Positions 1 to 64,000 of a DNA stretch of 64,000 nucleotides are shown here, in pieces. A program made the position numbers and the translations under genes. Each line of letters opens with the position of its first letter. Positions within the stretch are counted from its first letter, which is position 1. Origin of the DNA: Planctomycetaceae bacterium (GTDB lineage Bacteria > Planctomycetota > Planctomycetia > Pirellulales > UBA1268); the NCBI GenBank assembly GCA_947449135.1, contig CANFQO010000003.1, positions 1-64,000 on the forward strand, written 5' to 3'. Below the pieces are notes generated by a model. The model saw nothing but the letters and a program-made list of their open reading frames with translations. It had not been told where the DNA came from and did no database searches.

Positions 1-798
1 ACCGCCGTGAGACTCGGCGGTACCGCCGACGTTTCGTGCCGCGTGGTCCTCGACTGTCGCGGCCGCGCGGAGTCAGGGGCAGCGGGTGGAGCGGGCTATC
101 AGACCTTCATCGGACATGAGTATGAGACTGCTCAGCGCTGGCCGGCATCGGAACCGACGGTCATGGATGTGCCGGCTGACCAGGCTGCGGGGTTCGAGTT
201 TCTCTACGAACTCCCGCTCGGTCCTGATCGCGTGCTCCTCGAGTACACCAGGTTCCACGAGGAGCCGGCCTGTGCTGAATCGCGGGCTGCCTCGCTGATC
301 TCGGCTCGGCTGGCCGAGGCTGGCGCGGGATCGGCGAAACTGATCCGAACCGAGCACGGTTGCCTACCGATGCCTTATGCAGCCGCAGCCAGTCACGAAG
401 GGCCGTCGCCGGCCGGCGGCTATGCCGGAGGCTGGTACCACGCCGCCACGGGATACTCGATGCCGCTGGCCGTTCGCTTCGCGGAACTCGTCGCCCGAGC
501 CTGCCCAGACCGTGTCGGCGCGGAGGTCGCCTCCGCAGCCGCGGACGACCGGCTGCGGCGAGGATTCGCCCGCTTCCTAAACCGGCTGCTCTTTTGCCTG
601 GTCAGGCCCGCAGACCGCTGGAAGATCTTCCGGCGGTTCTACCGGGTTCTGCCGGAAGAGCGAATCGCTCGATTTTACGCCCATCGCTTCACGTTCAACG
701 ATGCGGCTCGGATCATGATTGGCTGGCCGCCCTTCGGCCTGGCGCCAATTCGTTTTGCTCGGTCATTTGTCTCGCTCCCGGGGCCGCTGACAACATGA
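1..798 (+). CDS. crtY: Lycopene beta-cyclase, CrtY type (5' partial)
   Basis: The C-terminal two thirds of a lycopene cyclase, which closes beta-ionone rings on the ends of lycopene. The frame is open to the first base, so the true start lies upstream and the GTG at position 7 is probably internal. Visible are the CrtY-like stretch YQTFIGHEYET, the following VMDVPADQAAGFEFLYELPL block (compare the bacterial CrtY 'MDATVDQ...YRFVYSLPL' region) and a basic C-terminal helix region rich in Arg and Phe (RFLNRLLFCLVRP). The N-terminal dinucleotide-binding fold is outside the window. The stop overlaps the crtE start as ATGA at 795-798, so the genes are probably translationally coupled. Family knowledge: CrtY acts at the membrane after CrtI. 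The call is strengthened by the crtE-crtI-crtB neighbours. Confidence 0.85.
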   Translation, partial: TAVRLGGTADVSCRVVLDCRGRAESGAAGGAGYQTFIGHEYETAQRWPASEPTVMDVPADQAAGFEFLYELPLGPDRVLLEYTRFHEEPACAESRAASLISARLAEAGAGSAKLIRTEHGCLPMPYAAAASHEGPSPAGGYAGGWYHAATGYSMPLAVRFAELVARACPDRVGAEVASAAADDRLRRGFARFLNRLLFCLVRPADRWKIFRRFYRVLPEERIARFYAHRFTFNDAARIMIGWPPFGLAPIRFARSFVSLPGPLTT

Positions 799-1789
799 AT
801 ACAAATCTCCTCGGCTTCGCCGGCGCAACACACCAGACAGCCCGCACGAGGCACGGCTGGTCGAAGGCCCTCCAACTCGCCCCCGACCTCTATCCCGGCG
901 TGGGCGGCAAGCGATTTCGGGCCACCCTGCTCGAGCGGGCCTACGAGTTTGCCGGTGGCCGTTGCGAGGCTCCCGCACTGATCGTCGATGCGGTCGAGCT
1001 CCTGCACGCCGGTTCGCTCGTGATCGATGACTTCGAAGACGACTCGCTCACCCGCCGCGGCCAGCCGGCGCTCCACCAGTTGATCGGACCGGCCCGGGCC
1101 GTCAACGCAGGCAACTGGATGTACTTCCGCGCTCTGGAACTGGCGGCATCCGCCTTGGACGATCCCGCCCGGTCGGCGTCGCTCGTGGGCAGGTTCATCG
1201 CGGTGGCACGACAGTGTCACGAGGGTCAGGCGATCGACCTGTCGATGCGGATCGACGAGATCACGCCGCGACAGGCCCAGGTCACGGCGCTGGCGATCTC
1301 GCGGTGGAAGACCGGCCGCCTTGCGTCACTGGCCGCGTGGTGTGGGGCCAAAGCCGCCGCGGGAGACCCGCAGACGCTGCAAGCCGTTGCCGCCTTCGGC
1401 TGCCGGATGGGCATCTGCCTGCAGATGAAAAACGACCTCGACGAGCTCTGCGAGCTGCTCGACGGGGCGGATCGGTGCGACGACCTCCGCAACCGCCGCG
1501 TCACGTGGCCCTGGGCCTGGGCGGCGAGCGAGCTTTCGGCCCAGCAGTTCACAGCCTGGCAGCGTCGGCTGCGGCAATCGGAAGAGCACCGAGCAAAGTT
1601 CCGCCCACTCGCCAAGGATCTGCTCGACCTGACCCACCGCCGGGCGGCGGCTGCGATCAACGCCCGGCTCGACCGGGCAATCGACAGGCTTACCGCCGCG
1701 ACGGGCGGTGCCCGTGAAGCCGGCCCGCTGGCCGCGATCTGTGACGCCCTGCGGATCGCCAGCGAGCCGACGAAAGCTGAGGCTCTTCC

Positions 1790-1793
<4 letters not shown>
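795..1793 (+). CDS. crtE: Polyprenyl diphosphate synthase, probable GGPP synthase
   Basis: A 332-residue trans-isoprenyl diphosphate synthase expected to make the C20 precursor for phytoene. The first aspartate-rich motif is clear (DDFEDD, residues 78-83, followed by SLTRRG). The second is weaker: KNDLDEL around residues 212-218 keeps two aspartates but has Asn in place of the first Asp of the usual DDxxD. The ATG at 795 overlaps the crtY stop by four bases, and the 3' end overlaps the crtI GTG start. Chain length cannot be read safely from sequence; the GGPP assignment rests on its place between crtY and crtI. The altered second motif could mean a relaxed enzyme, but such variants occur in this family. 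Confidence 0.85.
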
Positions 1794-3323
<1,530 letters not shown>

Positions 3324-3340
<17 letters not shown>

Positions 3341-4256
3341 CAGCCCGACAGCGGGTGAGTCGATCCGACGGCACAGCCGCTCGTTCTCGTTTGCGAGCCG
3401 GCTGCTGCCCGCCGGCAAACGGGCCGACGTCGAGCGTCTCTACGCCTGGTGTCGGTGGTGCGACGACGGCGTCGATACCGCCGCCTCGCCGCAGCAGGCG
3501 GTGGAGTTCGTCGAACGGGCCACGCAGGACGTCCGCCGGATCGCCGGTGGAAAAAGCCCGGTCGCCGCCGAGAGCCTCTGGCTCGCGGAGATCGTCGGCC
3601 GGCACGACCTGCCACTCGAGGCGGCCCTCGCCCTGCTCGATGGGATGCGGTCGGACCTCACAGCGGCGGCAGACTTTCTCGAGGCCGACCTCCTGCGGTA
3701 CTGCTTTCGGGTCGCTGGGGCTGTCGGCGTGCTCTTGTGTCCGATCCTCGGCCTCGCGGATCGCCGCCTTCTCCCCCACGCCGCGGCGCTCGGCATGGGC
3801 ATGCAACTGACCAACATCGCCCGCGATGTCGCGGAAGACTGGCATCGGTCTCGCTGCTACCTGCCGCTTGAATGGACCGACGGACTGCGGCCCGGCGGCG
3901 GGCCGCCCGACCCACGGAAGGTACGGCGGGGCGTGCAGACGATCCTCGAAGTCGCCGACGGCTACTACTCTGCCGGGGAGGCGGGCATCAGCGGGCTCGA
4001 TACCGATTCCCGCCTGGCCGTCCGGGCGGCGGCGAGAATCTATTGCGCGATCGGGACTAAGATAAGAACGCGAGGCTTCGAGGTGCTCGACGAACGGGCC
4101 CGGGTATCGACGCTGGAGAAGCTCAGAATCTTCGCCCGCGCCATGCTCACCCCTGCCGGCGGCAGCCGGCCAAGGCAGCTTGACGACTCGGCCCGGCGAG
4201 CCCTCGCCGCGGCAGAAGGACTGCTCGCGGAGTGTGGAATATCGGTTGAGGGTTAA
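3324..4256 (+). CDS. crtB: Phytoene synthase, CrtB family
   Basis: A 310-residue squalene/phytoene synthase that condenses two GGPP molecules to phytoene, the first committed carotenoid step. The two aspartate-rich motifs are intact: CRWCDDGVD near residue 40 and NIARDVAEDW near residue 165. The ATG at 3324 lies inside crtI, giving a 17-base overlap; it is the only start that includes the conserved N-terminal SFSFASRLLP block with a normal length. It is the last gene of the crt operon. Squalene-type condensing enzymes (HpnC/HpnD) share the fold, but the neighbours support CrtB. Confidence 0.9.
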
Positions 4257-4339
4257 TCGCCCACGTCCTCCTATCGCGTTGCGACGGCAGTGAGTGGGCT
4301 GGTTTTTCAAAGCTCGATAAAAAAACGTGGAGTCTTGTC

Positions 4340-4552
4340 ATGAAGTGGGATGCCTGGAGCGTTGTGTTCACCGGTCTGTCGCTGACGAGCGTGACGTCGG
4401 TCGTCCTGTTTCTTCTGGTTGCTATCAATCCGAAAGACGCCGCGTACGGCTCGAAGCCGCTGGCCTACGCCGCCGGTTCGGCTGTTCTGGCGCTGGCCTT
4501 CAATCGGGCTTCGGCATGGGCGGCCCGCCGGGCTGAGCGGCTCGTTCCGTGA
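4340..4552 (+). CDS. Small two-helix membrane protein, unknown
   Basis: A 70-residue protein that I do not recognise. It has two hydrophobic stretches (about residues 9-29 and 41-57) separated by a short polar loop NPKDAAYGSK, and a basic, Arg-rich C-terminus (RASAWAARRAERLVP), so both ends are probably cytoplasmic. It follows crtB by 83 bases in the same direction and could be part of the same transcript. The start ATG follows a weak purine-rich stretch. Other frames through here are open too, so the call rests on the membrane pattern. Confidence 0.5.
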   Translation: MKWDAWSVVFTGLSLTSVTSVVLFLLVAINPKDAAYGSKPLAYAAGSAVLALAFNRASAWAARRAERLVP

Positions 4553-4624
4553 ATCGCCAGCACGGGGCAAGTATCGAAAAAGCTCGTGGATCGTCTCCGG
4601 GGAGGCGGCCATGAGCCCGCCGTC

Positions 4625-5728
4625 CTATCCGTCCTTCCGCCCCTGACGACCGGCAGGACCTGCCAGTGCAGCTGTGTCCCGCTTTCGTTCGATCGCGGTG
4701 AAGCAGGCGAACACCCCGAGCACGGCCAGTCCGTAGAGCATCGCGATCAGCGCCAGCGCCACGTCGTAGGGTTTGGGCGTTGAGAGGGAGATCCGCAGGA
4801 GGACCGTCGAGATCACAAAGCCGGCGTTGCGAAAAACGTGTTCGTAGCGGTCGTAGTAGGCCAGCGATACGATCAGCAGGAAGACGTCGGTGAAGATCAT
4901 GAACTCGAAGAATCGGGGGAAGAAGAAGAGATCGACATCGATCGGCGTTGGTGCCAGCACCACCGGCAACTGCTCGATCAGCCTGGCCCAACTGGCCAGA
5001 TTGACCAATGCCAGGGTGACCAGTACGACCAGCAGCAACACGGCCACCGCCTTCTTGAGCTGGATGAAGCCCTCCAGGTCACGATGCGTGGGCATCTTCG
5101 GTGTCACGTGGCGCAGCAGGTTGAAGCCGGTCACGAGCAGGAACATCAAGACGGCCCCTGCCATGTCGAACAGGACGACCTTGACCGCGTCGGGCTCCGC
5201 CAGCCAGTTTTCCAGGTCGTGGAAGCCGCCGATGTCCTTGAACACTCCGCGGACGACGATCAGCGAAATGATCTGGTATTGCTTGGCGACCTCTCCGGTA
5301 TGCGAAGCGGCCAGGGCGAACACCAGGAGCATCACCTCGTAGAACAGGATCACGCTGAATGGCGTGTAGACCGCATGGAGCGGGCTCTCGTTGATCCCCT
5401 CGAACAGCGTCTGGGGCAAGTCAGGAAACAGCCGGGCGATCCCAATCACGCTCAGGTGCACGAGAAAGCCGATAGCCGCGCCGATCACCACCATCCGCTC
5501 CAGCCAGGCCCGCACGGCCGGGCTGTCGAGGGCGTCGAAGATGTTGGCCAGCCGGCGGCAGATCGAACTCAGCACGGCAATCTCTCCGAGGTGAGCGATC
5601 CGCCGGAGCCAACGACGCCGGAAACAATCTATTGTAGGCAGCGGCCCCCCGCCGGGGGGCAGGCGTGCTCCAAAAAACCTTGGGGCGACCCCGGTGGCGA
5701 CATCGAAGCCGGCAAACAGGCTTGCCAT
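4625..5728 (-). CDS. Polytopic membrane protein, unknown family
   Basis: About 367 residues with six or seven hydrophobic segments, among them MVVIGAAIGFLVHLSVIGIA, a segment around FSVILFYEVMLLVFALAA, VLFDMAGAVLMFLLVTGF, VAVLLLVVLVTLALVNLA, IFTDVFLLIVSLAYY and a C-terminal one ending ALIAMLYGLAVLGVFACF. I do not recognise the family. No enzymatic motif is visible. Acidic and aromatic residues sit in the loops (FEGINESPLHAVYTP, HDLENWLAEPDAVK). The ATG at 5728 is chosen; a GTG at 5758 would add ten residues. The gene is convergent with the small membrane protein downstream of crtB, and nothing nearby suggests a role. Confidence 0.7.
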   Translation of the reverse strand: MASLFAGFDVATGVAPRFFGARLPPGGGPLPTIDCFRRRWLRRIAHLGEIAVLSSICRRLANIFDALDSPAVRAWLERMVVIGAAIGFLVHLSVIGIARLFPDLPQTLFEGINESPLHAVYTPFSVILFYEVMLLVFALAASHTGEVAKQYQIISLIVVRGVFKDIGGFHDLENWLAEPDAVKVVLFDMAGAVLMFLLVTGFNLLRHVTPKMPTHRDLEGFIQLKKAVAVLLLVVLVTLALVNLASWARLIEQLPVVLAPTPIDVDLFFFPRFFEFMIFTDVFLLIVSLAYYDRYEHVFRNAGFVISTVLLRISLSTPKPYDVALALIAMLYGLAVLGVFACFTAIERKRDTAALAGPAGRQGRKDG

Positions 5729-5869
5729 GCCTAGCGGTATTCGCCGTGCGTCCGCCACTCCGGAAGAACAACTGGCCGAAATCGCGCCGCATTGTGCGTT
5801 GCAGCCGGACTCTGCCCCATGTTTTCACGAACGAAACCTCGCGCTTATTCGCTTCCTTTCCCCGCCATT

Positions 5870-6610
5870 TCACGTCGGCATGTCATACCCGAACCTCTCG
5901 AACTCCCACGCGTAGAGTCGGCGGACGAGCGCCACGGTCTCGTCGTTGTAGTAGTCTCGGATCGGGATGCGGTGGTGCCGAATCCCCATTTTGTATGTGG
6001 GAATGCGTTGCGGATCGAAGGGAATGCCGAGGCGGTCACACACCCTCGCGATTCCGCCTGGGAGGTCCTCAAAACGGATGAACTCGTCGACACACTCCCG
6101 ACCATCGATCATGTACTTGTCGCGGTCGATGATTCCAAACCCCGGTATGATGCCGCCGAGGCGAACCCATGAACGAAAGTTTGAGATCGTGGTCGCATCA
6201 TCGACCCCTCGTCGTGCCTGCACGCCGACCTCGCCTCGTCCTAGGTGTGCCCGCAGTCTCTCCATGTACGTCGGCCGCCCCGCTTGGAAGAAATGATAGC
6301 CGGAGACCAGCTTGCTAAAGGGATTCCGGATGACCGTGAACTTGAAGTATTCGGTCCAGACACGATCGCCGACGAGCGTGCAAATGCGGTGCGCGGGCAT
6401 GTGGTTGTACCACCGTGGCCGAAATGGCCACGCCCGCAAAGCCCCCCGGAACCCGACGATACCTTCCGGCGAGACGTGTTCAGCACGCGCATGCGACTCC
6501 TGCCACGCACCCTCGGCCATACAGTAAGGCTCGAAGTAAGCCTCGACGGACGTGCCGGCCGTCTTGATCGTCTTGGTGTAGATGAACCGATGACGATGGC
6601 TGATGAGCAT
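5870..6610 (-). CDS. Sulfotransferase family 2-like protein
   Basis: A 246-residue soluble sulfotransferase. The N-terminal IYTKTIKTAGTSVEAYF (residues 10-26) fits the 5'-phosphosulfate-binding loop of the PAPS site (K-T/x-A/G-T/S), and VIRNPFSKLVSGYHFF near residues 92-107 fits the 3'-phosphate-binding motif (RNPxxRxxS type). These proteins move sulfate from PAPS to hydroxyls of carbohydrates. It is divergent from the second sulfotransferase at 6811 and opens the lower-GC glycan island, so a polysaccharide acceptor is likely. No signal peptide is seen, so it acts in the cytoplasm before export. The acceptor cannot be predicted. Confidence 0.8.
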   Translation of the reverse strand: MLISHRHRFIYTKTIKTAGTSVEAYFEPYCMAEGAWQESHARAEHVSPEGIVGFRGALRAWPFRPRWYNHMPAHRICTLVGDRVWTEYFKFTVIRNPFSKLVSGYHFFQAGRPTYMERLRAHLGRGEVGVQARRGVDDATTISNFRSWVRLGGIIPGFGIIDRDKYMIDGRECVDEFIRFEDLPGGIARVCDRLGIPFDPQRIPTYKMGIRHHRIPIRDYYNDETVALVRRLYAWEFERFGYDMPT

Positions 6611-6810
6611 GGCAGAACTCTATTCGATGCCGATAAGGGGGGAGGGCAGTTTGACCTGCCCTCCGAAGCGGCGACACCCGCGGACACCGAGAATACTACA
6701 ATCGGGCGACGCCGCATGGTGCGGTGGTCACCCCGAGGCCGATCACGCCCGCACCCTGGCCCCACGCCGGGGACATCGTCATCGCAACTTCACACAAAAG
6801 CTCTTTCTTC

Positions 6811-7929
6811 ATGCGACGCGTCGTCCTGCACATCGGCATGCCAAAGACTGGCACGACCTCAATACAGGCAAGCCTTTCCTCTGGGATCGCAGACCCTCGC
6901 TTTCGACTGGTGTCGCTGGACACGACTTTCGGAAACCAAATGATCGGCGTTTTGTTTCACAACGCCTTTGAGCACCACGGCTCATATTTTCGATCCGCGC
7001 TTTCTGACCGTCATCTCCAGCAGTTTCGGCGACGCGCCTTTCGCCACCTCGACCGAAGCCTCGTGCACGCCGCGCGAGACGGCGTGACACCGATCATTTC
7101 TGCCGAGCACGCCTGGAACTTCGAGGAAGCCGACTATGCGTCGCTGAAGCAATTCCTGAACGACCGGGGCTTTGAGGCGACTGTCGTTTGCTACATACGG
7201 GCACCGCTTGATTTCTTCGAGAGCAGCTTCCAGCAACTCGTGATCGCTGGCGGTTACGATTCGTGGGCAGACCTCTTCGAAGAACACCGTTTCGCAGAAC
7301 CCATCCAAACCGCCGACAAGGTCTTTGGAAGCGACAACGTATCGCCCTTCTTTTTTGACCCAACAGACTTTCCGGAACATTGTGTGGTGCAACACTTTTG
7401 CAAACACATTGGACTTGCTCCATCCGCCGTCACCATCACTCGCGTCAATGAGGGCCTGAGCCTCGACGCGCTCAGGCTTCTCTATACGGCGGATCAAGTG
7501 CGCGCCGTCCGCCACGACTCGTCCTTCAGTCGATTGCAGCGACGGCTCTTGATAGCACGGCTTCGCGACCTACCAGGGCCGCGGATGCGATTCAGTCCAT
7601 CAGCCACTGACGCATTCCACAAATCGATGGAGTCGCAGTGGCCCTGGCTGGAGGAGCGGCTTGGCAGAAGGATTCCGATGTCACTTCTGCCCAAAGAACC
7701 TACGGCGGAGATTCAAAGCGAGGCGGACATGCTCGACGTGAGCACCGACGCATTCGCCTGGCTGTCAGAGCACACCGGCACTCGCATGGCCCCGTCGAGC
7801 GGTCGTGGCGTGCCCTCACAACATGTCTTCAATCAACTGCAACGGCTCGCGATGGTGAATTGCCACCGCGAACTCGCCAAGGCCTTCACTGAAGGCGTGC
7901 GGGTGCGATTCAGGCGGCCCTGGCTCTAA
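6811..7929 (+). CDS. Sulfotransferase-like protein
   Basis: A 372-residue protein that starts almost directly with the PAPS-loop motif VVLHIGMPKTGTTSIQASL (residues 3-21), typical of carbohydrate sulfotransferase-like proteins from bacterial polysaccharide loci. A later CYIRAPLDFFESSFQQ fits the second PAPS element (RxPxxxxxS). The ATG at 6811 is preferred because it sits just before the conserved strand; an upstream in-frame start at 6724 would add 29 residues without family features. It is divergent from the sulfotransferase at 5870-6610 across a 200-base spacer that must carry promoters for both. It is the only rightward gene of the glycan island. Confidence 0.75.
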   Translation: MRRVVLHIGMPKTGTTSIQASLSSGIADPRFRLVSLDTTFGNQMIGVLFHNAFEHHGSYFRSALSDRHLQQFRRRAFRHLDRSLVHAARDGVTPIISAEHAWNFEEADYASLKQFLNDRGFEATVVCYIRAPLDFFESSFQQLVIAGGYDSWADLFEEHRFAEPIQTADKVFGSDNVSPFFFDPTDFPEHCVVQHFCKHIGLAPSAVTITRVNEGLSLDALRLLYTADQVRAVRHDSSFSRLQRRLLIARLRDLPGPRMRFSPSATDAFHKSMESQWPWLEERLGRRIPMSLLPKEPTAEIQSEADMLDVSTDAFAWLSEHTGTRMAPSSGRGVPSQHVFNQLQRLAMVNCHRELAKAFTEGVRVRFRRPWL

Positions 7930-7953
7930 CCGCACGCGGATCGCACTGGAGCT

Positions 7954-8877
7954 TCAGCCTTTTCTGCGGCGTGCCTTCCCATGGTGTGCTGGGTAGCGCG
8001 TAAGAAAAGGCTCCAGCCACATCACGAGCTTCAACAGCCTGCTCCTGAGAACCCACGGAGTGCAACTACTCATCCACCACAGCGCCTTCGACGGGAGCGT
8101 CACCGCAAACGGCCACTTCCACAACTTGATTCCTGCAACCCCGCGACGCGATGCGTATGGCGTGTATTCTTCTTGCCACCTTCGCGCATCGATGGCATAG
8201 AGTTCTTTTTTAAGCTCGCTCACCCCCAGACTCTTTGTCAGCTCGCCGTAATGGTAACACTGCGTTCCACCGACGAGCACGACGCGATACCCAGACCTCC
8301 TGATTTTCAGGATGAAGATAGGCTCTGCATACCCGAAGAGATAGCGATCCTCGATGCCGCCGATGTCTTCCAGCACGCTTCGCTTGAACAGATTGAGATT
8401 CAGCGTGATGCTCGCCGGCTCGCAGGTTTGCTGCGAACGGTTCCAATACCCCATGCGCTGGGTCTCGTCACAGGGGATTCGTGCCGTGTGGAAATAGGGG
8501 GCAACACAGCCAATGTCGGGTTTTGCGATCCATTCCAGCAGGATCTCCATGGATTCGATCGGATGGGGAATAATATCGTTTGCCATCAATCCGACGTACG
8601 GCTCGTCGAGTGATCTCCAGCCCAGATTGTAGGCCTCTGCATACCCCACCTGTTTTCCGAAATGACGGTATTGAATCCCGTTACCGAGACAGAAGTCTCT
8701 CATCTCACCATCCGGCTCGCTGCTGCCATCCGCCAGAACCACCGTACCAACGCACGGCGTCATCTTCAGAAGTCGGAGCGACAGACAGGTCGTCGCCAGC
8801 AGGAGCTTACGGCGGTCTTCGGAAGCCCCGTTGTGGAAATAGTTCACCACCATCCCCAGGGATGTGCTTGTACTCAC
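7954..8877 (-). CDS. GT2-like glycosyltransferase
   Basis: A 307-residue GT-A-fold protein. The order of elements fits family 2: a strand near MVVNYF, a stretch ending VVLADGSSEP, then QVGYAEAYNLGWRSL (nucleotide-sugar binding helix), and YVGLMANDIIPHP where the metal-binding DxD would lie; here it reads MANDI, so the motif is relaxed. A later FGYAEPIFILKIRRSGYRV resembles the acceptor/catalytic helix (usually ED). The start chosen is GTG 8877: it overlaps the upstream stop as GTGA and is preceded by GGGAG six bases upstream. An ATG at 8853 is an alternative. It is the last gene of a leftward glycosyltransferase run. Confidence 0.75.
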   Translation of the reverse strand: MSTSTSLGMVVNYFHNGASEDRRKLLLATTCLSLRLLKMTPCVGTVVLADGSSEPDGEMRDFCLGNGIQYRHFGKQVGYAEAYNLGWRSLDEPYVGLMANDIIPHPIESMEILLEWIAKPDIGCVAPYFHTARIPCDETQRMGYWNRSQQTCEPASITLNLNLFKRSVLEDIGGIEDRYLFGYAEPIFILKIRRSGYRVVLVGGTQCYHYGELTKSLGVSELKKELYAIDARRWQEEYTPYASRRGVAGIKLWKWPFAVTLPSKALWWMSSCTPWVLRSRLLKLVMWLEPFLTRYPAHHGKARRRKG

Positions 8878-10106
8878 AGCGAACTCCCAGCGTAATTCAA
8901 ATCGAGGCACTTGAGATCCGGATTGAAATACAGAGCCGTCTCACTGAGATGCGACGTGCATTTCAGCAAGAAGTCACACTTCGAAAGCAGAAGACAGTCC
9001 ACCAAGGCATCTTCCCCCTTCCTGTACCCCTCTCCATCCCGCACTTGAAACGGATTGAGTTCTGTGCTGGACCTTTTCGCATCCCGGTACAGGAGCCTGT
9101 CACCGTACCGCTGCATCATCACCTCAAGAAATTGTGTCTGGTCAGTCGCCAGAAAGATTCGGCATTGGGGGTGATCGATCAGATACCTGTCGATTTCCTC
9201 TATGTAGGCTTCAGGTCCCACAATTCGCTGAACATTCGACGAGGCGACAGCAAGACCTTTGTCGGTCCCCCTGATGTGCACCCCGAGCACTGTGCGTCCA
9301 TTCATATGCGCGTCGTAGAATTCTTCGGCGATACGCCGAATGGGCTCCTTGATCCTCACGTACTTCTCTACGCAGTCGCGTGCCTTGGCTCGCTGCGCGT
9401 CATACCAGCGGGCGTCGTACTCGCGCTTATGCTGGTACCGTCCGTAGGTGTACCCGTAGATACTCTCCGGATCGAACAGATGCAGATACCACAGATCCTC
9501 AGAGGTCAGTTCCACAAGGTCGTTCCGGCACAGACCACTCTGCGGATCATTCACCATACCTTGAACATCAGCGTAGCTGAGCCCCGCAACGGGCTCGAAA
9601 TAATAGTCCCACATGTTCTCGCCATGCTGCCGATCAAAGTATGCGTTGTCCCCCGACCCCGACTTTTCGCCAAAATAGACGACCGGGAAGAAGTTGTGTC
9701 GCTCGCAATACCTCAGCTGATTGAGAGCAAAAATAAAGTACGCGAAAAACCCTGCGTGATGGTGATTGATCTTGATGACGAGAATTTTGTCATAGACACC
9801 AAACACCGATCGCCTGCGACGCCCTGCCGCTCGGAATCCCTTGATGGCGACCGACAATTTTCTGGCGGCTGTTTTGGCCCTATAAAGCACCTGCCATCGA
9901 AAAGACGATCCGGTCCAGCGATGAACGCCTCTCCTCTTCTCGGGCATTTGCAATGGATCCTTGCGTGACACGTGTTGAGCGACGTTCTGTAACCTGCTGA
10001 GTGCTCGGGCCGAAAGCCGATCGACTAGTCGCTGGCAAGGGTCCTTGGCGAACGATGATGCGGGGAGGGCGGCGTCAGCGACTCCTCCGCCAATACGCTG
10101 CCGCAA
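8874..10106 (-). CDS. Fucosyltransferase-like protein (GT23/NodZ type)
   Basis: A 410-residue protein. Residues from about 270 on show VLGVHIRGTDKGLAVASS, matching the HxRRxDK-type peptide of alpha-1,6-fucosyltransferases (FUT8/NodZ), and then IFLATDQTQFLEVM, followed by ALVDCLLLSKCDFLLKCTSHLSE, where the last part fits the conserved GDP-fucose site near the C-terminus. The first 90 residues are basic and poorly conserved, and the real start may lie further in. The first 32 bases overlap the end of the GT11-like gene upstream. Family knowledge: these enzymes transfer fucose from GDP-fucose. Acceptor unknown, but a second fucosyltransferase-like gene next door supports a fucose-containing glycan. 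Confidence 0.75.
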   Translation of the reverse strand: MRQRIGGGVADAALPASSFAKDPCQRLVDRLSARALSRLQNVAQHVSRKDPLQMPEKRRGVHRWTGSSFRWQVLYRAKTAARKLSVAIKGFRAAGRRRRSVFGVYDKILVIKINHHHAGFFAYFIFALNQLRYCERHNFFPVVYFGEKSGSGDNAYFDRQHGENMWDYYFEPVAGLSYADVQGMVNDPQSGLCRNDLVELTSEDLWYLHLFDPESIYGYTYGRYQHKREYDARWYDAQRAKARDCVEKYVRIKEPIRRIAEEFYDAHMNGRTVLGVHIRGTDKGLAVASSNVQRIVGPEAYIEEIDRYLIDHPQCRIFLATDQTQFLEVMMQRYGDRLLYRDAKRSSTELNPFQVRDGEGYRKGEDALVDCLLLSKCDFLLKCTSHLSETALYFNPDLKCLDLNYAGSSL

Positions 10107-10998
10107 GGTGCTTGAGGCACCTCACGAGACGTTTTCCATTCATTTGCTCCAGCGAAAGGAAAATGTCCTTCATGGAATACGGCCTCTCCAGATAGGGCAC
10201 ATCGACGATGAAGCGATAGCGGTCCTCGTCCACAACCTTTAAATCAGCCAACGTGGTCGCCAAATTCGATCCGCTGGTAGTTGGCGCCATGACGGGTGCG
10301 TAGATTTCGTCGGCCTTCGACAGAAACCCTGCCCACCAACTAAAACCACTTGTCGACTGGATCATGCGGTTGAAACCTTTCATGAAACGGAAATCATCGA
10401 CCGGTTCCCCCTGCACGTAGATGGGCGCATACCGGGCGAAGGCTTCCCGCACCTGTGCGTCAAGGCCATAACCACAGATGTAGAGCTTTCTGAATGTCAG
10501 TCGATCGAGAAGATCCGTATAGAAACTCAGGCTGATCGCCCGCCCGACAATGACAAAATCGCCCTGCCGAATGTGGATCACGATGTCTTCGCTTGAAATA
10601 TCGTGCCCCAGATCGCACGCGTCGATTTCAAACCACGACCGAATTCGTTGCTTGTAGGGTTGCAGCAGTTCGTACCGTTGAAAATATCCGGCCATTATGA
10701 TTTTCCGGTCGTCTCGTCGCCGGATCATGGCTTCCAAGTCAAGATGAAAGCCGTCGAACTCCCCGTGCCCCATCAGCGCGGTGGTATCCACAGGGCTGTG
10801 AAATATCTTTCCAGGAAGCGCCAACGGTGCGTCATGACACTGAGACAGCAACTGCAGGAGTCGCGGCACGTTTTTTCGGGCCTGCATCCGGGAATGGGCT
10901 ACTTCCAGCGCATACCCCAGTTCTTCGGCAAGAATGCGTGCAACCGCGTACTGAAAAAGGTTGTCGGCGATAAAGCCGTTCATTTGCAAGTGAATCAT
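10075..10998 (-). CDS. GT11-like alpha-1,2-fucosyltransferase
   Basis: A 307-residue protein of the GT11 type. The N-terminal GFIADNLFQYAVARILAEELG fits the Gx(L/F)GNxxFQYAxAxxLA opening of GT11, although the usual Gly before Asn-x-x-Phe is replaced by Asp. IVIHIRQGDFV is the HxRxGDY-like GDP-fucose peptide, and STSGFSWWAGFLS near residue 220 is the conserved SxxSFSWWAAxL block. It is followed with overlap by the GT23-like gene. No membrane segment is seen. Expected to add fucose (or a related GDP-activated sugar) to a surface glycan in the cytoplasm. Confidence 0.8.
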   Translation of the reverse strand: MIHLQMNGFIADNLFQYAVARILAEELGYALEVAHSRMQARKNVPRLLQLLSQCHDAPLALPGKIFHSPVDTTALMGHGEFDGFHLDLEAMIRRRDDRKIIMAGYFQRYELLQPYKQRIRSWFEIDACDLGHDISSEDIVIHIRQGDFVIVGRAISLSFYTDLLDRLTFRKLYICGYGLDAQVREAFARYAPIYVQGEPVDDFRFMKGFNRMIQSTSGFSWWAGFLSKADEIYAPVMAPTTSGSNLATTLADLKVVDEDRYRFIVDVPYLERPYSMKDIFLSLEQMNGKRLVRCLKHLAAAYWRRSR

Positions 10999-11341
10999 GA
11001 CGATGCCACACGACGGCGAACGCTGGTCGAAGGGTGCGGAGCAAGAGTAAGGATAGGACGGTCAACGGCACTCCCACAAGCGATGGTCTGTTGGGGAGCA
11101 GAACCCTATCTACACCCCAACTAATTCGTCAATCGGCAGTACGCCTACTCCGCCACGCCACTCTTCTTGACCGCCGTCCGCGACGGCCATGCCTCTCCCA
11201 ACCTCAACCTCGACCTCTCGAAGCTTGGGGATAATCTGATCAGCCAGATCCCTCCTTCCGCTTGGGATTGGTGTCCTCCCCTGGGTTGCTCCACTCCCCA
11301 GCCCCTCTCTCTCGAGGTGGTGACGCCTAAGGCGGGGCAGG
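10999..11341. other. Intergenic spacer with no recognised gene
   Basis: A 343-base stretch between the methyltransferase and the GT11-like gene, both leftward. Short open frames of 70-85 codons run through it on the minus strand, but their products are proline/arginine-rich and resemble no family I know. No tRNA, terminator or inverted repeat stood out. It may hold a promoter for the GT11 run or a decayed gene. Confidence 0.5.
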
Positions 11342-12130
11342 TCACTCCTTTTTGCATTTTGCAATTACGAACAGACCTTCGTCGTTTGGTTTTCTACTCT
11401 TCTCGCTGCTTCTAAGCTCACGGTACACGAGAAGTGACCGAATGGGGTTGAACCTCTCCTTCGGATCGTCCATCACCCGTGAGAACCAGGACCTTGCCAC
11501 ATGTGTCGTAAAGATTGAATGTGCTTCAACAGAAGTGAAGCCGATTTCCTTCAGCAGTTCTCTGAGAGTTGTTGGCGTGAAGTAATGCTGAACTTTGAAA
11601 ACTGTTCGATGACGCTCGATCCGTTCTGCACTCATGCCCATGAGACTATCGACCGAGATGACCATCTGCCCTCCTGGCTTTAGGACGCGACGAGCCTCCC
11701 GCAGAACCTCTCTATAGTTTGGAATGTGTTCAATAACGCTAAAACTGAATATCTTGTCAAAAGAGCCGTCAACAAAGCCTGCCTCCTCGAGTTTTTTACA
11801 GAGAAACTCAGCCTTAATGGAACTCGCTGTCACAGTGGCCATGCTGTTGGCACGGTCAATCGCAGAGGGATTTATGTCTACACCGACTACCTTTGCCGCA
11901 CCTTTGCCGAGGATTAAAGCCAGCGCACCATCGCCACAACCGATATCGAGGATGACGTCGGCAGACTTCATTTGGACGCCGCGAAGCATCTCTTTGAATT
12001 CAAATACCTTACAGGGCATAAAGGTATTCCAAGGGCGACAATAGAAATGATAGAGATTTATGTTTGGGTACAACCCAAGCCATTCCAGTGCTTTTAAGAA
12101 AGATCGATACAGGTTCATGTTCTGCTTCAT
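11342..12130 (-). CDS. Class I SAM-dependent methyltransferase
   Basis: A 262-residue Rossmann-fold methyltransferase of the Methyltransf_11/25 type. Motif I is VILDIGCGDGALALILG, motif II is VVGVDINPSAIDRA, FSFSVIEHIPNYREVLREA is motif IV/post-IV, and LKPGGQMVISV is motif V. The substrate cannot be read from sequence; its place in the island suggests O-methylation of a sugar or a lipid carrier. This gene is strikingly AT-rich for the window: the 60 bases from 11701 contain only about 35% G+C, a sign of recent transfer. Confidence 0.85.
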   Translation of the reverse strand: MKQNMNLYRSFLKALEWLGLYPNINLYHFYCRPWNTFMPCKVFEFKEMLRGVQMKSADVILDIGCGDGALALILGKGAAKVVGVDINPSAIDRANSMATVTASSIKAEFLCKKLEEAGFVDGSFDKIFSFSVIEHIPNYREVLREARRVLKPGGQMVISVDSLMGMSAERIERHRTVFKVQHYFTPTTLRELLKEIGFTSVEAHSIFTTHVARSWFSRVMDDPKERFNPIRSLLVYRELRSSEKSRKPNDEGLFVIAKCKKE

Positions 12131-12415
12131 ACATTAATGTTCTTCGTGTCGGCATAGCCTGTGACATGCTGCTGATTTGTTATCGAGCGGCCAGTAAATA
12201 ATCCTCTCGTAGCGGGGGGCCTTCACTGAGCACGCTCCAAGGATGCATTCTATTCTGGACTCATTCCCACGACGGTTGCCAGCTGGCCTGGGATGTCCAT
12301 GTCGATGGCTCGGCCGGTCCACCCAACCCCATCGGCCGCAGCATCGGCCAACTGATTTTGGCTCACAGATCGATCTCTACAGCCCCCAGCCCACGCTTCA
12401 CACAGCAGCGACACA

Positions 12416-13327
12416 TCATCCAAGTCGCCCGCGTCTGAAAAAATGGGCGGCCGCCTCGCGACAAAATCCTATTGCGTTTGTCAATTGCCAGAGTGCGAGC
12501 GCCGAGGCGATCTGCGCTTTTCGACCAAGACCGCGATGCCGCTGTAGATGCTGCGGGAGGCGTCGTAGCAGGCTGGCATGAAAGTCGACGTCTTGTCGCA
12601 TGGTACCTGATGCCCGCAACCGGCGTAGGGCTTGGTAGCGGTATGCGCCGCGGCCGTAGCGATAGTGAAGTCCGAGAAACTGCTGTAGGGACTGTGAGTG
12701 GCGATGCTCGAGCGCAGCAGCACGCACAAGCCGCATTGGCCGGCCGCTAGACCGCCAACGATCGCAGAAGTCGCGATCCTCGGCGCCGGCCCGCCGGAAA
12801 GACGTGTCGAATCCACCGAGTGTGAGATACGCAGCACGGCTACAGAGCATGTTGTTACTGGTCAGAAAATATGCCGACTCTTCTTCTGCATTGAAGTGCT
12901 CATAGACCAGATCGATGATCAGCTGACTGCTGGTTGCGAACAGGTCGTTCGGGAGGCCGTTGAAGGTGATGCCTCCCACGAGAGCATCGGGGCACTGCCG
13001 GTGAGCATTGACGAGGGACTCGAGCCAGGCGGGCGTGGGCTGGCAGTCGTCGTCCGTGAGGGCGATGAGTTCCCCGCGAGCCTCATGAACGCCGCGGTTG
13101 CGTGCGGCTGAAGGCCCAGCGTTCGACTGCCGAATGACACGGATGGTGGGCCCGCCAACGGCCGCAACGAGCGATCCTGAGACTGGCTGGGGGCTACCGT
13201 CGTCGACGACGAGAATCTCGTACGCCTTGCCCGGCATCGTCTGTCGAGCGAGCGAGGCCAGGCACTCTCGAAGCCGCTCAGGGCGGGAGAGCGTCGGAAT
13301 CACGATGGTCACGAGCGGCGAAGTCAT
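12416..13327 (-). CDS. Family 2 glycosyltransferase
   Basis: A 303-residue GT2 enzyme with textbook motifs: VTIVIPTLSRPERLRECLASL at the start, EILVVDDGSP (first DD), SNAGPSAARNRGV (nucleotide-sugar helix), GELIALTDDDCQPTPAWL (the DxD metal site, here DDD), and GGFDTSFRRAGAEDRDFCDRW containing the catalytic-base ED. The C-terminal 60 residues are basic, ending RRGRLG, with a short hydrophobic stretch IASALALWQLTNAIG. It is leftward and separated by 285 bases from the methyltransferase. That spacer has a start-less 70-80 codon open frame on the plus strand (about 12202-12438), which I could not identify. Donor sugar unknown. Confidence 0.85.
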   Translation of the reverse strand: MTSPLVTIVIPTLSRPERLRECLASLARQTMPGKAYEILVVDDGSPQPVSGSLVAAVGGPTIRVIRQSNAGPSAARNRGVHEARGELIALTDDDCQPTPAWLESLVNAHRQCPDALVGGITFNGLPNDLFATSSQLIIDLVYEHFNAEEESAYFLTSNNMLCSRAAYLTLGGFDTSFRRAGAEDRDFCDRWRSSGRPMRLVRAAALEHRHSQSLQQFLGLHYRYGRGAYRYQALRRLRASGTMRQDVDFHASLLRRLPQHLQRHRGLGRKAQIASALALWQLTNAIGFCREAAAHFFRRGRLG

Positions 13328-13835
13328 TTGAGTGAAACATCATATGATCGTTGCCGCGTGCCGGCGATTGCATACCGGCAATCCCGGACACGAAGAGATC
13401 TGGAGAAGATAACAAGGGCGATTTGTCGACCGATTTCAGCACTTTGGTCGACTTCCATGCCTCCAGCAGCAGGCTTGCAGTGAAAAACTCGCGGAGCTTC
13501 GGATCTTAGAGGTCGGGCAATTCTGCTTACTCAAGCGGAATCTGCCCAAGCAGACTGACTTGCCCCCCTCCAACATCTTCTTCACCACTCTTTGGGGCAA
13601 GACACTGGTGGTCACCGCGACGGCCCGACGTATTCGCCTGACCATGACGCAGATGCCTCTCACTGGCGTTTTCCGATGCGTGAGCCGTTGACGCCGACGG
13701 ACTGCCGCCGGAGAATCAGCTGCTTCCCGAGGCGGTCTCGCGCCACAGACCGTCCCTCATGCTCTGCGCTTCATGGCATTCCCTGCTCACTTTCTTCGTT
13801 GCCCCAAGCTTTCTTCGCTACTCAAGGAGGTCCCC
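13328..13835. other. Spacer at island edge with possible gene remnant
   Basis: 508 bases without a full gene, between the last glycosyltransferase and the DUF4440 gene. On the plus strand one frame is open from about 13413 to the stop at 13691 but has no start in its first part. Its product reads like real protein (EKLAELRILEVGQFCLLKR, later TLVVTATARRIRLTM), and the basic RRIRL tail is reminiscent of the C-terminus of some IS transposases. This is a weak similarity by eye only. The AAGGAGG at 13823-13829 is the ribosome site of the next gene. Confidence 0.3.
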
Positions 13836-14600
13836 ATGAGGTCTGACAGGCGTATCCTTCTCGTGTCTGCGTTCGTACTCGCGACAGCGGCTCCCGCCGC
13901 TGCCTTCGCCCAGAACCCCGCCGACGAGCGGCTGCTCGCGGAACTGACGGCGCTCGAGCGAGCAAGCTGGGAGGCGACGGTCCGCGACGACAAGGAGTTT
14001 TTCCGCGGCTACATGGCGCCGGAGTTCAAGGGCTTCTTTGCCGACGGCACGGTGGCCGGCCGGGAGGAATTTCTCAGCAACCTCGACGATTTTCACCTCG
14101 CCAAGTACACGATGGGCGAGGTCACCATGATGCGGCTCAACGAGCACGCGGTGATGGTGCTCTACCGGGCCAGCTTCGAGGGAGTCCACAAGGGGAAGCA
14201 GCTCGCGCAGACCAACGTCGAGTCGTCGTCGCTCTATGTGCATCGCGATGGAAAGTGGCTCGAGATCTTCTATCAGGAGACGGCCATCCCCGTTGGGGTC
14301 AGCGGCCCAGCATCACACGCCAACGGAGGAGCGGCCACGAACCACCAGGAAAGCACGGTGTTTGCGTATGACGGCCAGGACTTCATTCGCGTGCACACCA
14401 CGCTCCTGACGGAAAAAGGAGAATCCGCAGACGGTACCAAGCTCGATCGCAACAACCCGGGCTATGCGGCTTTGATTCAAAAACGCTCTTACGTCGGAGA
14501 AGTCACGCTGTTCGGCCAGCGATGCTCCGCCAACTATGCACCGCTCGTCGACCAAGAGGGCCGACTGACCGGCGCGCTGATGGTGTGCATCCGGAAGTAG
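13836..14600 (+). CDS. Secreted DUF4440/SnoaL-like protein
   Basis: A 254-residue exported protein. The ATG at 13836 follows a strong AAGGAGG seven bases upstream and opens a signal peptide (RILLVSAFVLATAAPAAAFA, cleavage before QNPADER). The mature N-terminal half fits the NTF2-like DUF4440 pattern: ELTALERASWEATVRDD, then FKGFFADGTVAGREEFLSNL, and LYVHRDGKWLEIFYQETAI. The C-terminal half (from about residue 170) is less clear: FAYDGQDFIRVHTTLLTEKG, RSYVGEVTLFG and a closing MVCIRK with Cys, perhaps a small sensor- or PAS-like domain. No catalytic residues can be named. Neighbours give no clear context. Confidence 0.7.
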   Translation: MRSDRRILLVSAFVLATAAPAAAFAQNPADERLLAELTALERASWEATVRDDKEFFRGYMAPEFKGFFADGTVAGREEFLSNLDDFHLAKYTMGEVTMMRLNEHAVMVLYRASFEGVHKGKQLAQTNVESSSLYVHRDGKWLEIFYQETAIPVGVSGPASHANGGAATNHQESTVFAYDGQDFIRVHTTLLTEKGESADGTKLDRNNPGYAALIQKRSYVGEVTLFGQRCSANYAPLVDQEGRLTGALMVCIRK

Positions 14601-14644
14601 GCGAGTTGCCGGTCGTGATAGTTCGCCGTCGGCGGTGCCGGCCC

Positions 14645-15682
14645 TCACCGCGGGCAGATGTCGATCACTGGCAGTTGGGCGGGCGGAGTCGCAGCTGTCG
14701 CAATCAGTATGGCAGCATCATCCGAGGTTGCCCCAGGATCGGACGAGTCGTCGATAGGAAGTCTATCGATGTCCGCTTGCAGAGCTGTTTGCACCGTTGT
14801 GTCACTTGAAGAGGTCGACACATCATCGGAAGAGTCGTCGATTCGACCTGACTCCCAACGCCCCACCACATGGCCCGCGACCACTGCGCCGGCATAGACG
14901 GGAAGAAAAGCTCCCGCGAACACATCCCCTGCAACACCTCCGAGGTTCGCCCCGTAGGCTGGATAGAGGATGCGGTATTCCTCACGTTCGAGATCAGTAG
15001 CACCGAGACGGTCCGCATAGGCGAGAACGTCACCAGTAGCGATTGCTTCCGGCCACAGGTTGATCACGGGCACGATCGTCGCGAGTGAGTAGGTGCCCGG
15101 ATACGAACGACGGGCAAAATCCTTCGAGTGACCGGCCTGCTTGATCGCCAGTGCCGGAACGTCGCTGTAAACATGAACGGTCGCGGTATACGGGTTGTAG
15201 TAGTCGCGACCAAAAACCCGCCCCGGCACAACAGCCTCGCACGCGACGGAGAGGGCGCCGAGCGTGTACCGATACGGCCACGCGACGGACGTATTGCTCT
15301 GCAGCCGGCGCCAATCGGAGACCGGCGCATATTGATTGATTCGCACCTTGACGTGATCGAGTTGATGTTCTTCGAGGTAGTCTTCAAGAGACTGCTCGGT
15401 CTCACAGGAGACGTTGTGGTTGTCCACCCGGCAGTCCCAGAGAATGATCTTTCGCGGGATGCCGACAACCCAGCCAAGGCCGTCGATGATTGGTCGCTTT
15501 TCACCTCGTTCGACCGGACAGGCCCGCGTGATTGACGACATTTCCGGAGCCACGTTCCGGCGGGTGAGCGGAATTTCGTGGGGCTCAAGGCAGCCCGCCT
15601 TGCATGGAGCGGCTGCGGTGACGGCGATGATCAAGGCAATGACGCAAAAAGCATCTGCCGCCGCTCTGGAGAGGTTGGGCAA
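14645..15682 (-). CDS. Secreted protein of unknown function
   Basis: A 345-residue exported protein, family not recognised. The N-terminus has a signal peptide (DAFCVIALIIAVTAAAPCKAG followed by Cys), which could be a lipoprotein signal, though the region before the Cys is not a classic lipobox. The mature part has paired cysteines (ACPVERG, WDCRVDNHNVSC) and a central section rich in Tyr and Trp (VAWPYRYTLGALSVACEAVVPGRVFG, YNPYTATVHVYSD). The last 60 residues are Ser/Asp/Thr-rich (DDSSDDVSTSSSDTT) after a GANLGGVAGDVFAGAFLP glycine/alanine-rich stretch, and end in VIDICPR. It is convergent with the DUF4440 gene. Confidence 0.6.
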   Translation of the reverse strand: MPNLSRAAADAFCVIALIIAVTAAAPCKAGCLEPHEIPLTRRNVAPEMSSITRACPVERGEKRPIIDGLGWVVGIPRKIILWDCRVDNHNVSCETEQSLEDYLEEHQLDHVKVRINQYAPVSDWRRLQSNTSVAWPYRYTLGALSVACEAVVPGRVFGRDYYNPYTATVHVYSDVPALAIKQAGHSKDFARRSYPGTYSLATIVPVINLWPEAIATGDVLAYADRLGATDLEREEYRILYPAYGANLGGVAGDVFAGAFLPVYAGAVVAGHVVGRWESGRIDDSSDDVSTSSSDTTVQTALQADIDRLPIDDSSDPGATSDDAAILIATAATPPAQLPVIDICPR

Positions 15683-16089
15683 GGCTATCTATCCTTTTCG
15701 GCGGTCATTCGGACGCCCGGCACGATGAGATCATCGTCGTCTGGTTGAATGCCGCTTGAACCCCGCTCGCCATCGGCCCTGTAGCTGGGCGTTGGACCGT
15801 TTCATCACTGAAACGTCTGAAAGCCTCTCACGCTCCAACCGCGACCGCCGCAGCCCCACCTCGCACAAGCCACCATTCAGCCCGCTCCACCCATTCCCCT
15901 CTCGGCAACCCGTGAGGATTTCAGGGCTGAACGGTCGCTCCTAGGGGCCGGATGAGGGGCTAAATTGCGTGGCAAATGCACGCTGGACCGAGTGGCGTCA
16001 TCATCAATGGGAGTCCTCGCGAAACGCCGCGAACCCTATCCATACAGTGAGGAAGAAACTTTTTCCGCTGTCCAGAGTTTCAATATTGT
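15683..16089. other. Spacer with one stem-loop, no gene seen
   Basis: 407 bases between divergently transcribed genes. A near-perfect stem-loop lies at about 15796-15815: arms CGTTTCA and TGAAACG around a TCAC loop. No T-run follows, so it is not an obvious terminator. The rest is C-rich with no family-like open frame. Promoters for both neighbours must lie here, but I cannot place them. Confidence 0.4.
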
Positions 16090-17070
16090 ATGAGCCCTTC
16101 TGACAACTCTCTGGCTTCGCTTTTCTGCTGGCGGCCGGTATTTTCAGCCCGCCGATTCAGCACCGCGAGCCACGGATGCCGTTTTTTGCTCGCTCGAATC
16201 CAGCCCGCCGTCCCGCCGAATTGGCTCGCAACCACTCTGACCGTTGCCATTTCGGGCCTCATGATGGCCGATGCGGTTGTGCGGAACGCTGGGCTCACAC
16301 CCGCGGCCAATGCTCTACGGTTCTGGGTAGTCGCTGCAGCGGCGGCCTTTTTGCTGGCATCAACCTATCGGGAGCGGGGCGTCTTGGCGTCGCATGGCCA
16401 ACAACGACTTCACACTCCATGGGCGTGGTTGGCGATGACCGTTGCGATCTTCGCGATCGCTGGAGCCAGCGACCAGTTTTACGAGAAATCCTACGCCACA
16501 CCTTGCGACAATCTGCAATTCACACTTCCACCATCGGGCGAGAGACGTCTCATCAATGAATTCATGGTCGTCACCGAGAAAGGAACTCGCATACCCCTCT
16601 ACGAATGGTCGGCATCAGCCGCCGAAGTCAAACGCTACGCAGTCGCCAGCGAACAGCAGCATGCTCGTGATTTCCCAGCGATTCGGCTTGAACGATCCTC
16701 GGATCAAACCAATTGCCACGGCTGGGTTTTCACTCAGGGCCGCCACCTGCTGTTCGGTGACGGTGTCGAGCAGATTCTTCAAGACAACGAATACTCGGTC
16801 GCGGAACAACCACACATCAACGACGTCATCATTTACCGCAATTCGAGCAGAACGATTTTGCACAGCGGAATCGTCCGGGCTGTCCTCGATGACGGCACTG
16901 CGTTGATTGAAAGCAAATGGGGGATCAGCGCCCGCTATCTGCACCTCCCACACAACCAGCCGTACGGCGACAATTTCCAATACTATCGCTCGACACACAA
17001 GACGCACCGCGTGTGCATAGTCCCCCGAGCAACAGGCCTCATCGCCGATCTAGCAAGCACCGTGCCGTAG
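16090..17070 (+). CDS. Membrane protein with papain-like NCHGW domain
   Basis: A 326-residue protein. The first half has two or three hydrophobic segments (WLATTLTVAISGLMMADAVV, FWVVAAAAAFLLA, PWAWLAMTVAIFAIAG). The second half, probably exported, has TNCHGWVFTQGRHLLFGDGVEQ, then VIIYRNSSRTILHSGIVRAV and ALIESKWGISARYLHLP. A Cys in NCHGW and a His in LHSGIV followed by an acidic/Trp segment is the order expected for an NlpC/P60- or CHAP-like papain fold; a DUF of this type with an NCHGW core exists. Substrate is unknown; peptidoglycan or an amide bond is possible. The first 30 residues are basic and the start is uncertain. Confidence 0.6.
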   Translation: MSPSDNSLASLFCWRPVFSARRFSTASHGCRFLLARIQPAVPPNWLATTLTVAISGLMMADAVVRNAGLTPAANALRFWVVAAAAAFLLASTYRERGVLASHGQQRLHTPWAWLAMTVAIFAIAGASDQFYEKSYATPCDNLQFTLPPSGERRLINEFMVVTEKGTRIPLYEWSASAAEVKRYAVASEQQHARDFPAIRLERSSDQTNCHGWVFTQGRHLLFGDGVEQILQDNEYSVAEQPHINDVIIYRNSSRTILHSGIVRAVLDDGTALIESKWGISARYLHLPHNQPYGDNFQYYRSTHKTHRVCIVPRATGLIADLASTVP

Positions 17071-17457
17071 GGAGTTTGACGGCACTTTGTGGTGTCAGTC
17101 GTTAACGCGATCTTTCTGGAGGCATCCTCTTGCTTCGGCGGGCGACGCCTCCTTGATGCGTTGGGCGTGCCGGGCTTCTTGGCCCGCGGCGAGAATTCGG
17201 GCTTTTCGTCATATGTCAGTCCGTCGAATCGCAAGAGGAAGGGGCGAGGCCTCGCCCATCCCACCACCCGTGATCACGGCGGGACGAGGCCCCTCATCGA
17301 ACGCAATAGTTCACCGCATCTCGGGCCCTCTGGGCGGCGGTGCACAATCTCATGTTGGACCTTGCACATTGTCATAGACGAAGGCGGAACTCTGTGAAAT
17401 AACGGTGGCCCTGCGGAATGCCGCTGGCGAACCCCTGTCTCTGGAGACCCCTCCCAC
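17071..17457. other. Spacer with palindromes, no gene seen
   Basis: 387 bases between two rightward genes. It contains a 16-base perfect palindrome GGGCGAGGCCTCGCCC at 17242-17257 and a larger imperfect hairpin with GGAGGC/GCCTCC arms at 17118-17152. Neither is followed by a T-run. A 100-codon frame is open on the plus strand but looks non-coding in composition. The palindrome could be an operator or simply restriction-site-like sequence. Confidence 0.35.
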
Positions 17458-18600
17458 GTGGCTACCTCCGCCCGCCCACCAAGGAAAGTCCGCACCGCCA
17501 TCGTCGGCCTCGGCTTTGGCGCCGAGTTCATCCCGATCCACCAGCGCCACCCCCACGCCGAACTGGTCGCAATCTGTCAGCGCTCGCGGGACAAGCTCGA
17601 CCAGGTCGGCAAGGCATACAGCGTCGAGCGGCGATATCAGCACTACGCCGACCTCCTCAAGGACAGGGAGATCGACGCGGTTCACATCAATTCGCCGATC
17701 CCCGACCACGCCGTCATGTCGCTGGCGGCTCTCGAGGCTGGCAAGCACGTCATGTGCACGGTGCCGATGGCCACGAGCGTGGAGAACTGCAAGAAAATCG
17801 TCGACCTCGTCGCGAAGACGGGACTCAAGTACATGATGGCAGAGACGGTCGTCTACGCGCGGGAATTTCTGTTCATCAAGCAGATGGCCGATCGGGGCGA
17901 CCTGGGAAAAATCCAGTTCGTGCAGGCCAGCCACCAGCAGGACATGGATGGCTGGCCGAACTACTGGCCAGGCCTGCCTCCGATGCACTACGCCACGCAC
18001 TGCGTCGGTCCTTGCCTGGCACTCGAGCGGACGGATGCCGAGGAGGTGAGCTGTTTTGGTTCCGGGCGAATCCGCGAGGAACTCATCAAGCACTACGGCT
18101 CGCCGTTTGCAGTCGAGAGCGCCCACGTGAAACTCGCCAAAAGTGACGTCGTGGCACGGGTGATCCGCTCGCTCTTCGACACGGCGCGGCAGTACCGCGA
18201 GAGTTTTGATGTGTATGGCTCGAAGGCGAGCTTCGAGTGGCAGCTCTGCGAGAACGAGGAACCGGTGCTCCACACGGCGAAGAAGCCTGAACCCGAGATC
18301 CCCCAGCGTGTGCCCGTGCCCGACTTCGCCCATCTGCTGCCAGAGCCGATCCAGCGGCTCACAACCGGCGGCGTCTACGACGCCGACGACCACCAGCACC
18401 TCTCGTTCACACAGGGCGGCGGCCACGGCGGCAGCCATCCGCATCTCGTGCATGAGTTCGTGACGGCACTCGTGGAGGGCCGTGACCCGTATCCCAACGC
18501 GAAGCAGAGCGCCAACTGGACCTGTACAGGCATCCTGGCGCATGAGTCGGCGATGAAAGGGGGCGCCATCATGAAGCTGCCCGAGTGGAGTTGTTCGTGA
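17458..18600 (+). CDS. Gfo/Idh/MocA family oxidoreductase (altered EKP motif)
   Basis: A 380-residue NAD(P)-binding oxidoreductase. The Rossmann motif is TAIVGLGFGAEFIP (residues 13-26). The conserved [E]KP motif after the GKHV strand, whose Lys is catalytic in inositol and glucose-fructose type enzymes, reads VMCTVPMATS, so Val102 replaces the Lys. The C-terminal alpha/beta domain has the aromatic DMDGWPNYWPGLPP segment and HYATHCVGP, which fits the usual catalytic-His helix. There is no signal peptide, so it is cytoplasmic. The GTG start at 17458 gives the shortest leader before the Rossmann strand. Sugar substrate unknown. Confidence 0.85.
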   Translation: MATSARPPRKVRTAIVGLGFGAEFIPIHQRHPHAELVAICQRSRDKLDQVGKAYSVERRYQHYADLLKDREIDAVHINSPIPDHAVMSLAALEAGKHVMCTVPMATSVENCKKIVDLVAKTGLKYMMAETVVYAREFLFIKQMADRGDLGKIQFVQASHQQDMDGWPNYWPGLPPMHYATHCVGPCLALERTDAEEVSCFGSGRIREELIKHYGSPFAVESAHVKLAKSDVVARVIRSLFDTARQYRESFDVYGSKASFEWQLCENEEPVLHTAKKPEPEIPQRVPVPDFAHLLPEPIQRLTTGGVYDADDHQHLSFTQGGGHGGSHPHLVHEFVTALVEGRDPYPNAKQSANWTCTGILAHESAMKGGAIMKLPEWSCS

Positions 18601-18637
18601 TGCGTCGTTTGCTACTGGCCTGCGTCACCCTGAATAA

Positions 18638-19567
18638 TCACCGCCCAAAATCGAGATAGTCCTGCATGCTCGGCGCGGGGGCTCCCCCCGGAGCAGACGA
18701 TCCGGAGTGTGTTCGAAAGCGATTCTGGGCCTGCCACACGACCGTTCCGAGCAGCAGCAGCGTGAGCGTGAGCAGCAAGAGCCGTCGGGGCCAAGCTGCC
18801 CAGAAACAGAGTGGCCGGCATTCTGCCAGCCAACAGACCAGCGGCGTGACGCCGAGCAGCACCCCGTGCAGTGTTGTCAGTGAACCGAAGAATCTCCCGA
18901 TGAACAGCACGCCGGCGAGACAGATCCAGCCAACGCCGACTGCGCCGGGAGCACTCGGGCTTGCTGCTGCCGGAGCGGCGAACGCAGCCACGGCCAACGT
19001 AGCGGCCAGTGGGAGGGCGAGTTGCCCAGCCGAAGCATACCCCGACAGCATGGTCGTGATGCCCGCCGCAAGGCTGGTAGCAGCCAGCGTCAGACTGATC
19101 ACTGGATCCGGCCGACGCTGTTGGAGCGTTACCAGCGCCAGCCAAGGAACGAGGATCGACACCCCTAGTCCAAACAGAAAACACACCCGCTCCGCCAGCG
19201 ACCACCCCCCGCTTCCACCGGTCATGTAGACGCTGCCAAGCAGGAGCAACGGTCCGCTCGACAGCGCCACGCAGCCACGGGCCAGCACCATTCGGGCGGT
19301 GCTCATCGGCTTCATCGTGATCCAACTCTCAACCGTCACTGCCAGCGGCACAACCAGCAACAACAACCGCTCCTGATCGGTGGCCAGTACCCCGCGGGGA
19401 CGAAAGCCGAGCATGATGGAACCGGTCACAAACCCGAGCCCCACTGCCAGTGGCCAGCCGATTACCGCGCCGGGGCTGCTACGCAGTCGGCTATAGGCCA
19501 GCAGGACGAGCGCCGTCACGACCCCAGATGCCGCCATAGCGATGAGAATGGCAACGGGATCGGGCAT
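18638..19567 (-). CDS. Polytopic membrane protein, unknown
   Basis: A 309-residue integral membrane protein with about eight or nine hydrophobic helices, starting MPDPVAILIAMAASGVVTALVLL-like. It has almost no soluble loops, and ends in a short tail rich in Pro, Ser and Gly (SSAPGGAPAPSMQDYLDFGR). The ATG at 19567 is chosen because it begins exactly at the first helix; the longer frame to 19696 would add a non-hydrophobic leader. No motif points to a transporter family. It is convergent with the oxidoreductase and about 100 bases downstream of yceI on the same strand. Confidence 0.65.
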   Translation of the reverse strand: MPDPVAILIAMAASGVVTALVLLAYSRLRSSPGAVIGWPLAVGLGFVTGSIMLGFRPRGVLATDQERLLLLVVPLAVTVESWITMKPMSTARMVLARGCVALSSGPLLLLGSVYMTGGSGGWSLAERVCFLFGLGVSILVPWLALVTLQQRRPDPVISLTLAATSLAAGITTMLSGYASAGQLALPLAATLAVAAFAAPAAASPSAPGAVGVGWICLAGVLFIGRFFGSLTTLHGVLLGVTPLVCWLAECRPLCFWAAWPRRLLLLTLTLLLLGTVVWQAQNRFRTHSGSSAPGGAPAPSMQDYLDFGR

Positions 19568-19665
19568 AGTAAGCTCTCGATGAAAAGACCTGAACAGCGG
19601 GCCAGCGACAGATGGCCACGCGGGAACAATTCCCTCCCGCGGGCCTTCTGTCACCAGCCACCAGG

Positions 19666-20226
19666 CTATTTCTTGATCCCCTCGAAGCTGATCCACAGTT
19701 GCACATCGTCGCCGACTGGGCCGACCATCGTGCTCATGCCGAAGTCGGACCGCTTCAGCACCGTGCTGCCGGTGAACCCTGTCCGCTGCACACCTTTGGG
19801 AAACTCCGCCGAGCCGCCCCCCTTGAGCACGAGCGTGACGGGCTTGGTGACACCGTGCATCGCGAAGTCGCCGGTGACCTCATACCCGCCCTCGACCGGC
19901 TTCACCGCCGTGCTTTTAAACGTGATCTGCGGATGCTGCTTGGCGTTGAACCAGTCGGGGCTCCGGAGATGATCGTCTCGCTGTTTGTTTCCAGAATCAA
20001 CGCTTTCGGTCTGGATGGTCACGGTGAAAGCACAGTTGGCCGGTGTGGGATCGATCCGAAACACGCCTTCCACCGCGTTAAACCGGCCTGTCGTCCAGCT
20101 CAGCCCGAGATGCTGAATCCGGAAATCAAACGCTGCATGAGCCGGGTCGATCGCATAGTCGTCTGCCTGCGCCGTCGAGGCCAGCCCGAGGGCCAACACC
20201 ATCACGCAATTCATCACATATCGCAT
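19666..20226 (-). CDS. YceI-family periplasmic lipid-binding protein
   Basis: A 186-residue exported lipocalin-like YceI protein, of the fold that binds polyisoprenoids. The signal peptide MRYVMNCVMVLALGLASTAQA ends before DDYAIDPAHAAFDFRIQHLG, the classic YceI opening. FNAVEGVFRIDP, RDDHLRSPDWFNAKQHPQITF, VTGDFAMHGVTKPVTL and GSTVLKRSDFGMST follow in canonical order. The ATG at 20226 has AAGGAG upstream on the coding strand. The isoprenoid link to the crt operon 16 kb away is only suggestive. Confidence 0.9.
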   Translation of the reverse strand: MRYVMNCVMVLALGLASTAQADDYAIDPAHAAFDFRIQHLGLSWTTGRFNAVEGVFRIDPTPANCAFTVTIQTESVDSGNKQRDDHLRSPDWFNAKQHPQITFKSTAVKPVEGGYEVTGDFAMHGVTKPVTLVLKGGGSAEFPKGVQRTGFTGSTVLKRSDFGMSTMVGPVGDDVQLWISFEGIKK

Positions 20227-20462
20227 GGGACACTCCTTTGAATCGGGATTTCGTTGATGGCCGTCCCCATCTCTGCTCTGGGTTGACCCCTGCGACAGAG
20301 AGTACCGATTTGGCTTCAACTCCTCAATCTGCGGAACTTGCACCAACGCATTCTCCTCTCAACCAGCACCACTTTCGTATCACGAGGTTGACTCACGTCG
20401 TGGAACTTGGCCGGCCCCAGCTTTTCGTATTTTCTGTATTATTCCTTCCGGCCTTTCGGAGA

Positions 20463-20519
20463 GGACTGCTTGCAGTCCACCCGATCGCCGCCCCCGGCCC
20501 TCCTCTGGGCTGTTTTTTT
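20463..20519 (+). terminator. Tandem hairpins with T-run in patatin leader
   Basis: Within the 322-base spacer between yceI and the patatin gene. Hairpin 1 (20463-20478) is GGACTG-CTTG-CAGTCC. Hairpin 2 (20496-20511) has arms GGCCC and GGGCT around TCCTCT and is followed directly by T7 at 20513-20519. This looks like an intrinsic terminator pointing at the patatin gene, 30 bases before its ATG. AGAGGA at 20460-20465 can pair with the TCCTCT loop, so an alternative fold exists. It could be an attenuator or end a leader RNA. The rest of the spacer shows no gene. Confidence 0.4.
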
Positions 20520-20548
20520 AGCAAGAGACCTTGCGGAAGCCTCAACCC

Positions 20549-22792
20549 ATGGATGTGTCGTCGCGGACCATGATCGGGTCGCTTCGGCAAACGATGACCA
20601 AGGGCCTCGCGTCTATTGCGGCGTGGGCCTACGAGGTCGTCGACGCGTTGGGGCGCTGCTGGTTTCTGATACTCGCGACGCTCTCCGTCGGGATCACGAT
20701 CGCCCTCGTTCCTCAGGGACGAGAGGCCCTCTGGGCCGCGAGCGGACCGGCACATGCCTGGCAGGTGTGGGCCTTCTTCGTCACCAGCACGCTGGGAGCG
20801 GTGCTGGTGACGCTATTTGCATCGCAGATTCTTGAGTCGAGACGCGCGGACGAGATCGCCGGTTCCGGCCTGCGCGGCCATGCCTGTTTCACGGTGCCGG
20901 GAATGCTCGGCTTGCTCGCCGCATTCCTCGTGCCGCTGCTGCTCGCGTTCCTCGTCGGCAGCAGTCCCTTCCTCCTGCCGCAGCGTCGCAAGGAGCTGCA
21001 GGAGTTGGGGATTCTTTTTCAGACGATGGTCATGCCCGCCGTCGTCGTGGCACGGTGCCCGATGGTTCTGTCGTACCTCGCCCGCCCCTGGACGCTGGAT
21101 CGTCGTCAACTGCTCAGCAGCGTCGGCTTGGTCATGTTCTTCCTGCTCAGCCTCCTCCTCTCGTCTTCCCCTTTCGTAACGGGTGCTCTGGTGCTCTTCG
21201 TCGGTCTCGCAATCCTCGACGGTCTCTGGTGGCAGGTCGGGCTTGGCGCAGCCACGCGCACCTGGCGCAGGTGGGCGGGGCTTGTGCTGTCGATTGGCTG
21301 GATCGTCGCGGGCTGCTGGGTCGCCGCCGCCCCGGAGTCGCGTGCCCCGGTGATCGGCGCGGCGGCGGTCATTCTGTTCGCTGAGTACTTCTGGATCGCG
21401 CTGGCGTACGTGCTCTTCTTTTTTCTTGGCCGATGGCTGAGCCAGGGCGTTTCGATCGCCCTGTTCATCACGGTGCTGGGCCTCTTCCTGTCCGGGCCAT
21501 TCAATATGCATTCGGTGCGGACAATCGTCGTCGGGCAGCCCGCAGCGACTGCGGCTCAGGGTCGTCTGTCGAAGCACATCGACGGCTGGCTCGAATCGCG
21601 TCGCAGCGAAATCGAATCGGCTGGCTCACCCTACCCCGTGTTCATCGTCTCGGCCGAAGGTGGCGGCATTCGTGCGGCGTTCTGGACCGCAGGACTCCTC
21701 TGTGCGATCCAGGATGCGGAGCCCGCGTTCTCCGATCATGTCCTTGGCATCAGTGGCGTTTCCGGGGGAAGCCTCGGCGCGGCCACGTTCGCCGCGCTCG
21801 TTGGTGAAGCGCAACGTGCCGCGATCAATGTGCCCCATACAACTGGCGACATGGGCCCGTTGCAGACTCTTGCCGGCCAGGTGCTGGGGCGGGATTATCT
21901 ATCGCCCGTTCTGGCGACCATGCTGATCCCGGATGCGGCCGCGTGCCTGCTGCACGGCGAATGGGCCCAGGACCGGGCGGCGGTCCTGGAGCGGGCATTC
22001 GAACTCGGCTGGCGGCAGGCGGTGGGAACGGATGCCTTCCAGGACCCGATGACTGCCCTGTGGCGCGATGACACGCTGCACCGCGTGCCGACCCTGTTCA
22101 TGACCAGCACCGAGGCGGCGTCCGGTCGGCGGATCGTCAACAGCCCCGTCGTCCTCGATTCTGGCCTCTCGTCGGCGATCTCACTGCCGGTCACGATTCC
22201 CCCCCATACGCTGCGGCTGAGCACGGCGGTCCTGCTGAGCGCGCGGTTTCCGGCGATCAGCCCGATTGCGAACCTCGGCGAGACGGCCGAGGACGGCCCC
22301 CTCCACGTTGTCGATGGCGGCTACGTGGACAATTCGGGGACGCTGACGGCGGCGGAGATCGTCGAGGCGCTCGCCGCATCGGCCGAGCGACTGGGGCTCG
22401 CAGACCGTATTTGCACAGTTGCAATTGTGATCACCGACGAACCGATCGCGCCAAACAAGCAGGAGTCTCTCGCCGACCGGCGGAGCCAGTCAGGCATCGT
22501 GAGCACCGCCGTCGGAGCAGTGCTCGCGCCCTTCGAAACGCTCAACCACGTCCGCAAGGCGCTCTCGACAAAACACCGCGAATCGCTGACAGCCCTGATC
22601 CACGGCCGGGGAGGCGAGGTCCTCGACGGCTTCGCGCTGAAGGCAAGCCAGATGGAATTTCCTCTGGGGTGGATGCTCGCCCCCGCAACCCGGTCGGCAC
22701 TCACGCAGCAAATCAGGGATCTGAAGTCCGACGCCGCTGGCGACTTGCAGCACATCAAAGACCTGATTCGGGCCGGTCGGCCCCAAAAATGA
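20549..22792 (+). CDS. Patatin-like phospholipase with N-terminal membrane domain
   Basis: A 747-residue serine lipase. The first half has about eight hydrophobic helices (from WFLILATLSVGITIAL through ALYVLFFFLG-like segments). The second half is a patatin domain: EGGGIRAAFW (oxyanion loop), GISGVSGGSLGAA with nucleophile Ser405, and VVDGGYVDNSGT with catalytic Asp589 (DGG variant of the DGA/G dyad motif). Expected to hydrolyse acyl chains from membrane lipids on the cytoplasmic side. ATG 20549 is chosen over TTG 20531. The upstream leader has a terminator-like structure. It ends convergent with the DUF1571 gene. Confidence 0.8.
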   Translation: MDVSSRTMIGSLRQTMTKGLASIAAWAYEVVDALGRCWFLILATLSVGITIALVPQGREALWAASGPAHAWQVWAFFVTSTLGAVLVTLFASQILESRRADEIAGSGLRGHACFTVPGMLGLLAAFLVPLLLAFLVGSSPFLLPQRRKELQELGILFQTMVMPAVVVARCPMVLSYLARPWTLDRRQLLSSVGLVMFFLLSLLLSSSPFVTGALVLFVGLAILDGLWWQVGLGAATRTWRRWAGLVLSIGWIVAGCWVAAAPESRAPVIGAAAVILFAEYFWIALAYVLFFFLGRWLSQGVSIALFITVLGLFLSGPFNMHSVRTIVVGQPAATAAQGRLSKHIDGWLESRRSEIESAGSPYPVFIVSAEGGGIRAAFWTAGLLCAIQDAEPAFSDHVLGISGVSGGSLGAATFAALVGEAQRAAINVPHTTGDMGPLQTLAGQVLGRDYLSPVLATMLIPDAAACLLHGEWAQDRAAVLERAFELGWRQAVGTDAFQDPMTALWRDDTLHRVPTLFMTSTEAASGRRIVNSPVVLDSGLSSAISLPVTIPPHTLRLSTAVLLSARFPAISPIANLGETAEDGPLHVVDGGYVDNSGTLTAAEIVEALAASAERLGLADRICTVAIVITDEPIAPNKQESLADRRSQSGIVSTAVGAVLAPFETLNHVRKALSTKHRESLTALIHGRGGEVLDGFALKASQMEFPLGWMLAPATRSALTQQIRDLKSDAAGDLQHIKDLIRAGRPQK

Positions 22793-22834
22793 CGCCGCCG
22801 CCAGAGCCGTTTTTCGCGTGGCATGTGACATCAG

Positions 22835-22852
22835 CCGCGGAGGCGTCCGCGG
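22835..22852. other. Perfect stem-loop between convergent genes
   Basis: A 7-base-pair perfect GC stem with GGCG loop (CCGCGGA / TCCGCGG), placed between the stops of the patatin gene (22792) and the DUF1571 gene (22859). There is no T-run on either strand, so it is not a classic terminator, but its place suggests a role in ending transcripts or protecting 3' ends. Confidence 0.4.
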
Positions 22853-22858
22853 GTGATC

Positions 22859-23761
22859 TCACGGGCGGCGAAGAATCGCAGGCAAGAAAACCGAGTCGTC
22901 CAGATTCGCATTGAGTGTCACGTTCGTGTACGTGAATTCCGCCGTCAATGGCGGCGGTTGGCCGGGCGTTTCCGGCCAGTCGTACACGTCAAAACGCACG
23001 GGCACGTGCAACTCGGAATCGATGCACATGCTGGCGCTGAAGAACTGCAGGCCGTCGCGGTGCAGCGGGTGCGTGATCCGCAGCATCTGGCAGGGGCGAC
23101 CGTTGATTGTCGCGGTTGTGATGTGCTCGACGATCGTGTTGTCACCGGATGGGTCGGCTGCGAGATCCTGCTCTAAGGTGCGAATCGTCCGGTCGAGCAG
23201 ATGCGAGAAACCGATCTCGTTGATCGGCATGAGGCACTCCCGCTTGACGCTCTCGCCAAACGGATCGACATCGATGACGACGTAGCCGAAACGTCTGCCG
23301 CCCTTGCGGACCAGCAGTTTGTTGTCGTTCTGGCCGGCGACAAAAAGGGCCCTCCGTCCTTCGACTTGGGAGGGGCCGAGAAACTCGAGCAGCACGCTGA
23401 GTGGCTGCGTCATCTGCTCGCCGGCATAGGTTTGTTCACGGACGCGCATGTCGATGGAGTAGTAGTCCTGCAACTCGCCGTCGATCCGCTCGCGCTTGGT
23501 GACACGGCAGGTGAAGTCGCGCACGGTCTGCTGCAGGTAGGCTCGCTCTTCGTGGGCGAATTTCAACACCGGAGCCAGTGGGTGCTCGGACACCGGCCGC
23601 GGGCCAGGAATGGCCGGCCGAAAAGCTTCGGTTGGCGTGGCAGCGGCCGGCGTGGTGGCGGCGGTGCCAGCCTGTTGGGCGTGAACACCCTGGAGCCCCG
23701 AAACAGATCCGCTGACCGTCAGCAGGAACATCACACCTGTGCGAAGCCAACGTCGGAACAT
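22859..23761 (-). CDS. Secreted DUF1571 protein
   Basis: A 300-residue exported protein of the DUF1571 family, which is common in planctomycetes and has no established function. The signal peptide (LRTGVMFLLTVSGSVSGLQGVHA) is followed by an Ala/Thr/Pro linker and the domain: HPLAPVLKFAHEERAYLQQ, VRDFTCRVTKRERIDGEL, MRVREQTYAGEQMTQPLSVLL, RKGGRRFGYVVIDVDPFG and MCIDSELHVPVRFDVYDWP. The layout resembles outer-membrane-lipoprotein-carrier-like beta folds (LolA/LppX), which is inference. It is monocistronic as far as seen. Confidence 0.8.
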   Translation of the reverse strand: MFRRWLRTGVMFLLTVSGSVSGLQGVHAQQAGTAATTPAAATPTEAFRPAIPGPRPVSEHPLAPVLKFAHEERAYLQQTVRDFTCRVTKRERIDGELQDYYSIDMRVREQTYAGEQMTQPLSVLLEFLGPSQVEGRRALFVAGQNDNKLLVRKGGRRFGYVVIDVDPFGESVKRECLMPINEIGFSHLLDRTIRTLEQDLAADPSGDNTIVEHITTATINGRPCQMLRITHPLHRDGLQFFSASMCIDSELHVPVRFDVYDWPETPGQPPPLTAEFTYTNVTLNANLDDSVFLPAILRRP

Positions 23762-23888
23762 GACATGATCCTTCGAGCAGGGACCCTGACTTCACCAATC
23801 ATACCAGTTGGTGATCGACGTCCTAGCAAAATCATCAGCCCGGGGAGGCATCTGCGAGCCCACAAAGCCTGCCTGTTTAGCCCATCCC

Positions 23889-24692
23889 CTACAAGCCATC
23901 GGCGTGACCTGATCGCGGCCACTCGCCTCCGGGATTCACAATCCCTGCGTGCTGCAGTGCCGCAACCACGCTCTCGACCGACTCCGCCGTCGTCTGACGG
24001 TCGGTCGATACGGTCACATCGTATTCAAGCTGGTGGGAGTGGCAGAGTTCGTCACTTCTTCGGGCAAGTCCGAGCGGCCTACCCTCAAACCCGCCATCGC
24101 CTCGCGAGGATTCCCGTCGCTCCAATTCCTCCAACGAGCAAAACACGCCGACACAGAACACCGTCGCACCGGCCTTCTGAAACACGTGAAGCACATCTTC
24201 GACCCAAGCCGCATCCTGAAGGAAGTGGTCGATGATCAGGTTTGTGCCAAGCTCAAGATGCGCGGCCCAACTCCTGTGAACTCCTACGAGCAGCCGATGG
24301 CCGTGAGGGCTGAAGACCAGTCGCAGGCGAGGGCTCCCCCCGTGTTTTCCCACGGCGTTGCTCTCATCGACGTATTCCCAGGCAGCCAGGCCGTCATGCG
24401 GTGAACGAGACACGAGCCGCGAAAGATCTCCTCCCCGAAGTGCCACAAAACTGATCGGGTAGAGCGTGTCTGAAATCATCAGGCCGAAGTCGTCAAACGC
24501 CACGCGGGCGAATGCCGATCCGTGATTGCCATCCGCGATGTAGGCGAGTCGCTCCTGCAGGGCTCGACAGAAAGTCGTCTTCCCGGCGGAACTCGCGCCA
24601 TTGACCAGAATCGCGATGGGCGGCGACGCGCGCTGGAACTCTCGGCCTTTGGAAATGGCCTGCTGAGCCTGCTCATTCGATCGTCGTGGCAT
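23889..24692 (-). CDS. Chloramphenicol-phosphotransferase-like kinase
   Basis: A 267-residue P-loop kinase of the CPT type. The Walker A motif AILVNGASSAGKTTFCRALQE starts near residue 27. FDDFG (about residue 58) fits the Asp that activates the substrate hydroxyl in CPT, and later HRSWAAHLELGTNLIIDHFLQDAAW and VGVFCSLEELERRESSRGD (lid region with Arg and Glu) match the family order. The ATG at 24692 is preferred to the 73-residue longer frame, whose leader has no family features. Family knowledge: CPT phosphorylates chloramphenicol, but many homologues act on unknown small molecules; resistance is not implied. Confidence 0.75.
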   Translation of the reverse strand: MPRRSNEQAQQAISKGREFQRASPPIAILVNGASSAGKTTFCRALQERLAYIADGNHGSAFARVAFDDFGLMISDTLYPISFVALRGGDLSRLVSRSPHDGLAAWEYVDESNAVGKHGGSPRLRLVFSPHGHRLLVGVHRSWAAHLELGTNLIIDHFLQDAAWVEDVLHVFQKAGATVFCVGVFCSLEELERRESSRGDGGFEGRPLGLARRSDELCHSHQLEYDVTVSTDRQTTAESVESVVAALQHAGIVNPGGEWPRSGHADGL

Positions 24693-24889
24693 TGGTTGCC
24701 TCCCTTGGTTGGCGCATCCTCCAGATTCTCTCTGGAAGTGGTGGCGATAGAAGGACGGTAGGTTATTTTTTACAACCCCTTGATGGGGGGTCGCCTCACT
24801 GATAAGACGGTACCAGCAGGTAGCGGGCCTGGTTTTCCAGGGTGCATGGCCTGTTGGTGCGGCATAGTACTGACGGCAGGGGTGCGGCA

Positions 24890-26491
24890 ATGCGAAGGGA
24901 CGACGCACGGATAGAGGCGGTACTCATCGAACTTGCCGATCTGGGACGCCGGATCGGCCAACGCGCCGGGGAATTGGCGAGGCTCACCGCGACGAATCAT
25001 CGGTCGCCAGTCGCGCCCAACGCCGACAGCACGCGGTCCCTCGCTGCGGCCGCCGCCGAGTTGGCCGCCGGGGCCGCCACCGTGGTGGCCGTCAGCGCTG
25101 GGGCAGAAAGCGGAGCCGCGAACCGCGACACCGCCACCCCACGGCCACCGATCACGCAATCGGATCCACAGACACGCGGGACGACGCTGGCTTCGCAGCG
25201 CCATGAGAGCCGCTCGAATACGGTGAAGCAGCCCTCGACAGGCAGCCGCAACAGCGGACACAGCAGCCGAGCCAAGGGCATGGACCGTCGCGTGCGGTCC
25301 GTTGGCCGTGGGCCATCCCGGGAGGAGGCCGCCTGCATCACCCGCTCGCGGCCGGTGGCCACTGATCAAGCGTCCGGCGAAGCCCGCGCTGTCCGTCCTT
25401 GGAGGCGCGCGGTGGGGCCGCTCATCACGAGCACCGCGCTCCATGCCGTGGCGATCATCATCTTCGCCATGACTTTCATCGCCGGCACCAGTCAGGAGCG
25501 ACTGGCGATTACCCTCGAGATGGCGTCGGAACCAGCCATCGATGAGCTTGCGCCGATCGCCATCGAGGCATCCGATCCGTTGGCCGACGATCCGTTTTCA
25601 AACAGCGAAGATCAACTGGCGGAACCGCTGCCGACGCTGGAAGCGGTTGCTGAGGTGCCCGTTCCCGTTATGAAACCGACAGTACCCGAAGTCGTTGCTG
25701 CCGACGGCGTGCCTGCAGAATGGTCGGCCCAGCCTTCCCTGGAGTCGGCCGATCTTGGAGGTATGCTGTCCGAGATCGGGACGGGGGCAGGGAATCGTGG
25801 AGGCCGCGAACGCGCAGGTGGCGATACCGGCGGGGCGAACGGCGGCGGCGACACCACGTTCTTCGGACGCACCGGACAGGGCCGCAGCGTCTGCTTCCTC
25901 TGCGACAACTCGAACAGCTATTCGAATGGCGGCTTCCATGTGGTGCTCGAGGAGGTGGCCAGAGCGGTCGACGCCCTGCCGGCCGATCAGTCGTTCTTCG
26001 TGGTCTTCTTCAGCGACGCCGCCTATCCGCTCTTTCATCCCGAGCCCGCCGACGCGCTGGTGTCTGCCACTCCGGAAAACAAGCGACGACTGCGGTCGTG
26101 GCTCGGCACGGTCGAGATGTGTCAAGGCGGCCAGGGCATCCATGAGGCTGTGAGGCTTGCCGGGACGCTCGGCACCGACACGGTGTATCTCTTGTCAGAC
26201 GGCGAATTCTCGTCGAGTGTCGTGGACCGCGTCGAGGCAGCCGATTTCGGCGACGCCGTCGTGCACACGTTCGGCATCCAGCAGGCCGTTGTCGATCGGC
26301 GGACCGGGCAGGTCGACCCGGACAAGCTTGTCGATCAGCAGACCTACAACCGCAATCTGATCACGATCGCGACGGCTCACGGCGGGGGCTTCACGCCGGT
26401 GAACATCCCGCCCGTGGCTTCCACCCTCGAGCGGACGCGACCCATTCCCAGGAACCGTCTCCGCGGAGCAATCTGGGGGCTGAAGTTGTGA
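24890..26491 (+). CDS. Membrane-anchored VWA-domain protein
   Basis: A 533-residue protein. The N-terminal 170 residues are Ala/Arg/Ser-rich and disordered, with a short helical start (ARIEAVLIELADLGRRIGQ). One membrane helix (LITSTALHAVAIIIFAMTFIAG) follows near residue 190. The exported part has an acidic linker, a Gly-rich patch (GGDTGGANGGGDTTFFG) and a C-terminal von Willebrand A domain. Its MIDAS is CDNSNSY (DxSxS), with VYLLSDGEFS as the distal Asp motif. MIDAS sites bind Mg2+ and protein partners. ATG 24890 is chosen; the longer frame to 24842 is possible. The gene is divergent from the kinase gene. Partner unknown. Confidence 0.75.
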   Translation: MRRDDARIEAVLIELADLGRRIGQRAGELARLTATNHRSPVAPNADSTRSLAAAAAELAAGAATVVAVSAGAESGAANRDTATPRPPITQSDPQTRGTTLASQRHESRSNTVKQPSTGSRNSGHSSRAKGMDRRVRSVGRGPSREEAACITRSRPVATDQASGEARAVRPWRRAVGPLITSTALHAVAIIIFAMTFIAGTSQERLAITLEMASEPAIDELAPIAIEASDPLADDPFSNSEDQLAEPLPTLEAVAEVPVPVMKPTVPEVVAADGVPAEWSAQPSLESADLGGMLSEIGTGAGNRGGRERAGGDTGGANGGGDTTFFGRTGQGRSVCFLCDNSNSYSNGGFHVVLEEVARAVDALPADQSFFVVFFSDAAYPLFHPEPADALVSATPENKRRLRSWLGTVEMCQGGQGIHEAVRLAGTLGTDTVYLLSDGEFSSSVVDRVEAADFGDAVVHTFGIQQAVVDRRTGQVDPDKLVDQQTYNRNLITIATAHGGGFTPVNIPPVASTLERTRPIPRNRLRGAIWGLKL

Positions 26492-26580
26492 ATGAGAAAA
26501 GACCTTTGCCGAGTCTTTGCTGATTGAGCAGGTCGTATATGCTCGAGCAACGTTGCCTCGGTCGCCTCGAAGGTCTTGCC

Positions 26581-27738
26581 ATGTCATGTTGTGATCTGCA
26601 CAGTCGCTCTGTCGTCTCCATCCTGTCGCTGTCTCTGGTCGGGGCAGCCCTCTGCGGGACGATGCCCGCGACCAGTGCCGCCGAGCCACTCCCCCTCACG
26701 GAGCGTGACGGCGTAGGCTTCGTCGATGCCCGCGATCTTGGCATCGAGGGACAGGGCTGGCCGGCGGCCGACTTCGCCGCGCCGTTCGACCGGCTTCCGG
26801 CGAAGGCCCAAGAAAAGGTTCGGCCCGACGTCTGGAACCTGTCCCGTCAAGCGGCGGGAGTATGCGTGCGTTTCCTCGCCGACACCCCGGCGATCCACGC
26901 CCGCTGGGCGCTCACATCGGCCCAACTGGCGATGAAACACATGCCCGCCACAGGTGTCAGCGGCCTCGACCTCTACGCCCGCGATGACTCAGGCCATTGG
27001 CGCTGGGTGGCATGCGCGATTCCAAATGCTGAGGGGCAGGAGCAGGCTAGCGTCGTCGCCGACGGGCTCTCGCCGGGAAAACGGGAATGGCTTCTCTACC
27101 TGCCCCTCTACAACGGCGTTTCGCAGGTCGAGATCGGCGTGCCGCTGGGGGCCACACTCGAGAAAGCACCGGCATACGTGGGTGACCGGGCGAAGCCGAT
27201 CGTCTTCTACGGCACATCAATCACTCAAGGCGCCTGCGCCTCGCGGCCGGGGATGTGCCACCCAGCGATTCTCCATCGCCGCTACGGCCGCCCGGTCGTG
27301 AACCTGGGCTTTAATGGCAATGGCCGCATGGAACCGGAACTCGTCGCCCTCCTCGCCGAGATCGACGCAGCGGTGTATGTCATCGACTGCTGCCCAAACC
27401 TCGACGGCCCCGCCATCTCCACCCGTACGGGGCCGCTGGTGGACCTGCTGCGAAAGGCCCGCCCCGACACGCCGATCCTGCTCGTCGCGGACCGCCGCCT
27501 CACCGACGGCTGGATCCGCCCCGCCAAGAAGGCCCACAACGATGCCAACCATGCCGCACTGCGAACCGCCTTCGACGGCCTCGTGGCGGCGGGGGTGCCT
27601 GGGCTTCATTATCTCTCGGGCGACGATCTCCTCGCGGAGGATGGCGAGGGAACGGTTGATTCGAGCCATCCCACCGATCTCGGATTCGTCGATCACGCCG
27701 CGGCGTTTGCCAAAGTTCTCGATCCGCTCATCCGCTGA
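26581..27738 (+). CDS. Secreted SGNH/GDSL hydrolase
   Basis: A 385-residue exported esterase. A signal peptide (SVVSILSLSLVGAALCGTMPATSAA) is followed by an N-terminal beta-rich domain (FVDARDLGIEGQGW, SGLDLYARDDSGHWRW) and a C-terminal SGNH domain. Block I is VFYGTSITQGACAS with the nucleophile Ser, GFNGNGRME gives the Gly/Asn oxyanion residues, and DSSHPTDLGF the catalytic Asp-His pair. Such two-domain proteins are often carbohydrate esterases. ATG 26581 is preferred; ATG 26539 would add 14 residues. It is 43 bases upstream of the glycosidase gene and probably cotranscribed, so deacetylation of a polysaccharide is plausible. Confidence 0.8.
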   Translation: MSCCDLHSRSVVSILSLSLVGAALCGTMPATSAAEPLPLTERDGVGFVDARDLGIEGQGWPAADFAAPFDRLPAKAQEKVRPDVWNLSRQAAGVCVRFLADTPAIHARWALTSAQLAMKHMPATGVSGLDLYARDDSGHWRWVACAIPNAEGQEQASVVADGLSPGKREWLLYLPLYNGVSQVEIGVPLGATLEKAPAYVGDRAKPIVFYGTSITQGACASRPGMCHPAILHRRYGRPVVNLGFNGNGRMEPELVALLAEIDAAVYVIDCCPNLDGPAISTRTGPLVDLLRKARPDTPILLVADRRLTDGWIRPAKKAHNDANHAALRTAFDGLVAAGVPGLHYLSGDDLLAEDGEGTVDSSHPTDLGFVDHAAAFAKVLDPLIR

Positions 27739-27781
27739 GGGCCATCCCGCACTCTCTTTCCCATGTGATGACGGGAACACC

Positions 27782-30481
27782 ATGCAACGACGGACGTTCT
27801 TGAAATTGGTCGGTGAGGCGTGTGCCGCCCTGTCGATTGTTCCTCGGTCGGTGAAAGCCCAGGGCCCGCGGCATCCGCCGGTCGCCGGGTCGCCGGAAAC
27901 GAGCCCATACGAGCCCGACTGGGAGACGATTTCAGCGATCTTGGACAACGCAGCGGCCACGTACAACGACCCGTGGGATGATGCCACCTGCCGGACCCTG
28001 ATGAAGGGCGGCTACCTGGGAAACGGCGATTTCGGTGCGCATCTTGGCGGCACCATTCATTCCCTGAAGTACTACCTTGGAAAGAACGGTTTTCACACCG
28101 GAAACGATCCGGCTGCAGGACGCTACAACCAACACATCCTGAATCTGGCGATCCTGACCATTGAGGCCGCGTCTGAGGTGGAGTCGGCGGTGGAATCGGG
28201 AACTGCCTACAGCGTGACCCAAGACATCCGAAACGCGGAGGTGAGGACCGAGTGCACTCTGGCGGGCTCGGCGGTCCGAACCCGTGCCTACCTGGCGCCG
28301 ACTGCCAACGCGATGGTGGTGGAACTGTCCACAGACAGCGGTCAGGACGTGGGACTGCATGCCACGCTGTCCGTGATCGGGAATGCCCATGTGACCAAGA
28401 CCGCGGGTGTGGCCGGTTCCACGGTGTGGGTCACCAAGGAGCCAAACCCTGAGGGAGCGCCCTTCTACGTCAAAGGCGCGGTGGCGGCCAAGGTGTTGGG
28501 CGCCTCAGCTAACCCGACCAGCGACAACGCGACCTTCTCCCGCCTGGCCTTCACGTTGCCCGCCAGCGGCGACACGGTGAGGCTCTTCCTGCAGGCCGAA
28601 CACACCAAGAATTCAGACTCGCCGTTGGACTCCGTTCTGGCGCTGGTCAGCGACATGGATAACGAAGGAATCGTCCAGATCGACGCACTCAACAGGGCCT
28701 GGTGGAGGGCTTTCTGGCTCCAGTCGTACGTGAAACTCGCGGACACCCTGCAGGACTACTGGTACCACCATCTCTTTATGGTTGGATCGTGTGCGCGAAG
28801 CGGCGGCGACACCGGTCCCGGCAATGCGCCAGGGCATTGGGGCCCGTGGAATCGGGCGGACGACATGATGTGGTTTAGCAATCTGGGAATGAACTACAAC
28901 GCCCAAAACCCCTACTACGGCACCTTCTCCGCCAACCACGTCGACCTCGTCGATCACTACATCGAAACCGTCAAATACTACACGGAGAACACGGGACGAA
29001 AGCGGGTGATGAACCGTTGGGTTTCCCCACAGATCGCCGACCGCATGCCCGCACACTGCCGGGGCGTGGAGAACGAAGGCTCCTTCACATCGCACGGAAC
29101 CTCCTGTGGAGGCGGTGTGTATAGGGAGGAGGATTGCTGCATGGCGACCAACGCTGTGTTCGGCATCCTGCCGATCGTCTGGAAATGGAAATACGGCCAG
29201 GACAGCGAGTTTCTGGCAAAGACCTGCTATCCGCTCATGCGGGCCGTCGCGGACTTCTACGACGACTACATCGGGCCACCGGTACACGGGCGATACGAGG
29301 TCTACGGTTCCGTGCACGAGGGGTCGGATTGGTTCACGAAGAACGACATGTTCAGCCTCGGTGCGATCCGATTCCTGTACCGGGAGATCATCGCCGCGAG
29401 CGTCGAACTCCACTGCGATGCGGAACGGCGGGCCCATTGGCAGGACATCCTCGACAGGATGAGCGATTACCCGCTGCAGGAATGGGAAAACACGGTGACG
29501 TTCAGGCCAGATTCGGTCCACGACGTCATGGAGGCCCTGCACTATCAAGGAGGTGCTCGCAATACCGGGGTGATGTTCACCACGACCTTCGACAACATCA
29601 GCTATGAAACCTTGCCGGCCTATCGGATTGCCACCTGCCGCACTCTCGACAAAGGCGACATGTTCCATCCGCAGCGGTGGTGTGGCTGGCAAAACGGCAA
29701 CGACTTCGGAATGATGTTCGTGATGGCCGTCCGGGCCGGCTACCGCCCGGATCGGGTGATCCGGGCGATCAAAGGATGGAAACCAGAGCCGAATGGCATC
29801 GTTTCGCAAAGAGATGGAGGTGGTATCGAGACCGCGGGAATCATCGAGGCCATCAACAACATGCTTCTGCAGAGCCACGATGGCGTGATCCGAATCTTTC
29901 CCAACTGGGACAAAACGATTGATGCCGAGTTCAAGCGACTGCGGGCCGTGGGCGCTTTCCTGGTCGAGGCGAGGTATCGCGCCTCAGGGCAGAGCGTCGA
30001 CGCGGTGCGGATCTTCAGCGAGAAGGGCAAGCCGTGCGTGCTTCAGAGCCCCTTCGAAGGAGCGGGCATCCGGGTGACCCGGGAAGACACTCGGCAGACG
30101 GTTGCGACCGTTCAGAATGAGGAGACATTCACGTTCCAGACGTCGGCCGGAAAGACCTACGAGATTGCCCGCGCCGAGTGCATGCCGACACCGGTCGGTT
30201 CGCCGGTCATCACGTCGCATCCCGCATCGGTGACGGCCGTGTTTCCCGGCCAGGCCAGTTTCACCGTGAAGGCCAGCGGCAAGGACCTCCGCTACCAGTG
30301 GCAAAAGAACCGGGTGGATATTCCAGGCGCGACATCTCCGACCTACACCACGCCGGCGACGACGCTCTGGGACATCGGCAGCGGGTATCGGTGCGTCGTC
30401 TCCAATGCGATCGGCACCGCCCGAAGCCAGCCCGGAATTCTGAACCCCGACAACGAAAGTCCAAAAGAGGGCCGGATCTGA
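27782..30481 (+). CDS. Tat-exported six-hairpin glycosidase, GH95-like, with Ig-like tail
   Basis: An 899-residue exported enzyme. The N-terminus MQRRTFLKLVGEACAAL is a Tat-type signal. GGYLGNGDFGAHLGG resembles the opening of GH95-type beta-sandwich domains. The centre fits an (alpha/alpha)6 barrel: GHWGPWNRADDMMWFSNLG, MNYNAQNPYYGTFSANHVDL and YEVYGSVHEGSDWFTKNDMF. After about residue 800, PVITSHPASVTAVFPGQ and RYQWQKNRVDIPGA form an immunoglobulin-like domain common in planctomycete exoenzymes. Catalytic residues cannot be assigned with certainty; alpha-L-fucosidase is the best-known activity of the nearest family. It follows the SGNH esterase gene closely. Confidence 0.65.
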   Translation: MQRRTFLKLVGEACAALSIVPRSVKAQGPRHPPVAGSPETSPYEPDWETISAILDNAAATYNDPWDDATCRTLMKGGYLGNGDFGAHLGGTIHSLKYYLGKNGFHTGNDPAAGRYNQHILNLAILTIEAASEVESAVESGTAYSVTQDIRNAEVRTECTLAGSAVRTRAYLAPTANAMVVELSTDSGQDVGLHATLSVIGNAHVTKTAGVAGSTVWVTKEPNPEGAPFYVKGAVAAKVLGASANPTSDNATFSRLAFTLPASGDTVRLFLQAEHTKNSDSPLDSVLALVSDMDNEGIVQIDALNRAWWRAFWLQSYVKLADTLQDYWYHHLFMVGSCARSGGDTGPGNAPGHWGPWNRADDMMWFSNLGMNYNAQNPYYGTFSANHVDLVDHYIETVKYYTENTGRKRVMNRWVSPQIADRMPAHCRGVENEGSFTSHGTSCGGGVYREEDCCMATNAVFGILPIVWKWKYGQDSEFLAKTCYPLMRAVADFYDDYIGPPVHGRYEVYGSVHEGSDWFTKNDMFSLGAIRFLYREIIAASVELHCDAERRAHWQDILDRMSDYPLQEWENTVTFRPDSVHDVMEALHYQGGARNTGVMFTTTFDNISYETLPAYRIATCRTLDKGDMFHPQRWCGWQNGNDFGMMFVMAVRAGYRPDRVIRAIKGWKPEPNGIVSQRDGGGIETAGIIEAINNMLLQSHDGVIRIFPNWDKTIDAEFKRLRAVGAFLVEARYRASGQSVDAVRIFSEKGKPCVLQSPFEGAGIRVTREDTRQTVATVQNEETFTFQTSAGKTYEIARAECMPTPVGSPVITSHPASVTAVFPGQASFTVKASGKDLRYQWQKNRVDIPGATSPTYTTPATTLWDIGSGYRCVVSNAIGTARSQPGILNPDNESPKEGRI

Positions 30482-30489
30482 AGTGAATC

Positions 30490-30526
30490 GAGCATGGCGG
30501 AGGTGAAGGCTCCCCCATGCTTGCTC
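30490..30526. other. Stem-loop after glycosidase gene
   Basis: An inverted repeat nine bases past the glycosidase stop, with arms GCATGG and CCATGC extended by inner GGAG/CTCC around a short loop. There is no T-run. It may act in transcript ending between the rightward glycosidase gene and the leftward genes beyond. Confidence 0.35.
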
Positions 30527-30549
30527 ACGGCGCCGTTCTCTTTGACTCG

Positions 30550-30654
30550 AACGAGAAACGACCTGGCAAACCACTGGGGAGACACCCCGTAGAGCAATGC
30601 GATGATTGCCAGGATGAGGGACGCAAGAACCAGATAGACCTGTTTGATTTTCAG
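30550..30654 (-). pseudogene. 5' fragment of DUF4345-like membrane protein gene
   Basis: A start-less frame reads KIKQVYLVLASLILAIIALL and then YGVSPQWFARSFL, which matches what I know of the N-terminus of small DUF4345-type membrane proteins (lysine-rich start, one helix, then YG(I/V)SPxWFAxxFL). The codon where the start should be is CTG, with an in-frame stop just upstream. After about 35 residues the similarity ends, and the frame runs into the glycosidase gene on the other strand. It is most simply a truncated remnant. The family match is from memory. Confidence 0.4.
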
Positions 30655-30709
30655 GATTCACTCCATATCGCTCGTTGACACGCCCTTGTATATGACGCCA
30701 GATTCTACG

Positions 30710-31756
30710 TTAGGGTGTCGGCGGTGAGGAGCCGATCCGCCGGGCGCGAATGGTGGCGCCGCCGTTGCGGGCGAAGCTGTCGGTTGCGCCGACGTTGCCG
30801 ACCACGACCCAGTAGTTGATATCGCCGACACCGAGATTATCGGGGTCATGGAGATCGGCGATAGTTGCCTGCCATACGTTGCCGGCATCCGTCTGCCCCG
30901 GACCGGCTTTCTCGATGTCCAACTGCTCGATGGAAAAGCCGTGCTTGCCGGTGACCGTGACATGATGCGCGTTGCGGAAGGCACCAACCCGGCCGAAGCG
31001 GGAGGCGTGGTGGGCGGCTGGGAGTTCCAGGCCGTTGATGTTACCCGCCACCACGACATGATCGGCATCGGTATGCTCGTTGGCCACAATGCCCGTGTGA
31101 TACCCGGTAACGACCACGTTGTTGAGAATGGTCAGGGCCGCGTTGTTGTTGGCTGGCGTGATCAGTCCCTTTCCGCCATGGGTCGGCTTGGCAGCCTGCA
31201 CGCTGTATACCCCGGTGTTGACAAACACGTTCTCAATCCGGCACTGCAGGGCGAAGCGGAGGTCGATGCCTCCGATGCCCGGGTTGTCGTAGGTTCGCAC
31301 CTCGAGGTTGCGGATCACCACATAGACGGCGGAGAAGCCGCCGTAGAGGGAGTCGGTCGATTGGCCGGCCGAGACGACAGCCGCACCCGACTCCGACAAG
31401 CACTTGACGATGGTGCCCTTGTTGCGAAGCGGGAACGATCCGACGGTGCCAAACACCGGTGTCGGCTCCCCTTCGCCAACGATCTCCACGGTGATCCAGC
31501 TTGGGATCGGCGGAGACACTGGGGGAATCTCGATTCGACCACGATAGACTCCGGCCGGCAGATACATCTGGCCGCCACCGTCTGCGACAACCGCTTTCAG
31601 GCAGTTCGAAAATGCCTCGGTGTTGTCTGTCTGGTCGTCGCCCACCGCTCCGTAATCGCGAGCGCTGAAGACGCCGCCGTGCACCGAAAGATTGCCCACC
31701 AGCAGCCAGCCGCAGATCGTCGTCAGAGCCACGGTCAGCGAAGATTTCAGTTTCAT
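30710..31756 (-). CDS. Secreted pectate-lyase-superfamily beta-helix protein
   Basis: A 348-residue exported protein. A signal peptide (SSLTVALTTICGWLLVGNLSVHG) precedes VFSARDYGAVGDDQTDNTEAFSN, the diagnostic start of the pectate-lyase-3/GH28-like fold (YGAxGDGxTDDTxA). GGGQMYLPAGVYR follows, then repeated short strands (IRNLEVRTYDN, CRIENVFVNTGVYSVQAA, ALTILNNVVVTGYHTGIV) as expected for a right-handed beta helix. Activity may be lyase, epimerase or binding. It is convergent with the glycosidase gene, so both belong to a glycan-processing block. Confidence 0.75.
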   Translation of the reverse strand: MKLKSSLTVALTTICGWLLVGNLSVHGGVFSARDYGAVGDDQTDNTEAFSNCLKAVVADGGGQMYLPAGVYRGRIEIPPVSPPIPSWITVEIVGEGEPTPVFGTVGSFPLRNKGTIVKCLSESGAAVVSAGQSTDSLYGGFSAVYVVIRNLEVRTYDNPGIGGIDLRFALQCRIENVFVNTGVYSVQAAKPTHGGKGLITPANNNAALTILNNVVVTGYHTGIVANEHTDADHVVVAGNINGLELPAAHHASRFGRVGAFRNAHHVTVTGKHGFSIEQLDIEKAGPGQTDAGNVWQATIADLHDPDNLGVGDINYWVVVGNVGATDSFARNGGATIRARRIGSSPPTP

Positions 31757-32049
31757 GGTGAAGGCTGTCTCTCGGATACGGGGCCACGAGTGCGTTGCGG
31801 TGAGAAGGATAAGACGGCCTCAGACACCTTTGCAACAGCCGAAAGACCCACGATTGATTTGCGGGCAACCTGCCCCCTTTCAACGGCACAACCTCCAAAG
31901 CGAACACCTGGTCTGTTCCGGTGCATCGATAGTCCGCCCGAGGCACCGGTCTCAGCAACGTTCATCTTTGGCGATGACAGTCATACGGCCATCACACACA
32001 CCACTTCCGAACGGCGGAAAGAAGGAGAGAGAACGTCGAGGTACGGTGA

Positions 32050-33513
32050 TCAGAGCTGCGCCACGGCCGGGATTTCGAACCCCGGGTTGTTTTGATCCTT
32101 GAGCAGGGCGTTGGCTGCCTCGGAATGGTCACCGGTGTGCCGTTCGGTGGCCGGATCGAACGTGAGCGTCGGGCCCAGCCGATAGGTCGTGCCATCCTCG
32201 GGAATGCCCACGCCGTCCCGCATGATGGCGTGTAGTTTCTCGAAGTGCTCCGCAGCGTCCCTGCGGTCGCCGAAGCTCGCGGCCTTATCGCTGAAGGGCA
32301 CCTGGGTGCCGAGCCGGAAGGAATTGTTCATCAGGTGGCCGAGCACGCATCCCTGGTGTGCGTCCAGCACGTTGCCATTGGCCATCGAGGGATCACCGGC
32401 CCGTATGGCCGAGATGAAGCTCTGCCAATTGCCGCCGGGCGTCACCTTCCCCGGCTCGAGCTTCAGCTCCTCGAACGTGTCGCTGCCGGGGCGCCGGATC
32501 TTGTACTTCTCATCACCGGTGATGACGCTGCCGTCCTCCAAGTAATACTCGTTGCAGACCTGATTCTGGTATCCCGGGTAGTTCACGTTGCGCACGTTGA
32601 AGAGCACCATCTGACCATTCGGGTACTCGGCCATACCGAACATCGTGTTGGGAGTCTTTCCCTGGTCATCCCACTGAAAGCGGCCGCCGATCGCCATCGC
32701 CCGCACAGGGTGCGTCTGGTCGTCATCGATGGCCCAGCGGGCGACGTCGAGCTGATGCGTGCCCTGATTGTTGAGGTCGCCGTTGCCCGTCTCCCAAAAC
32801 CAGTGCCAGTTGTAGTGCACGTACTTGGAATGGAACTGTTCGATGACGGCCGGCCCCTTCCAGAGGTTCCAGTCGAGGTTCTTCGGCGGATCCTCCGGTG
32901 GCTTCACGCCGATGCTGTCCCGGGGCTTGCAGCAATAGCCGTAGGCGATCTTGAGTCGCGGCAGCCTGCCCGACTTGAGCGCCTCGTGCAGGCCGGCGAT
33001 GGCAGCGTCGCTCCGCCGCTGCGTGCCGTGCTGGATCACGACGCCATATTTCTTCTGGGCCTCGACGGCCACTCGGCCCTCCGCCACGTCGTGGCTGAGC
33101 GGCTTCTCCACGTAGACATGCTTGCCGGCCTGTGCGGCCCGGATCGTCATCAGGGAATGCCAGTGATTGGGAGCGGCGATCGAGATCGCGTCGACCGACG
33201 TGTCATCGAGGACGCGACGGAAGTCCGCCACTCCCACAGGCATGGTCTTGCCCGACCGCTTCTTCTCGAGCCCGGCGAGACTGCGGGCAAGCACGGTGCT
33301 GTCGGGATCGACCACGTAGGCGACTTCGACGTTTTCGGTGCCCATCCAGCCGCGGAGGTGCGCCTGGCCGCGGCCGTTGCAGCCGACGACGGCGATCCGC
33401 ACGCGATCGTTGGCCCCCTTCACGGCGCCCGACGCCCTCGTGCCCAGCAAGAGGAGCGATCCGGTCGCGGCACCGCTCAGGAAGGTGCGGCGGCTCTGGC
33501 GAACTGCAGTCAT
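32050..33513 (-). CDS. Tat-exported Gfo/Idh/MocA oxidoreductase
   Basis: A 487-residue exported oxidoreductase. SRRTFLSGAATGSLLLLG is a twin-arginine signal. The Rossmann motif is RIAVVGCNGRGQAHLRGW; the catalytic motif HVYVEKPLSHDV is intact (contrast the homologue at 17458). The C-terminal domain has NWHWFWETGNGDLNNQGTHQLDVARWAIDD with the likely catalytic His. A Tat signal fits because the NAD(P) cofactor must be bound before export. This type is greatly expanded in planctomycetes; some relatives oxidise sugars at C3, which would pair with DUF1080 hydrolases. ATG 33513 is chosen; a GTG four codons upstream is possible. Confidence 0.85.
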   Translation of the reverse strand: MTAVRQSRRTFLSGAATGSLLLLGTRASGAVKGANDRVRIAVVGCNGRGQAHLRGWMGTENVEVAYVVDPDSTVLARSLAGLEKKRSGKTMPVGVADFRRVLDDTSVDAISIAAPNHWHSLMTIRAAQAGKHVYVEKPLSHDVAEGRVAVEAQKKYGVVIQHGTQRRSDAAIAGLHEALKSGRLPRLKIAYGYCCKPRDSIGVKPPEDPPKNLDWNLWKGPAVIEQFHSKYVHYNWHWFWETGNGDLNNQGTHQLDVARWAIDDDQTHPVRAMAIGGRFQWDDQGKTPNTMFGMAEYPNGQMVLFNVRNVNYPGYQNQVCNEYYLEDGSVITGDEKYKIRRPGSDTFEELKLEPGKVTPGGNWQSFISAIRAGDPSMANGNVLDAHQGCVLGHLMNNSFRLGTQVPFSDKAASFGDRRDAAEHFEKLHAIMRDGVGIPEDGTTYRLGPTLTFDPATERHTGDHSEAANALLKDQNNPGFEIPAVAQL

Positions 33514-33593
33514 GGGTTTCTCCACTTTCGATGCCACGAACAGCTGGGGCGCGACGGAGACGTCCGGCACAGCCCCACGACCAACACCAGCCA

Positions 33594-35459
33594 TCAGCCC
33601 CGGCGACACGAGAGCACCTCGAGATGCATGTCTGCGAGCCGGAGCTTCGCGGCAAGCGACGCCGCGATGTTCCGCAGAATCCGGGCATAGATCGCCGGGT
33701 GTGATTGTTGGAGCAGATCGAAATCGGACCGTTCGAGCACAGCGCACTCCACGTCGTCCTCCGCCAGGAGCGTCGCAGCCCTCGGCTGGCCGTCGATGAA
33801 GGCCATTCCGCCTGCCATCATGCCCACGGAGCAACTGGCCACGCGCCGGGCATCTTCGACAAGCAGCCCGGTCCAGACGCCGACGACTCCCTTGGCGATG
33901 AGGAACAGGGAGTGTGCCTCGTCCCCCTGCCGAACGATGTATTCGCCGCGAACGAAATGACGTGTCGTCAGCAGCGACTCGAACACCGCCCGCTCCTCCG
34001 CTGCCATGCCTGCCGCGATTTCGTACTCGCCGACATCCCGGATCCGCGGCTCCGTCTCGGCAAACACGTCGCGGAGGAGGGCGTCTTCACACGCCTCCAG
34101 CCCCGCATCGAGCGACGGGAACCGGAAGACCTCGGCGGCCGCCGCGTCACCGAAACGATGGACCAGCGCCCGCGCCGCCTCCGACAACTGTGCAGCACCG
34201 GTGAAGAGCACGCAGACTGCGTTTTCCCGCAACTGGCCGGCGAGGTCGGCGAGGATCGCAGCGGCAGCGGCGTTCAATCCCATGACGTGCCGAAAATCGA
34301 TGATCAGGCTCCGCAGCCCAGCGAGTCCCTTGAGGATCTCGCGAACGATTGGCTCAGTCGTAGCCAGCGACAGAGCCCCCTGGACCTCGACCACGCGAAT
34401 GGTGCGGCCTTGGTCCCATAGGCAGTCGACCTCCTGCTGGCGGCGGGACCGGGTCGAGTGTTTCTCGGCGGCGGTATAGGCATGCCGGAGGCTCGAATGC
34501 GCAGAGTACGGGGGGTTGAACTGGTGGAGTTGCCAAGCCCGCGACAGGTCGGCGCAGACCCGGATCGCTCGCACGCTGTTGCCCTTCGTGTCGAGCCGGG
34601 GCGAGAACACGCCGATGCCAAACTGGCCCGGCAGCACCGCCAACACGCCCCCTCCGACACCGCTCTTGGCTGGCATGCCCACCTCATAAATCCAACCGCC
34701 CGAAGAATCGTACATCCCGCACGACGCCATCACGCTGAGCACGCTCTCCACGTGCTCGGGCCGGATCGCCCGCTGCTGCGTGGCCGGGTTCACTCCTTGG
34801 TTCGCCAATGTCGCCGCCATGACCGCGAGATCCCGGCAGTCGACCAGGATGGAACACTGACGGAAGTAGACGTCGACAGCAGGCGTAGGATCATCGGTGA
34901 GCACGTCGTAGTTCCGCAGCAGGTGGCCGATGGCCCGGTTGCGGTGCCCGGTCCGCGTCTCCGACTCGTAGACAGCCATGTCGATGTCGAGGGGACGGCC
35001 GGCGTAGAGGCCAAACGTCTCCAGGATCTTGGCGATCCGCGCCGCGGCATCCGCTGACTTGATCTGGCCGGTGGTGGCGATCGCCCCGGCGTTGATCATC
35101 GGATTCACGGGACGGCCATCCTCCTCGCCGAGGCTGATCGCGTTGAAGGCGTCGCCGCTCGGCTCCACGCCGACCTTCCTCGCCATCGTTTCAGGACCGT
35201 GGTCGTCGAGAGCGAGTCCGTAGACGAACGGCTTGGAGATCGACTGAATTGTGAAGGGGTGGCGAGTGTCCCCCACCTCATACACGTAGCCGTCAGTCGT
35301 TGCCACGCAGATGCCGAACTTCTCCGGATCAACCTTGGCGAGTTCCGGAATGTAGGTGGCGACATTCCCGTCGCGGCACTCGCGGTGCCTGTCGAAGAGT
35401 CCTTGCAGGACTCGGTGAACGGGCGAATTGTACGGCTGGAGAGGATCGGCCACTGGCAA
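33594..35459 (-). CDS. glsA: Glutaminase fused to STAS and cyclic-nucleotide-binding domains
   Basis: A 621-residue three-domain protein. Residues 1-320 are a serine-dependent glutaminase (glutamine to glutamate plus ammonia): SISKPF carries the catalytic S73-x-x-K76, with NPMINAGAI, GHRNRAIGHLLRN and KSGVGGGVLAVLPGQFGIGV in order. Residues about 345-450 form a STAS domain (SLIIDFRHVMGLNAAAAAIL). Residues about 485-610 form a cyclic-nucleotide-binding fold (FVRGEYIVRQGDEAHSLFLI, GQPRAATLLAEDD). The phosphate-binding cassette keeps the Arg but has GGMAF where GExA/L is usual, so the ribose-contacting Glu is replaced. TTG 35459 or GTG 35453 is the start. It is likely a regulated enzyme. Confidence 0.85.
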   Translation of the reverse strand: MPVADPLQPYNSPVHRVLQGLFDRHRECRDGNVATYIPELAKVDPEKFGICVATTDGYVYEVGDTRHPFTIQSISKPFVYGLALDDHGPETMARKVGVEPSGDAFNAISLGEEDGRPVNPMINAGAIATTGQIKSADAAARIAKILETFGLYAGRPLDIDMAVYESETRTGHRNRAIGHLLRNYDVLTDDPTPAVDVYFRQCSILVDCRDLAVMAATLANQGVNPATQQRAIRPEHVESVLSVMASCGMYDSSGGWIYEVGMPAKSGVGGGVLAVLPGQFGIGVFSPRLDTKGNSVRAIRVCADLSRAWQLHQFNPPYSAHSSLRHAYTAAEKHSTRSRRQQEVDCLWDQGRTIRVVEVQGALSLATTEPIVREILKGLAGLRSLIIDFRHVMGLNAAAAAILADLAGQLRENAVCVLFTGAAQLSEAARALVHRFGDAAAAEVFRFPSLDAGLEACEDALLRDVFAETEPRIRDVGEYEIAAGMAAEERAVFESLLTTRHFVRGEYIVRQGDEAHSLFLIAKGVVGVWTGLLVEDARRVASCSVGMMAGGMAFIDGQPRAATLLAEDDVECAVLERSDFDLLQQSHPAIYARILRNIAASLAAKLRLADMHLEVLSCRRG

Positions 35460-35641
35460 TCGAACCTGCGCAACGACGATACGGTCGTCGGGAACGACGG
35501 GAGCTCTCCGCAGCGAAGAGACTTCAAGAACCTTTTCTAACGCTCACCACTCGGTTTGCAAAGCACGCGGGCGTCGGCGTCGAAGGACACAGCGACCGCG
35601 AGTGCCTGCGCACGCGCCGCAGACGTATCAGCCCAAACGTA

Positions 35642-36349
35642 TCAGCCCAGAGCCTTTGCAATGACAAAAGCCGCCGAAGCCGCCAGACCGCCCACAACCA
35701 CGGTCTGGATGGCACTGCGAACGGGCTTGCCGGTAGTAAACAGGCCCTTGATAGCGCCAAACACGAGCAGGGCCAGAAGTGTGACAGCCACCGATGCCGT
35801 GAGAGCCGTTTTCACCTCGCCAAAAAAGAAATAAGGTGCCAACGGGATCAGTCCACCGGCGATGTAGGCCAACGAGATGGTGATGGCACTGCGGCCGGCG
35901 CGTTTTGGGTCTGGTTCTTCGAGGCCTAATTCGAACCGCATCATGAAGTCGACCCACCGCTTCGTGTCGGCTTTGATGGAGCTTGCAACCCGGGCGGCAT
36001 CGTCTTCGCTGAGCCCGTATGACCGGAGGATGTCATGAACCTCGGCGGTTTCCTTCAACGGAACCTCGCTGGTTTCACGTTCTTCGCGGGCACGCTCCGA
36101 CGCGAAGTGTTCGATGTCGGTCCGGCCGGCCATGTAACCGCCGAGGCCCATGGCAATGGCTCCAGCAGCCACCTCGGCCAAGCCCGCGGTCAGGATGATG
36201 CCGCTGGAATCGACGGCCCCTGACAGGCCAGCTGCCAGAGCGAACGGCACCGTCAGGCCGTCCGACATGCCAATCACGATGTCCCGGACAGATTCCGAGT
36301 CTGTGAAGTGCTTCTCGGTGTGTGGCTGTGCGGGAATGATCAACGTCAT
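35642..36349 (-). CDS. VIT1/CCC1-family metal transporter
   Basis: A 235-residue membrane protein. VRDIVIGMSDGLTVPFALAAGLSGA is the hallmark first helix of VIT1/CCC1 iron/manganese transporters, with the conserved D in MSDG. The second helix ILTAGLAEVAAGAIAMGLGGYMAG carries the conserved E and M residues. A cytoplasmic helical hairpin follows with several Glu (HFASERAREERETSEVPL and after), the metal-binding domain in plant VIT1. Three more helices close the protein. Family knowledge: exports or stores Fe2+/Mn2+. It lies downstream of an AT-rich spacer and has its own start ATG. Confidence 0.9.
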   Translation of the reverse strand: MTLIIPAQPHTEKHFTDSESVRDIVIGMSDGLTVPFALAAGLSGAVDSSGIILTAGLAEVAAGAIAMGLGGYMAGRTDIEHFASERAREERETSEVPLKETAEVHDILRSYGLSEDDAARVASSIKADTKRWVDFMMRFELGLEEPDPKRAGRSAITISLAYIAGGLIPLAPYFFFGEVKTALTASVAVTLLALLVFGAIKGLFTTGKPVRSAIQTVVVGGLAASAAFVIAKALG

Positions 36350-36813
36350 GGTTCACCAGACTAACCGGCGCATCTGTCACAAGCCCAGAGCAGCGTTCTT
36401 TTCGCACAAAGGGCGTGGATCACCGGGCACACCCGATGACCACATGATACGTACGTACGGACACAAAGTGTTTCTTCGCACGCGGGGACTAAATCACGCA
36501 CATGCCGTCGCACGATGCGGCGGACAGTTCACGAAAAGCCCGTCCCTCGCAGGGCCGCAGTGGGCTTGAAGCCTTGTACCCGGCTTTGTCGGGATATCCT
36601 GAACCGCCTGGCAAGCAGAGCCGCTCCACGCCAGGGTTCGCTGGCCGGAAGCGTCGCTCGTTACGGGATACTGAATGGCAGGAGCCCCCCAGACACCGGT
36701 ATTGTGCGTTGAATTCGGCCGATTTGCATGGCGGCCGTTTTGATGGTTTCCTTGAATGACCGCATGGCAGCGATCCGTCCCCCTTCGGGCTCCGGCCGGC
36801 TTGCCTTCTGACC
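36350..36813. other. Spacer before the biosynthetic cluster, no gene seen
   Basis: 464 bases between the divergent VIT1 gene and the ABC permease. The left 130 bases are relatively AT-rich with imperfect repeats (TACGTACG at 36449-36456). Short frames on both strands look non-coding. Promoters for the transporter gene and for the permease-megasynthase unit should be here; I cannot assign them. Confidence 0.4.
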
Positions 36814-37962
36814 ATGCGCTTCACGGCTCTCATTTTTCGTAACGTCGCCCGCAGGTGGTTTCGCACCACGATGACCCTGCTGGCGCTCGCGACCGCAATG
36901 GCCGCGATTGTCGCCCTGCAGGGCATCGCCAACGGCTTTCAGCGTTCGTTTGCCGATGTTTACGATGCCCACGCGGTCGACATCGTGGTCTCCCGGCAAG
37001 GGTCTGCGGACAGGTTGAGCAGCTCGCTCGACGCCGGCGTCGTTGCGCGGATCGTCGGCCTCCCCGCCGTCGATCGGGCCGCAGGCGTGCTTCTCGACAC
37101 GTTATCGCTCGAGAAGGAGGGCGTGTATGGCATTCCCACGATGGGGATCGTGCCAGACTCGTGGCTACTCGACGACTACACCACCGTGTCACCGGGCGGC
37201 TCAGCGTTGGCGGCAAGGTTGGAATTCACAGGCGCCCGCGAGGTGATGGTCGGACAGAATCTCGCCAGCCGTCTGAAAGTCAGGCCGCACGATGAGCTGA
37301 CGCTATTCGATGAACAGTACCGCGTTGCAGGCATCTTCCGTAGCCCCAGCGTGTGGGAAAACGGCTCGCTGATCATGCCGCTCGAGACGCTTCAGCGGAT
37401 TGCGGACCGCAATGGTCAGGTCACCTACGTCAACGTGGTTCTGCGCCGTCCCTTCGCCATCGGCGGCCTGCCGGCAGCGATCGAAGGCATTCATGGGCTC
37501 GACCCCCGGCTGCTGGCGATGGCAACAGGCGACTTCGTGAAGACCGACACCCGCATGAAGCTGGCCGAGGCGATGGCATGGATGACATCGATCGTGGCAA
37601 TGGTCATCGGCGCGATCGGCACTCTCAACACGATGATGATGAGCGTCCACGAGCGCACGAAGGAGATCGGTATTCTTCGCGCGATCGGCTGGCCGCGGCG
37701 GCGGGTCGTAGGAATGATCCTGCTTGAATCGTGCGGCCTAGCAATCGGTGCCGCAATCCTGGGGGCAATCGCGGCGATCTGCCTGACATATCTCCTGAGC
37801 AGAGCCCCCGCTGCCAGCGGCATTCTCACACCAGTGATCGACGCAGCGATCCTGCTGCGTGGCTTCCTCATCGCGATGGGGATCGGATTACTGGGGGCTT
37901 GGCTCCCGGCTTGGCGTGCGGCACGGCTGCTCCCCACCGAGGCATTCCGCGAACAACAGTGA
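36814..37962 (+). CDS. ABC transporter permease, FtsX/MacB type
   Basis: A 382-residue permease. One N-terminal helix (TTMTLLALATAMAAIVALQG) is followed by a MacB_PCD-like periplasmic domain of about 200 residues, and then three helices with the FtsX signature: MTSIVAMVIGAIGTLNTMMM, SVHERTKEIGILRAIGWPRRRV and the last two helices to ILLRGFLIAMGIGLLGAWLP. The ERTxEIGxLRAxG coupling segment contacts the ATPase. Its start is 31 bases before nothing else; the next gene is the megasynthase, 31 bases downstream on the same strand, so they share a transcript. The matching ATPase is at 48773-49477. Role inferred: export of the product or of a lipid form of it. Confidence 0.85.
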   Translation: MRFTALIFRNVARRWFRTTMTLLALATAMAAIVALQGIANGFQRSFADVYDAHAVDIVVSRQGSADRLSSSLDAGVVARIVGLPAVDRAAGVLLDTLSLEKEGVYGIPTMGIVPDSWLLDDYTTVSPGGSALAARLEFTGAREVMVGQNLASRLKVRPHDELTLFDEQYRVAGIFRSPSVWENGSLIMPLETLQRIADRNGQVTYVNVVLRRPFAIGGLPAAIEGIHGLDPRLLAMATGDFVKTDTRMKLAEAMAWMTSIVAMVIGAIGTLNTMMMSVHERTKEIGILRAIGWPRRRVVGMILLESCGLAIGAAILGAIAAICLTYLLSRAPAASGILTPVIDAAILLRGFLIAMGIGLLGAWLPAWRAARLLPTEAFREQQ

Positions 37963-37993
37963 TTGAACTGCGAGACGGCACGAAGGACGACTG

Positions 37994-40900
37994 ATGATCA
38001 TCAGAGACGGCATGAACGGCAGCCTTCCGGAAAGGCATCATGACCAGCAAACGGCGGCGGCACTGCCGCCGCTGGCGATCGTGGGGATCGGTTGCCGCTT
38101 TCCCGGTGGCGTCGAGGACTGGCCGTCGTTCTGGCAGGTGCTAGACGAGGGCCGCGACGTCGTCGTGGAGACCCCGGAGGAACGCTGGAGCCATCGCAAG
38201 TTTTACCGATCCGGCAGGGCCCGCCCCGGCAAGACGCAGAGCCGCTGGGGCGGCCATGTGTCGGGCATTGACGATTTCGATCCGCAGTTCTTCGGCATCT
38301 CGCCCCGTGAGGCGGCCGGCATGGATCCGCAGCAGCGGATGCTCCTTGAGGTGGCGTGGCGGGCGATCGAGGATTCGGGCCACGATGCCCGCCGGCTCGC
38401 CGGACAGCCAGTCGCCGTTTTTGTCGGTATTTCCAGCTTTGACCACGCGGTGGCCACGCTGAGCTTCCAGGATCGGGGCGTCGTGGATGCCTACAGCAAC
38501 ACCGGTGGCTCATCCAGCATCGCCGCCAACCGCATTTCCTACTGCTTCGACCTGCGTGGCCCGAGCGTGGCCGTCGACACGGCGTGCTCGTCATCGTTGG
38601 TGGCCGTGCATCTGGCCTGCGAGTCGATCCACCGCGGCGAAAGCCGGATGGCGCTGGCGGGCGGCGTCAACGCGCTGCTCATGCCCGACTTCTCGGTGGC
38701 GTTCAGCCAGCTCGGCGTGCTGTCGCCAGACGGACGTTGCAAGACGTTTGATTCGCGGGCCAACGGCTACGTCCGCAGCGAAGGGGCGGGGATGGTGCTC
38801 ATCAGGCCGCTCGCTGACGCCGTTCGGGACGGCGATCTGGTCTATGCCGTGATTCGCGGGACAGCCCTCAATCAGGACGGCCGCACGCCGGGCCTCACCG
38901 TTCCCAGCCAGGCGGCGCAGGAGGCACTCGTTCGCGAGGCGTGCCGCCGGGCGGGCGTCGATCCGACCGACATTCAGTATGTCGAGGCGCACGGCACAGG
39001 CACGCCCGTCGGAGATCCCATCGAGGCCAACGCTCTCGGGGCCGTGCTTGGCGCGGGCCGGCCGGCCGACCGCCCCTGCTGGATCGGCTCGGTGAAAACC
39101 AACATCGGCCACCTGGAGGCGGCGGCAGGCATCGCCAGCCTCATCAAGGTGTCGCTTGCCATGCACCACCGCAGAATCCCGGCCCACCTTCACTTCCGTG
39201 AAGCCAATCCAGCGATCGACTTCGAGCGGCTGAAGTTGAGGGTGCCCACCGCATCGGTGGATTGGCCCGACGCCGTGCCACGGATCGCCGGGATCAATGG
39301 CTTCGGCTACGGAGGCGCCAACGCCCACGTGCTTGTCGGGGAGCCGCCTGCTCTCGCCGCCGCCCCAGCTGCGGCGCCGCCGGAACCGTCGCCCGCGGTG
39401 GTGCCGCTGTCCGCCCGCAATCGCCGGGGCATCTCTGCCTTCGCCAACCGCCTCTCCGACTCGCTTGCAGACGAGGGCGACCACCGGCTCACGGACCTGA
39501 GTCTCAGCGACATCGCCGCTTTCATGGCGCATCACCGCAGCGGCGACGAGGCACGGGCGGCGGTGGTCGCACAGGATCGCGAGGACCTCGTGGTGAAGCT
39601 GCGGGCTCTTGCCGGAACGGCCATGGACGACGCTTCAACCCGCAGAGACGCGGCCATTCAGGCTGCCGACATCGCCTTCGTCTTCAGCGGCCAAGGACCG
39701 CAGTGGTGGGGCATGGGCCGCCGACTGCTCACAGCGAGTCGGGTATTTCGCGGCGTGATCGAGCGTTGCGATGCGGAGTTCGCCCGTCTCGGCACCTGGT
39801 CGCTCGTGAAGGAACTCGCGCGCGATGAATCCACGTCGCGAATGAAGGAAACCAGGATCGCACAGCCTGCGATCTTCGCCATTCAGGCCGGCCTGGCAGC
39901 CGTCTGGGCGCACTGGGGGATTCGCCCCGCGTTGTGCGTCGGTCACAGCGTTGGTGAGATCGCCGCGGCACATGTTGCCGGGGCGCTCTCGCTCGAAGAT
40001 GCCTGTCTCGTCGCCTACCATCGTGGACGGACGATGGATCTCGCGTCGTCGCGCGGCGCGATGATCGCAGTCGGCCTCTCCCGCGAGGAACTCAAGCCGT
40101 GGCTCGTGGGCTACGATCGCGATGTCTCCATCGCAGCCATCAACGGCCCGACCTCCATCACGCTTTCGGGCACCGCGACGGTGATTGACGGCCTCGCAAC
40201 CCGGCTCGAGGCGGCGGGCCTGTTCTGCCGCCGGCTCGCCGTCGAATACGCGTTCCACAGTCCGCTGATGGATCCGGTGCGCGGGACCTTGCTGGCATCC
40301 CTGGCCCCGGTGCAACCACGGGCGGCTACGGTGCCCTTCCTTTCGACGGTTACCGGTGAGGCGTGCAGCGGCCGGGAACTGGACGGCGACTACTGGTGGC
40401 GGAACGTCCGGCACTCGGTCCTTTTCGCCGACGCGATGCGGTACCTCGCCATACGAAATGTGCGGGTGGTCCTGGAGATCGGCCCGCATCCGGTGCTGGC
40501 CTTTGCCATCAACGAGTGCTTTCAGGCGGCGGGCCGATCGGTCGAAACCTTGCCGTCACTCCAACGCGATCGCGACGATATGGAGTGCCTGTTGGGGAGT
40601 ATCGGCCGACTCTATGGCCTCGGCCTCGACATCGACTGGTCGCGGATCCATCCGCGGCCCAGCCGCCGACTGCCGATCCCACCGCAGCCCTTCCACCTGC
40701 AGCGGCTCCGCAACGAGTCGCGGGAGGCCCGCGACTCGCGATATGCCATTGATCCTCACCCGCTGTTGGGCGAACCCGCCGACGGTCCCACACCCCGGTG
40801 GCAGTGCCGCATCGACCTGCGGCTTCAGTCCTACCTCCGCGACCACCTCGTCCGCGGCTTCTGCCTCCATCCAGCCGCCGGCTTCGTCGAGGGGGCGATC

Positions 40901-43900
40901 GCCGCCGCGCGGCAGCTTGCTGATGAAGGAGTCGAGACCGTCCGACTCCAACGGCTGCAGCTGCAGAAAGCCTGCATCCACGCAGAGGACTCACCGCAGT
41001 GGATGGAATGCCACTACCGCCCAGACCGCCGCAGCCTCATGTTTGCCCAACGCAGTGTCGACGACAGCGACTGGAACCAGCTGGCGACCGTTGGGATCGC
41101 CGCCGATTCCAACGCGGCGGCCTGGCCCACGGAATCGCTCGCCGCGGTTCGCCGCCGCTGCACGGAGTCGTTCGACCGCGAGCGTCTTTACGCCTACTGT
41201 CTGAAGCTGGGGCTTGCCTACGGCGAGCAGTTCCAGGGCCTCGTCTCCGGGGTGCGCAGACGTGGCGAGAGCCTCGGCGAGGCGGTACTTGCTCCGCAGC
41301 TCGGCGAGGAGGCGGAGGATTACTGCATCCACCCTGCTCTCCTCGACAGCTGCTTTCACGCGATGATCGCCGCCGACATTGATTTCGACCATACCGTTCC
41401 CGGCCTATTCCTGCCCCACGAGATTCGCGAGATCCGGTTCCACGCCCGGCCCGGCAGCCGCGCCACGGTGCACGCCCGGATTGTCTCCCGGATCGGCGAC
41501 CAGATGGAGGCCGACCTCGACATCTTCGACGTCGACGGCAGGCCATGCCTGTCGATCCGCGGGTTTGTCAGCCACCTCGTGGCGGGATCGCATCCGACGG
41601 AATCGGTCGCCGATTTGGTCTACCGGTTGGACTGGGTCCGGCAGGAACTGCCACGACTCGAGCCGGCAACCGACGGTGAGACGTCGCCTGCTGCGGCGGT
41701 CGCCAAACCATCAGCTCCCCCAGGAGCAGCAGGCCACTGGCTCGTGTTTCGCGATGACGGCGGACTCGGCGACGCACTCGCGGGAGCGTTGGCCGCCGAT
41801 GGTGACGCCGTCACGCTCGTGCGTCGAGGCACACGGTTCGCCGCCGGGGACGATGGCGGATTTACGGTCGATCCCGACAACCGGGGTGACTTCGTGCGGC
41901 TCCTCGAGGCGGCTCGCGACCGAGCCGCCGGGATGGGCACCGGACTGATCTATCTCTGGGGATTGGACGCAGCGCCGATCGCGGCCCTCACCACCGACGC
42001 TCTCAATGCCAGCACGCTCCTGACCTGCCGCAGCCCGCTGCACCTCGTTCAGGCATGGGAGCAAGCCGGTCCGGCAGCTGCCGCCCCCTGCTTCGTCGTG
42101 ACGTCGGCCGCTCAGGCGGCCGACGGGTACCCCGCACGCGTCGAGGTCGCCCAAACGCCACTGATCGGCATGGGACGCGTGATGGCGAGCGAATACGGTC
42201 GCTGGCGAACGCGACTGGTCGACCTGCCGCCGGACGCGGTGACCGAATTGACTTCGCTCGTCGCCGAACTCCGGCACAACAATGGCGAGGATGAGGTACT
42301 CCTGCGGCGCGGCGAGCGGTGGGTGAGGCGGTTCTATCCATATCGCGAGCTCGCAGCCTGCCCCGCCGCGGTCGCCGCCCTTCCCTCACGGCTTGAAGTT
42401 TCCGCTTCGGCCGGGATCGAGGATCTCGACTACAGGCTCTACGATCCTGCAGCGATCGAGCCGGACGAGGTCGAAATTGAGGTCCGCGCCACCGGCCTCA
42501 ACTTCAGCGATGTCATGAAGGCCCTCGATCTCTATCCAGGATTGCCGCCGGGCCCCGTCTCGCTGGGCAGCGAGTGTTCCGGAACCATCAGCCGCGTCGG
42601 GACTAAAGTGACGGAGTGGCAAGTCGGCGACGACGTGATCGCCGTCGCCCCTGGCGCCTTTAGCACGCACGTGGTCGCGCGGGCATCGCTCGTGGCTCGC
42701 AAGCCCCGCAATCTCTCCCACGAGGAGGCAGCCGCTGTTCCCATCGCCTTCTTGACCGCGGCGCACGCTCTTCATGAATGTGGGCGGATCCGTGCCGGCG
42801 AGTCGATCCTCATCCATGCCGCCAGTGGCGGCGTGGGGCTGGCCGCGATCCAACTGGCACAGTCTGCAGGTGCACGGATCCTCGCCACGGCCGGCAGTGA
42901 TGAGAAACGCGACTTCGTCCGCCGCCAGGGTGCCGAACACGTCATGGATTCCCGCAGCATGGCATTCGCAGACGAAACCCTGCGGGTCACTGGCCGCGGC
43001 GTCGACGTGGTGTTGAACAGCCTGCCGGGCGAGGCGATTCCGCGGGGCATCGCGGCGCTCGCCCCGGGCGGCCGTTTTCTCGAGATTGGTAAGCGCGACA
43101 TCTACGACGACGCGGCACTCGGGCTGCATGCCTTCCGCAATAACATTGCCTTCTTCGCGATCGACCTTGACCAACTCTTCAAACAGCAGCCGGAGCGGAT
43201 GGGCAGCCTCCTGCGATCGCTTCCAGTGCGATTCGAGTCGGGCGAACTCAGGCCGTTGCCTGTGACCGTTCACCCGGCCGGCGACACGGTCGCCGCGTTT
43301 CGCTCGATGCAGCAGGCAAGGCACATTGGCAAAATCGTGATCAGCTACCCGACTCGTCCGGCCGATGCCAGGCCCGCTGACACCGGCCGCGTCCACTGCG
43401 ATCGTCAAGGCACCTACTGGGTAGCGGGGGGCCTCGGTGGCTTCGGCCTCGAAGTCGCCCGCTGGCTCGCCGCCCAGGGTGCGGGAACACTGGTGCTCGG
43501 CGGTCGAAGCGACACGGTGCCAACCGCAGCCACGGCAGTAATCGACGAGATCACCCGCGGTGGCACCAGGGTCTGCCTGATGCCGGCCGACATCTCCCGA
43601 GCCGACGAGGTTCGCTGCGTGCTCGACCAGATTGTTGCCGAGTTGCCACCGCTGAAGGGCATCTTTCACACGGCGATGGTGCTTGAGGACAAGCTGCTCG
43701 TTGACATGGACGAAACGACACTGGAACGAGTGCTGCGGCCGAAGGTCCTTGGCGGGTGGAACCTTCATCGAGAGTCGCTGGGACTGGCCCTCGATCACTT
43801 CGTGCTCTTCTCCTCCCTGTCGAGCATCTTCGGGCATGCAGGCCAGGCAAACTACGCAGCTGCCAATGCCGCACTCGACGGGATCGCCCATGAGCGCCGT

Positions 43901-46900
43901 GCGCTCGGTCTGCCGGCGACGGTCATCAACTGGGGCCATTTGGGCGAGGTCGGCTATCTCGCACAGCGTGACGACTTGAGCGCACGGCTAGAGCGGCAGG
44001 GCGTGCTCAGCTTCACGGTGCGGCAGGCGACCGAATGCCTCGCCTACGCGATCTCGTCGCACGAGCCGCAGCTGAGCGTGCTTCGGATGGATTGGACGCT
44101 GTGGCGAGGGCTCGGAATCACCGACCACGTGCCGCCGAAATTCGCGCACCTCCTGCGCTCGACCACAGGTGCCGGTGAGGCCGGCACACTCGGGGTTTTA
44201 TCGCCGACGGCGATCGTCGCCGCGGCACCCGCGGAGCGGCGGCTGCTCGTCGAGCGAGCAGTCCGCGTCAAGTCAGCTGCTCTGCTCGGAATCGGTGCGG
44301 CTGACCTCGAGGCCTCCCGGCCCCTCCTGGAACTGGGGCTGGATTCGCTGATGGCGGTGGAGCTCCGCAACTGGATCGAGAACCAGATCGGCGTCGGACT
44401 GCCAATCTCAGCATTGATGCGGAGCGCTGGGATCGATTGCCTCGTGGAATCCATCTGTGCTGCCGTGGTGGCCGAAGGAGACGTTGCGGCTCCGATCATT
44501 CCAATCAACGCCACGTCGACGGCTGAGCGGGAGTTCCCCATGTCGGCGGGCCAGCGCGGGCTCTGGTATGCCTACCGACGCGATCCGAACAGTACGCCGT
44601 ACAACGTTTTTCTGCCCACACGGGTTCGGTCGTCGCTTGATACCGATGCCCTGCGTCGCACGATGGAACTGATCGTCGAGCGGCATCCGTCGCTGCGCAC
44701 GACCTTTTCCGATGAGCGGGGCCATCTGCTCCAGCACGTCCATGCCGCGCTCCCACCGGAGTTTGCCCTGGTGGATGCCGTCGGCAGGAATCTCGATGAG
44801 ATCCGCGACGAGTTGATGGCCGATGCCGCCAGACCATTTGATCTGGAGCACGGGCCCCTCCTGCGCATCACCGTCTACCGCGTCGCACCGGATGATTGGC
44901 TCATTCTCGCGACCACGCACCACATCGTCGTTGACTTCTGGTCGCTCATTCTCATCCTCGACGAGGTCGGCCGCATCTACCCGCGGCTTTCTGTGGGTGA
45001 GGATCCGGGACTACCAGCTGCCTCTGGCAATTACTCGGAATTTGTCCGCCGCCAGGATGCGCTGCTGGCGGACGACAGGGGCGGCGAGTGCAAACGGTAT
45101 TGGGCGGGCGAGCTCGACGGGCTGCCCACCGTGCTCGAGATTCCGACCGACCGAATACGGCCGCGGAGCTTCACGGGGCGTTCCGACACCGTCGCCCTCG
45201 GGCTGCCGGCGGACATCGTGGCGGGCATCACCCGCTTGGCGACCACGGAGAGGGTCACGCCGTCGGCCGTGGTGCTCGCGGCAGTGCAGGTGCTCATCAG
45301 TCGCTACTCGGGCCGAAAGTCGTTCGTCATCGGCACGCCGTTCTCCGGTCGCAGCCAGCAGCGGTTCGAGAGAACGGTCGGGTTCTTCGTCAACATGCTC
45401 CCGATCCCAGCCCGGCTGGATGACGCGCCGACCTTCGCCGAGCTCGTCGGCAGGGTGGGCGCGACGCTCGTGGGCGCCCTGGAACACGAGGACTATCCGC
45501 TCGCAGCGATCGTGCAGGACATCGCCCCGGACCGTGATCCGAGCCGCAGCCCGCTCATCCAGATCTCCTGCACATTCGAGAAATCACACCTTCGCGAGGA
45601 GTCAGGCCGGGCCGGCTTCCTATTCCCAGACCAGGCCGAAGCGGCCATCCTTGGCGGCCTGCAACAGGAGAGCTTTCATGTTCCGCAAAAGACGTGCCTT
45701 TACGACATCGAATTTGTCTTCGAGCAGACCGATGACTCGCTGCGCGGCATGATTGTCTTCTGCCGCGACATCTTCACAGCCGACTCGATGCAGTGGATGG
45801 CACGCAATTTCGAATCGCTCCTTGCGGTGCTGGTGCAGGCAGATCGCACGCCCATTGACCGGATTCCGTGGCCGCAGACCGACACGCTGCTGGCCGACAT
45901 GACGATGCCCCTCGCTACCGGGGATGCACGGACGCTGGCCGATCTCCTCATGCCCGTGATCGAGCGATCACCCCGTCAGCCGGCGATCGTCGGCGACGGT
46001 ATGCAGTGGGACTACGGTCAGTTGGGCGAGCATTGCCGGGGCATCGCCGCAGAACTCGTCGCTGCGGGAGTTGGCACAGGAAGCCTGGTGCCCGTTGTCG
46101 GCCATGGCGCTCACGCCTTCGTGGGAACCGTGGCCACGATTCTCTGCGGTGCCGCAGCAGTTCCGATCGATTCCCGTCAGCCTGCCGTAAGCTGGGAGAC
46201 CCTTCTCGAGGATACAGCCGCCTCTGCGGCGGTGGTGGCGGGTGGTGGCGACTGGCTCGACGCGGCGGCCACCACGGACGATGGAAACGTGAGGCGGATT
46301 GATGTCGAAGCGGCACGCGGGACAGGTTCCACAGAGACCACGCAGACGCTCGGTGTCGGCGCGCAGCCCGATGGCCTCGCCTACTGCATCTTCACCAGCG
46401 GTTCGACGGGCCGTCCAAAGGGCGTGCTCGTCGAGCACAGGGCCATCGTCAACACACTCACATGGCGTCGGCAGGCGGTTCCACTGAGCAGCGAAGACCG
46501 CGTGCTGCTGCTCTTCTCGCCGCAATTCGATGCCGCGCTGGGCATCGCGCTCACCACGCTCTCCCAGGGCGGCACGCTCGTGATGGCCGATGACCGCGCA
46601 ACGAGTGACGTAGCGTGCTTGATCGATCAGGTGATCCGCGATCGGATCACTATCCTGCCGGCCGTGCCCGCCCTGTTGCAACTCGTGACGGCTCATCCCA
46701 GGTTCATGGAGTGCCTGTCCCTGCGTCATATCTGGGCGGGCGGAGAGGCGATGCCGCCGGAGTTGCCGTCGCTCGTGTCTCGGCTCCCGGGCGTGCACTT
46801 GTGGAACTTCTACGGTCCCACGGAAGCCGCCGTCGAGGCAGCGGCCTGTGCGGTGATTGCCTCAGGAGCCGGCCCGCGTGTGGGTCGTGACCCGACCCGC

Positions 46901-48658
46901 CACATCCCCATCGGCAGCCCCGTGGCCAATACGACACTCACGATCCTCGACGAAGCACTCCGTCCCGTGCCGGATACCGTGCCCGGTGAACTGGCGATCG
47001 CCGGTCCGGGCCTGGCACGCGGCTATCTCAAACGGCCCGATCTCACCGCCGCTCGGTTCCCATCGCTCGCGGACGGACACGGCCCGCGGATCTATCTGAC
47101 GGGCGATCGCTGCCGCAGGCTGGCCGACGGACAGTTCGAGTATCTCGGCCGGCTCGACGATCAGGTGAAGCTCCGTGGCTACCGGATTGAACTCGGCGAG
47201 ATCGAGAGCTGCCTGCGAATGCACCCAGCCGTGGCCGGGGTGGCCGCGAAGGTGATCGCACGCGACACGCCACAGGCCCGGCTGGCGGCCTTCGTGGTCC
47301 TAGCGACGCAGCCACGGCCGGTCGACGACGCCGACGAGGAGGTGCTCGCAGCCGACCTTCGCAGCTGGGTGGCCGAACGTATTGCGGTCTACAAGGTGCC
47401 GGCGGCCGTCGTGTTCATCGATGCACTGCCACTCTCGGCGGGCGGCAAGATTGACCGCTCGCGGCTCCCCGACGCGCTTCCGGGAGCCGTCGGATCCGGG
47501 GGGCTCGTACCGCCGGCAACGCCGCTGGAGCAGCATCTGGCCGACGTCTGGTCGCTCACGCTCGACATCGTCAACGTCGGCGTGCACCAGAACTTCTTCG
47601 ATCTGGGTGGAACATCGCTGCAGGCGGCGATGCTGACAGCTCGTTTGAGTGATCACCTCGGCGTGCATGTCCCGACGGCATTGCTGTTCGACCTGGCCGA
47701 TATCGCTCAGATCGCAAAGCGGCTCGTGCAGCTTCATCGCCCGGAGATAGAGGCCCGCTTTGGGAGCGAATCAGTGACCGCCTACGATCATGAGTCACCG
47801 TCAATGGATGGAGCCCATCCGGCGGCGGACGGCAGCCATCCGCTCCTGGTACCGCTCAAGCCCACGGGCGATCTCACGCCGGTCTTCATGATCCATCCGC
47901 CGGGCGGTGTCGTCGTCTGCTATCGCGAACTGGCGAGGCTGATCGATCCGTCGCGGCCGCTCTATGGCGTGCGTTCCCGCGGCCTACACGGCGTTGAGGC
48001 GATGCCGGAAAGCCTTGAGGCGATGGCGGCGGAATACGTCGACGCAATTCGCTCCAAGCAGCCAGAGGGCCCCTACCTGCTGGGCGGCTGGTCATTGGGT
48101 GGCGTCATGGCTGGCGAGGTGGCACGGCAACTGATCGCCGCGGGCGAGGCGGTTGAACGGCTGCTCCTACTCGACTCGGCGCTCCCTGAGTCCGCGCTGC
48201 CGGAGGACGCCGTCGGCGACCAGTTCCGAGCGGGGCTCGAGTATGGCATCAATGTCGATCTCGAGGACCTCAGCCGCATGAGCCCAGAGGAGCAACTACC
48301 CTTCCTCTGGCAGCACGCGCGCCAGCTCGGAATGCTCGATGCACAGGCGCCGGAGCAGCTCGTCACGAGGGTAATTTCCGATCTGAAGACACTCTTCTCC
48401 CATCATGTCGCACTGTGCGAACGCTATCGTCCGCGCCCCGTACCCGTTGATGCAGTGCTCTTCCGCCCCCGGGAAGTGCCGTTCGACGTGGGTGGCCCCG
48501 AAGATCGCGGCTGGGGACAGTTCATGCGGTCGGTCGAGGTCTGCAGGGTCGCCGGCCATCACCACAGCATGGTGGCGATGCCGCACGTGCGGGAGTTGGC
48601 CGCCGTGATCACCGGAGTGCTGGCCGAGCCTGTCGAAGCCAACATCACAGCACGTTGA
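37994..48658 (+). CDS. Hybrid type I PKS-NRPS megasynthase with thioesterase
   Basis: A 3554-residue synthase. KS, about 25-445: DTACSSS with Cys198, EAHGTGT with His333, NIGHLEAA with His373. AT, 558-860: GHSVGE Ser652 and YAFHS, which suggests malonyl-CoA. DH, 920-1195: HLVRGFCLHP His951, DSCFH Asp1118. Non-catalytic KR-like region, 1245-1430. ER, 1470-1785: HAASGGVGLAAIQ. KR, 1805-2030: GGLGGFG, and YAAAN. ACP: GLDSL Ser2118. C, 2180-2620: HHIVVDF, His2310, Asp2314. A, 2660-3160: FTSGSTGRPKG, YGPTE, LSAGGKIDR. PCP: GGTSL Ser3208. TE: GWSLGG Ser3367, GHHHS 3521-3525. All catalytic residues are present. No loading module is seen. Predicted: one fully reduced two-carbon extension of an acyl starter, amide bond to one amino acid, release by TE. 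Confidence 0.93.
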   Translation: MIIRDGMNGSLPERHHDQQTAAALPPLAIVGIGCRFPGGVEDWPSFWQVLDEGRDVVVETPEERWSHRKFYRSGRARPGKTQSRWGGHVSGIDDFDPQFFGISPREAAGMDPQQRMLLEVAWRAIEDSGHDARRLAGQPVAVFVGISSFDHAVATLSFQDRGVVDAYSNTGGSSSIAANRISYCFDLRGPSVAVDTACSSSLVAVHLACESIHRGESRMALAGGVNALLMPDFSVAFSQLGVLSPDGRCKTFDSRANGYVRSEGAGMVLIRPLADAVRDGDLVYAVIRGTALNQDGRTPGLTVPSQAAQEALVREACRRAGVDPTDIQYVEAHGTGTPVGDPIEANALGAVLGAGRPADRPCWIGSVKTNIGHLEAAAGIASLIKVSLAMHHRRIPAHLHFREANPAIDFERLKLRVPTASVDWPDAVPRIAGINGFGYGGANAHVLVGEPPALAAAPAAAPPEPSPAVVPLSARNRRGISAFANRLSDSLADEGDHRLTDLSLSDIAAFMAHHRSGDEARAAVVAQDREDLVVKLRALAGTAMDDASTRRDAAIQAADIAFVFSGQGPQWWGMGRRLLTASRVFRGVIERCDAEFARLGTWSLVKELARDESTSRMKETRIAQPAIFAIQAGLAAVWAHWGIRPALCVGHSVGEIAAAHVAGALSLEDACLVAYHRGRTMDLASSRGAMIAVGLSREELKPWLVGYDRDVSIAAINGPTSITLSGTATVIDGLATRLEAAGLFCRRLAVEYAFHSPLMDPVRGTLLASLAPVQPRAATVPFLSTVTGEACSGRELDGDYWWRNVRHSVLFADAMRYLAIRNVRVVLEIGPHPVLAFAINECFQAAGRSVETLPSLQRDRDDMECLLGSIGRLYGLGLDIDWSRIHPRPSRRLPIPPQPFHLQRLRNESREARDSRYAIDPHPLLGEPADGPTPRWQCRIDLRLQSYLRDHLVRGFCLHPAAGFVEGAIAAARQLADEGVETVRLQRLQLQKACIHAEDSPQWMECHYRPDRRSLMFAQRSVDDSDWNQLATVGIAADSNAAAWPTESLAAVRRRCTESFDRERLYAYCLKLGLAYGEQFQGLVSGVRRRGESLGEAVLAPQLGEEAEDYCIHPALLDSCFHAMIAADIDFDHTVPGLFLPHEIREIRFHARPGSRATVHARIVSRIGDQMEADLDIFDVDGRPCLSIRGFVSHLVAGSHPTESVADLVYRLDWVRQELPRLEPATDGETSPAAAVAKPSAPPGAAGHWLVFRDDGGLGDALAGALAADGDAVTLVRRGTRFAAGDDGGFTVDPDNRGDFVRLLEAARDRAAGMGTGLIYLWGLDAAPIAALTTDALNASTLLTCRSPLHLVQAWEQAGPAAAAPCFVVTSAAQAADGYPARVEVAQTPLIGMGRVMASEYGRWRTRLVDLPPDAVTELTSLVAELRHNNGEDEVLLRRGERWVRRFYPYRELAACPAAVAALPSRLEVSASAGIEDLDYRLYDPAAIEPDEVEIEVRATGLNFSDVMKALDLYPGLPPGPVSLGSECSGTISRVGTKVTEWQVGDDVIAVAPGAFSTHVVARASLVARKPRNLSHEEAAAVPIAFLTAAHALHECGRIRAGESILIHAASGGVGLAAIQLAQSAGARILATAGSDEKRDFVRRQGAEHVMDSRSMAFADETLRVTGRGVDVVLNSLPGEAIPRGIAALAPGGRFLEIGKRDIYDDAALGLHAFRNNIAFFAIDLDQLFKQQPERMGSLLRSLPVRFESGELRPLPVTVHPAGDTVAAFRSMQQARHIGKIVISYPTRPADARPADTGRVHCDRQGTYWVAGGLGGFGLEVARWLAAQGAGTLVLGGRSDTVPTAATAVIDEITRGGTRVCLMPADISRADEVRCVLDQIVAELPPLKGIFHTAMVLEDKLLVDMDETTLERVLRPKVLGGWNLHRESLGLALDHFVLFSSLSSIFGHAGQANYAAANAALDGIAHERRALGLPATVINWGHLGEVGYLAQRDDLSARLERQGVLSFTVRQATECLAYAISSHEPQLSVLRMDWTLWRGLGITDHVPPKFAHLLRSTTGAGEAGTLGVLSPTAIVAAAPAERRLLVERAVRVKSAALLGIGAADLEASRPLLELGLDSLMAVELRNWIENQIGVGLPISALMRSAGIDCLVESICAAVVAEGDVAAPIIPINATSTAEREFPMSAGQRGLWYAYRRDPNSTPYNVFLPTRVRSSLDTDALRRTMELIVERHPSLRTTFSDERGHLLQHVHAALPPEFALVDAVGRNLDEIRDELMADAARPFDLEHGPLLRITVYRVAPDDWLILATTHHIVVDFWSLILILDEVGRIYPRLSVGEDPGLPAASGNYSEFVRRQDALLADDRGGECKRYWAGELDGLPTVLEIPTDRIRPRSFTGRSDTVALGLPADIVAGITRLATTERVTPSAVVLAAVQVLISRYSGRKSFVIGTPFSGRSQQRFERTVGFFVNMLPIPARLDDAPTFAELVGRVGATLVGALEHEDYPLAAIVQDIAPDRDPSRSPLIQISCTFEKSHLREESGRAGFLFPDQAEAAILGGLQQESFHVPQKTCLYDIEFVFEQTDDSLRGMIVFCRDIFTADSMQWMARNFESLLAVLVQADRTPIDRIPWPQTDTLLADMTMPLATGDARTLADLLMPVIERSPRQPAIVGDGMQWDYGQLGEHCRGIAAELVAAGVGTGSLVPVVGHGAHAFVGTVATILCGAAAVPIDSRQPAVSWETLLEDTAASAAVVAGGGDWLDAAATTDDGNVRRIDVEAARGTGSTETTQTLGVGAQPDGLAYCIFTSGSTGRPKGVLVEHRAIVNTLTWRRQAVPLSSEDRVLLLFSPQFDAALGIALTTLSQGGTLVMADDRATSDVACLIDQVIRDRITILPAVPALLQLVTAHPRFMECLSLRHIWAGGEAMPPELPSLVSRLPGVHLWNFYGPTEAAVEAAACAVIASGAGPRVGRDPTRHIPIGSPVANTTLTILDEALRPVPDTVPGELAIAGPGLARGYLKRPDLTAARFPSLADGHGPRIYLTGDRCRRLADGQFEYLGRLDDQVKLRGYRIELGEIESCLRMHPAVAGVAAKVIARDTPQARLAAFVVLATQPRPVDDADEEVLAADLRSWVAERIAVYKVPAAVVFIDALPLSAGGKIDRSRLPDALPGAVGSGGLVPPATPLEQHLADVWSLTLDIVNVGVHQNFFDLGGTSLQAAMLTARLSDHLGVHVPTALLFDLADIAQIAKRLVQLHRPEIEARFGSESVTAYDHESPSMDGAHPAADGSHPLLVPLKPTGDLTPVFMIHPPGGVVVCYRELARLIDPSRPLYGVRSRGLHGVEAMPESLEAMAAEYVDAIRSKQPEGPYLLGGWSLGGVMAGEVARQLIAAGEAVERLLLLDSALPESALPEDAVGDQFRAGLEYGINVDLEDLSRMSPEEQLPFLWQHARQLGMLDAQAPEQLVTRVISDLKTLFSHHVALCERYRPRPVPVDAVLFRPREVPFDVGGPEDRGWGQFMRSVEVCRVAGHHHSMVAMPHVRELAAVITGVLAEPVEANITAR

Positions 48659-48772
48659 ACCGATCGCACGGGCGTTAGACGCGATGCCTGTCAGCCGTAT
48701 CTTCCTGAAGTCCAGTGGCGTGTCAGGCTTCCGTCGACCTTTTCGTTTCCTGTTCCCGACATGCCTGACTCG

Positions 48773-49477
48773 CTAGCCGTTCGGAACGTCCTTGGTAATC
48801 CGCCCATCGAGCATGCGTATCGTACGGCCAGCCCGCGCGGCGACAGCGGCGTCGTGCGTAACAACGACGAGCGTCGTGCCCCGCTCGACGCGGAGCATGC
48901 CGAGGAGATCCATCACCTCGCCGCCGCTCTTGCTATCGAGGCTGCCCGTGGGCTCATCGGCGAGAATGAGTGCCGGACCATTCGCCAACGCCCGCGCGAT
49001 CGCCACCCGCTGACGCTGCCCGATCGAGAGTTGGCCTGGCATGTGATCGGCGCGGTCCGCCAAACCAACGAGCCTGAGCAGCTTGTCTGCCTGTGCCACC
49101 CGGGCTTCGTCCGACTGTCCGTCACCGAACATCGGCACCTGCACGTTCTCACGCGCGGTCAGATTGGGCAGTAAATAGAACGTCTGGAACACGAACCCGA
49201 TCTCACGGGACCGCAACCGATCGATATCCTCGACGCCCGACAGCGGCGTGCCATGAAAGCGAACCTCGCCGGAGGTGGGCGTGTCGAGCGCACCGATCAT
49301 GTGCAGGAGAGTCGATTTGCCGCATCCGCTGGGACCTACGATCGAAACGAACTGTCCCGCTAGAATCTCCAGACTAACACAGTCGAGCGCCCGTACGTTT
49401 CCATCGCGGTAGGTCTTTGTGACGTTGTGTAGGGCCACCAACGGCGGGACACCTGTTGAGACGTAGCTTGATTCCAT
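48773..49477 (-). CDS. ABC transporter ATP-binding protein, LolD/MacB type
   Basis: A 234-residue ATPase. Walker A is GPSGCGKST, the Q-loop FVFQTF, the signature LSIGQRQRVAIARAL (Ile in place of the first Gly of LSGGQ), Walker B LILADEPTG with SLDSKSG as D-loop, and the switch His is in VTHDAA. The ATG at 49477 follows AAGGG; the longer frame beyond it has no family features. The subfamily pairs with FtsX/MacB permeases, which fits the permease at 36814. It is convergent with the megasynthase, so permease and ATPase are made from opposite strands 11 kb apart. Confidence 0.9.
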   Translation of the reverse strand: MESSYVSTGVPPLVALHNVTKTYRDGNVRALDCVSLEILAGQFVSIVGPSGCGKSTLLHMIGALDTPTSGEVRFHGTPLSGVEDIDRLRSREIGFVFQTFYLLPNLTARENVQVPMFGDGQSDEARVAQADKLLRLVGLADRADHMPGQLSIGQRQRVAIARALANGPALILADEPTGSLDSKSGGEVMDLLGMLRVERGTTLVVVTHDAAVAARAGRTIRMLDGRITKDVPNG

Positions 49478-49531
49478 GATGCCCTTTCTGGAATATGTCT
49501 TGCCGAGAACGGCGACGCACTGGAGCAGCAT

Positions 49532-50497
49532 ATGTTCCCGCACGAGGGAAATCCGCACGCGACGGAATGTCTGCTCCGAACCGATGGTCGGCAGCCGTCT
49601 GTGACGTCGACGCTGATCCTCGCCATGCTCATGACGACGGCTGCGGCAACACCGCCGGCGGCCAGCGCCGCCGATCCCGATCCGGCGGCGACCTGCCGTC
49701 CGCTGAAGGTCGTGCCGCCAGACACGTCCGTGGACAATCCGGACGGGAGTCGCTGGAACCGCGTGGTCCTGCTGGCTGCGCCACGAATCGCCAGCGGTGA
49801 CACCGAGGCCGTTTCGCAGGTCATTCGGCAGCGAGTCTCCCAATTCACGCTCGCGTTGCTCGCGACCGTTCGGAAGACAACTGGACCTGCGGGCGGCACA
49901 CGGCACGAACTCGCCGAACTTGGTGTTGGATACGCGGTACCCATGGATGGCCGGCTGACCATCGTGGCCACCGACAATCCTCCGCCAAGCGCCGGGATCG
50001 ATTTTCTCGGCCGGCAGATCCTCGCGGAGAACGGACGCACCCTCGCCAATCTGACCTGCGTCGGCACTTCCGACACCGCTCAGGTCTTCGACGCTGAGGC
50101 GATCCTGTTCCGTCGTGGCACCCATCTCGATTTTCTGATGCGACACTTTGTCTGGGTGGAGCCCGTCTCGGGGCAGTGTTCGGCCTGCGTCTGGCTGCTC
50201 ACCAGGCGCGCAGACGGCAGCTTGGTTGTGGTCGAGGAGCCGATCCACTGGATCAGTCCCGGAACCCGGGAGGATCGTGCGGTCCACGTGGACTCAAGCG
50301 AGTTTCTGTTCGGCATTCCCACCAAGCGATCCCTCGCGCTCGTCGACATCCCACCGGGGCAGGCCCTGGAATGGTCGCCCGGCCTCCGCGCCATCGCGGC
50401 AGAGAAACACTATCCGCTTCAGGCACTCCAGACACTGGCGGTGGCATTGGATCACAGCCTGCAGACATTGCGGGCACCGCAATCAGCTGACCGGTAG
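49532..50497 (+). CDS. Secreted protein of unknown function
   Basis: A 321-residue protein, family not recognised. After a 25-residue polar leader there is a signal-like stretch VTSTLILAMLMTTAAATPPAASA before ADPDPAATC. The mature part has RWNRVVLLAAPRIASGDTE, SQFTLALLATVRK, DAEAILFRRGTHLDFLMRHFVWV and SGQCSACVWLLTRRADGS with a CxxC. It is divergent from the ABC ATPase by 54 bases and convergent with the phosphopantetheinyl transferase, so it sits inside the biosynthetic cluster. A role as extracytoplasmic partner of the exporter is a guess; it has no adaptor (HlyD-like) coiled coils. Confidence 0.6.
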   Translation: MFPHEGNPHATECLLRTDGRQPSVTSTLILAMLMTTAAATPPAASAADPDPAATCRPLKVVPPDTSVDNPDGSRWNRVVLLAAPRIASGDTEAVSQVIRQRVSQFTLALLATVRKTTGPAGGTRHELAELGVGYAVPMDGRLTIVATDNPPPSAGIDFLGRQILAENGRTLANLTCVGTSDTAQVFDAEAILFRRGTHLDFLMRHFVWVEPVSGQCSACVWLLTRRADGSLVVVEEPIHWISPGTREDRAVHVDSSEFLFGIPTKRSLALVDIPPGQALEWSPGLRAIAAEKHYPLQALQTLAVALDHSLQTLRAPQSADR

Positions 50498-50523
50498 CAG
50501 CCGTGGAGAAGCACACCGGCCGA

Positions 50524-51477
50524 TTAGCCGAATCCGACGCCACCGTGCACAGCTTGATCGAAAGTCGTGTAGGTAAGGCGGCAGTCTAACGCATGGCAGG
50601 CAACCGCCACGAATGCGTTCGCGTCACCGGAGAGCAGGCCGACCCCCAGTCCGTCGCCGGCCGTGCCGTCGAGGGGTGTGGGGGCCGATCCGAGCGATTC
50701 TGCTGCGACGCTACTGAGCCGCGTGTCGATGGCCTCCCGCTCCGACGGAAGCGCGATCCGCGCCAGCGGCACCGGCAGCGGTAGATGTCGCAGGCCACCA
50801 CTAATCCCGCGACCGCACGCCTTGAGGATCGCCTCCTTGACGACCCAGTGTTCAAGCAGTGCCGCGGGCTTGAGCGGATCGGCAAGGCAGCGCCACCGTT
50901 GCAGTTCATCTGCCTCGAGGATCGAGTCGGCCATCATCGCGGCCCACTGCGGCGTGTGGGATGGCGACGGGAGTTCGAGGTCGATGCCCACGGGTGATTC
51001 CCGTGAGAAGGCCACCAGACCGCGATCGCGGGAATGGGTGAGGTTGAAATGACACCTGCCAGCAAGGTGGCCACCGAGCGCGGGCTTGCCGTAACTGCCG
51101 ACGCGAAGATCGATCGACTCGGCCGGCTCTTCGACGAAGCGTGATAGGAGGAGTCGCAACCGCCCCCGCCCAACGACAAACCGCCTCCGCACCTCGGGAA
51201 CGCACCGTTCGGCCCGGATCCGCTCCATGGCCGAGAGTAACCGCTCCAGATCCGCCACGTCTCCATCCGTGGCGACGAGCGATAGCGCGACGACGGTCAC
51301 GCCCACACCGCCCTCGGGTGGCTGCGGGCACCGTGGCAAGGCATCACAAGCAGGCATGCGGGGCAATCCAGGCAGAATGCGAGCAGGCAGAGCGGATAGG
51401 GGCTTCGCGGGCGATGCGGCGGACGGTGAGAGCCCGTTGGCTTTGTGCTGCCCGATGGGCGTAGAGGATTCGACCAT
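50524..51477 (-). CDS. Sfp-type 4'-phosphopantetheinyl transferase
   Basis: Up to 317 residues. Adds the phosphopantetheine arm from CoA to Ser of carrier domains, here most likely Ser2118 and Ser3208 of the megasynthase. Motifs: GSYGKPAL, HFNLTHSRDRGLVAFS, VGIDLE (Mg-binding D and E) and HWVVKEAILKACGRGI (the WxxKEAxxK motif). The ATG at 51477 gives a long N-terminus; a start at the Met of MPACDALPRC would give about 276 residues, closer to the usual Sfp size. It is 1 kb past the ABC ATPase and in the same orientation, divergent from the SppA-like gene. Confidence 0.88.
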   Translation of the reverse strand: MVESSTPIGQHKANGLSPSAASPAKPLSALPARILPGLPRMPACDALPRCPQPPEGGVGVTVVALSLVATDGDVADLERLLSAMERIRAERCVPEVRRRFVVGRGRLRLLLSRFVEEPAESIDLRVGSYGKPALGGHLAGRCHFNLTHSRDRGLVAFSRESPVGIDLELPSPSHTPQWAAMMADSILEADELQRWRCLADPLKPAALLEHWVVKEAILKACGRGISGGLRHLPLPVPLARIALPSEREAIDTRLSSVAAESLGSAPTPLDGTAGDGLGVGLLSGDANAFVAVACHALDCRLTYTTFDQAVHGGVGFG

Positions 51478-51535
51478 GTGAAGTGTCGATCAGCACCAGG
51501 GACGAACGTATACCACTTACGAGGGGGCCCTCCTT

Positions 51536-52645
51536 ATGCGGCGATCGGCTTGGCTCCTGATCGCGATCGGGCTTGTGTTGGGCTTGGCTGGCGGGTGCCG
51601 GTCGAAGCCGATGCAGGTCTGCATGAACGGTGACATGGACATGAACGGCGACATGGCGATGACCGGCTCCATGAACATGACTGGCGACCTTGGCATGTCG
51701 GGCACCATCGTCACGTCGATGAAGACCGACAATCGGGCGTCGCGACTGGCGGCAGTGGCAATCGGCAAGGGCTCCGCACAGTGCGGGAAGCTGGCGATTG
51801 TTGATATCGACGGCCTCCTGCTCAACCGCAACATGGGCGGATTTGGTTCGATGGGCGAAAATCCGGTGGCCCTGTTTCGTGAGAAGCTCGACGCCCTCGA
51901 GTCCGATCCGCAGATCGCGGCTGTGGTGCTCCGCATCAACAGCCCCGGAGGTGGCGTCACGGCCTCCGACATCATGGCCCGCGATCTGCGGCAGTTTTGT
52001 GACCGGAAGAACATCCCGGTGGTCGCCTGCCTGATGGACGTCGGCGCCGGTGGAGGCTACTTGCTGGCATCGGCTGCCGACGTAATCGTGGCCCACCCGA
52101 CGACCATCGTGGGGGGCCTTGGCGTGATTCTCAACAGCTACAACCTGCAGGAAACGATGGGCCAGTTCAACGTCGTGGCCCGCCCCATCAAGTCAGGCAA
52201 GAAGGTCGATGCCGCATCGCCCGCGCGTCCGCTGGAGCCGGAGGAGCTTGAGATGCTGCAGTCTTTGGCAACAGGCTTTCACTCGCGGCTCAAACAACAG
52301 ATTCACGACGCGAGGCCACTGGTCGCGGAGGAAGCCGATATCTTCGACGGCCGGGTGATCGCCGGCGATCAGGCTGCGGCGGTAGGACTCGTCGACCGCC
52401 TTGGTTATCTCGACGATGCCCTCGCCGAGGCCAGAACCCTCGCCAAGCTCGGACCGGAATCGAGCGTCGTCATGCTGCGCCGCGACAACGACCGGGCCTA
52501 CACGCAGTTCGACGTCACGCCGAACATCGCCCAACAGACCGCGGTAGTGCCGCTGAATGTTCCGGGCCTCGACCGCAGTCAGCTGCCGACCTTTCTCTAT
52601 ATCTGGCAGCCTGAGACGAGCCTGACCACCGCGTCGGGCGGGTGA
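51536..52645 (+). CDS. SppA/ClpP-fold lipoprotein lacking the catalytic Ser
   Basis: A 369-residue lipoprotein: WLLIAIGLVLGLAGGC is a lipobox signal with lipidated Cys21. Residues 26-57 are Met/Asn/Gly/Asp repeats. The rest is an S49 (SppA-like) crotonase/ClpP fold: AAVVLRINSPGGGVTASDIM, VGAGGGYLLASAADVIVAHP, TIVGGLGVIL and IKSGKKVDAASP. In active SppA the third motif is AASGGYY with the nucleophile Ser; here the aligned residues are Ala171-Gly172-Gly-Gly-Tyr, so the Ser is Gly172. The Lys motif is kept. It is probably not a normal serine protease; perhaps a binding or scaffold role. SD GAGG lies nine bases upstream. Confidence 0.8.
   Translation: MRRSAWLLIAIGLVLGLAGGCRSKPMQVCMNGDMDMNGDMAMTGSMNMTGDLGMSGTIVTSMKTDNRASRLAAVAIGKGSAQCGKLAIVDIDGLLLNRNMGGFGSMGENPVALFREKLDALESDPQIAAVVLRINSPGGGVTASDIMARDLRQFCDRKNIPVVACLMDVGAGGGYLLASAADVIVAHPTTIVGGLGVILNSYNLQETMGQFNVVARPIKSGKKVDAASPARPLEPEELEMLQSLATGFHSRLKQQIHDARPLVAEEADIFDGRVIAGDQAAAVGLVDRLGYLDDALAEARTLAKLGPESSVVMLRRDNDRAYTQFDVTPNIAQQTAVVPLNVPGLDRSQLPTFLYIWQPETSLTTASGG
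51623..51703 (+). repeat. Met-rich short tandem repeat in lipoprotein gene
   Basis: About five imperfect 12-21 base repeats encoding variations of M-N-G-D-M and M-T-G-S-M, starting just after the lipid-anchor Cys. Met-rich runs in exported proteins can bind Cu(I), but Asp-containing spacers here make that only a possibility. Confidence 0.5.
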
Positions 52646-52658
52646 AATGGCCGACATC

Positions 52659-53582
52659 TCAGCGGCCGGCGGCCAATTTGCGGCGGAGGACACGGACGCC
52701 TTCCTGCGATGTCAGCGGGATTTTCGACCGCAGCAAGTTGCTCCCCTGAAACCAAGCTTCGGGTTCGCAGATCACCATCCGTGATTCGACAACGAGCACG
52801 TCGCCAGAACCGCCTTCGGCTGCAAGCTTCCTCACGGTGACGACACCGCCGCAGCCCTTGTAGGGCTGCGGCTCGCCCTCGATCCGGCCACCGAGCTCGT
52901 TCTCTTCGATCCTCGTCCAGGTCGCCCGCCACCGGGGCTCATTTCCGAATCGCGGGTCGAACTCCCAGGCCACCTGCACACCATCGGGCGTTTCATGCTT
53001 CTCGGCCCGAACCACCCCGCGCACCTTGACCCGGTTGAGCAGCGGGACCTCGACGAAGAGAAATTGCTCATGGCCCGACCCATCGGGCTCGATGCCGACC
53101 GCCGAAAGGTCCGCGGCCGCAAGCGGTTTCGCTGTCGCCCCCTTGGAGTCCTCCTCCAAGCCAAACGTCTTCTTCACGGCCTCCTCCCCCTGTACTTTCT
53201 CAAGCGCCGCATGAAGCACAAACGCCGTCCGCACGCGATGGCCCAGCCGCCTGTCCCCTGCAGTCACCGCTTCGATCACCACGGTCACGGGCGCCGTGAC
53301 CGCATCCTCGACGAAACGGTCCCAGCCGGCGACGCCAGCCAACTCATGCAGAGATTGCTCGTCGTCACCAACGCCGAGGCGGACAAGAGCCGTGGGCAAC
53401 GGTGACCACACGCCTTCCGCCACCTCCACGCCGTGTTCCGTCAGGATGGCTGCAAGGTCCGTCCGGTCTGCGGTCGCCGGTTCGGCATGGCAGCATGCCT
53501 GACGATCGCACCATGCCGTGCCGATCAGCAGGCTGGCCCAGAGCAGTGCCCGGCCCCACGGTGGTTGCGATCGAACGTACAC
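52659..53582 (-). CDS. Secreted protein of unknown function
   Basis: A 307-residue exported protein with no family I recognise. The signal peptide is ALLWASLLIGTAWC with cysteines soon after (CDRQACCHAEP). The mature protein begins TDLAAILTEHGVEVAEGVWSP, and continues VEDAVTAPVTVVIEAVTAGDRRLGHRVRTAFVLH, a helical part with Lys/Glu (EKVQGEEAVKKTFG), then a beta-rich half (FLFVEVPLLNRVKVRGVVRAEK, GVQVAWEFDPRFGNEPRWRATW). It ends in LRSKIPLTSQEGVRVLRRKL. It is convergent with the SppA-like gene with a 13-base gap, and lies upstream in the order of nothing obvious. Confidence 0.6.
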   Translation of the reverse strand: MYVRSQPPWGRALLWASLLIGTAWCDRQACCHAEPATADRTDLAAILTEHGVEVAEGVWSPLPTALVRLGVGDDEQSLHELAGVAGWDRFVEDAVTAPVTVVIEAVTAGDRRLGHRVRTAFVLHAALEKVQGEEAVKKTFGLEEDSKGATAKPLAAADLSAVGIEPDGSGHEQFLFVEVPLLNRVKVRGVVRAEKHETPDGVQVAWEFDPRFGNEPRWRATWTRIEENELGGRIEGEPQPYKGCGGVVTVRKLAAEGGSGDVLVVESRMVICEPEAWFQGSNLLRSKIPLTSQEGVRVLRRKLAAGR

Positions 53583-53657
53583 CCATCAGGCTCCCGAAGT
53601 ATTTCCCATTCATTTTCCCATTGCTGCAGCAGCCTGCCAAGCCCCGCCTACGCTCAT

Positions 53658-55301
53658 TCAGCGTGCCGATGATTCTGCGGCGGCGGCGATCGCTTCAGCC
53701 ACCGTTTTCGTGCCCAGCCTCTCCTTGCCCTTGAGCGATCCCCCGACCGCTTCGGCCGGCCAGGTCTGCGGATCGGCGAAGCGGCCGTCGTCACCATACT
53801 GCTTCTGAAGTCTCTCGATCTCGGCTTTCAGTTCTGCAAACAGCGCCGCGACCGCGGGCGACCTCGCTTCGGTCTCGTCGAAGAGCAGGTTGTGCTGCTC
53901 GGTCGGATCCTTGACGAGGTCGTAGAGCTCCCAGGCGTCCTTCGTCCAGTAGTGGATCAGCTTGTGGGTCGCCGTGCGGACGCCGTAGTGGGCCCGCGTG
54001 TTGTGGCCGCCGGGGTCGTGGTAGTAGCGGTAGTAGACGCTCGTCCGCCAGTCGGCCGGCCGCTGGCCGCGGAGGAGCGGCGCCAGGCTCCTCCCCTGCA
54101 TCGACTCCGGAACCGGGAGGCCCGCAAGGTCGAGCATCGTGGGCGCGAGGTCGATGTTGGCGACACACTGGTCGGGCGTGGCCCCGGCCACGACCCCCGG
54201 ACCCCGGACGAGCAGCGGCACCCGCAGCCCCGGCTCGTACATGAACCGCTTGTCGTAGAGGCCGAGGTCGCCGAGATACCAGCCGTTGTCGGCCGTGTAG
54301 ATCACGATCGTGTCGTCGGCCAGGCCTTCGGCGTCGAGCCAGTCGAGCACCTTGCCGACGCCGTCGTCCACGCCCTGCACGCAGGCGAGATAGTCCTGCA
54401 TGAACCGCTGATACTTCCAGCGAACGAGCTCGTTGCCAGTGAGCCGTTCGCCGTCGACCTCCACCTCCATCGGCTTCTCGCCCAGCCACCGCTGCCGCTC
54501 CTTTGGCTCGAGCCCAGCCGGCGGCTCGAGCTTCAGGTCACCGCGAGTGAGGTCGCGGGCGATGGTCTGCTCGTTTTCGGGAAGCGCGGCCGGGCGGGTC
54601 GCGTAGTCGTCAAACAGCGTCTCGGGCTCGGGGATCACGGCGCCAGCGAACTTCGCGCGGTTGCGGTCGTCAGGAGTCCATTCGCGATGGGGCGCCTTGT
54701 GGTGGAGCATCAGGAAGAACGGTTTGTCCGCCGGTCTTGTCCGCAGAAACTCGAGCCCGAGATCGGTGATCACCTCCGTGCAGTGTCCCTCAATCGCCAG
54801 CCTGCCTCCGGGCACGAGGAATGTCGGATCGCGGTACACGCCCTGGCCGGGGAGCACGATCCAGCGATCGAACCCGGTCGGATCGCTGCCGAGATGCCAC
54901 TTCCCGATCACGCCAGTGTGGTAGCCGGCGGCCTGCATCCGCTTGGCGAGAGTGTCTCTGCTCCCGTCGAACTGATTGAACACGGGCACGCCATTCATAT
55001 GTGAATACTGACCGGTCAGCAGCGTGGCCCGGCTGGGCGTGCAGATCGAATTGGTGACGAACGAGTTCGTGAATCGCGACCCGGTGGCCGCGATCCGGTC
55101 GAGGTGCGGCGTCTGGTTCACCTTCGAGCCGTAGGCCGAAATCGCGTGCTGGGCGTGGTCGTCGGTGAAGACAAAGAGCACATTCGGCCGCCGCGGCGTG
55201 GCAACCGGGCTCTCGGCTGCCGAAGCAGCCGATGTGAGGCATGCGAGCGTCACGATCGCAACGAGAACATACGGCCGCGTGCGTGGCATAACGTGGCTCA
55301 C
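53658..55301 (-). CDS. Secreted sulfatase, Cys type
   Basis: A 547-residue family S1 sulfatase. Signal peptide YVLVAIVTLACLTSAASA. Metal-binding NVLFVFTDDHA (Asp47-Asp48) and the catalytic CTPSRATLLTG, where Cys87 is converted to formylglycine, are intact. GVIGKWHLG, LHHKAPHREW, VIYTADNGWYLGDLGLYDKR (second Asp-Asn metal site) follow. These enzymes remove sulfate from glycans. The maturase needed to modify Cys87 (anSME or FGE) is not in this window. The start ATG overlaps the stop of the upstream DUF1080 gene by four bases. Confidence 0.92.
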   Translation of the reverse strand: MSHVMPRTRPYVLVAIVTLACLTSAASAAESPVATPRRPNVLFVFTDDHAQHAISAYGSKVNQTPHLDRIAATGSRFTNSFVTNSICTPSRATLLTGQYSHMNGVPVFNQFDGSRDTLAKRMQAAGYHTGVIGKWHLGSDPTGFDRWIVLPGQGVYRDPTFLVPGGRLAIEGHCTEVITDLGLEFLRTRPADKPFFLMLHHKAPHREWTPDDRNRAKFAGAVIPEPETLFDDYATRPAALPENEQTIARDLTRGDLKLEPPAGLEPKERQRWLGEKPMEVEVDGERLTGNELVRWKYQRFMQDYLACVQGVDDGVGKVLDWLDAEGLADDTIVIYTADNGWYLGDLGLYDKRFMYEPGLRVPLLVRGPGVVAGATPDQCVANIDLAPTMLDLAGLPVPESMQGRSLAPLLRGQRPADWRTSVYYRYYHDPGGHNTRAHYGVRTATHKLIHYWTKDAWELYDLVKDPTEQHNLLFDETEARSPAVAALFAELKAEIERLQKQYGDDGRFADPQTWPAEAVGGSLKGKERLGTKTVAEAIAAAAESSAR

Positions 55302-56410
55302 TTCAGTCGTTTCAACGACCGCGTGCTGCCACCGATGTGCATCGTGGCATTCCCCGGCTTGCCAGATGCGTCGACCTCGAACTCGATCGTGGCGTCGGTG
55401 TTGACAAATTCGAACACCCTCTCGGACACCGGCACGATCGGCATGTCCACGGGACGATCGGGGAACCGCACGATCAGCCCCTTCCCGTCGACAGTCATCG
55501 TCACCGGCGGCTTTGCCTCGTCATCGCCCATCTGAAACGCGCCCGCAAAGGCGGCAAGTTCGCTGGGTGTCTTGGCGATCGCATGCGGCGGCTCGGCCTG
55601 TTCTGCAAAGGTCTCGATGCGGGCCGGCAGGCGACGCACCCAGATGCTGCGGAATCGCACCGGCTGGCCGTGATCCTGTAGCCGGATCGGCCCCTCCATC
55701 TCATGAGGCTGGTAGGCCAGAAAGTTGAGCCAACTCGTCGGTCCCAGGATCGGCTCGTTGTTCTGCACGGCGACGCCGTTGTGCAGCACCGTTACGTGGG
55801 CGGCATCGAGCAGTTTTTCGTCGGCGGAAAAGCGTGGTCCCCGAAAGATGATGTCGAACGTCTGCCAGGCGCCGGGTGGCAGCGAGGCGTTGAGCAGCGG
55901 CGGAGCCTGGCCATACACCGCGCCGGCGTATCCGTCGGCGTAGGTGTCGGCCTGGAACGTGTCGAGGATCTGAATTTCGTAACGCCCCATCAGAAAGACG
56001 CCGCTGTTGCCGCGGTTCTGTCCCGACCCAGAGGCCGGACTGGGGCTGGCCCACTCGATGTGCATCTGGATGTCACCGAACGATTCGCGAGTCTGAATCG
56101 ACCCCGCCTCCGGCTTGATCTCGAAGAAACCATCCCGAACCGCCCACGCCGCCGGTTCGCCCCCATCAGACACCCACTTGTCGAGCGACTTTCCATCGAA
56201 GAGCACCACGGCGTCGGCCGGCGGTGCCGCCAGACCGGCGCTGCCCTGCCCGGCCACCACCGGCGGCTTGGGCTGCGTCATCGAATGCTGTTTCCAGCGT
56301 CTGCCGAGGACTGCCGCCGGCTCCTCAGCCATGACCATGCCGCTTGGGTGGAACATCGCGAGCGTCGTCACCACAGCCGCCAGAACCCTGCAGACACCAA
56401 TGCGAATCAT
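55298..56410 (-). CDS. Secreted DUF1080 / 3-keto-disaccharide-hydrolase-like protein
   Basis: A 370-residue exported protein. A signal (VCRVLAAVVTTLAMFHPSGMVMA) is followed by DAVVLFDGKSLDKWVSDGG, the DUF1080 opening, AVRDGFFEIKPEAG, IQMHIEWASPSP, NRGNSGVFLMGRYEIQILDTF, and GPIRLQDHGQPVRFRSIWVRRL, all classic. The last 90 residues (AFAGAFQMGDDEAKPPVT on) form a small extra domain. DUF1080 has a concanavalin-like fold; the family is now linked to hydrolysis of 3-keto-glycosides. ATGA overlap with the sulfatase makes a two-gene operon for sulfated-glycan breakdown. Confidence 0.88.
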   Translation of the reverse strand: MIRIGVCRVLAAVVTTLAMFHPSGMVMAEEPAAVLGRRWKQHSMTQPKPPVVAGQGSAGLAAPPADAVVLFDGKSLDKWVSDGGEPAAWAVRDGFFEIKPEAGSIQTRESFGDIQMHIEWASPSPASGSGQNRGNSGVFLMGRYEIQILDTFQADTYADGYAGAVYGQAPPLLNASLPPGAWQTFDIIFRGPRFSADEKLLDAAHVTVLHNGVAVQNNEPILGPTSWLNFLAYQPHEMEGPIRLQDHGQPVRFRSIWVRRLPARIETFAEQAEPPHAIAKTPSELAAFAGAFQMGDDEAKPPVTMTVDGKGLIVRFPDRPVDMPIVPVSERVFEFVNTDATIEFEVDASGKPGNATMHIGGSTRSLKRLK

Positions 56411-56627
56411 GCCGCCCCCAAACGTGGATGGTGTGCCCTCTATGCCATCAGACCAAGAAGCATAGCCCGTCCAGCGGCAGTCTCGCAATCGATCGACAGG
56501 AGGATCTTCGCATGTGCCTCAGCCCGCAACGCCTGCATCGTCCGCCAGACACTCTCAGAAGTTGCCGCCCACTGTTTACCGGTTATCGTGTAGTCCATAC
56601 TTCTGAACCGAGCGCCCTCGCCCACCC

Positions 56628-56720
56628 ATGCCTATAACCCTCGCCATAGCCACCGTCGTCGCTGTTCTGCTGGCGGCGTACCTCGTGGTGGCCATGCTCG
56701 CCCCGGAGAGGTTTGGCTGA
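56628..56720 (+). CDS. kdpF: KdpF, small subunit of potassium-ATPase
   Basis: A 30-residue single-helix peptide (MPITLAIATVVAVLLAAYL then VVAMLAPERFG). The PERF/LAPERFG end is the KdpF signature. KdpF stabilises the KdpFABC complex in the membrane. Its TGA overlaps the kdpA ATG in TGATG, which fits translational coupling. The 217-base spacer upstream, shared with the divergent DUF1080 gene, must hold the kdp promoter; no operator could be named. Confidence 0.9.
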   Translation: MPITLAIATVVAVLLAAYLVVAMLAPERFG

Positions 56721-58507
56721 TGCTGCTTCAGGCATGGCTTGAGGTCGTCTGCATTCTGATCGCCACGTTGCTTGCGGCGTGCGCGGTGGCACCCTGGCTG
56801 GCGGCCATCTTCCGCATCGACACGGCGGATAGCGTTCCGGGCCGCTGCGAATCATGGCTCGAGCGACTCGAGCGGCCTGTGCTGCGCCTGGCGGGCGTGT
56901 GGCCGGTGTGCGAGATGACAGCGGGAGCCTACGCGGCGGCGATCTTCGTCTTCCATGCGGCCGGAATCATTCTGCTCGTGGCCATCCAACGCCTCCAGCC
57001 GCTGCTCCCCTGGAACCCCGACCAACTCCCTGCCGTGCCCTGGCTGATCGCGATCAATACGGCGGCCAGCTTTGCCACCAACACGAACTGGCAGTCGTAT
57101 GGCGGAGAGACCACGCTCTCGCCGCTGACCCAGACGCTCGGCCTGACCGTCCAGAACTTCCTGTCAGCTGCCAGCGGGCTGTGCGTGCTGGCCGTGCTTA
57201 CCCGCGGTCTCGTCCGGCGTGACAGCCGCACGGTCGGCAACTTCTGGCAGGACCTCGTGCGATCCACGCTCGGGCTGCTGCTGCCGTTGGCGGTTCTCCT
57301 CGGATTGGTGCTCGCCAGCCAGGGCGTGGTGCAGTCGTTCGGCACCGCGATCGAGGTGCCGCTGCTCGACCAGTCGCTGCCGACTGCCGCAGCAACACCA
57401 ACGAAGCAGCGAATCGTGATCGGACCAGTCGCCTCGCAGGTCGCCATCAAGCAGCTCGGCACAAACGGTGGTGGCTACTTCAACGCCAACAGTGCCCACC
57501 CCTTCGAGAACCCGACGCCGCTCACCAACCTGCTCGAAATCGTCGCCATGCTCACGCTTCCGATCGCGAGCTGCCTCGCCTTCGGCCGCTGGGTGGGGGA
57601 TCGTCGGCAGGGACGGGCACTCCTGGCGGCGATGGCCATGCTTTTCCTGCCATTCCTGCTGATCATCGTCCGCTGTGAAACCCAACCGTCTCCCCTGCTG
57701 GCTGCCGTCACGCCGGCGATCGACCAGACCGCGTCCGGCGCTCATGAGGGCGGATCGATGGAGGGCAAGGAGGTGCGGTTTGGGCCGGCGGCGTCGGCTC
57801 TCTTTGCCGTCGGCACGACGGCCACGAGCTGCGGTGCCGTGAACGCCATGCACGACAGCTTCTCGCCGCTCGGCGGCATGGTGGCCATGTGGATGATCCA
57901 ACTCGGCGAAGTCGTGTTTGGCGGTGTCGGCACCGGGCTGGCGGGGCTGATCGCCTACACGCTCGTGGCGGTGTTCATCGCCGGCCTGATGGTAGGCCGT
58001 AGCCCCGAGTATCTCGGCAAGAAGATCGAGGCACGGGAGATGAAGATGGGCATGGTCGTGCTGCTCGTGCCACTGATCGCCACCCTCATCGGCACCGCCG
58101 CGGCCTGCGTGCTCCCGTCGGAGGCGTCCGCGGCACTCAATCCCGGGCCGCATGGGTTTTCCGAGCTGCTGTATGCGTTCTCCAGTGCCGCCAACAACAA
58201 CGGCTCGGCCTTCGGCGGCCTGACCGCCACGAGCGGCTTCTGGACGCTCTCGCTCGCTGCCGCGATGCTCGCCAGCCGACTGCTCACGATGCTGCCGCTC
58301 GTCGCGATCGGCGGATCGCTGGCCGCCAAACGGACGGTGGCCGAAAGCCCCGGCACCCTGCCGACCCACACGCCGCTGTTCGTGCTTCTCGTTGCGGGCA
58401 CGGTGATCCTCGTCGGAGCGCTGTCGTTCGTGCCGGCCCTTGCGCTCGGCCCCCTGGCCGAGGCGCTCCAGCCGTTGCCGACCGCGGCTGGGGGAGGCAA
58501 GCCATGA
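56720..58507 (+). CDS. kdpA: Potassium-transporting ATPase subunit A
   Basis: A 595-residue membrane subunit that binds and conducts K+. All four selectivity-filter-like loops are visible: [51 protein letters not shown] and [13 protein letters not shown]. About ten helices. Length is close to the family norm. The ATG overlaps kdpF stop; the 3' end overlaps kdpB start by four bases (ATGA). Confidence 0.97.
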
Positions 58508-60579
58508 GCCACGACACGCAGGCCGGCATCCTCGGTGACCCCGCTGCGATCCTTCGTGCGGCGGGCGAGGCATTCGTGAAGCTCGATCCGCGGCGGATGA
58601 TCCTCTCGCCCGTGATGTTCACGATCGAGGTCGGTGCCGTGCTGATCACGATGCTTGCCGTGGCCAGGGCCGCTGGTCAACCAGGCGCAGAACACCCGGC
58701 GTTCATTGCCGCGGTGGCTGTCGGACTCTGGGCAACGGTGATCTTCGCCAATTTCGCCGAGGCGATGGCAGAGGGCCGTGGCCGCGCGCAGGCCGACGCC
58801 CTCCGCCGCACCCGCAGCGACACCCTCGCCAAGCGGCTGGCCGCGCCGCAACGGGATGCGGCGATCGAACAGACGCCGTCCACGCAACTCCGCCGCGATG
58901 ATTACGTGCTGATCGAAGCGGGCGACATCGTGCCGGGAGACGGCGAGGTGGTCGACGGCGTCGCCACCGTGGATGAGAGTGCGATCACCGGCGAGAGCGC
59001 GCCGGTGATTCGGGAGAGCGGCGGCGACCGCAACACCGTCACCGGCGGCACACGGGTGCTTTCCGACTGGCTTGTCGTGCGGATCACGGCCAATCCCGGC
59101 GAGAGTTTTCTCGACAAGATGATCTCGATGGTGGAGGGCGCGAAGCGGCAGAAAACGCCCAACGAGATCGCACTCGACATCCTGCTGGCCGGTCTGACGC
59201 TCGTCTTTCTGGTCGTCACCGCCACACTGCTGCCCTACTCGATCTATGCCGTGAGTGCCGCGGGCCGCGGCGAACCACTCGGCTTGGCAGTGCTTGCAGC
59301 GCTCTTCGTGTGCCTCGCCCCCACCACGATCGGCGGCCTCCTGCCGGCGATCGGCATCGCCGGCATCGACCGGATGGTGCGGGCCAACGTGCTGGCCACC
59401 AGCGGCCGCGCGGTCGAAGCCGCAGGAGACGTTGACGTGCTTCTTCTCGATAAGACCGGCACCATCACGTTCGGAAACCGGCAGGCGTCCACTTTCCTGC
59501 CGGCGACGGGTGTCAGCGAGCACGACCTCGCCGACGCCGCCCAGCTGGCAAGCCTCGCGGACGAGACGCCGGAAGGCAGGTCGATCGTCGTGCTGGCCAA
59601 GGAGCGGCACGGCATCCGCAGCCGCGACATCGAGTCGCTGAACGCGGAGTTTGTCCCCTTCACCGCCCAGACGAGGATGAGCGGCGTCGACTTCGACGGC
59701 CGGTCGATCCGCAAGGGCGCGCGTGACACGATCGTGAAGCACGTGTTGACTGCCGGGGGCACGGTGCCGCCGGAAGTGCACCGCATCTGTGACGACGTGG
59801 CCAAGGCCGGGGCCACGCCGCTGGTCGTGGCCGACGGTGCCACAGTGCTGGGGGTGATCGAGCTCAAGGACATCGTCAAGGGAGGCATCGCCGAACGCTT
59901 CCAGGAACTCCGCGCGATGGGGATCCGCACCGTGATGATCACCGGCGATAACCCGCTCACCGCTGCCGCCATCGCGGCAGAGGCAGGTGTGGACGACTTC
60001 CTCGCAGAGGCCACGCCAGAGGCAAAGCTGGCCATGATTCGTCGTTACCAGCAGGAGGGGCATCTGGTCGCCATGACGGGCGACGGCACCAACGACGCCC
60101 CGGCACTCGCGCAGGCCGACGTCGCGGTGGCGATGAATTCGGGCACGCAGGCGGCCAAGGAGGCGGGCAACATGGTCGACCTCGACAGCAATCCCACCAA
60201 GCTGCTGGAAATCGTCGCCGTCGGCAAGCAGTTGTTGATGACGCGGGGAAGCCTCACGACCTTCAGTCTCGCCAACGACATCTCCAAGTATTTTGCGATC
60301 GTGCCGGCAGCCTTCGGCAGCATCTATCCGCAGCTCAAGTCGCTCGACGTGATGCGACTGCACTCGCCGACAACGGCCGTGCTCGCCGCCGTGGCCTTCA
60401 ATGCGTTCGTGATCGTCGGGCTCGTCCCGATGGCTCTCAAGGGCGTGAAGTATCGCCCGCTGCCAGCCGCAGTGCTGCTGCAGCAAAACCTCCTGGTCTG
60501 GGGCCTCGGCGGGCTGCTGCTGCCGTTTCCCTGCATCAAGCTGCTCGACATGCTCCTCGCCGCCTGCGGAGTGAACTGA
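58504..60579 (+). CDS. kdpB: Potassium-transporting ATPase subunit B (P-type)
   Basis: A 691-residue P-type ATPase that powers K+ uptake. The actuator motif is AITGESAPV; the phosphorylation site is [13 protein letters not shown] with Asp316; the P-domain [17 protein letters not shown] and the nucleotide-binding N-domain with [15 protein letters not shown] and KGA are intact. The membrane Asp/Lys helix and the last hydrophobic region ([20 protein letters not shown]) are present. It overlaps kdpA and kdpC. Confidence 0.97.
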
Positions 60580-61229
60580 TGCCAGCTCCCTCGAAGAATC
60601 CCAGCCCCCCGGGGCTCGCCGCGGTCCTGATCGCCCAAGTGCGTCCGGCATGCACCCTGCTCCTGGCCCTCGCCCTGATCACCGGCGTGCTGTATCCCCT
60701 TGGCATGACCGTCGCGATCCAAACGCTGTTTCCACGACAGGCCGGCGGCAGCCCACTGCGGGATGCCGAGGGCGTTGTCCGCGGCTCCGCGCTCATCGGC
60801 CAGCCATTCAACGCACCGCAGTGGTTTCATGGCCGACCGAGCTCTACAGGCAATGCCCCGTATGACCCGACCGCGTCGGGCGGTTCAAACCTCGGGCCGA
60901 CGAATCCCGCCCTGGCTAGAGCCGTTCGCGAGCGGGCAGACGCCCTGACGCAGGGCAACCCCGGCCATGCCGGCTCGATCCCCATCGATCTCGTCACCGC
61001 CAGCGGCAGCGGACTTGATCCGCACATCTCGCCGCCGGCGGCACTCCTGCAGGTGCCACGCGTCGCCGCCGCCCACGGGGTCGATGAGTCAGCCGTACGA
61101 CAGCTGGTGGCGCAGCATGTCGAACCGGCCGTGTTGGGCATCTTTGGCCGTCCGAGGGTGAACGTGCTGCAGTTGAATCTCGCGCTGGAATCGATCCCCC
61201 GCAACACTGAAGTCTCCCAACGGAAATAA
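60579..61229 (+). CDS. kdpC: Potassium-transporting ATPase subunit C
   Basis: A 216-residue subunit with one N-terminal helix (ACTLLLALALITGVLYPLGM) and the conserved exported part: QAGGSPLRDAEGVVRGSALIGQPF, PQWFHGRPSS, SGGSNLGPTNPALARAV, VTASGSGLDPHISPPAALLQV and RVAAAHGVDESAVRQLV. It starts on kdpB's stop (TGATG) and ends 10 bases before kdpD. Assists K+ transfer in the Kdp complex. Confidence 0.96.
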   Translation: MPAPSKNPSPPGLAAVLIAQVRPACTLLLALALITGVLYPLGMTVAIQTLFPRQAGGSPLRDAEGVVRGSALIGQPFNAPQWFHGRPSSTGNAPYDPTASGGSNLGPTNPALARAVRERADALTQGNPGHAGSIPIDLVTASGSGLDPHISPPAALLQVPRVAAAHGVDESAVRQLVAQHVEPAVLGIFGRPRVNVLQLNLALESIPRNTEVSQRK

Positions 61230-61239
61230 GTCCGCCACG

Positions 61240-63195
61240 ATGCCGACCGAGCCGTCACGCCCCGATCCCGATGCGTTGCTGGCCAGCATCCAGGCGGATG
61301 AGAGGCAGGCATCACGCGGTCGATTGAAGGTGTTTTTCGGGTTCTCTCCCGGTGTCGGCAAGACCTACGCCATGCTCGAATCGGCGCAGCGGCTCGCCGC
61401 CGCGGGCACCGACGTCGTCGTTGGGATCATCGAAACGCACGGCCGAGCCGATACCGCCGCACTCGTGGAGGGGCTGGAAGTGCTGCCCCGTCTCTCGGTT
61501 CCCTATCGCGGACACACGCTTCGGGAATTCGACCTCGACGGTGCCATCGCCCGAAGGCCGAAGGTGCTGCTCATCGATGAGATGGCCCACACGAATGCCC
61601 CGGGGCTGCTCCATCCCAAACGCTGGCAGGACATCTTCGCGATCGTCGATGCGGGCATCGATGTGCACACCACGCTGAACGTGCAGCACGTCGAGAGCCT
61701 CGTCGATCTGGTGGAGCAGGCCACCGGTGTGCGGGTGAAGGAAACCGTTCCCGACGACGCTCTCGACCGCGCGGATGAGATCGAATTGATCGACCTGCCA
61801 CCGGAAGAACTGCTCGAGCGACTGAAGGCCGGGAAAATCTACCTGCCCGAGGTGGCGGCCCGGGCAACGGAGCGTTTCTTCAAGCGATCCAATCTGCTCG
61901 AACTCCGTGAGCTATCGCTACGACGGATGACCCAGCGGGTCGACCGCGACGTGGACTCGGCCCGCCGCGCCGTGGGAGATGGGCGGGTTCGCGGCACCGC
62001 CGAGCGGATCCTCGTGGCCGTGGGACCGAGTCCTGCATCGGCCCGCCTGCTCCGCAAGGCCCATCGCGTTGCGACAGGACTCCGCGCGGAATGGGTGGCC
62101 GCCTCGGTGGAGATTCCGGCGGCATCTCCGCCCTCCTCCAAGGCCTTGGAACAACTGGAAGCCAACCTGCGGGTGGCCGAATCGCTCGGCGGGCACGTGG
62201 TCCGCATCGCGGGCACGAGCATCGCCGATGCGCTGCTCCACGAAGCCGAACGCACGGGAGTGACACGCATCCTCATCGGTAAGCCGCGGCACCACGAGCG
62301 CTGGTTTTCACTGGGGGAAAACATCGTCGACCGGCTCGTTCGGCGCAGCGAGAACATTGACGTGCTCGTGGTCTGCGGCGACGACGGTGAACCAGCGCCG
62401 ATCCCTACCCACCTCGATAGCCGGGCATCTCGCCCTCTCGCCGGACTGGGCTACGTCGCCGGCACGCTCGCCATGATGACGGCGGTGGGCTGCTGGCTCT
62501 GGCCGTCTGTCGACTCCACCATTCTGAGTCTGGTATCGCTGCTGATCGTGATGACCTCCTCGCTCTGGTTCGGCAGGCGGTCCGGCATCATCGCGGTCGT
62601 GCTCGCAGCGCTGTTGATCAATTTCTTCTTCGTGCCGCCGTTCTACACGTTCGTCATCGCCAACTCCACCGACATCGTAGCCCTGTCGATCCTGCTTTCC
62701 GTGGGCCTGATCGTGGCGGAGTTGTTGGTGCGGCTGAAAGTGCAGACGTCGCTGGCCGTCGATCGCGAGCGGCGGACGTCGCGGCTTTTGGAACACTCAC
62801 GGAGCCTTGCCATGGCCGTCGACGCCGATGCGGTAGCCTCCGCACTCGCCGATTCAGTCGCCGGCGTTGTGGATGCCTCGATCGTCGAGGTGCATCTGGC
62901 CGATCCGGTTGATGGCCTGCGGGTGAAGGCACGCCATGGCTCGATCCCGGCACAGAAGGAGGAGGCGGGCGTCGTGTCCTGGACGCATGAATCCGGCCGC
63001 ATCGCCGGGTTGGGCACGGCCACGCTCCCCGGTGCGCTGGTCACCTGCTTGCCGATCCGTCACAGCGGCAACGCACTGGGCGTGTTGCTGATCGCGTTCG
63101 ATCCGCCACGGCCGCTCACTCGCGACGAGAGCGGTCTGATCACGTCGCTGGTCGAACAGACTGCCATCACGCTCTCCAGTCTGAAAAAGCACTGA
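61240..63195 (+). CDS. kdpD: KdpD sensor without histidine-kinase core
   Basis: A 651-residue KdpD. N-terminal KdpD domain: GFSPGVGKTYAMLESAQ (P-loop), VVVGIIETHGR, LLIDEMAHTNAPG, HPKRWQDI and DVHTTLNVQHVESL. A universal-stress-protein-like domain follows (ILVAVGPSPASARLLRKAHR), then four helices (YVAGTLAMMTAVGCWLW to LSILLSVGLIVAELLV) and a GAF domain to about residue 645. The protein stops (KKH, stop) just where HisKA and HATPase domains should begin; E. coli KdpD is about 895 residues. Beyond it the next gene is on the opposite strand, so no kinase fragment follows and no kdpE is present. Confidence 0.9.
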   Translation: MPTEPSRPDPDALLASIQADERQASRGRLKVFFGFSPGVGKTYAMLESAQRLAAAGTDVVVGIIETHGRADTAALVEGLEVLPRLSVPYRGHTLREFDLDGAIARRPKVLLIDEMAHTNAPGLLHPKRWQDIFAIVDAGIDVHTTLNVQHVESLVDLVEQATGVRVKETVPDDALDRADEIELIDLPPEELLERLKAGKIYLPEVAARATERFFKRSNLLELRELSLRRMTQRVDRDVDSARRAVGDGRVRGTAERILVAVGPSPASARLLRKAHRVATGLRAEWVAASVEIPAASPPSSKALEQLEANLRVAESLGGHVVRIAGTSIADALLHEAERTGVTRILIGKPRHHERWFSLGENIVDRLVRRSENIDVLVVCGDDGEPAPIPTHLDSRASRPLAGLGYVAGTLAMMTAVGCWLWPSVDSTILSLVSLLIVMTSSLWFGRRSGIIAVVLAALLINFFFVPPFYTFVIANSTDIVALSILLSVGLIVAELLVRLKVQTSLAVDRERRTSRLLEHSRSLAMAVDADAVASALADSVAGVVDASIVEVHLADPVDGLRVKARHGSIPAQKEEAGVVSWTHESGRIAGLGTATLPGALVTCLPIRHSGNALGVLLIAFDPPRPLTRDESGLITSLVEQTAITLSSLKKH

Positions 63196-63211
63196 TGGCC
63201 GTGCGGAATCG

Positions 63212-63646
63212 TCAACGCTTCCACGCCAACACCAGCACGCCTGCGGCCACCATGAGAATGCCGGCCCATTCACGAACAGCCGGCCGCTCGTGAAGGAACA
63301 GCACCGCAAACACAGCCACGAGCACCAGGCTCAGCTTGTCCACGGGCGCCACCTTGGAAGCATCGCCGATCTTCAGCGCGCGGAAGTAGCAGACCCACGA
63401 CGCTCCGGTGGCGAGGCCCGACAACAGCAGAAACAACAACGTTTTCGGAGGAAGCGTCAACGGATTCGCCCACTTTCCGGTCGCCACCACAAAGGCGGTC
63501 AGCACCACCGCGATGATTCCGGTGCGGACGAGCGTCGCCAGATCAGAATCAACCCCGGCAAGGCCGACCTTCGCGAAGATGGCCGTCAGGGCCGCGAACA
63601 CGGCCGACATGAGCGCCCAGACAAACCATGTTTGACTCGTCTCCAT
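63212..63646 (-). CDS. EamA-family transporter, single-domain
   Basis: A 144-residue protein with five hydrophobic helices and one EamA domain: TWFVWALMSAVFAALTAIFAK, LVRTGIIAVVLTAFVVATG, LLFLLLSGLATGASWVCYFR and VDKLSLVLVAVFAVLFLHER, then WAGILMVAAGVLVLAWKR. The length fits half-size EamA proteins that dimerise. AAGGAG lies upstream of the ATG. Substrate unknown. It is convergent with kdpD (17-base gap). Confidence 0.85.
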   Translation of the reverse strand: METSQTWFVWALMSAVFAALTAIFAKVGLAGVDSDLATLVRTGIIAVVLTAFVVATGKWANPLTLPPKTLLFLLLSGLATGASWVCYFRALKIGDASKVAPVDKLSLVLVAVFAVLFLHERPAVREWAGILMVAAGVLVLAWKR

Positions 63647-63782
63647 CCGTCAGTCTCCTTGCCTGCGATGATCCGTGCGGTCCTCACGACGCTGCCACTC
63701 TACTCAAGATCAGGAGCGGGGTCGCTTGTACAGCGTATCCAACTCAGCAGGGAGACAGTGTGCTGGACAACGGCGCCGCTGC

Positions 63783-64000
63783 TCAGGCCTCGACCGGCAC
63801 GATCGTCCCCGCACGCATGAAGACCAGTTCAGCCGTGATGGCGTGTGGGGCGAGGCTAAAGAGTTGGGCGACGGCGCGGCGATAGTCGGCAAGCTGCGGC
63901 GTGTAGAACGCCGTCTTCTCGGCGATCAATCGGGCCTGCTCCTTCGGCCCCGTGTCGCCGCCCACACCGTCGAACTTGAAGTCGATCACCTCGGCGGCGA
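63783..64000 (-). CDS. C-terminal end of RecB/AddA-like nuclease (5' partial)
   Basis: The last 72 residues of a longer protein that begins beyond the window. VIDFKFDG contains the Asp and Lys of a PD-(D/E)XK nuclease (usually IDxKTD). KTAFYTPQLADYRRAVAQLF is the typical helix after the active site, and AITAELVFMRAGTIVPV the last strand pair, in the style of UvrD/AddA-type helicase-nucleases. The N-terminal helicase part, if any, cannot be seen, so a stand-alone nuclease is possible. Confidence 0.7.
   Translation of the reverse strand, partial: AAEVIDFKFDGVGGDTGPKEQARLIAEKTAFYTPQLADYRRAVAQLFSLAPHAITAELVFMRAGTIVPVEA

Follow-up and report, generated by a model that had tools for sequence, protein, structure and literature searches.

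What does a planctomycete make with a single protein in which one polyketide synthase (PKS) module runs into one nonribosomal peptide synthetase (NRPS) module, and is the transporter encoded beside it meant for the product? Such a locus lies in the window, as we call the whole analyzed stretch of 64,000 nucleotides.

Gene arrangement of the locus

An earlier note had placed five genes in a compact cluster at 36814–51477. All five were found where it put them. The cluster is, however, longer than proposed, since the conserved block extends over 36814–53582 and includes two further genes, for an S49 lipoprotein and a second predicted secreted protein (called c52659 below).

36814–37962, plus strand: FtsX/MacB-type permease (Pfam MacB_PCD and FtsX; copies in six relatives)
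37994–48658, plus strand: PKS-NRPS synthase of 3,554 amino acids, KS-AT-DH-ER-KR-ACP-C-A-PCP-TE (Pfam domains and motifs)
48773–49477, minus strand: LolD/MacB/DevA-like ABC ATPase, convergent with the synthase gene
49532–50497, plus strand: predicted secreted protein of unassigned function, "secr" (conserved family without Pfam or PDB match)
50524–51306, minus strand: Sfp-type phosphopantetheinyl transferase (PPTase; PF01648, HetI-like, alignment to relatives), with the reading frame opening at 51477
51536–52645, plus strand: SppA-like (S49) predicted lipoprotein that has lost both catalytic residues (Gly172, Val224; lipobox Cys21)
52659–53582, minus strand: c52659, the cassette's other predicted secreted protein (found beside PKS-NRPS and acyl-AMP-ligase/NRPS loci)

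The PPTase frame opens at 51477, but homology to its relatives begins only about 58 residues inside, so that the real start probably lies near 51306. The distance of 31 bases from the permease to the synthase, given in the earlier note, is exact. The ATPase and secr genes are divergent from each other, and because the ATPase and PPTase genes lie on the strand opposite to the synthase, the locus is not one operon.

The earlier note had proposed a look at the synteny of the permease, ATPase, secreted protein and PPTase in relatives. The order, with permease and synthase facing forward, the ATPase reversed, secr forward, the PPTase reversed, the S49 gene forward and c52659 reversed, is kept in six relatives from the window's family as far as their contigs reach (G016, G037 on two contigs including L102, G039, G043, G051 and G061), and the arrangement is therefore not due to chance. 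The synthases of these six relatives are 58–71% identical to that of the window, and the permeases directly 5′ of them 62–78%. The locus is patchy within the family, occurring in 7 of about 72 genomes. The synthase gene of G051 (L047, G051:C58, 15366–15451) is broken inside the AT domain into two frames that overlap, owing perhaps to an error of sequencing or to decay of the gene.

Outside the block, a single reading frame at 33594–35459 encodes a glutaminase, a STAS domain and a cyclic-nucleotide-binding domain as one fusion. Within 56720–63195, KdpA, the one member checked there, is followed by frames whose sizes would fit the remaining genes of a potassium-ATPase operon and a sensor.

Domain composition of the synthase

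The synthase frame is uninterrupted, and all ten domains attributed to it were recovered in the order claimed, each with its active-site motifs. With KS-AT-DH-ER-KR-ACP and C-A-PCP-TE in succession on one polypeptide and with intact motifs, the protein is a hybrid type I PKS-NRPS, and the earlier description, a single synthase equipped to make a reduced acyl chain and add one amino acid, holds for the complete domain set.

38069–39196, plus strand: KS, residues 26–401 (DTACSS, VEAHGTGT, KTNIGH; KS tree)
39677–40609, plus strand: AT, residues 562–872 (GHSVGE and YAFH; predicted malonyl-type)
40757–41587, plus strand: DH, residues 922–1198 (HxxxGxxxxP and DSCFH)
42461–43342, plus strand: ER, residues 1490–1783 (Pfam and motifs)
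43409–43942, plus strand: KR, residues 1806–1983 (Pfam and motifs)
44270–44461, plus strand: ACP, residues 2093–2156 (GLDSL)
44525–45859, plus strand: condensation domain, residues 2178–2622 (HHIVVDFWS)
45962–47449, plus strand: adenylation domain, residues 2657–3152 (ten-residue code DAGPWGFVEK)
47537–47725, plus strand: PCP, residues 3182–3244 (LGGTSL)
47879–48553, plus strand: type I thioesterase, residues about 3296–3520 (GWSLGG)

There is a single PKS module without a loading domain. The AT motifs GHSVGE and YAFH presumably indicate malonyl specificity, and Pfam matched no methyltransferase domain in the synthase; from both we predict that the chain is unbranched and reduced.

Alignment to the LgrA adenylation domain gave the ten-residue code of the A domain, DAGPWGFVEK, which is not known to correspond to any signature and does not occur as a string in the literature searched. 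It is conserved as DAGPWG[FCL][VI]EK in all seven copies from the window's family (f1).

Relatives of the synthase were searched with its first 2,900 residues. In the assembly to which the window belongs (3.7 Mb; completeness 96%), this query found no second PKS-NRPS or modular PKS. The same assembly yielded two PPTase matches, the one in the locus and a 139-amino-acid AcpS-like protein. The former, with 41.6 bits to PF01648 (cut-off 25) and about 250 residues in two lobes, is distinct from AcpS and by its sequence of the Sfp type. That the line has its own PPTase, as had been claimed, stands in so far as this is the sole Sfp-type enzyme found in the assembly and its gene is linked to the line in the window's family and to some acyl-AMP-ligase/NRPS loci, but no such gene was seen beside the two-gene PKS/NRPS loci examined (see below).

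Permease and ATPase as a predicted split ABC pair

The permease has about four membrane spans (hydropathy peaks at residues 20–38, 250–278, 309–327 and 341–359), with a periplasmic core domain of about 200 residues behind the first. Among named families its best scores are LolCE-like. The FtsX/MacB_PCD permease together with a LolD-like ATPase resembles the type VII ABC systems LolCDE, MacAB-TolC and DevBCA, but scores lie far below the LolCE, MacB and DevA cut-offs: the permease reached 69 bits against the lolCE model (cut-off 362), and the ATPase 221 bits against the LolD model (cut-off 308). Unlike in those systems, the two genes are separate and flank a synthase, and no membrane-fusion or TolC gene is present. 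The absence of a membrane-fusion protein of the MacAB/DevBCA kind from the genes of the locus had been noted earlier; matches to the membrane-fusion-type HlyD_D23 domain in the window's genome sit on other contigs.

Members of the permease family also occur without any synthase (e.g. L095, L104, L119 and L130), and the family is hence not a dedicated PKS-NRPS part. In the window's genome we found no second close permease, the next match scoring 73 bits compared with 600.

Linkage of the permease to one clade of synthases

Close members of the permease profile were found in 78 of the 397 genomes of the order. In the large-genome family f15, the permease lies directly 5′ of a PKS (KS-AT-DH-ER-KR-ACP), which is followed by a separate C-A-PCP-TE protein, the same termination as in the window. 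A gene for an inactive S49 lipoprotein lies divergently on the other side of the permease or nearby. The adenylation codes of f15 are largely conserved as well, mostly DAG[PVA]WG[FC][VI]EK with L161 and L165 deviating. The KS domains of these two-gene loci are 67–75% identical to that of the window, compared with 49–57% for stand-alone PKSs. The f15 loci differ from the window in having two proteins, except in G353, where the fused one-protein form is found too, in the lack of an adjacent PPTase in the loci found, and in the variable presence of the ATPase and secr: among about 12 loci with downstream sequence, the ATPase gene lies behind the NRPS gene, facing it, in four and is followed by secr as in the window in two, the two genes otherwise not being adjacent. 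What might have seemed special to this genome is thus a one-protein version of a line that, outside the window's family, usually consists of two genes.

Because the f15 loci had first been found via the permease, we searched the same 397 genomes anew with the KS-AT region alone. Setting membership at 56% identity over KS-AT, or, for fragmented matches, at 60–77% over shorter segments, we obtained a KS clade of 26 loci from 25 genomes. Family f15 contributes eighteen, among them two identical copies in G365, while f1 contributes seven and f7 one. The locus of G273 begins at a contig end and was left out of the upstream count. An intact permease gene lies immediately upstream in 24 of the 25 loci readable there; in the remaining one, G263, a permease remnant of about 88 residues precedes an intact clade PKS (L177, G263:C155, 5786–6049). 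The link between permease and synthase in the earlier proposal of export by a split ABC system is hence genuine, and this linkage suggests the transport.

In the KS tree, the permease-linked sequences including the window's KS form one group (support 100/96), with f1 and f15 separate inside. This pattern is in keeping with vertical descent with loss. Less similar synthases (46–50%) lack the cassette, apart from one 46%-identical PKS in G263, which lies on another contig of that genome beside a full permease and an S49 gene. Homologous synthases lacking the transporter, which the earlier note would have counted against the proposal, do exist: PKS-NRPSs of f12, 35% identical, have no cassette. 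These lie outside the KS clade, however, and carry the adenylation code DILQLGVVWK, which resembles a glycine signature, instead of the window's code.

The same cassette beside acyl-AMP-ligase NRPS lines

In two other families, f2 and f19, the permease adjoins an acyl-AMP ligase-ACP protein and NRPS proteins ending in a TE. The ligase combines an AMP-binding with a DIP2-like C-terminal domain, the pattern of fatty acyl-AMP ligases (FAAL), and S49, PPTase, ATPase, secr and c52659 genes accompany it in various combinations. As in the window, cassette genes thus flank a lipid-initiated NRPS with TE; unlike there, the chain is activated by an acyl-AMP ligase, and often there are two modules with an epimerase-like domain. 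At L089, a single FAAL-ACP-C-A-PCP-TE protein is followed by a secr gene; judged by its domains, this protein would be the functional counterpart of the window's line, with a ligase instead of the PKS.

We considered whether the PKS had merely taken the place of a FAAL starter in front of a C-A-PCP-TE part that was inherited, but the tree of C domains gives this no support, as the window-type C domain does not group with those of the FAAL lines. Since the C domains of both kinds of line are not specifically related, the cassette and not the synthase is the common element. Its occurrence beside FAAL-NRPS lines, the strongest clue to the cargo, suggests that an acylated amino acid or a very short acylated peptide is carried time and again. 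The putative export cassette would then be common to two different routes to an acylated amino acid.

An inactive SppA-like lipoprotein and two secreted proteins

Using PDB alignments, we compared the S49 protein with Bacillus subtilis SppA, whose catalytic pair is Ser147 and Lys199. In the window's protein, the position of the serine nucleophile is Gly172 and that of the lysine base Val224. Throughout 28 distinct cassette copies, drawn from f1, f2, f7, f15 and f19, the serine position is Gly and the lysine position Val or Ile, and the lipobox Cys (Cys21 in the window) is conserved. The long SppA of the window's own genome retains its serine. Lacking these residues in all copies, the cassette protein is not an active S49 peptidase; by its sequence it is a conserved, non-catalytic predicted lipoprotein, a feature new here. 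A peptidase fold without its catalytic residues beside a presumed lipid exporter is an unexpected order-wide feature that suggests a structural role and has apparently not been examined before. In the window's family, its N-terminus carries a Met/Asp/Gly-rich near-repeat (MNGDMDMNGDMAMTGSMNMTGDLGMSGT).

SppA enzymes assemble into rings. On this basis one may imagine that the inactive lipoprotein has acquired a new role in the periplasm, where it would form a ring or a platform for docking and stand in for the missing membrane-fusion protein, so that ring, permease and the two secreted proteins would form an unrecognized export route for lipo-amino acids across the planctomycete envelope. We regard this idea as speculative and rather improbable.

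For secr, neither Pfam nor PDB gave a match. Its AlphaFold2 model has a confident core, but no fold in the PDB matched it significantly (best E 0.06), and this includes a few START-like folds among the structure matches. The model of c52659 is poor (pLDDT 49), and Pfam and NCBIfam returned no match for this protein. The c52659 family, which adjoins PKS-NRPS and FAAL-NRPS loci, has a strongly conserved C-terminal stretch, EPxxWFxGxNLLRxKxPLxxQ. That secr and c52659 are distant paralogues was rejected after a negative profile comparison. Paralogues of secr without a nearby synthase or permease were seen at L097–L101 (G000:C32, G001:C28, G042:C130, G019:C217 and G026:C17); a second secr-type copy in the window's own genome is among them.

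Predicted product and alternative explanations

Taken together, these data make it reasonably likely that the locus serves the synthesis and export of an N-acyl amino acid (lipo-amino acid). The PPTase would arm ACP and PCP, and the single highly reducing PKS module would provide the ACP with an unbranched acyl chain that is saturated or almost so. The module most likely acts by iteration, the alternative being that it extends a preformed fatty acyl primer by a single, fully reduced unit. The C domain would couple this chain to a single amino acid, which the A domain activates and the PCP carries, and the TE would release the acyl-amino acid. The type VII ABC pair of permease and LolD-like ATPase would then take the amphiphile out of the inner membrane and hand it to periplasmic partners, namely secr, c52659 and the inactive SppA-like lipoprotein. 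The enzymatic steps follow from domain knowledge and the intact motifs, and the transport is suggested by linkage; chain length, iteration, the amino acid, the direction and the cargo of the transport and what the three envelope proteins do are predictions. The concrete expectation is a product of one acyl chain and one amino acid, released by a TE; it may serve as envelope lipid, surfactant, signal or antibiotic.

Permease, ATPase and envelope proteins might instead be a general lipoprotein- or lipid-sorting system whose cargo is not the synthase product. In several genomes the permease family does occur without a PKS or NRPS, often in the order permease-ATPase-permease, and the LolCE-like scores point in the same direction. 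We nevertheless consider such a system unlikely, because the KS clade lies directly downstream of a permease in almost every readable locus, the same cassette stands independently beside FAAL-NRPS lines, and the window's genome has no other close permease. Quite unlikely, too, is the release of a cyclic product such as a tetramate, a lactone or a similar bioactive metabolite, with the ABC pair serving self-protection and not routine export. PKS-NRPS hybrids elsewhere yield tetramates and MacB-like pumps can confer resistance, but the line ends in a type I TE with a GxSxG motif and not in a Dieckmann or reductase release domain, and it has its cassette in common with FAAL lines of the lipopeptide type. 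Vertical descent with loss across families would fit a housekeeping-like lipid and an antibiotic equally well.

The earlier note had also been reminded of heterocyst-glycolipid loci, where a long hydroxylated PKS chain is made for an envelope glycolipid layer and exported by a DevBCA-like system. The hglEA/D/C/B set, devBCA and the export of heterocyst glycolipids by DevBCA have been described (PMC8064123). With regard to the separate parts the likeness stands: a reducing PKS, a HetI-like PPTase, a DevA-like ATPase and an FtsX-type permease occur together as in the hglEA-D-C-B, HetI and DevBCA system. It is superficial, however, with scores far below the curated cut-offs (85 bits for the PPTase against the HetI model, cut-off 370; DevA likewise well below). 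The window's line has an NRPS module and ends in C-A-PCP-TE, with no thioester reductase of the HglB kind there, and the locus contains neither a glycosyltransferase nor a DevB-like membrane-fusion gene. We therefore disfavor a heterocyst-glycolipid-like function as very improbable.

Relation to described planctomycete loci

Planctomycete PKS and NRPS loci have been catalogued and are mostly unassigned (PMC13241502; PMC4982196). One class of them, mostly counted so far, can now be tied to a defined cassette with a predicted role in export. In the literature searched, which covered few subscription journals, no product or function of the permease-linked line is described, an absence that is weak evidence. 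An N-acyl amino acid would fall into the same class as the stieleriacines of the same phylum, which are made with NasY enzymes (PMC12479983) and not by a PKS-NRPS line. A "bimodular NRPS-PKS" is mentioned for Rhodopirellula baltica (Donadio et al. 2007, as cited in PMC4982196); we would guess that this is perhaps the two-gene line of f15. Finally, two public records titled Candidatus Kuenenia stuttgartiensis (L107 and L108) carry the locus and group with a Pirellulales-like family, so that their titles look misassigned.

What the first reader, a model, noticed from the sequence alone, without database searches (positions are those of the whole stretch)
61240..63195. kdpFABC with a kinase-less KdpD and no KdpE
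KdpD keeps its N-terminal P-loop, USP, four-helix and GAF domains but ends exactly before HisKA/HATPase. No kdpE follows, and the next gene is antisense, so this is not a simple frameshift. Shortened KdpDs are known in some bacteria, but here the membrane and GAF parts remain. Regulation may use another kinase, direct control of KdpFABC, or c-di-AMP binding by the USP part.
Basis: partly seen in the sequence, partly recalled or inferred. Interest (0 to 1): 0.62.

Follow-up and report, generated by a model that had tools for sequence, protein, structure and literature searches.

The report
Shortened KdpD brake for potassium pump
A planctomycete carries a potassium pump whose usual sensor kinase has lost its gene-switching half but keeps the half that, in other bacteria, phosphorylates and shuts off the pump; the architecture has been described before, and this is a new lineage of it.

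Summary
kdpFABC (56628-61229) is followed by a 651-aa KdpD (61240-63195) with KdpD, USP, four-helix DUF4118 and GAF domains, no HisKA/HATPase and no kdpE. It is not a sequencing error: ten relatives stop at the same place and all regions are under purifying selection. No KdpE orthologue or KdpD-type histidine kinase was found elsewhere in the assembly. The tree needs at least four changes between full-length and short KdpD in Planctomycetota, best read as separate losses.

Calling it "kinase-less" misleads. Silberberg et al. 2024 (PMC11018627) showed that KdpD's N-terminal domain is itself a serine kinase that inhibits the pump through KdpB Ser162, and described KdpDs with truncated DHp/CA domains in species without KdpE. 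The catalytic residues they tested are present here (Tyr for Trp39), and KdpB has the target TGES serine (Ser165).

Best explanation: a post-translational off-switch for KdpFABC, gated by TM/GAF K+ sensing and/or the USP domain. c-di-AMP input is possible (a DacZ-type cyclase is present), but the Firmicutes USP motif is not met. New member of a known kind; modest interest.

The parts
56628..56720 (+). kdpF, 30-aa membrane peptide, overlaps kdpA start by one base
   Evidence: sequence read and motif scan, conserved upstream of kdpA in relatives
56720..58507 (+). kdpA, K+ channel-like subunit
   Evidence: TIGR00680 660.9 bits, PF03814 715 bits
58504..60579 (+). kdpB, P-type ATPase subunit; TGES motif 162-165, so Ser165 is the counterpart of E. 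coli Ser162; DKTG begins at 316
   Evidence: TIGR01497 1028.6 bits; motif positions
60579..61229 (+). kdpC
   Evidence: PF02669 231 bits, TIGR00681
61240..63195 (+). short KdpD, 651 aa: atypical serine kinase domain 26-234, USP about 254-380, four TM helices from 401, the last running on to 525, GAF 529-650, stop
61351..61368 (+). codons for Walker A GVGKT (38-42) and Tyr43 (position of E. coli Trp39) of the serine kinase domain
   Evidence: residue roles from PMC11018627
61576..61581 (+). codons for Walker B Asp113/Glu114 (E. coli D109/E110)
61819..61821 (+). codon for Arg194 (E. coli Arg190, adenine clamp)
   Evidence: invariant column
63212..63646 (-). antisense EamA-type transporter, 144 aa; not conserved next to kdpD in relatives, not part of the system

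Best explanation
The short KdpD is a membrane-anchored atypical serine kinase whose only retained output is post-translational. When K+ is plentiful it transfers phosphate from ATP to Ser165 (TGES) of KdpB and shuts the KdpFABC pump off. The four-helix and GAF sensor parts (and perhaps the USP domain) gate this activity in place of the lost histidine kinase. Transcription of kdpFABC is then constitutive or under an unrelated regulator. Shown here: architecture, conservation of the catalytic and target residues, absence of the HK module and KdpE, purifying selection, and repeated evolutionary truncation. Inferred from E. coli and D. geothermalis biochemistry: the serine phosphorylation and pump inhibition. 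Inferred only: which domain carries the signal.
For: All residues found important in E. coli KdpD map at a constant offset of 4: Walker A GVGKT, W39 as Y43, D109/E110 as D113/E114, R190 as R194. Walker A and D/E are invariant in the 15 short and 73 full-length proteins examined, Y43 in all but one (Phe), and R194 in the 40-row alignment (roles from PMC11018627). KdpB keeps TGES with Ser165. The domain fold matches 2r8r (TM 0.92-0.95). The serine kinase domain is the most constrained region (dN/dS 0.05-0.13 against 0.15-0.5 for GAF), with every region below 1. kdpD stays directly downstream of kdpC in all short-KdpD loci where the stretch can be read except L060, where one gene intervenes. In PMC11018627, KdpDs without HK domains make up about 90% or more of those in species without KdpE, and this lineage fits.
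Against: No experiment on any planctomycete KdpD. Tyr replaces Trp39, although nearly all full-length KdpDs examined also have Tyr there. GAF is the fastest-evolving part, so its sensing role could be relaxed. The mechanism does not explain how transcription is switched on.
Confidence: 0.8

Rival explanations
1. c-di-AMP, not K+, is the main input: the DacZ-type cyclase makes c-di-AMP at high K+, it binds the USP domain and turns on the serine kinase, as for D. geothermalis KdpD. The TM part then serves mainly as an anchor.
For: A DAC-domain protein is present in this genome and in 11 of 12 genomes with short KdpD, this one included. The USP fold matches 7ji4. D. geothermalis KdpD responds to c-di-AMP (PMC11018627).
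Against: The Firmicutes binding motif (A/G/C)XSXSX2N(Y/F) is not met (GPSPASARL here) and is absent from all sequences examined. It is absent from D. radiodurans KdpD too, so the test is inconclusive. TM and GAF are retained under purifying selection, which a USP-only sensor would not need. No c-di-AMP riboswitch in the genome.
Confidence: 0.3
2. A separate histidine kinase elsewhere supplies the missing output, with the short KdpD as a co-sensor, as in split KdpD systems (D. radiodurans, Anabaena, or family f60 of this phylum).
For: Split systems exist (PMC5716572), including in this phylum: f60 genomes have a 734-739-aa KdpD plus a separate TM-GAF-HK followed by KdpE.
Against: In this genome the best HK match to the KdpD kinase domain is 32-36% and the best KdpE-like regulator 39%, ordinary background. 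The only other DUF4118 protein is a HisKA_3 kinase without GAF. Eight relatives have no other DUF4118 protein. The assembly is 96% complete.
Confidence: 0.1
3. The truncation is a decaying remnant: HK lost by deletion and the rest drifting.
For: GAF evolves fastest, and full-length to short changes recur.
Against: Same end point kept in 11 genomes (window included) with 54-88% identity to the window protein, dN/dS well below 1 in every region, catalytic residues intact.
Confidence: 0.05

Closest known systems
KdpD with truncated DHp/CA domains in species lacking KdpE (Silberberg et al. 2024, PMC11018627; noted for Campylobacterota and Archaea)
   Same: KdpD-USP-TM-GAF kept, histidine kinase activity lost, KdpE absent
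   Different: Here no DHp residue remains; lineage is Planctomycetota, which the main text does not name; sequences not compared directly because its supplement was not available
E. coli KdpD (tandem serine/histidine kinase)
   Same: Same first four domains and the same serine kinase residues
   Different: E. coli has the HisKA/HATPase module and KdpE
Short KdpD/USP proteins of Deinococcus and cyanobacteria; NCBIfam KdpD_non_kinase NF038185
   Same: Serine kinase and USP domains without a histidine kinase
   Different: Those are about 365-373 aa without TM or GAF; this protein scores 326 against a cut-off of 550
Split KdpD in family f60 of the same phylum (L142/L143, L144)
   Same: KdpD-USP-TM-GAF chain without HATPase next to kdpABC
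   Different: Those keep a roughly 75-aa DHp-like remnant and have a separate TM-GAF-HK with KdpE

Membership tests
KdpD family (PF02702 domain) | PF02702 domain above gathering score | tested here: met
   304.9 bits against 26.1
Canonical KdpDE two-component system | C-terminal HisKA and HATPase_c | tested here: not met
   no match; ORF ends at GAF
Canonical KdpDE two-component system | cognate KdpE | tested here: not met
   best response regulator in assembly 39%
Truncated KdpD acting as serine kinase only (PMC11018627) | Walker A, Walker B Asp-Glu and adenine-clamp residues | tested here: met
   G38-T42, Y43 for W39, D113, E114, R194
Truncated KdpD acting as serine kinase only (PMC11018627) | KdpB TGES serine target in the same operon | tested here: met
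   TGES 162-165
Truncated KdpD acting as serine kinase only (PMC11018627) | phosphorylates KdpB and inhibits the pump | not testable with these tools
   needs biochemistry
c-di-AMP-binding KdpD-USP (S. aureus type) | (A/G/C)XSXSX2N(Y/F) motif | tested here: not met
   GPSPASARL, motif from PMC8214093
KdpD_non_kinase NF038185 | score above cut-off 550 | tested here: not met
   326.5

The most novel reading that the evidence does not exclude
Planctomycetes repeatedly and independently discarded KdpD's transcriptional half while keeping the K+-sensing membrane and GAF domains under selection, so that these sensors now gate only the serine kinase. That would be direct K+-controlled, purely post-translational regulation of the pump, with no transcriptional KdpDE arm.
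Probability: 0.5. Interest if true: 0.42.

Novelty: new member of a known kind. Interest (0 to 1): 0.27.

Why it matters
It offers a natural separation of the two KdpD functions. A K+-sensor-bearing serine kinase without the histidine kinase lets one ask directly whether the TM/GAF sensors gate the serine kinase in the absence of the HK module, a control question that PMC11018627 left partly open. The recurrent loss in one phylum supports the view that the post-translational brake, not the transcription switch, is the conserved core of KdpD.

Tried and rejected
Sequencing error or frameshift at about 63190: rejected (same end in ten relatives). Distant orphan HK/KdpE: not found. c-di-AMP riboswitch: none near kdp or in the genome. 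Conserved regulatory DNA upstream of kdpF: none beyond kdpF itself. The supplement of PMC11018627 could not be read, so its list of truncated KdpDs was not checked for Planctomycetota.

Full report
What is there. The + strand carries kdpF (56628-56720), kdpA, kdpB, kdpC and then a 651-aa kdpD at 61240-63195. KdpD has the PF02702 domain (26-234), a USP domain found by fold (7ji4), the DUF4118 four-helix membrane domain (406-507) and GAF (530-645), and stops there. An AlphaFold2 model (mean pLDDT 81; pTM 0.43, so the placement of the domains relative to each other is uncertain) ends with the full C-terminal helix of GAF, residues 628-650. Sixteen bases later the antisense EamA gene ends, so no kinase relic follows.

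Not an artefact. The closest relative (88% identity, L002/G046) and the copies in G047, G053, G011, G009, G043, G050, G069, G060 and G055 end at the same alignment position, apart from short tails of up to about 22 residues. Pairwise dN/dS is below 1 in every region: about 0.05-0.13 in the KdpD domain, 0.08-0.35 in USP, 0.09-0.24 in the membrane part and 0.15-0.5 in GAF (Nei-Gojobori, rough).

What is missing in the genome. There is one PF02702 protein. The KdpE query finds 57-68% matches beside full-length KdpDs of other genomes (G055, G141, G078, G127, G075) but only 39% here and at most 43% in the genomes that have only the short form. The KdpD histidine kinase query gives 49-62% matches in genomes with full-length KdpD (G055, G141; G105 holds the query's own sequence) and 32-36% here. 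The only other DUF4118 protein here is a HisKA_3-type kinase near the end of contig C43. In eight relatives with short KdpD there is no other DUF4118 protein. G055 is instructive: it has one kdp locus with a short KdpD and a second with full-length KdpD and KdpE.

Evolution. In a 90-row tree, 15 short proteins need four changes of state, all forced by well supported branches (quick method, SH-aLRT only). They are the window's clade of 11, the G014+G031 pair (next to a full-length protein), G143 and L060. Loss is the likely direction because each group lies among full-length proteins; the root is not known. The window's clade branches near myxobacterial KdpDs, so its history may include transfer. 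The module is also patchy (none of four same-genus genomes has it) and has different neighbours in its closest relative. A phylum-wide sample shows that full-length KdpD is the commonest form, with family f60 as a second group lacking HATPase.

How it most likely works. Silberberg et al. 2024 (PMC11018627; [quoted passage not shown] that this needs Walker A, D109, E110 and the W39/R190 pair; and that KdpDs without HK domains, including forms with only DHp/CA truncated, occur mainly in species without KdpE. Inhibition by Ser162 phosphorylation was established earlier (PMC7535926). Here Walker A, D113/E114 and R194 are present, Tyr43 stands at the W39 position as in nearly all homologues examined, and KdpB has TGES with Ser165. 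The protein is therefore best read as the pump's post-translational brake. That it phosphorylates KdpB is inferred from homology, not shown. The E. coli residue numbering was matched by a constant offset of 4 using the residues named in the paper.

Input signal. PMC11018627 found K+ control of serine kinase activity in full-length E. coli KdpD and c-di-AMP control in the TM-less D. geothermalis protein. This protein has both the membrane/GAF part and a USP domain, and the genome has a DacZ-type diadenylate cyclase. The Firmicutes c-di-AMP motif is absent, but it is absent from D. radiodurans KdpD too, so this does not decide the matter. Retention of TM/GAF under selection favours K+ input. Transcriptional control is unknown; no riboswitch and no conserved upstream element were found.

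Verdict. Real, functional-looking, and already explained in outline by published work. New is the lineage and the recurrence of the truncation within Planctomycetota.

Noticed in passing
L142 5966-8170, L143 5612-7834, L144 3304-5523 and 12205-14652: In family f60 of the phylum, KdpD (734-739 aa) keeps a roughly 75-aa decayed DHp (the phospho-His position reads Tyr in G311) without HATPase, while a separate TM-GAF-HisKA-HATPase kinase followed by KdpE lies elsewhere: a split with the sensor part on both chains.
   Followed up: partly
L124 4776-6797 and L125 1767-5157 (one genome, G055): One genome carries two kdp loci, one with short KdpD and no kdpE, one with full-length KdpD and KdpE.
   Followed up: no
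window 56628-61229 and L002: The kdp module is patchy in the family and sits among different neighbours even in an 88%-identical copy, suggesting transfer or repeated loss.
   Followed up: partly
genome G000 (contig C6:27952-29292): No TrkH found, one Kup-type K+ transporter found, so Kdp and Kup are the K+ uptake systems detected among the families searched.
   Followed up: no
L128 5925-7898 (G143) and L060 7204-9971: Two further short TM-GAF KdpDs (657-659 aa) outside the window's clade; in L060 an extra gene lies between kdpC and kdpD.
   Followed up: partly
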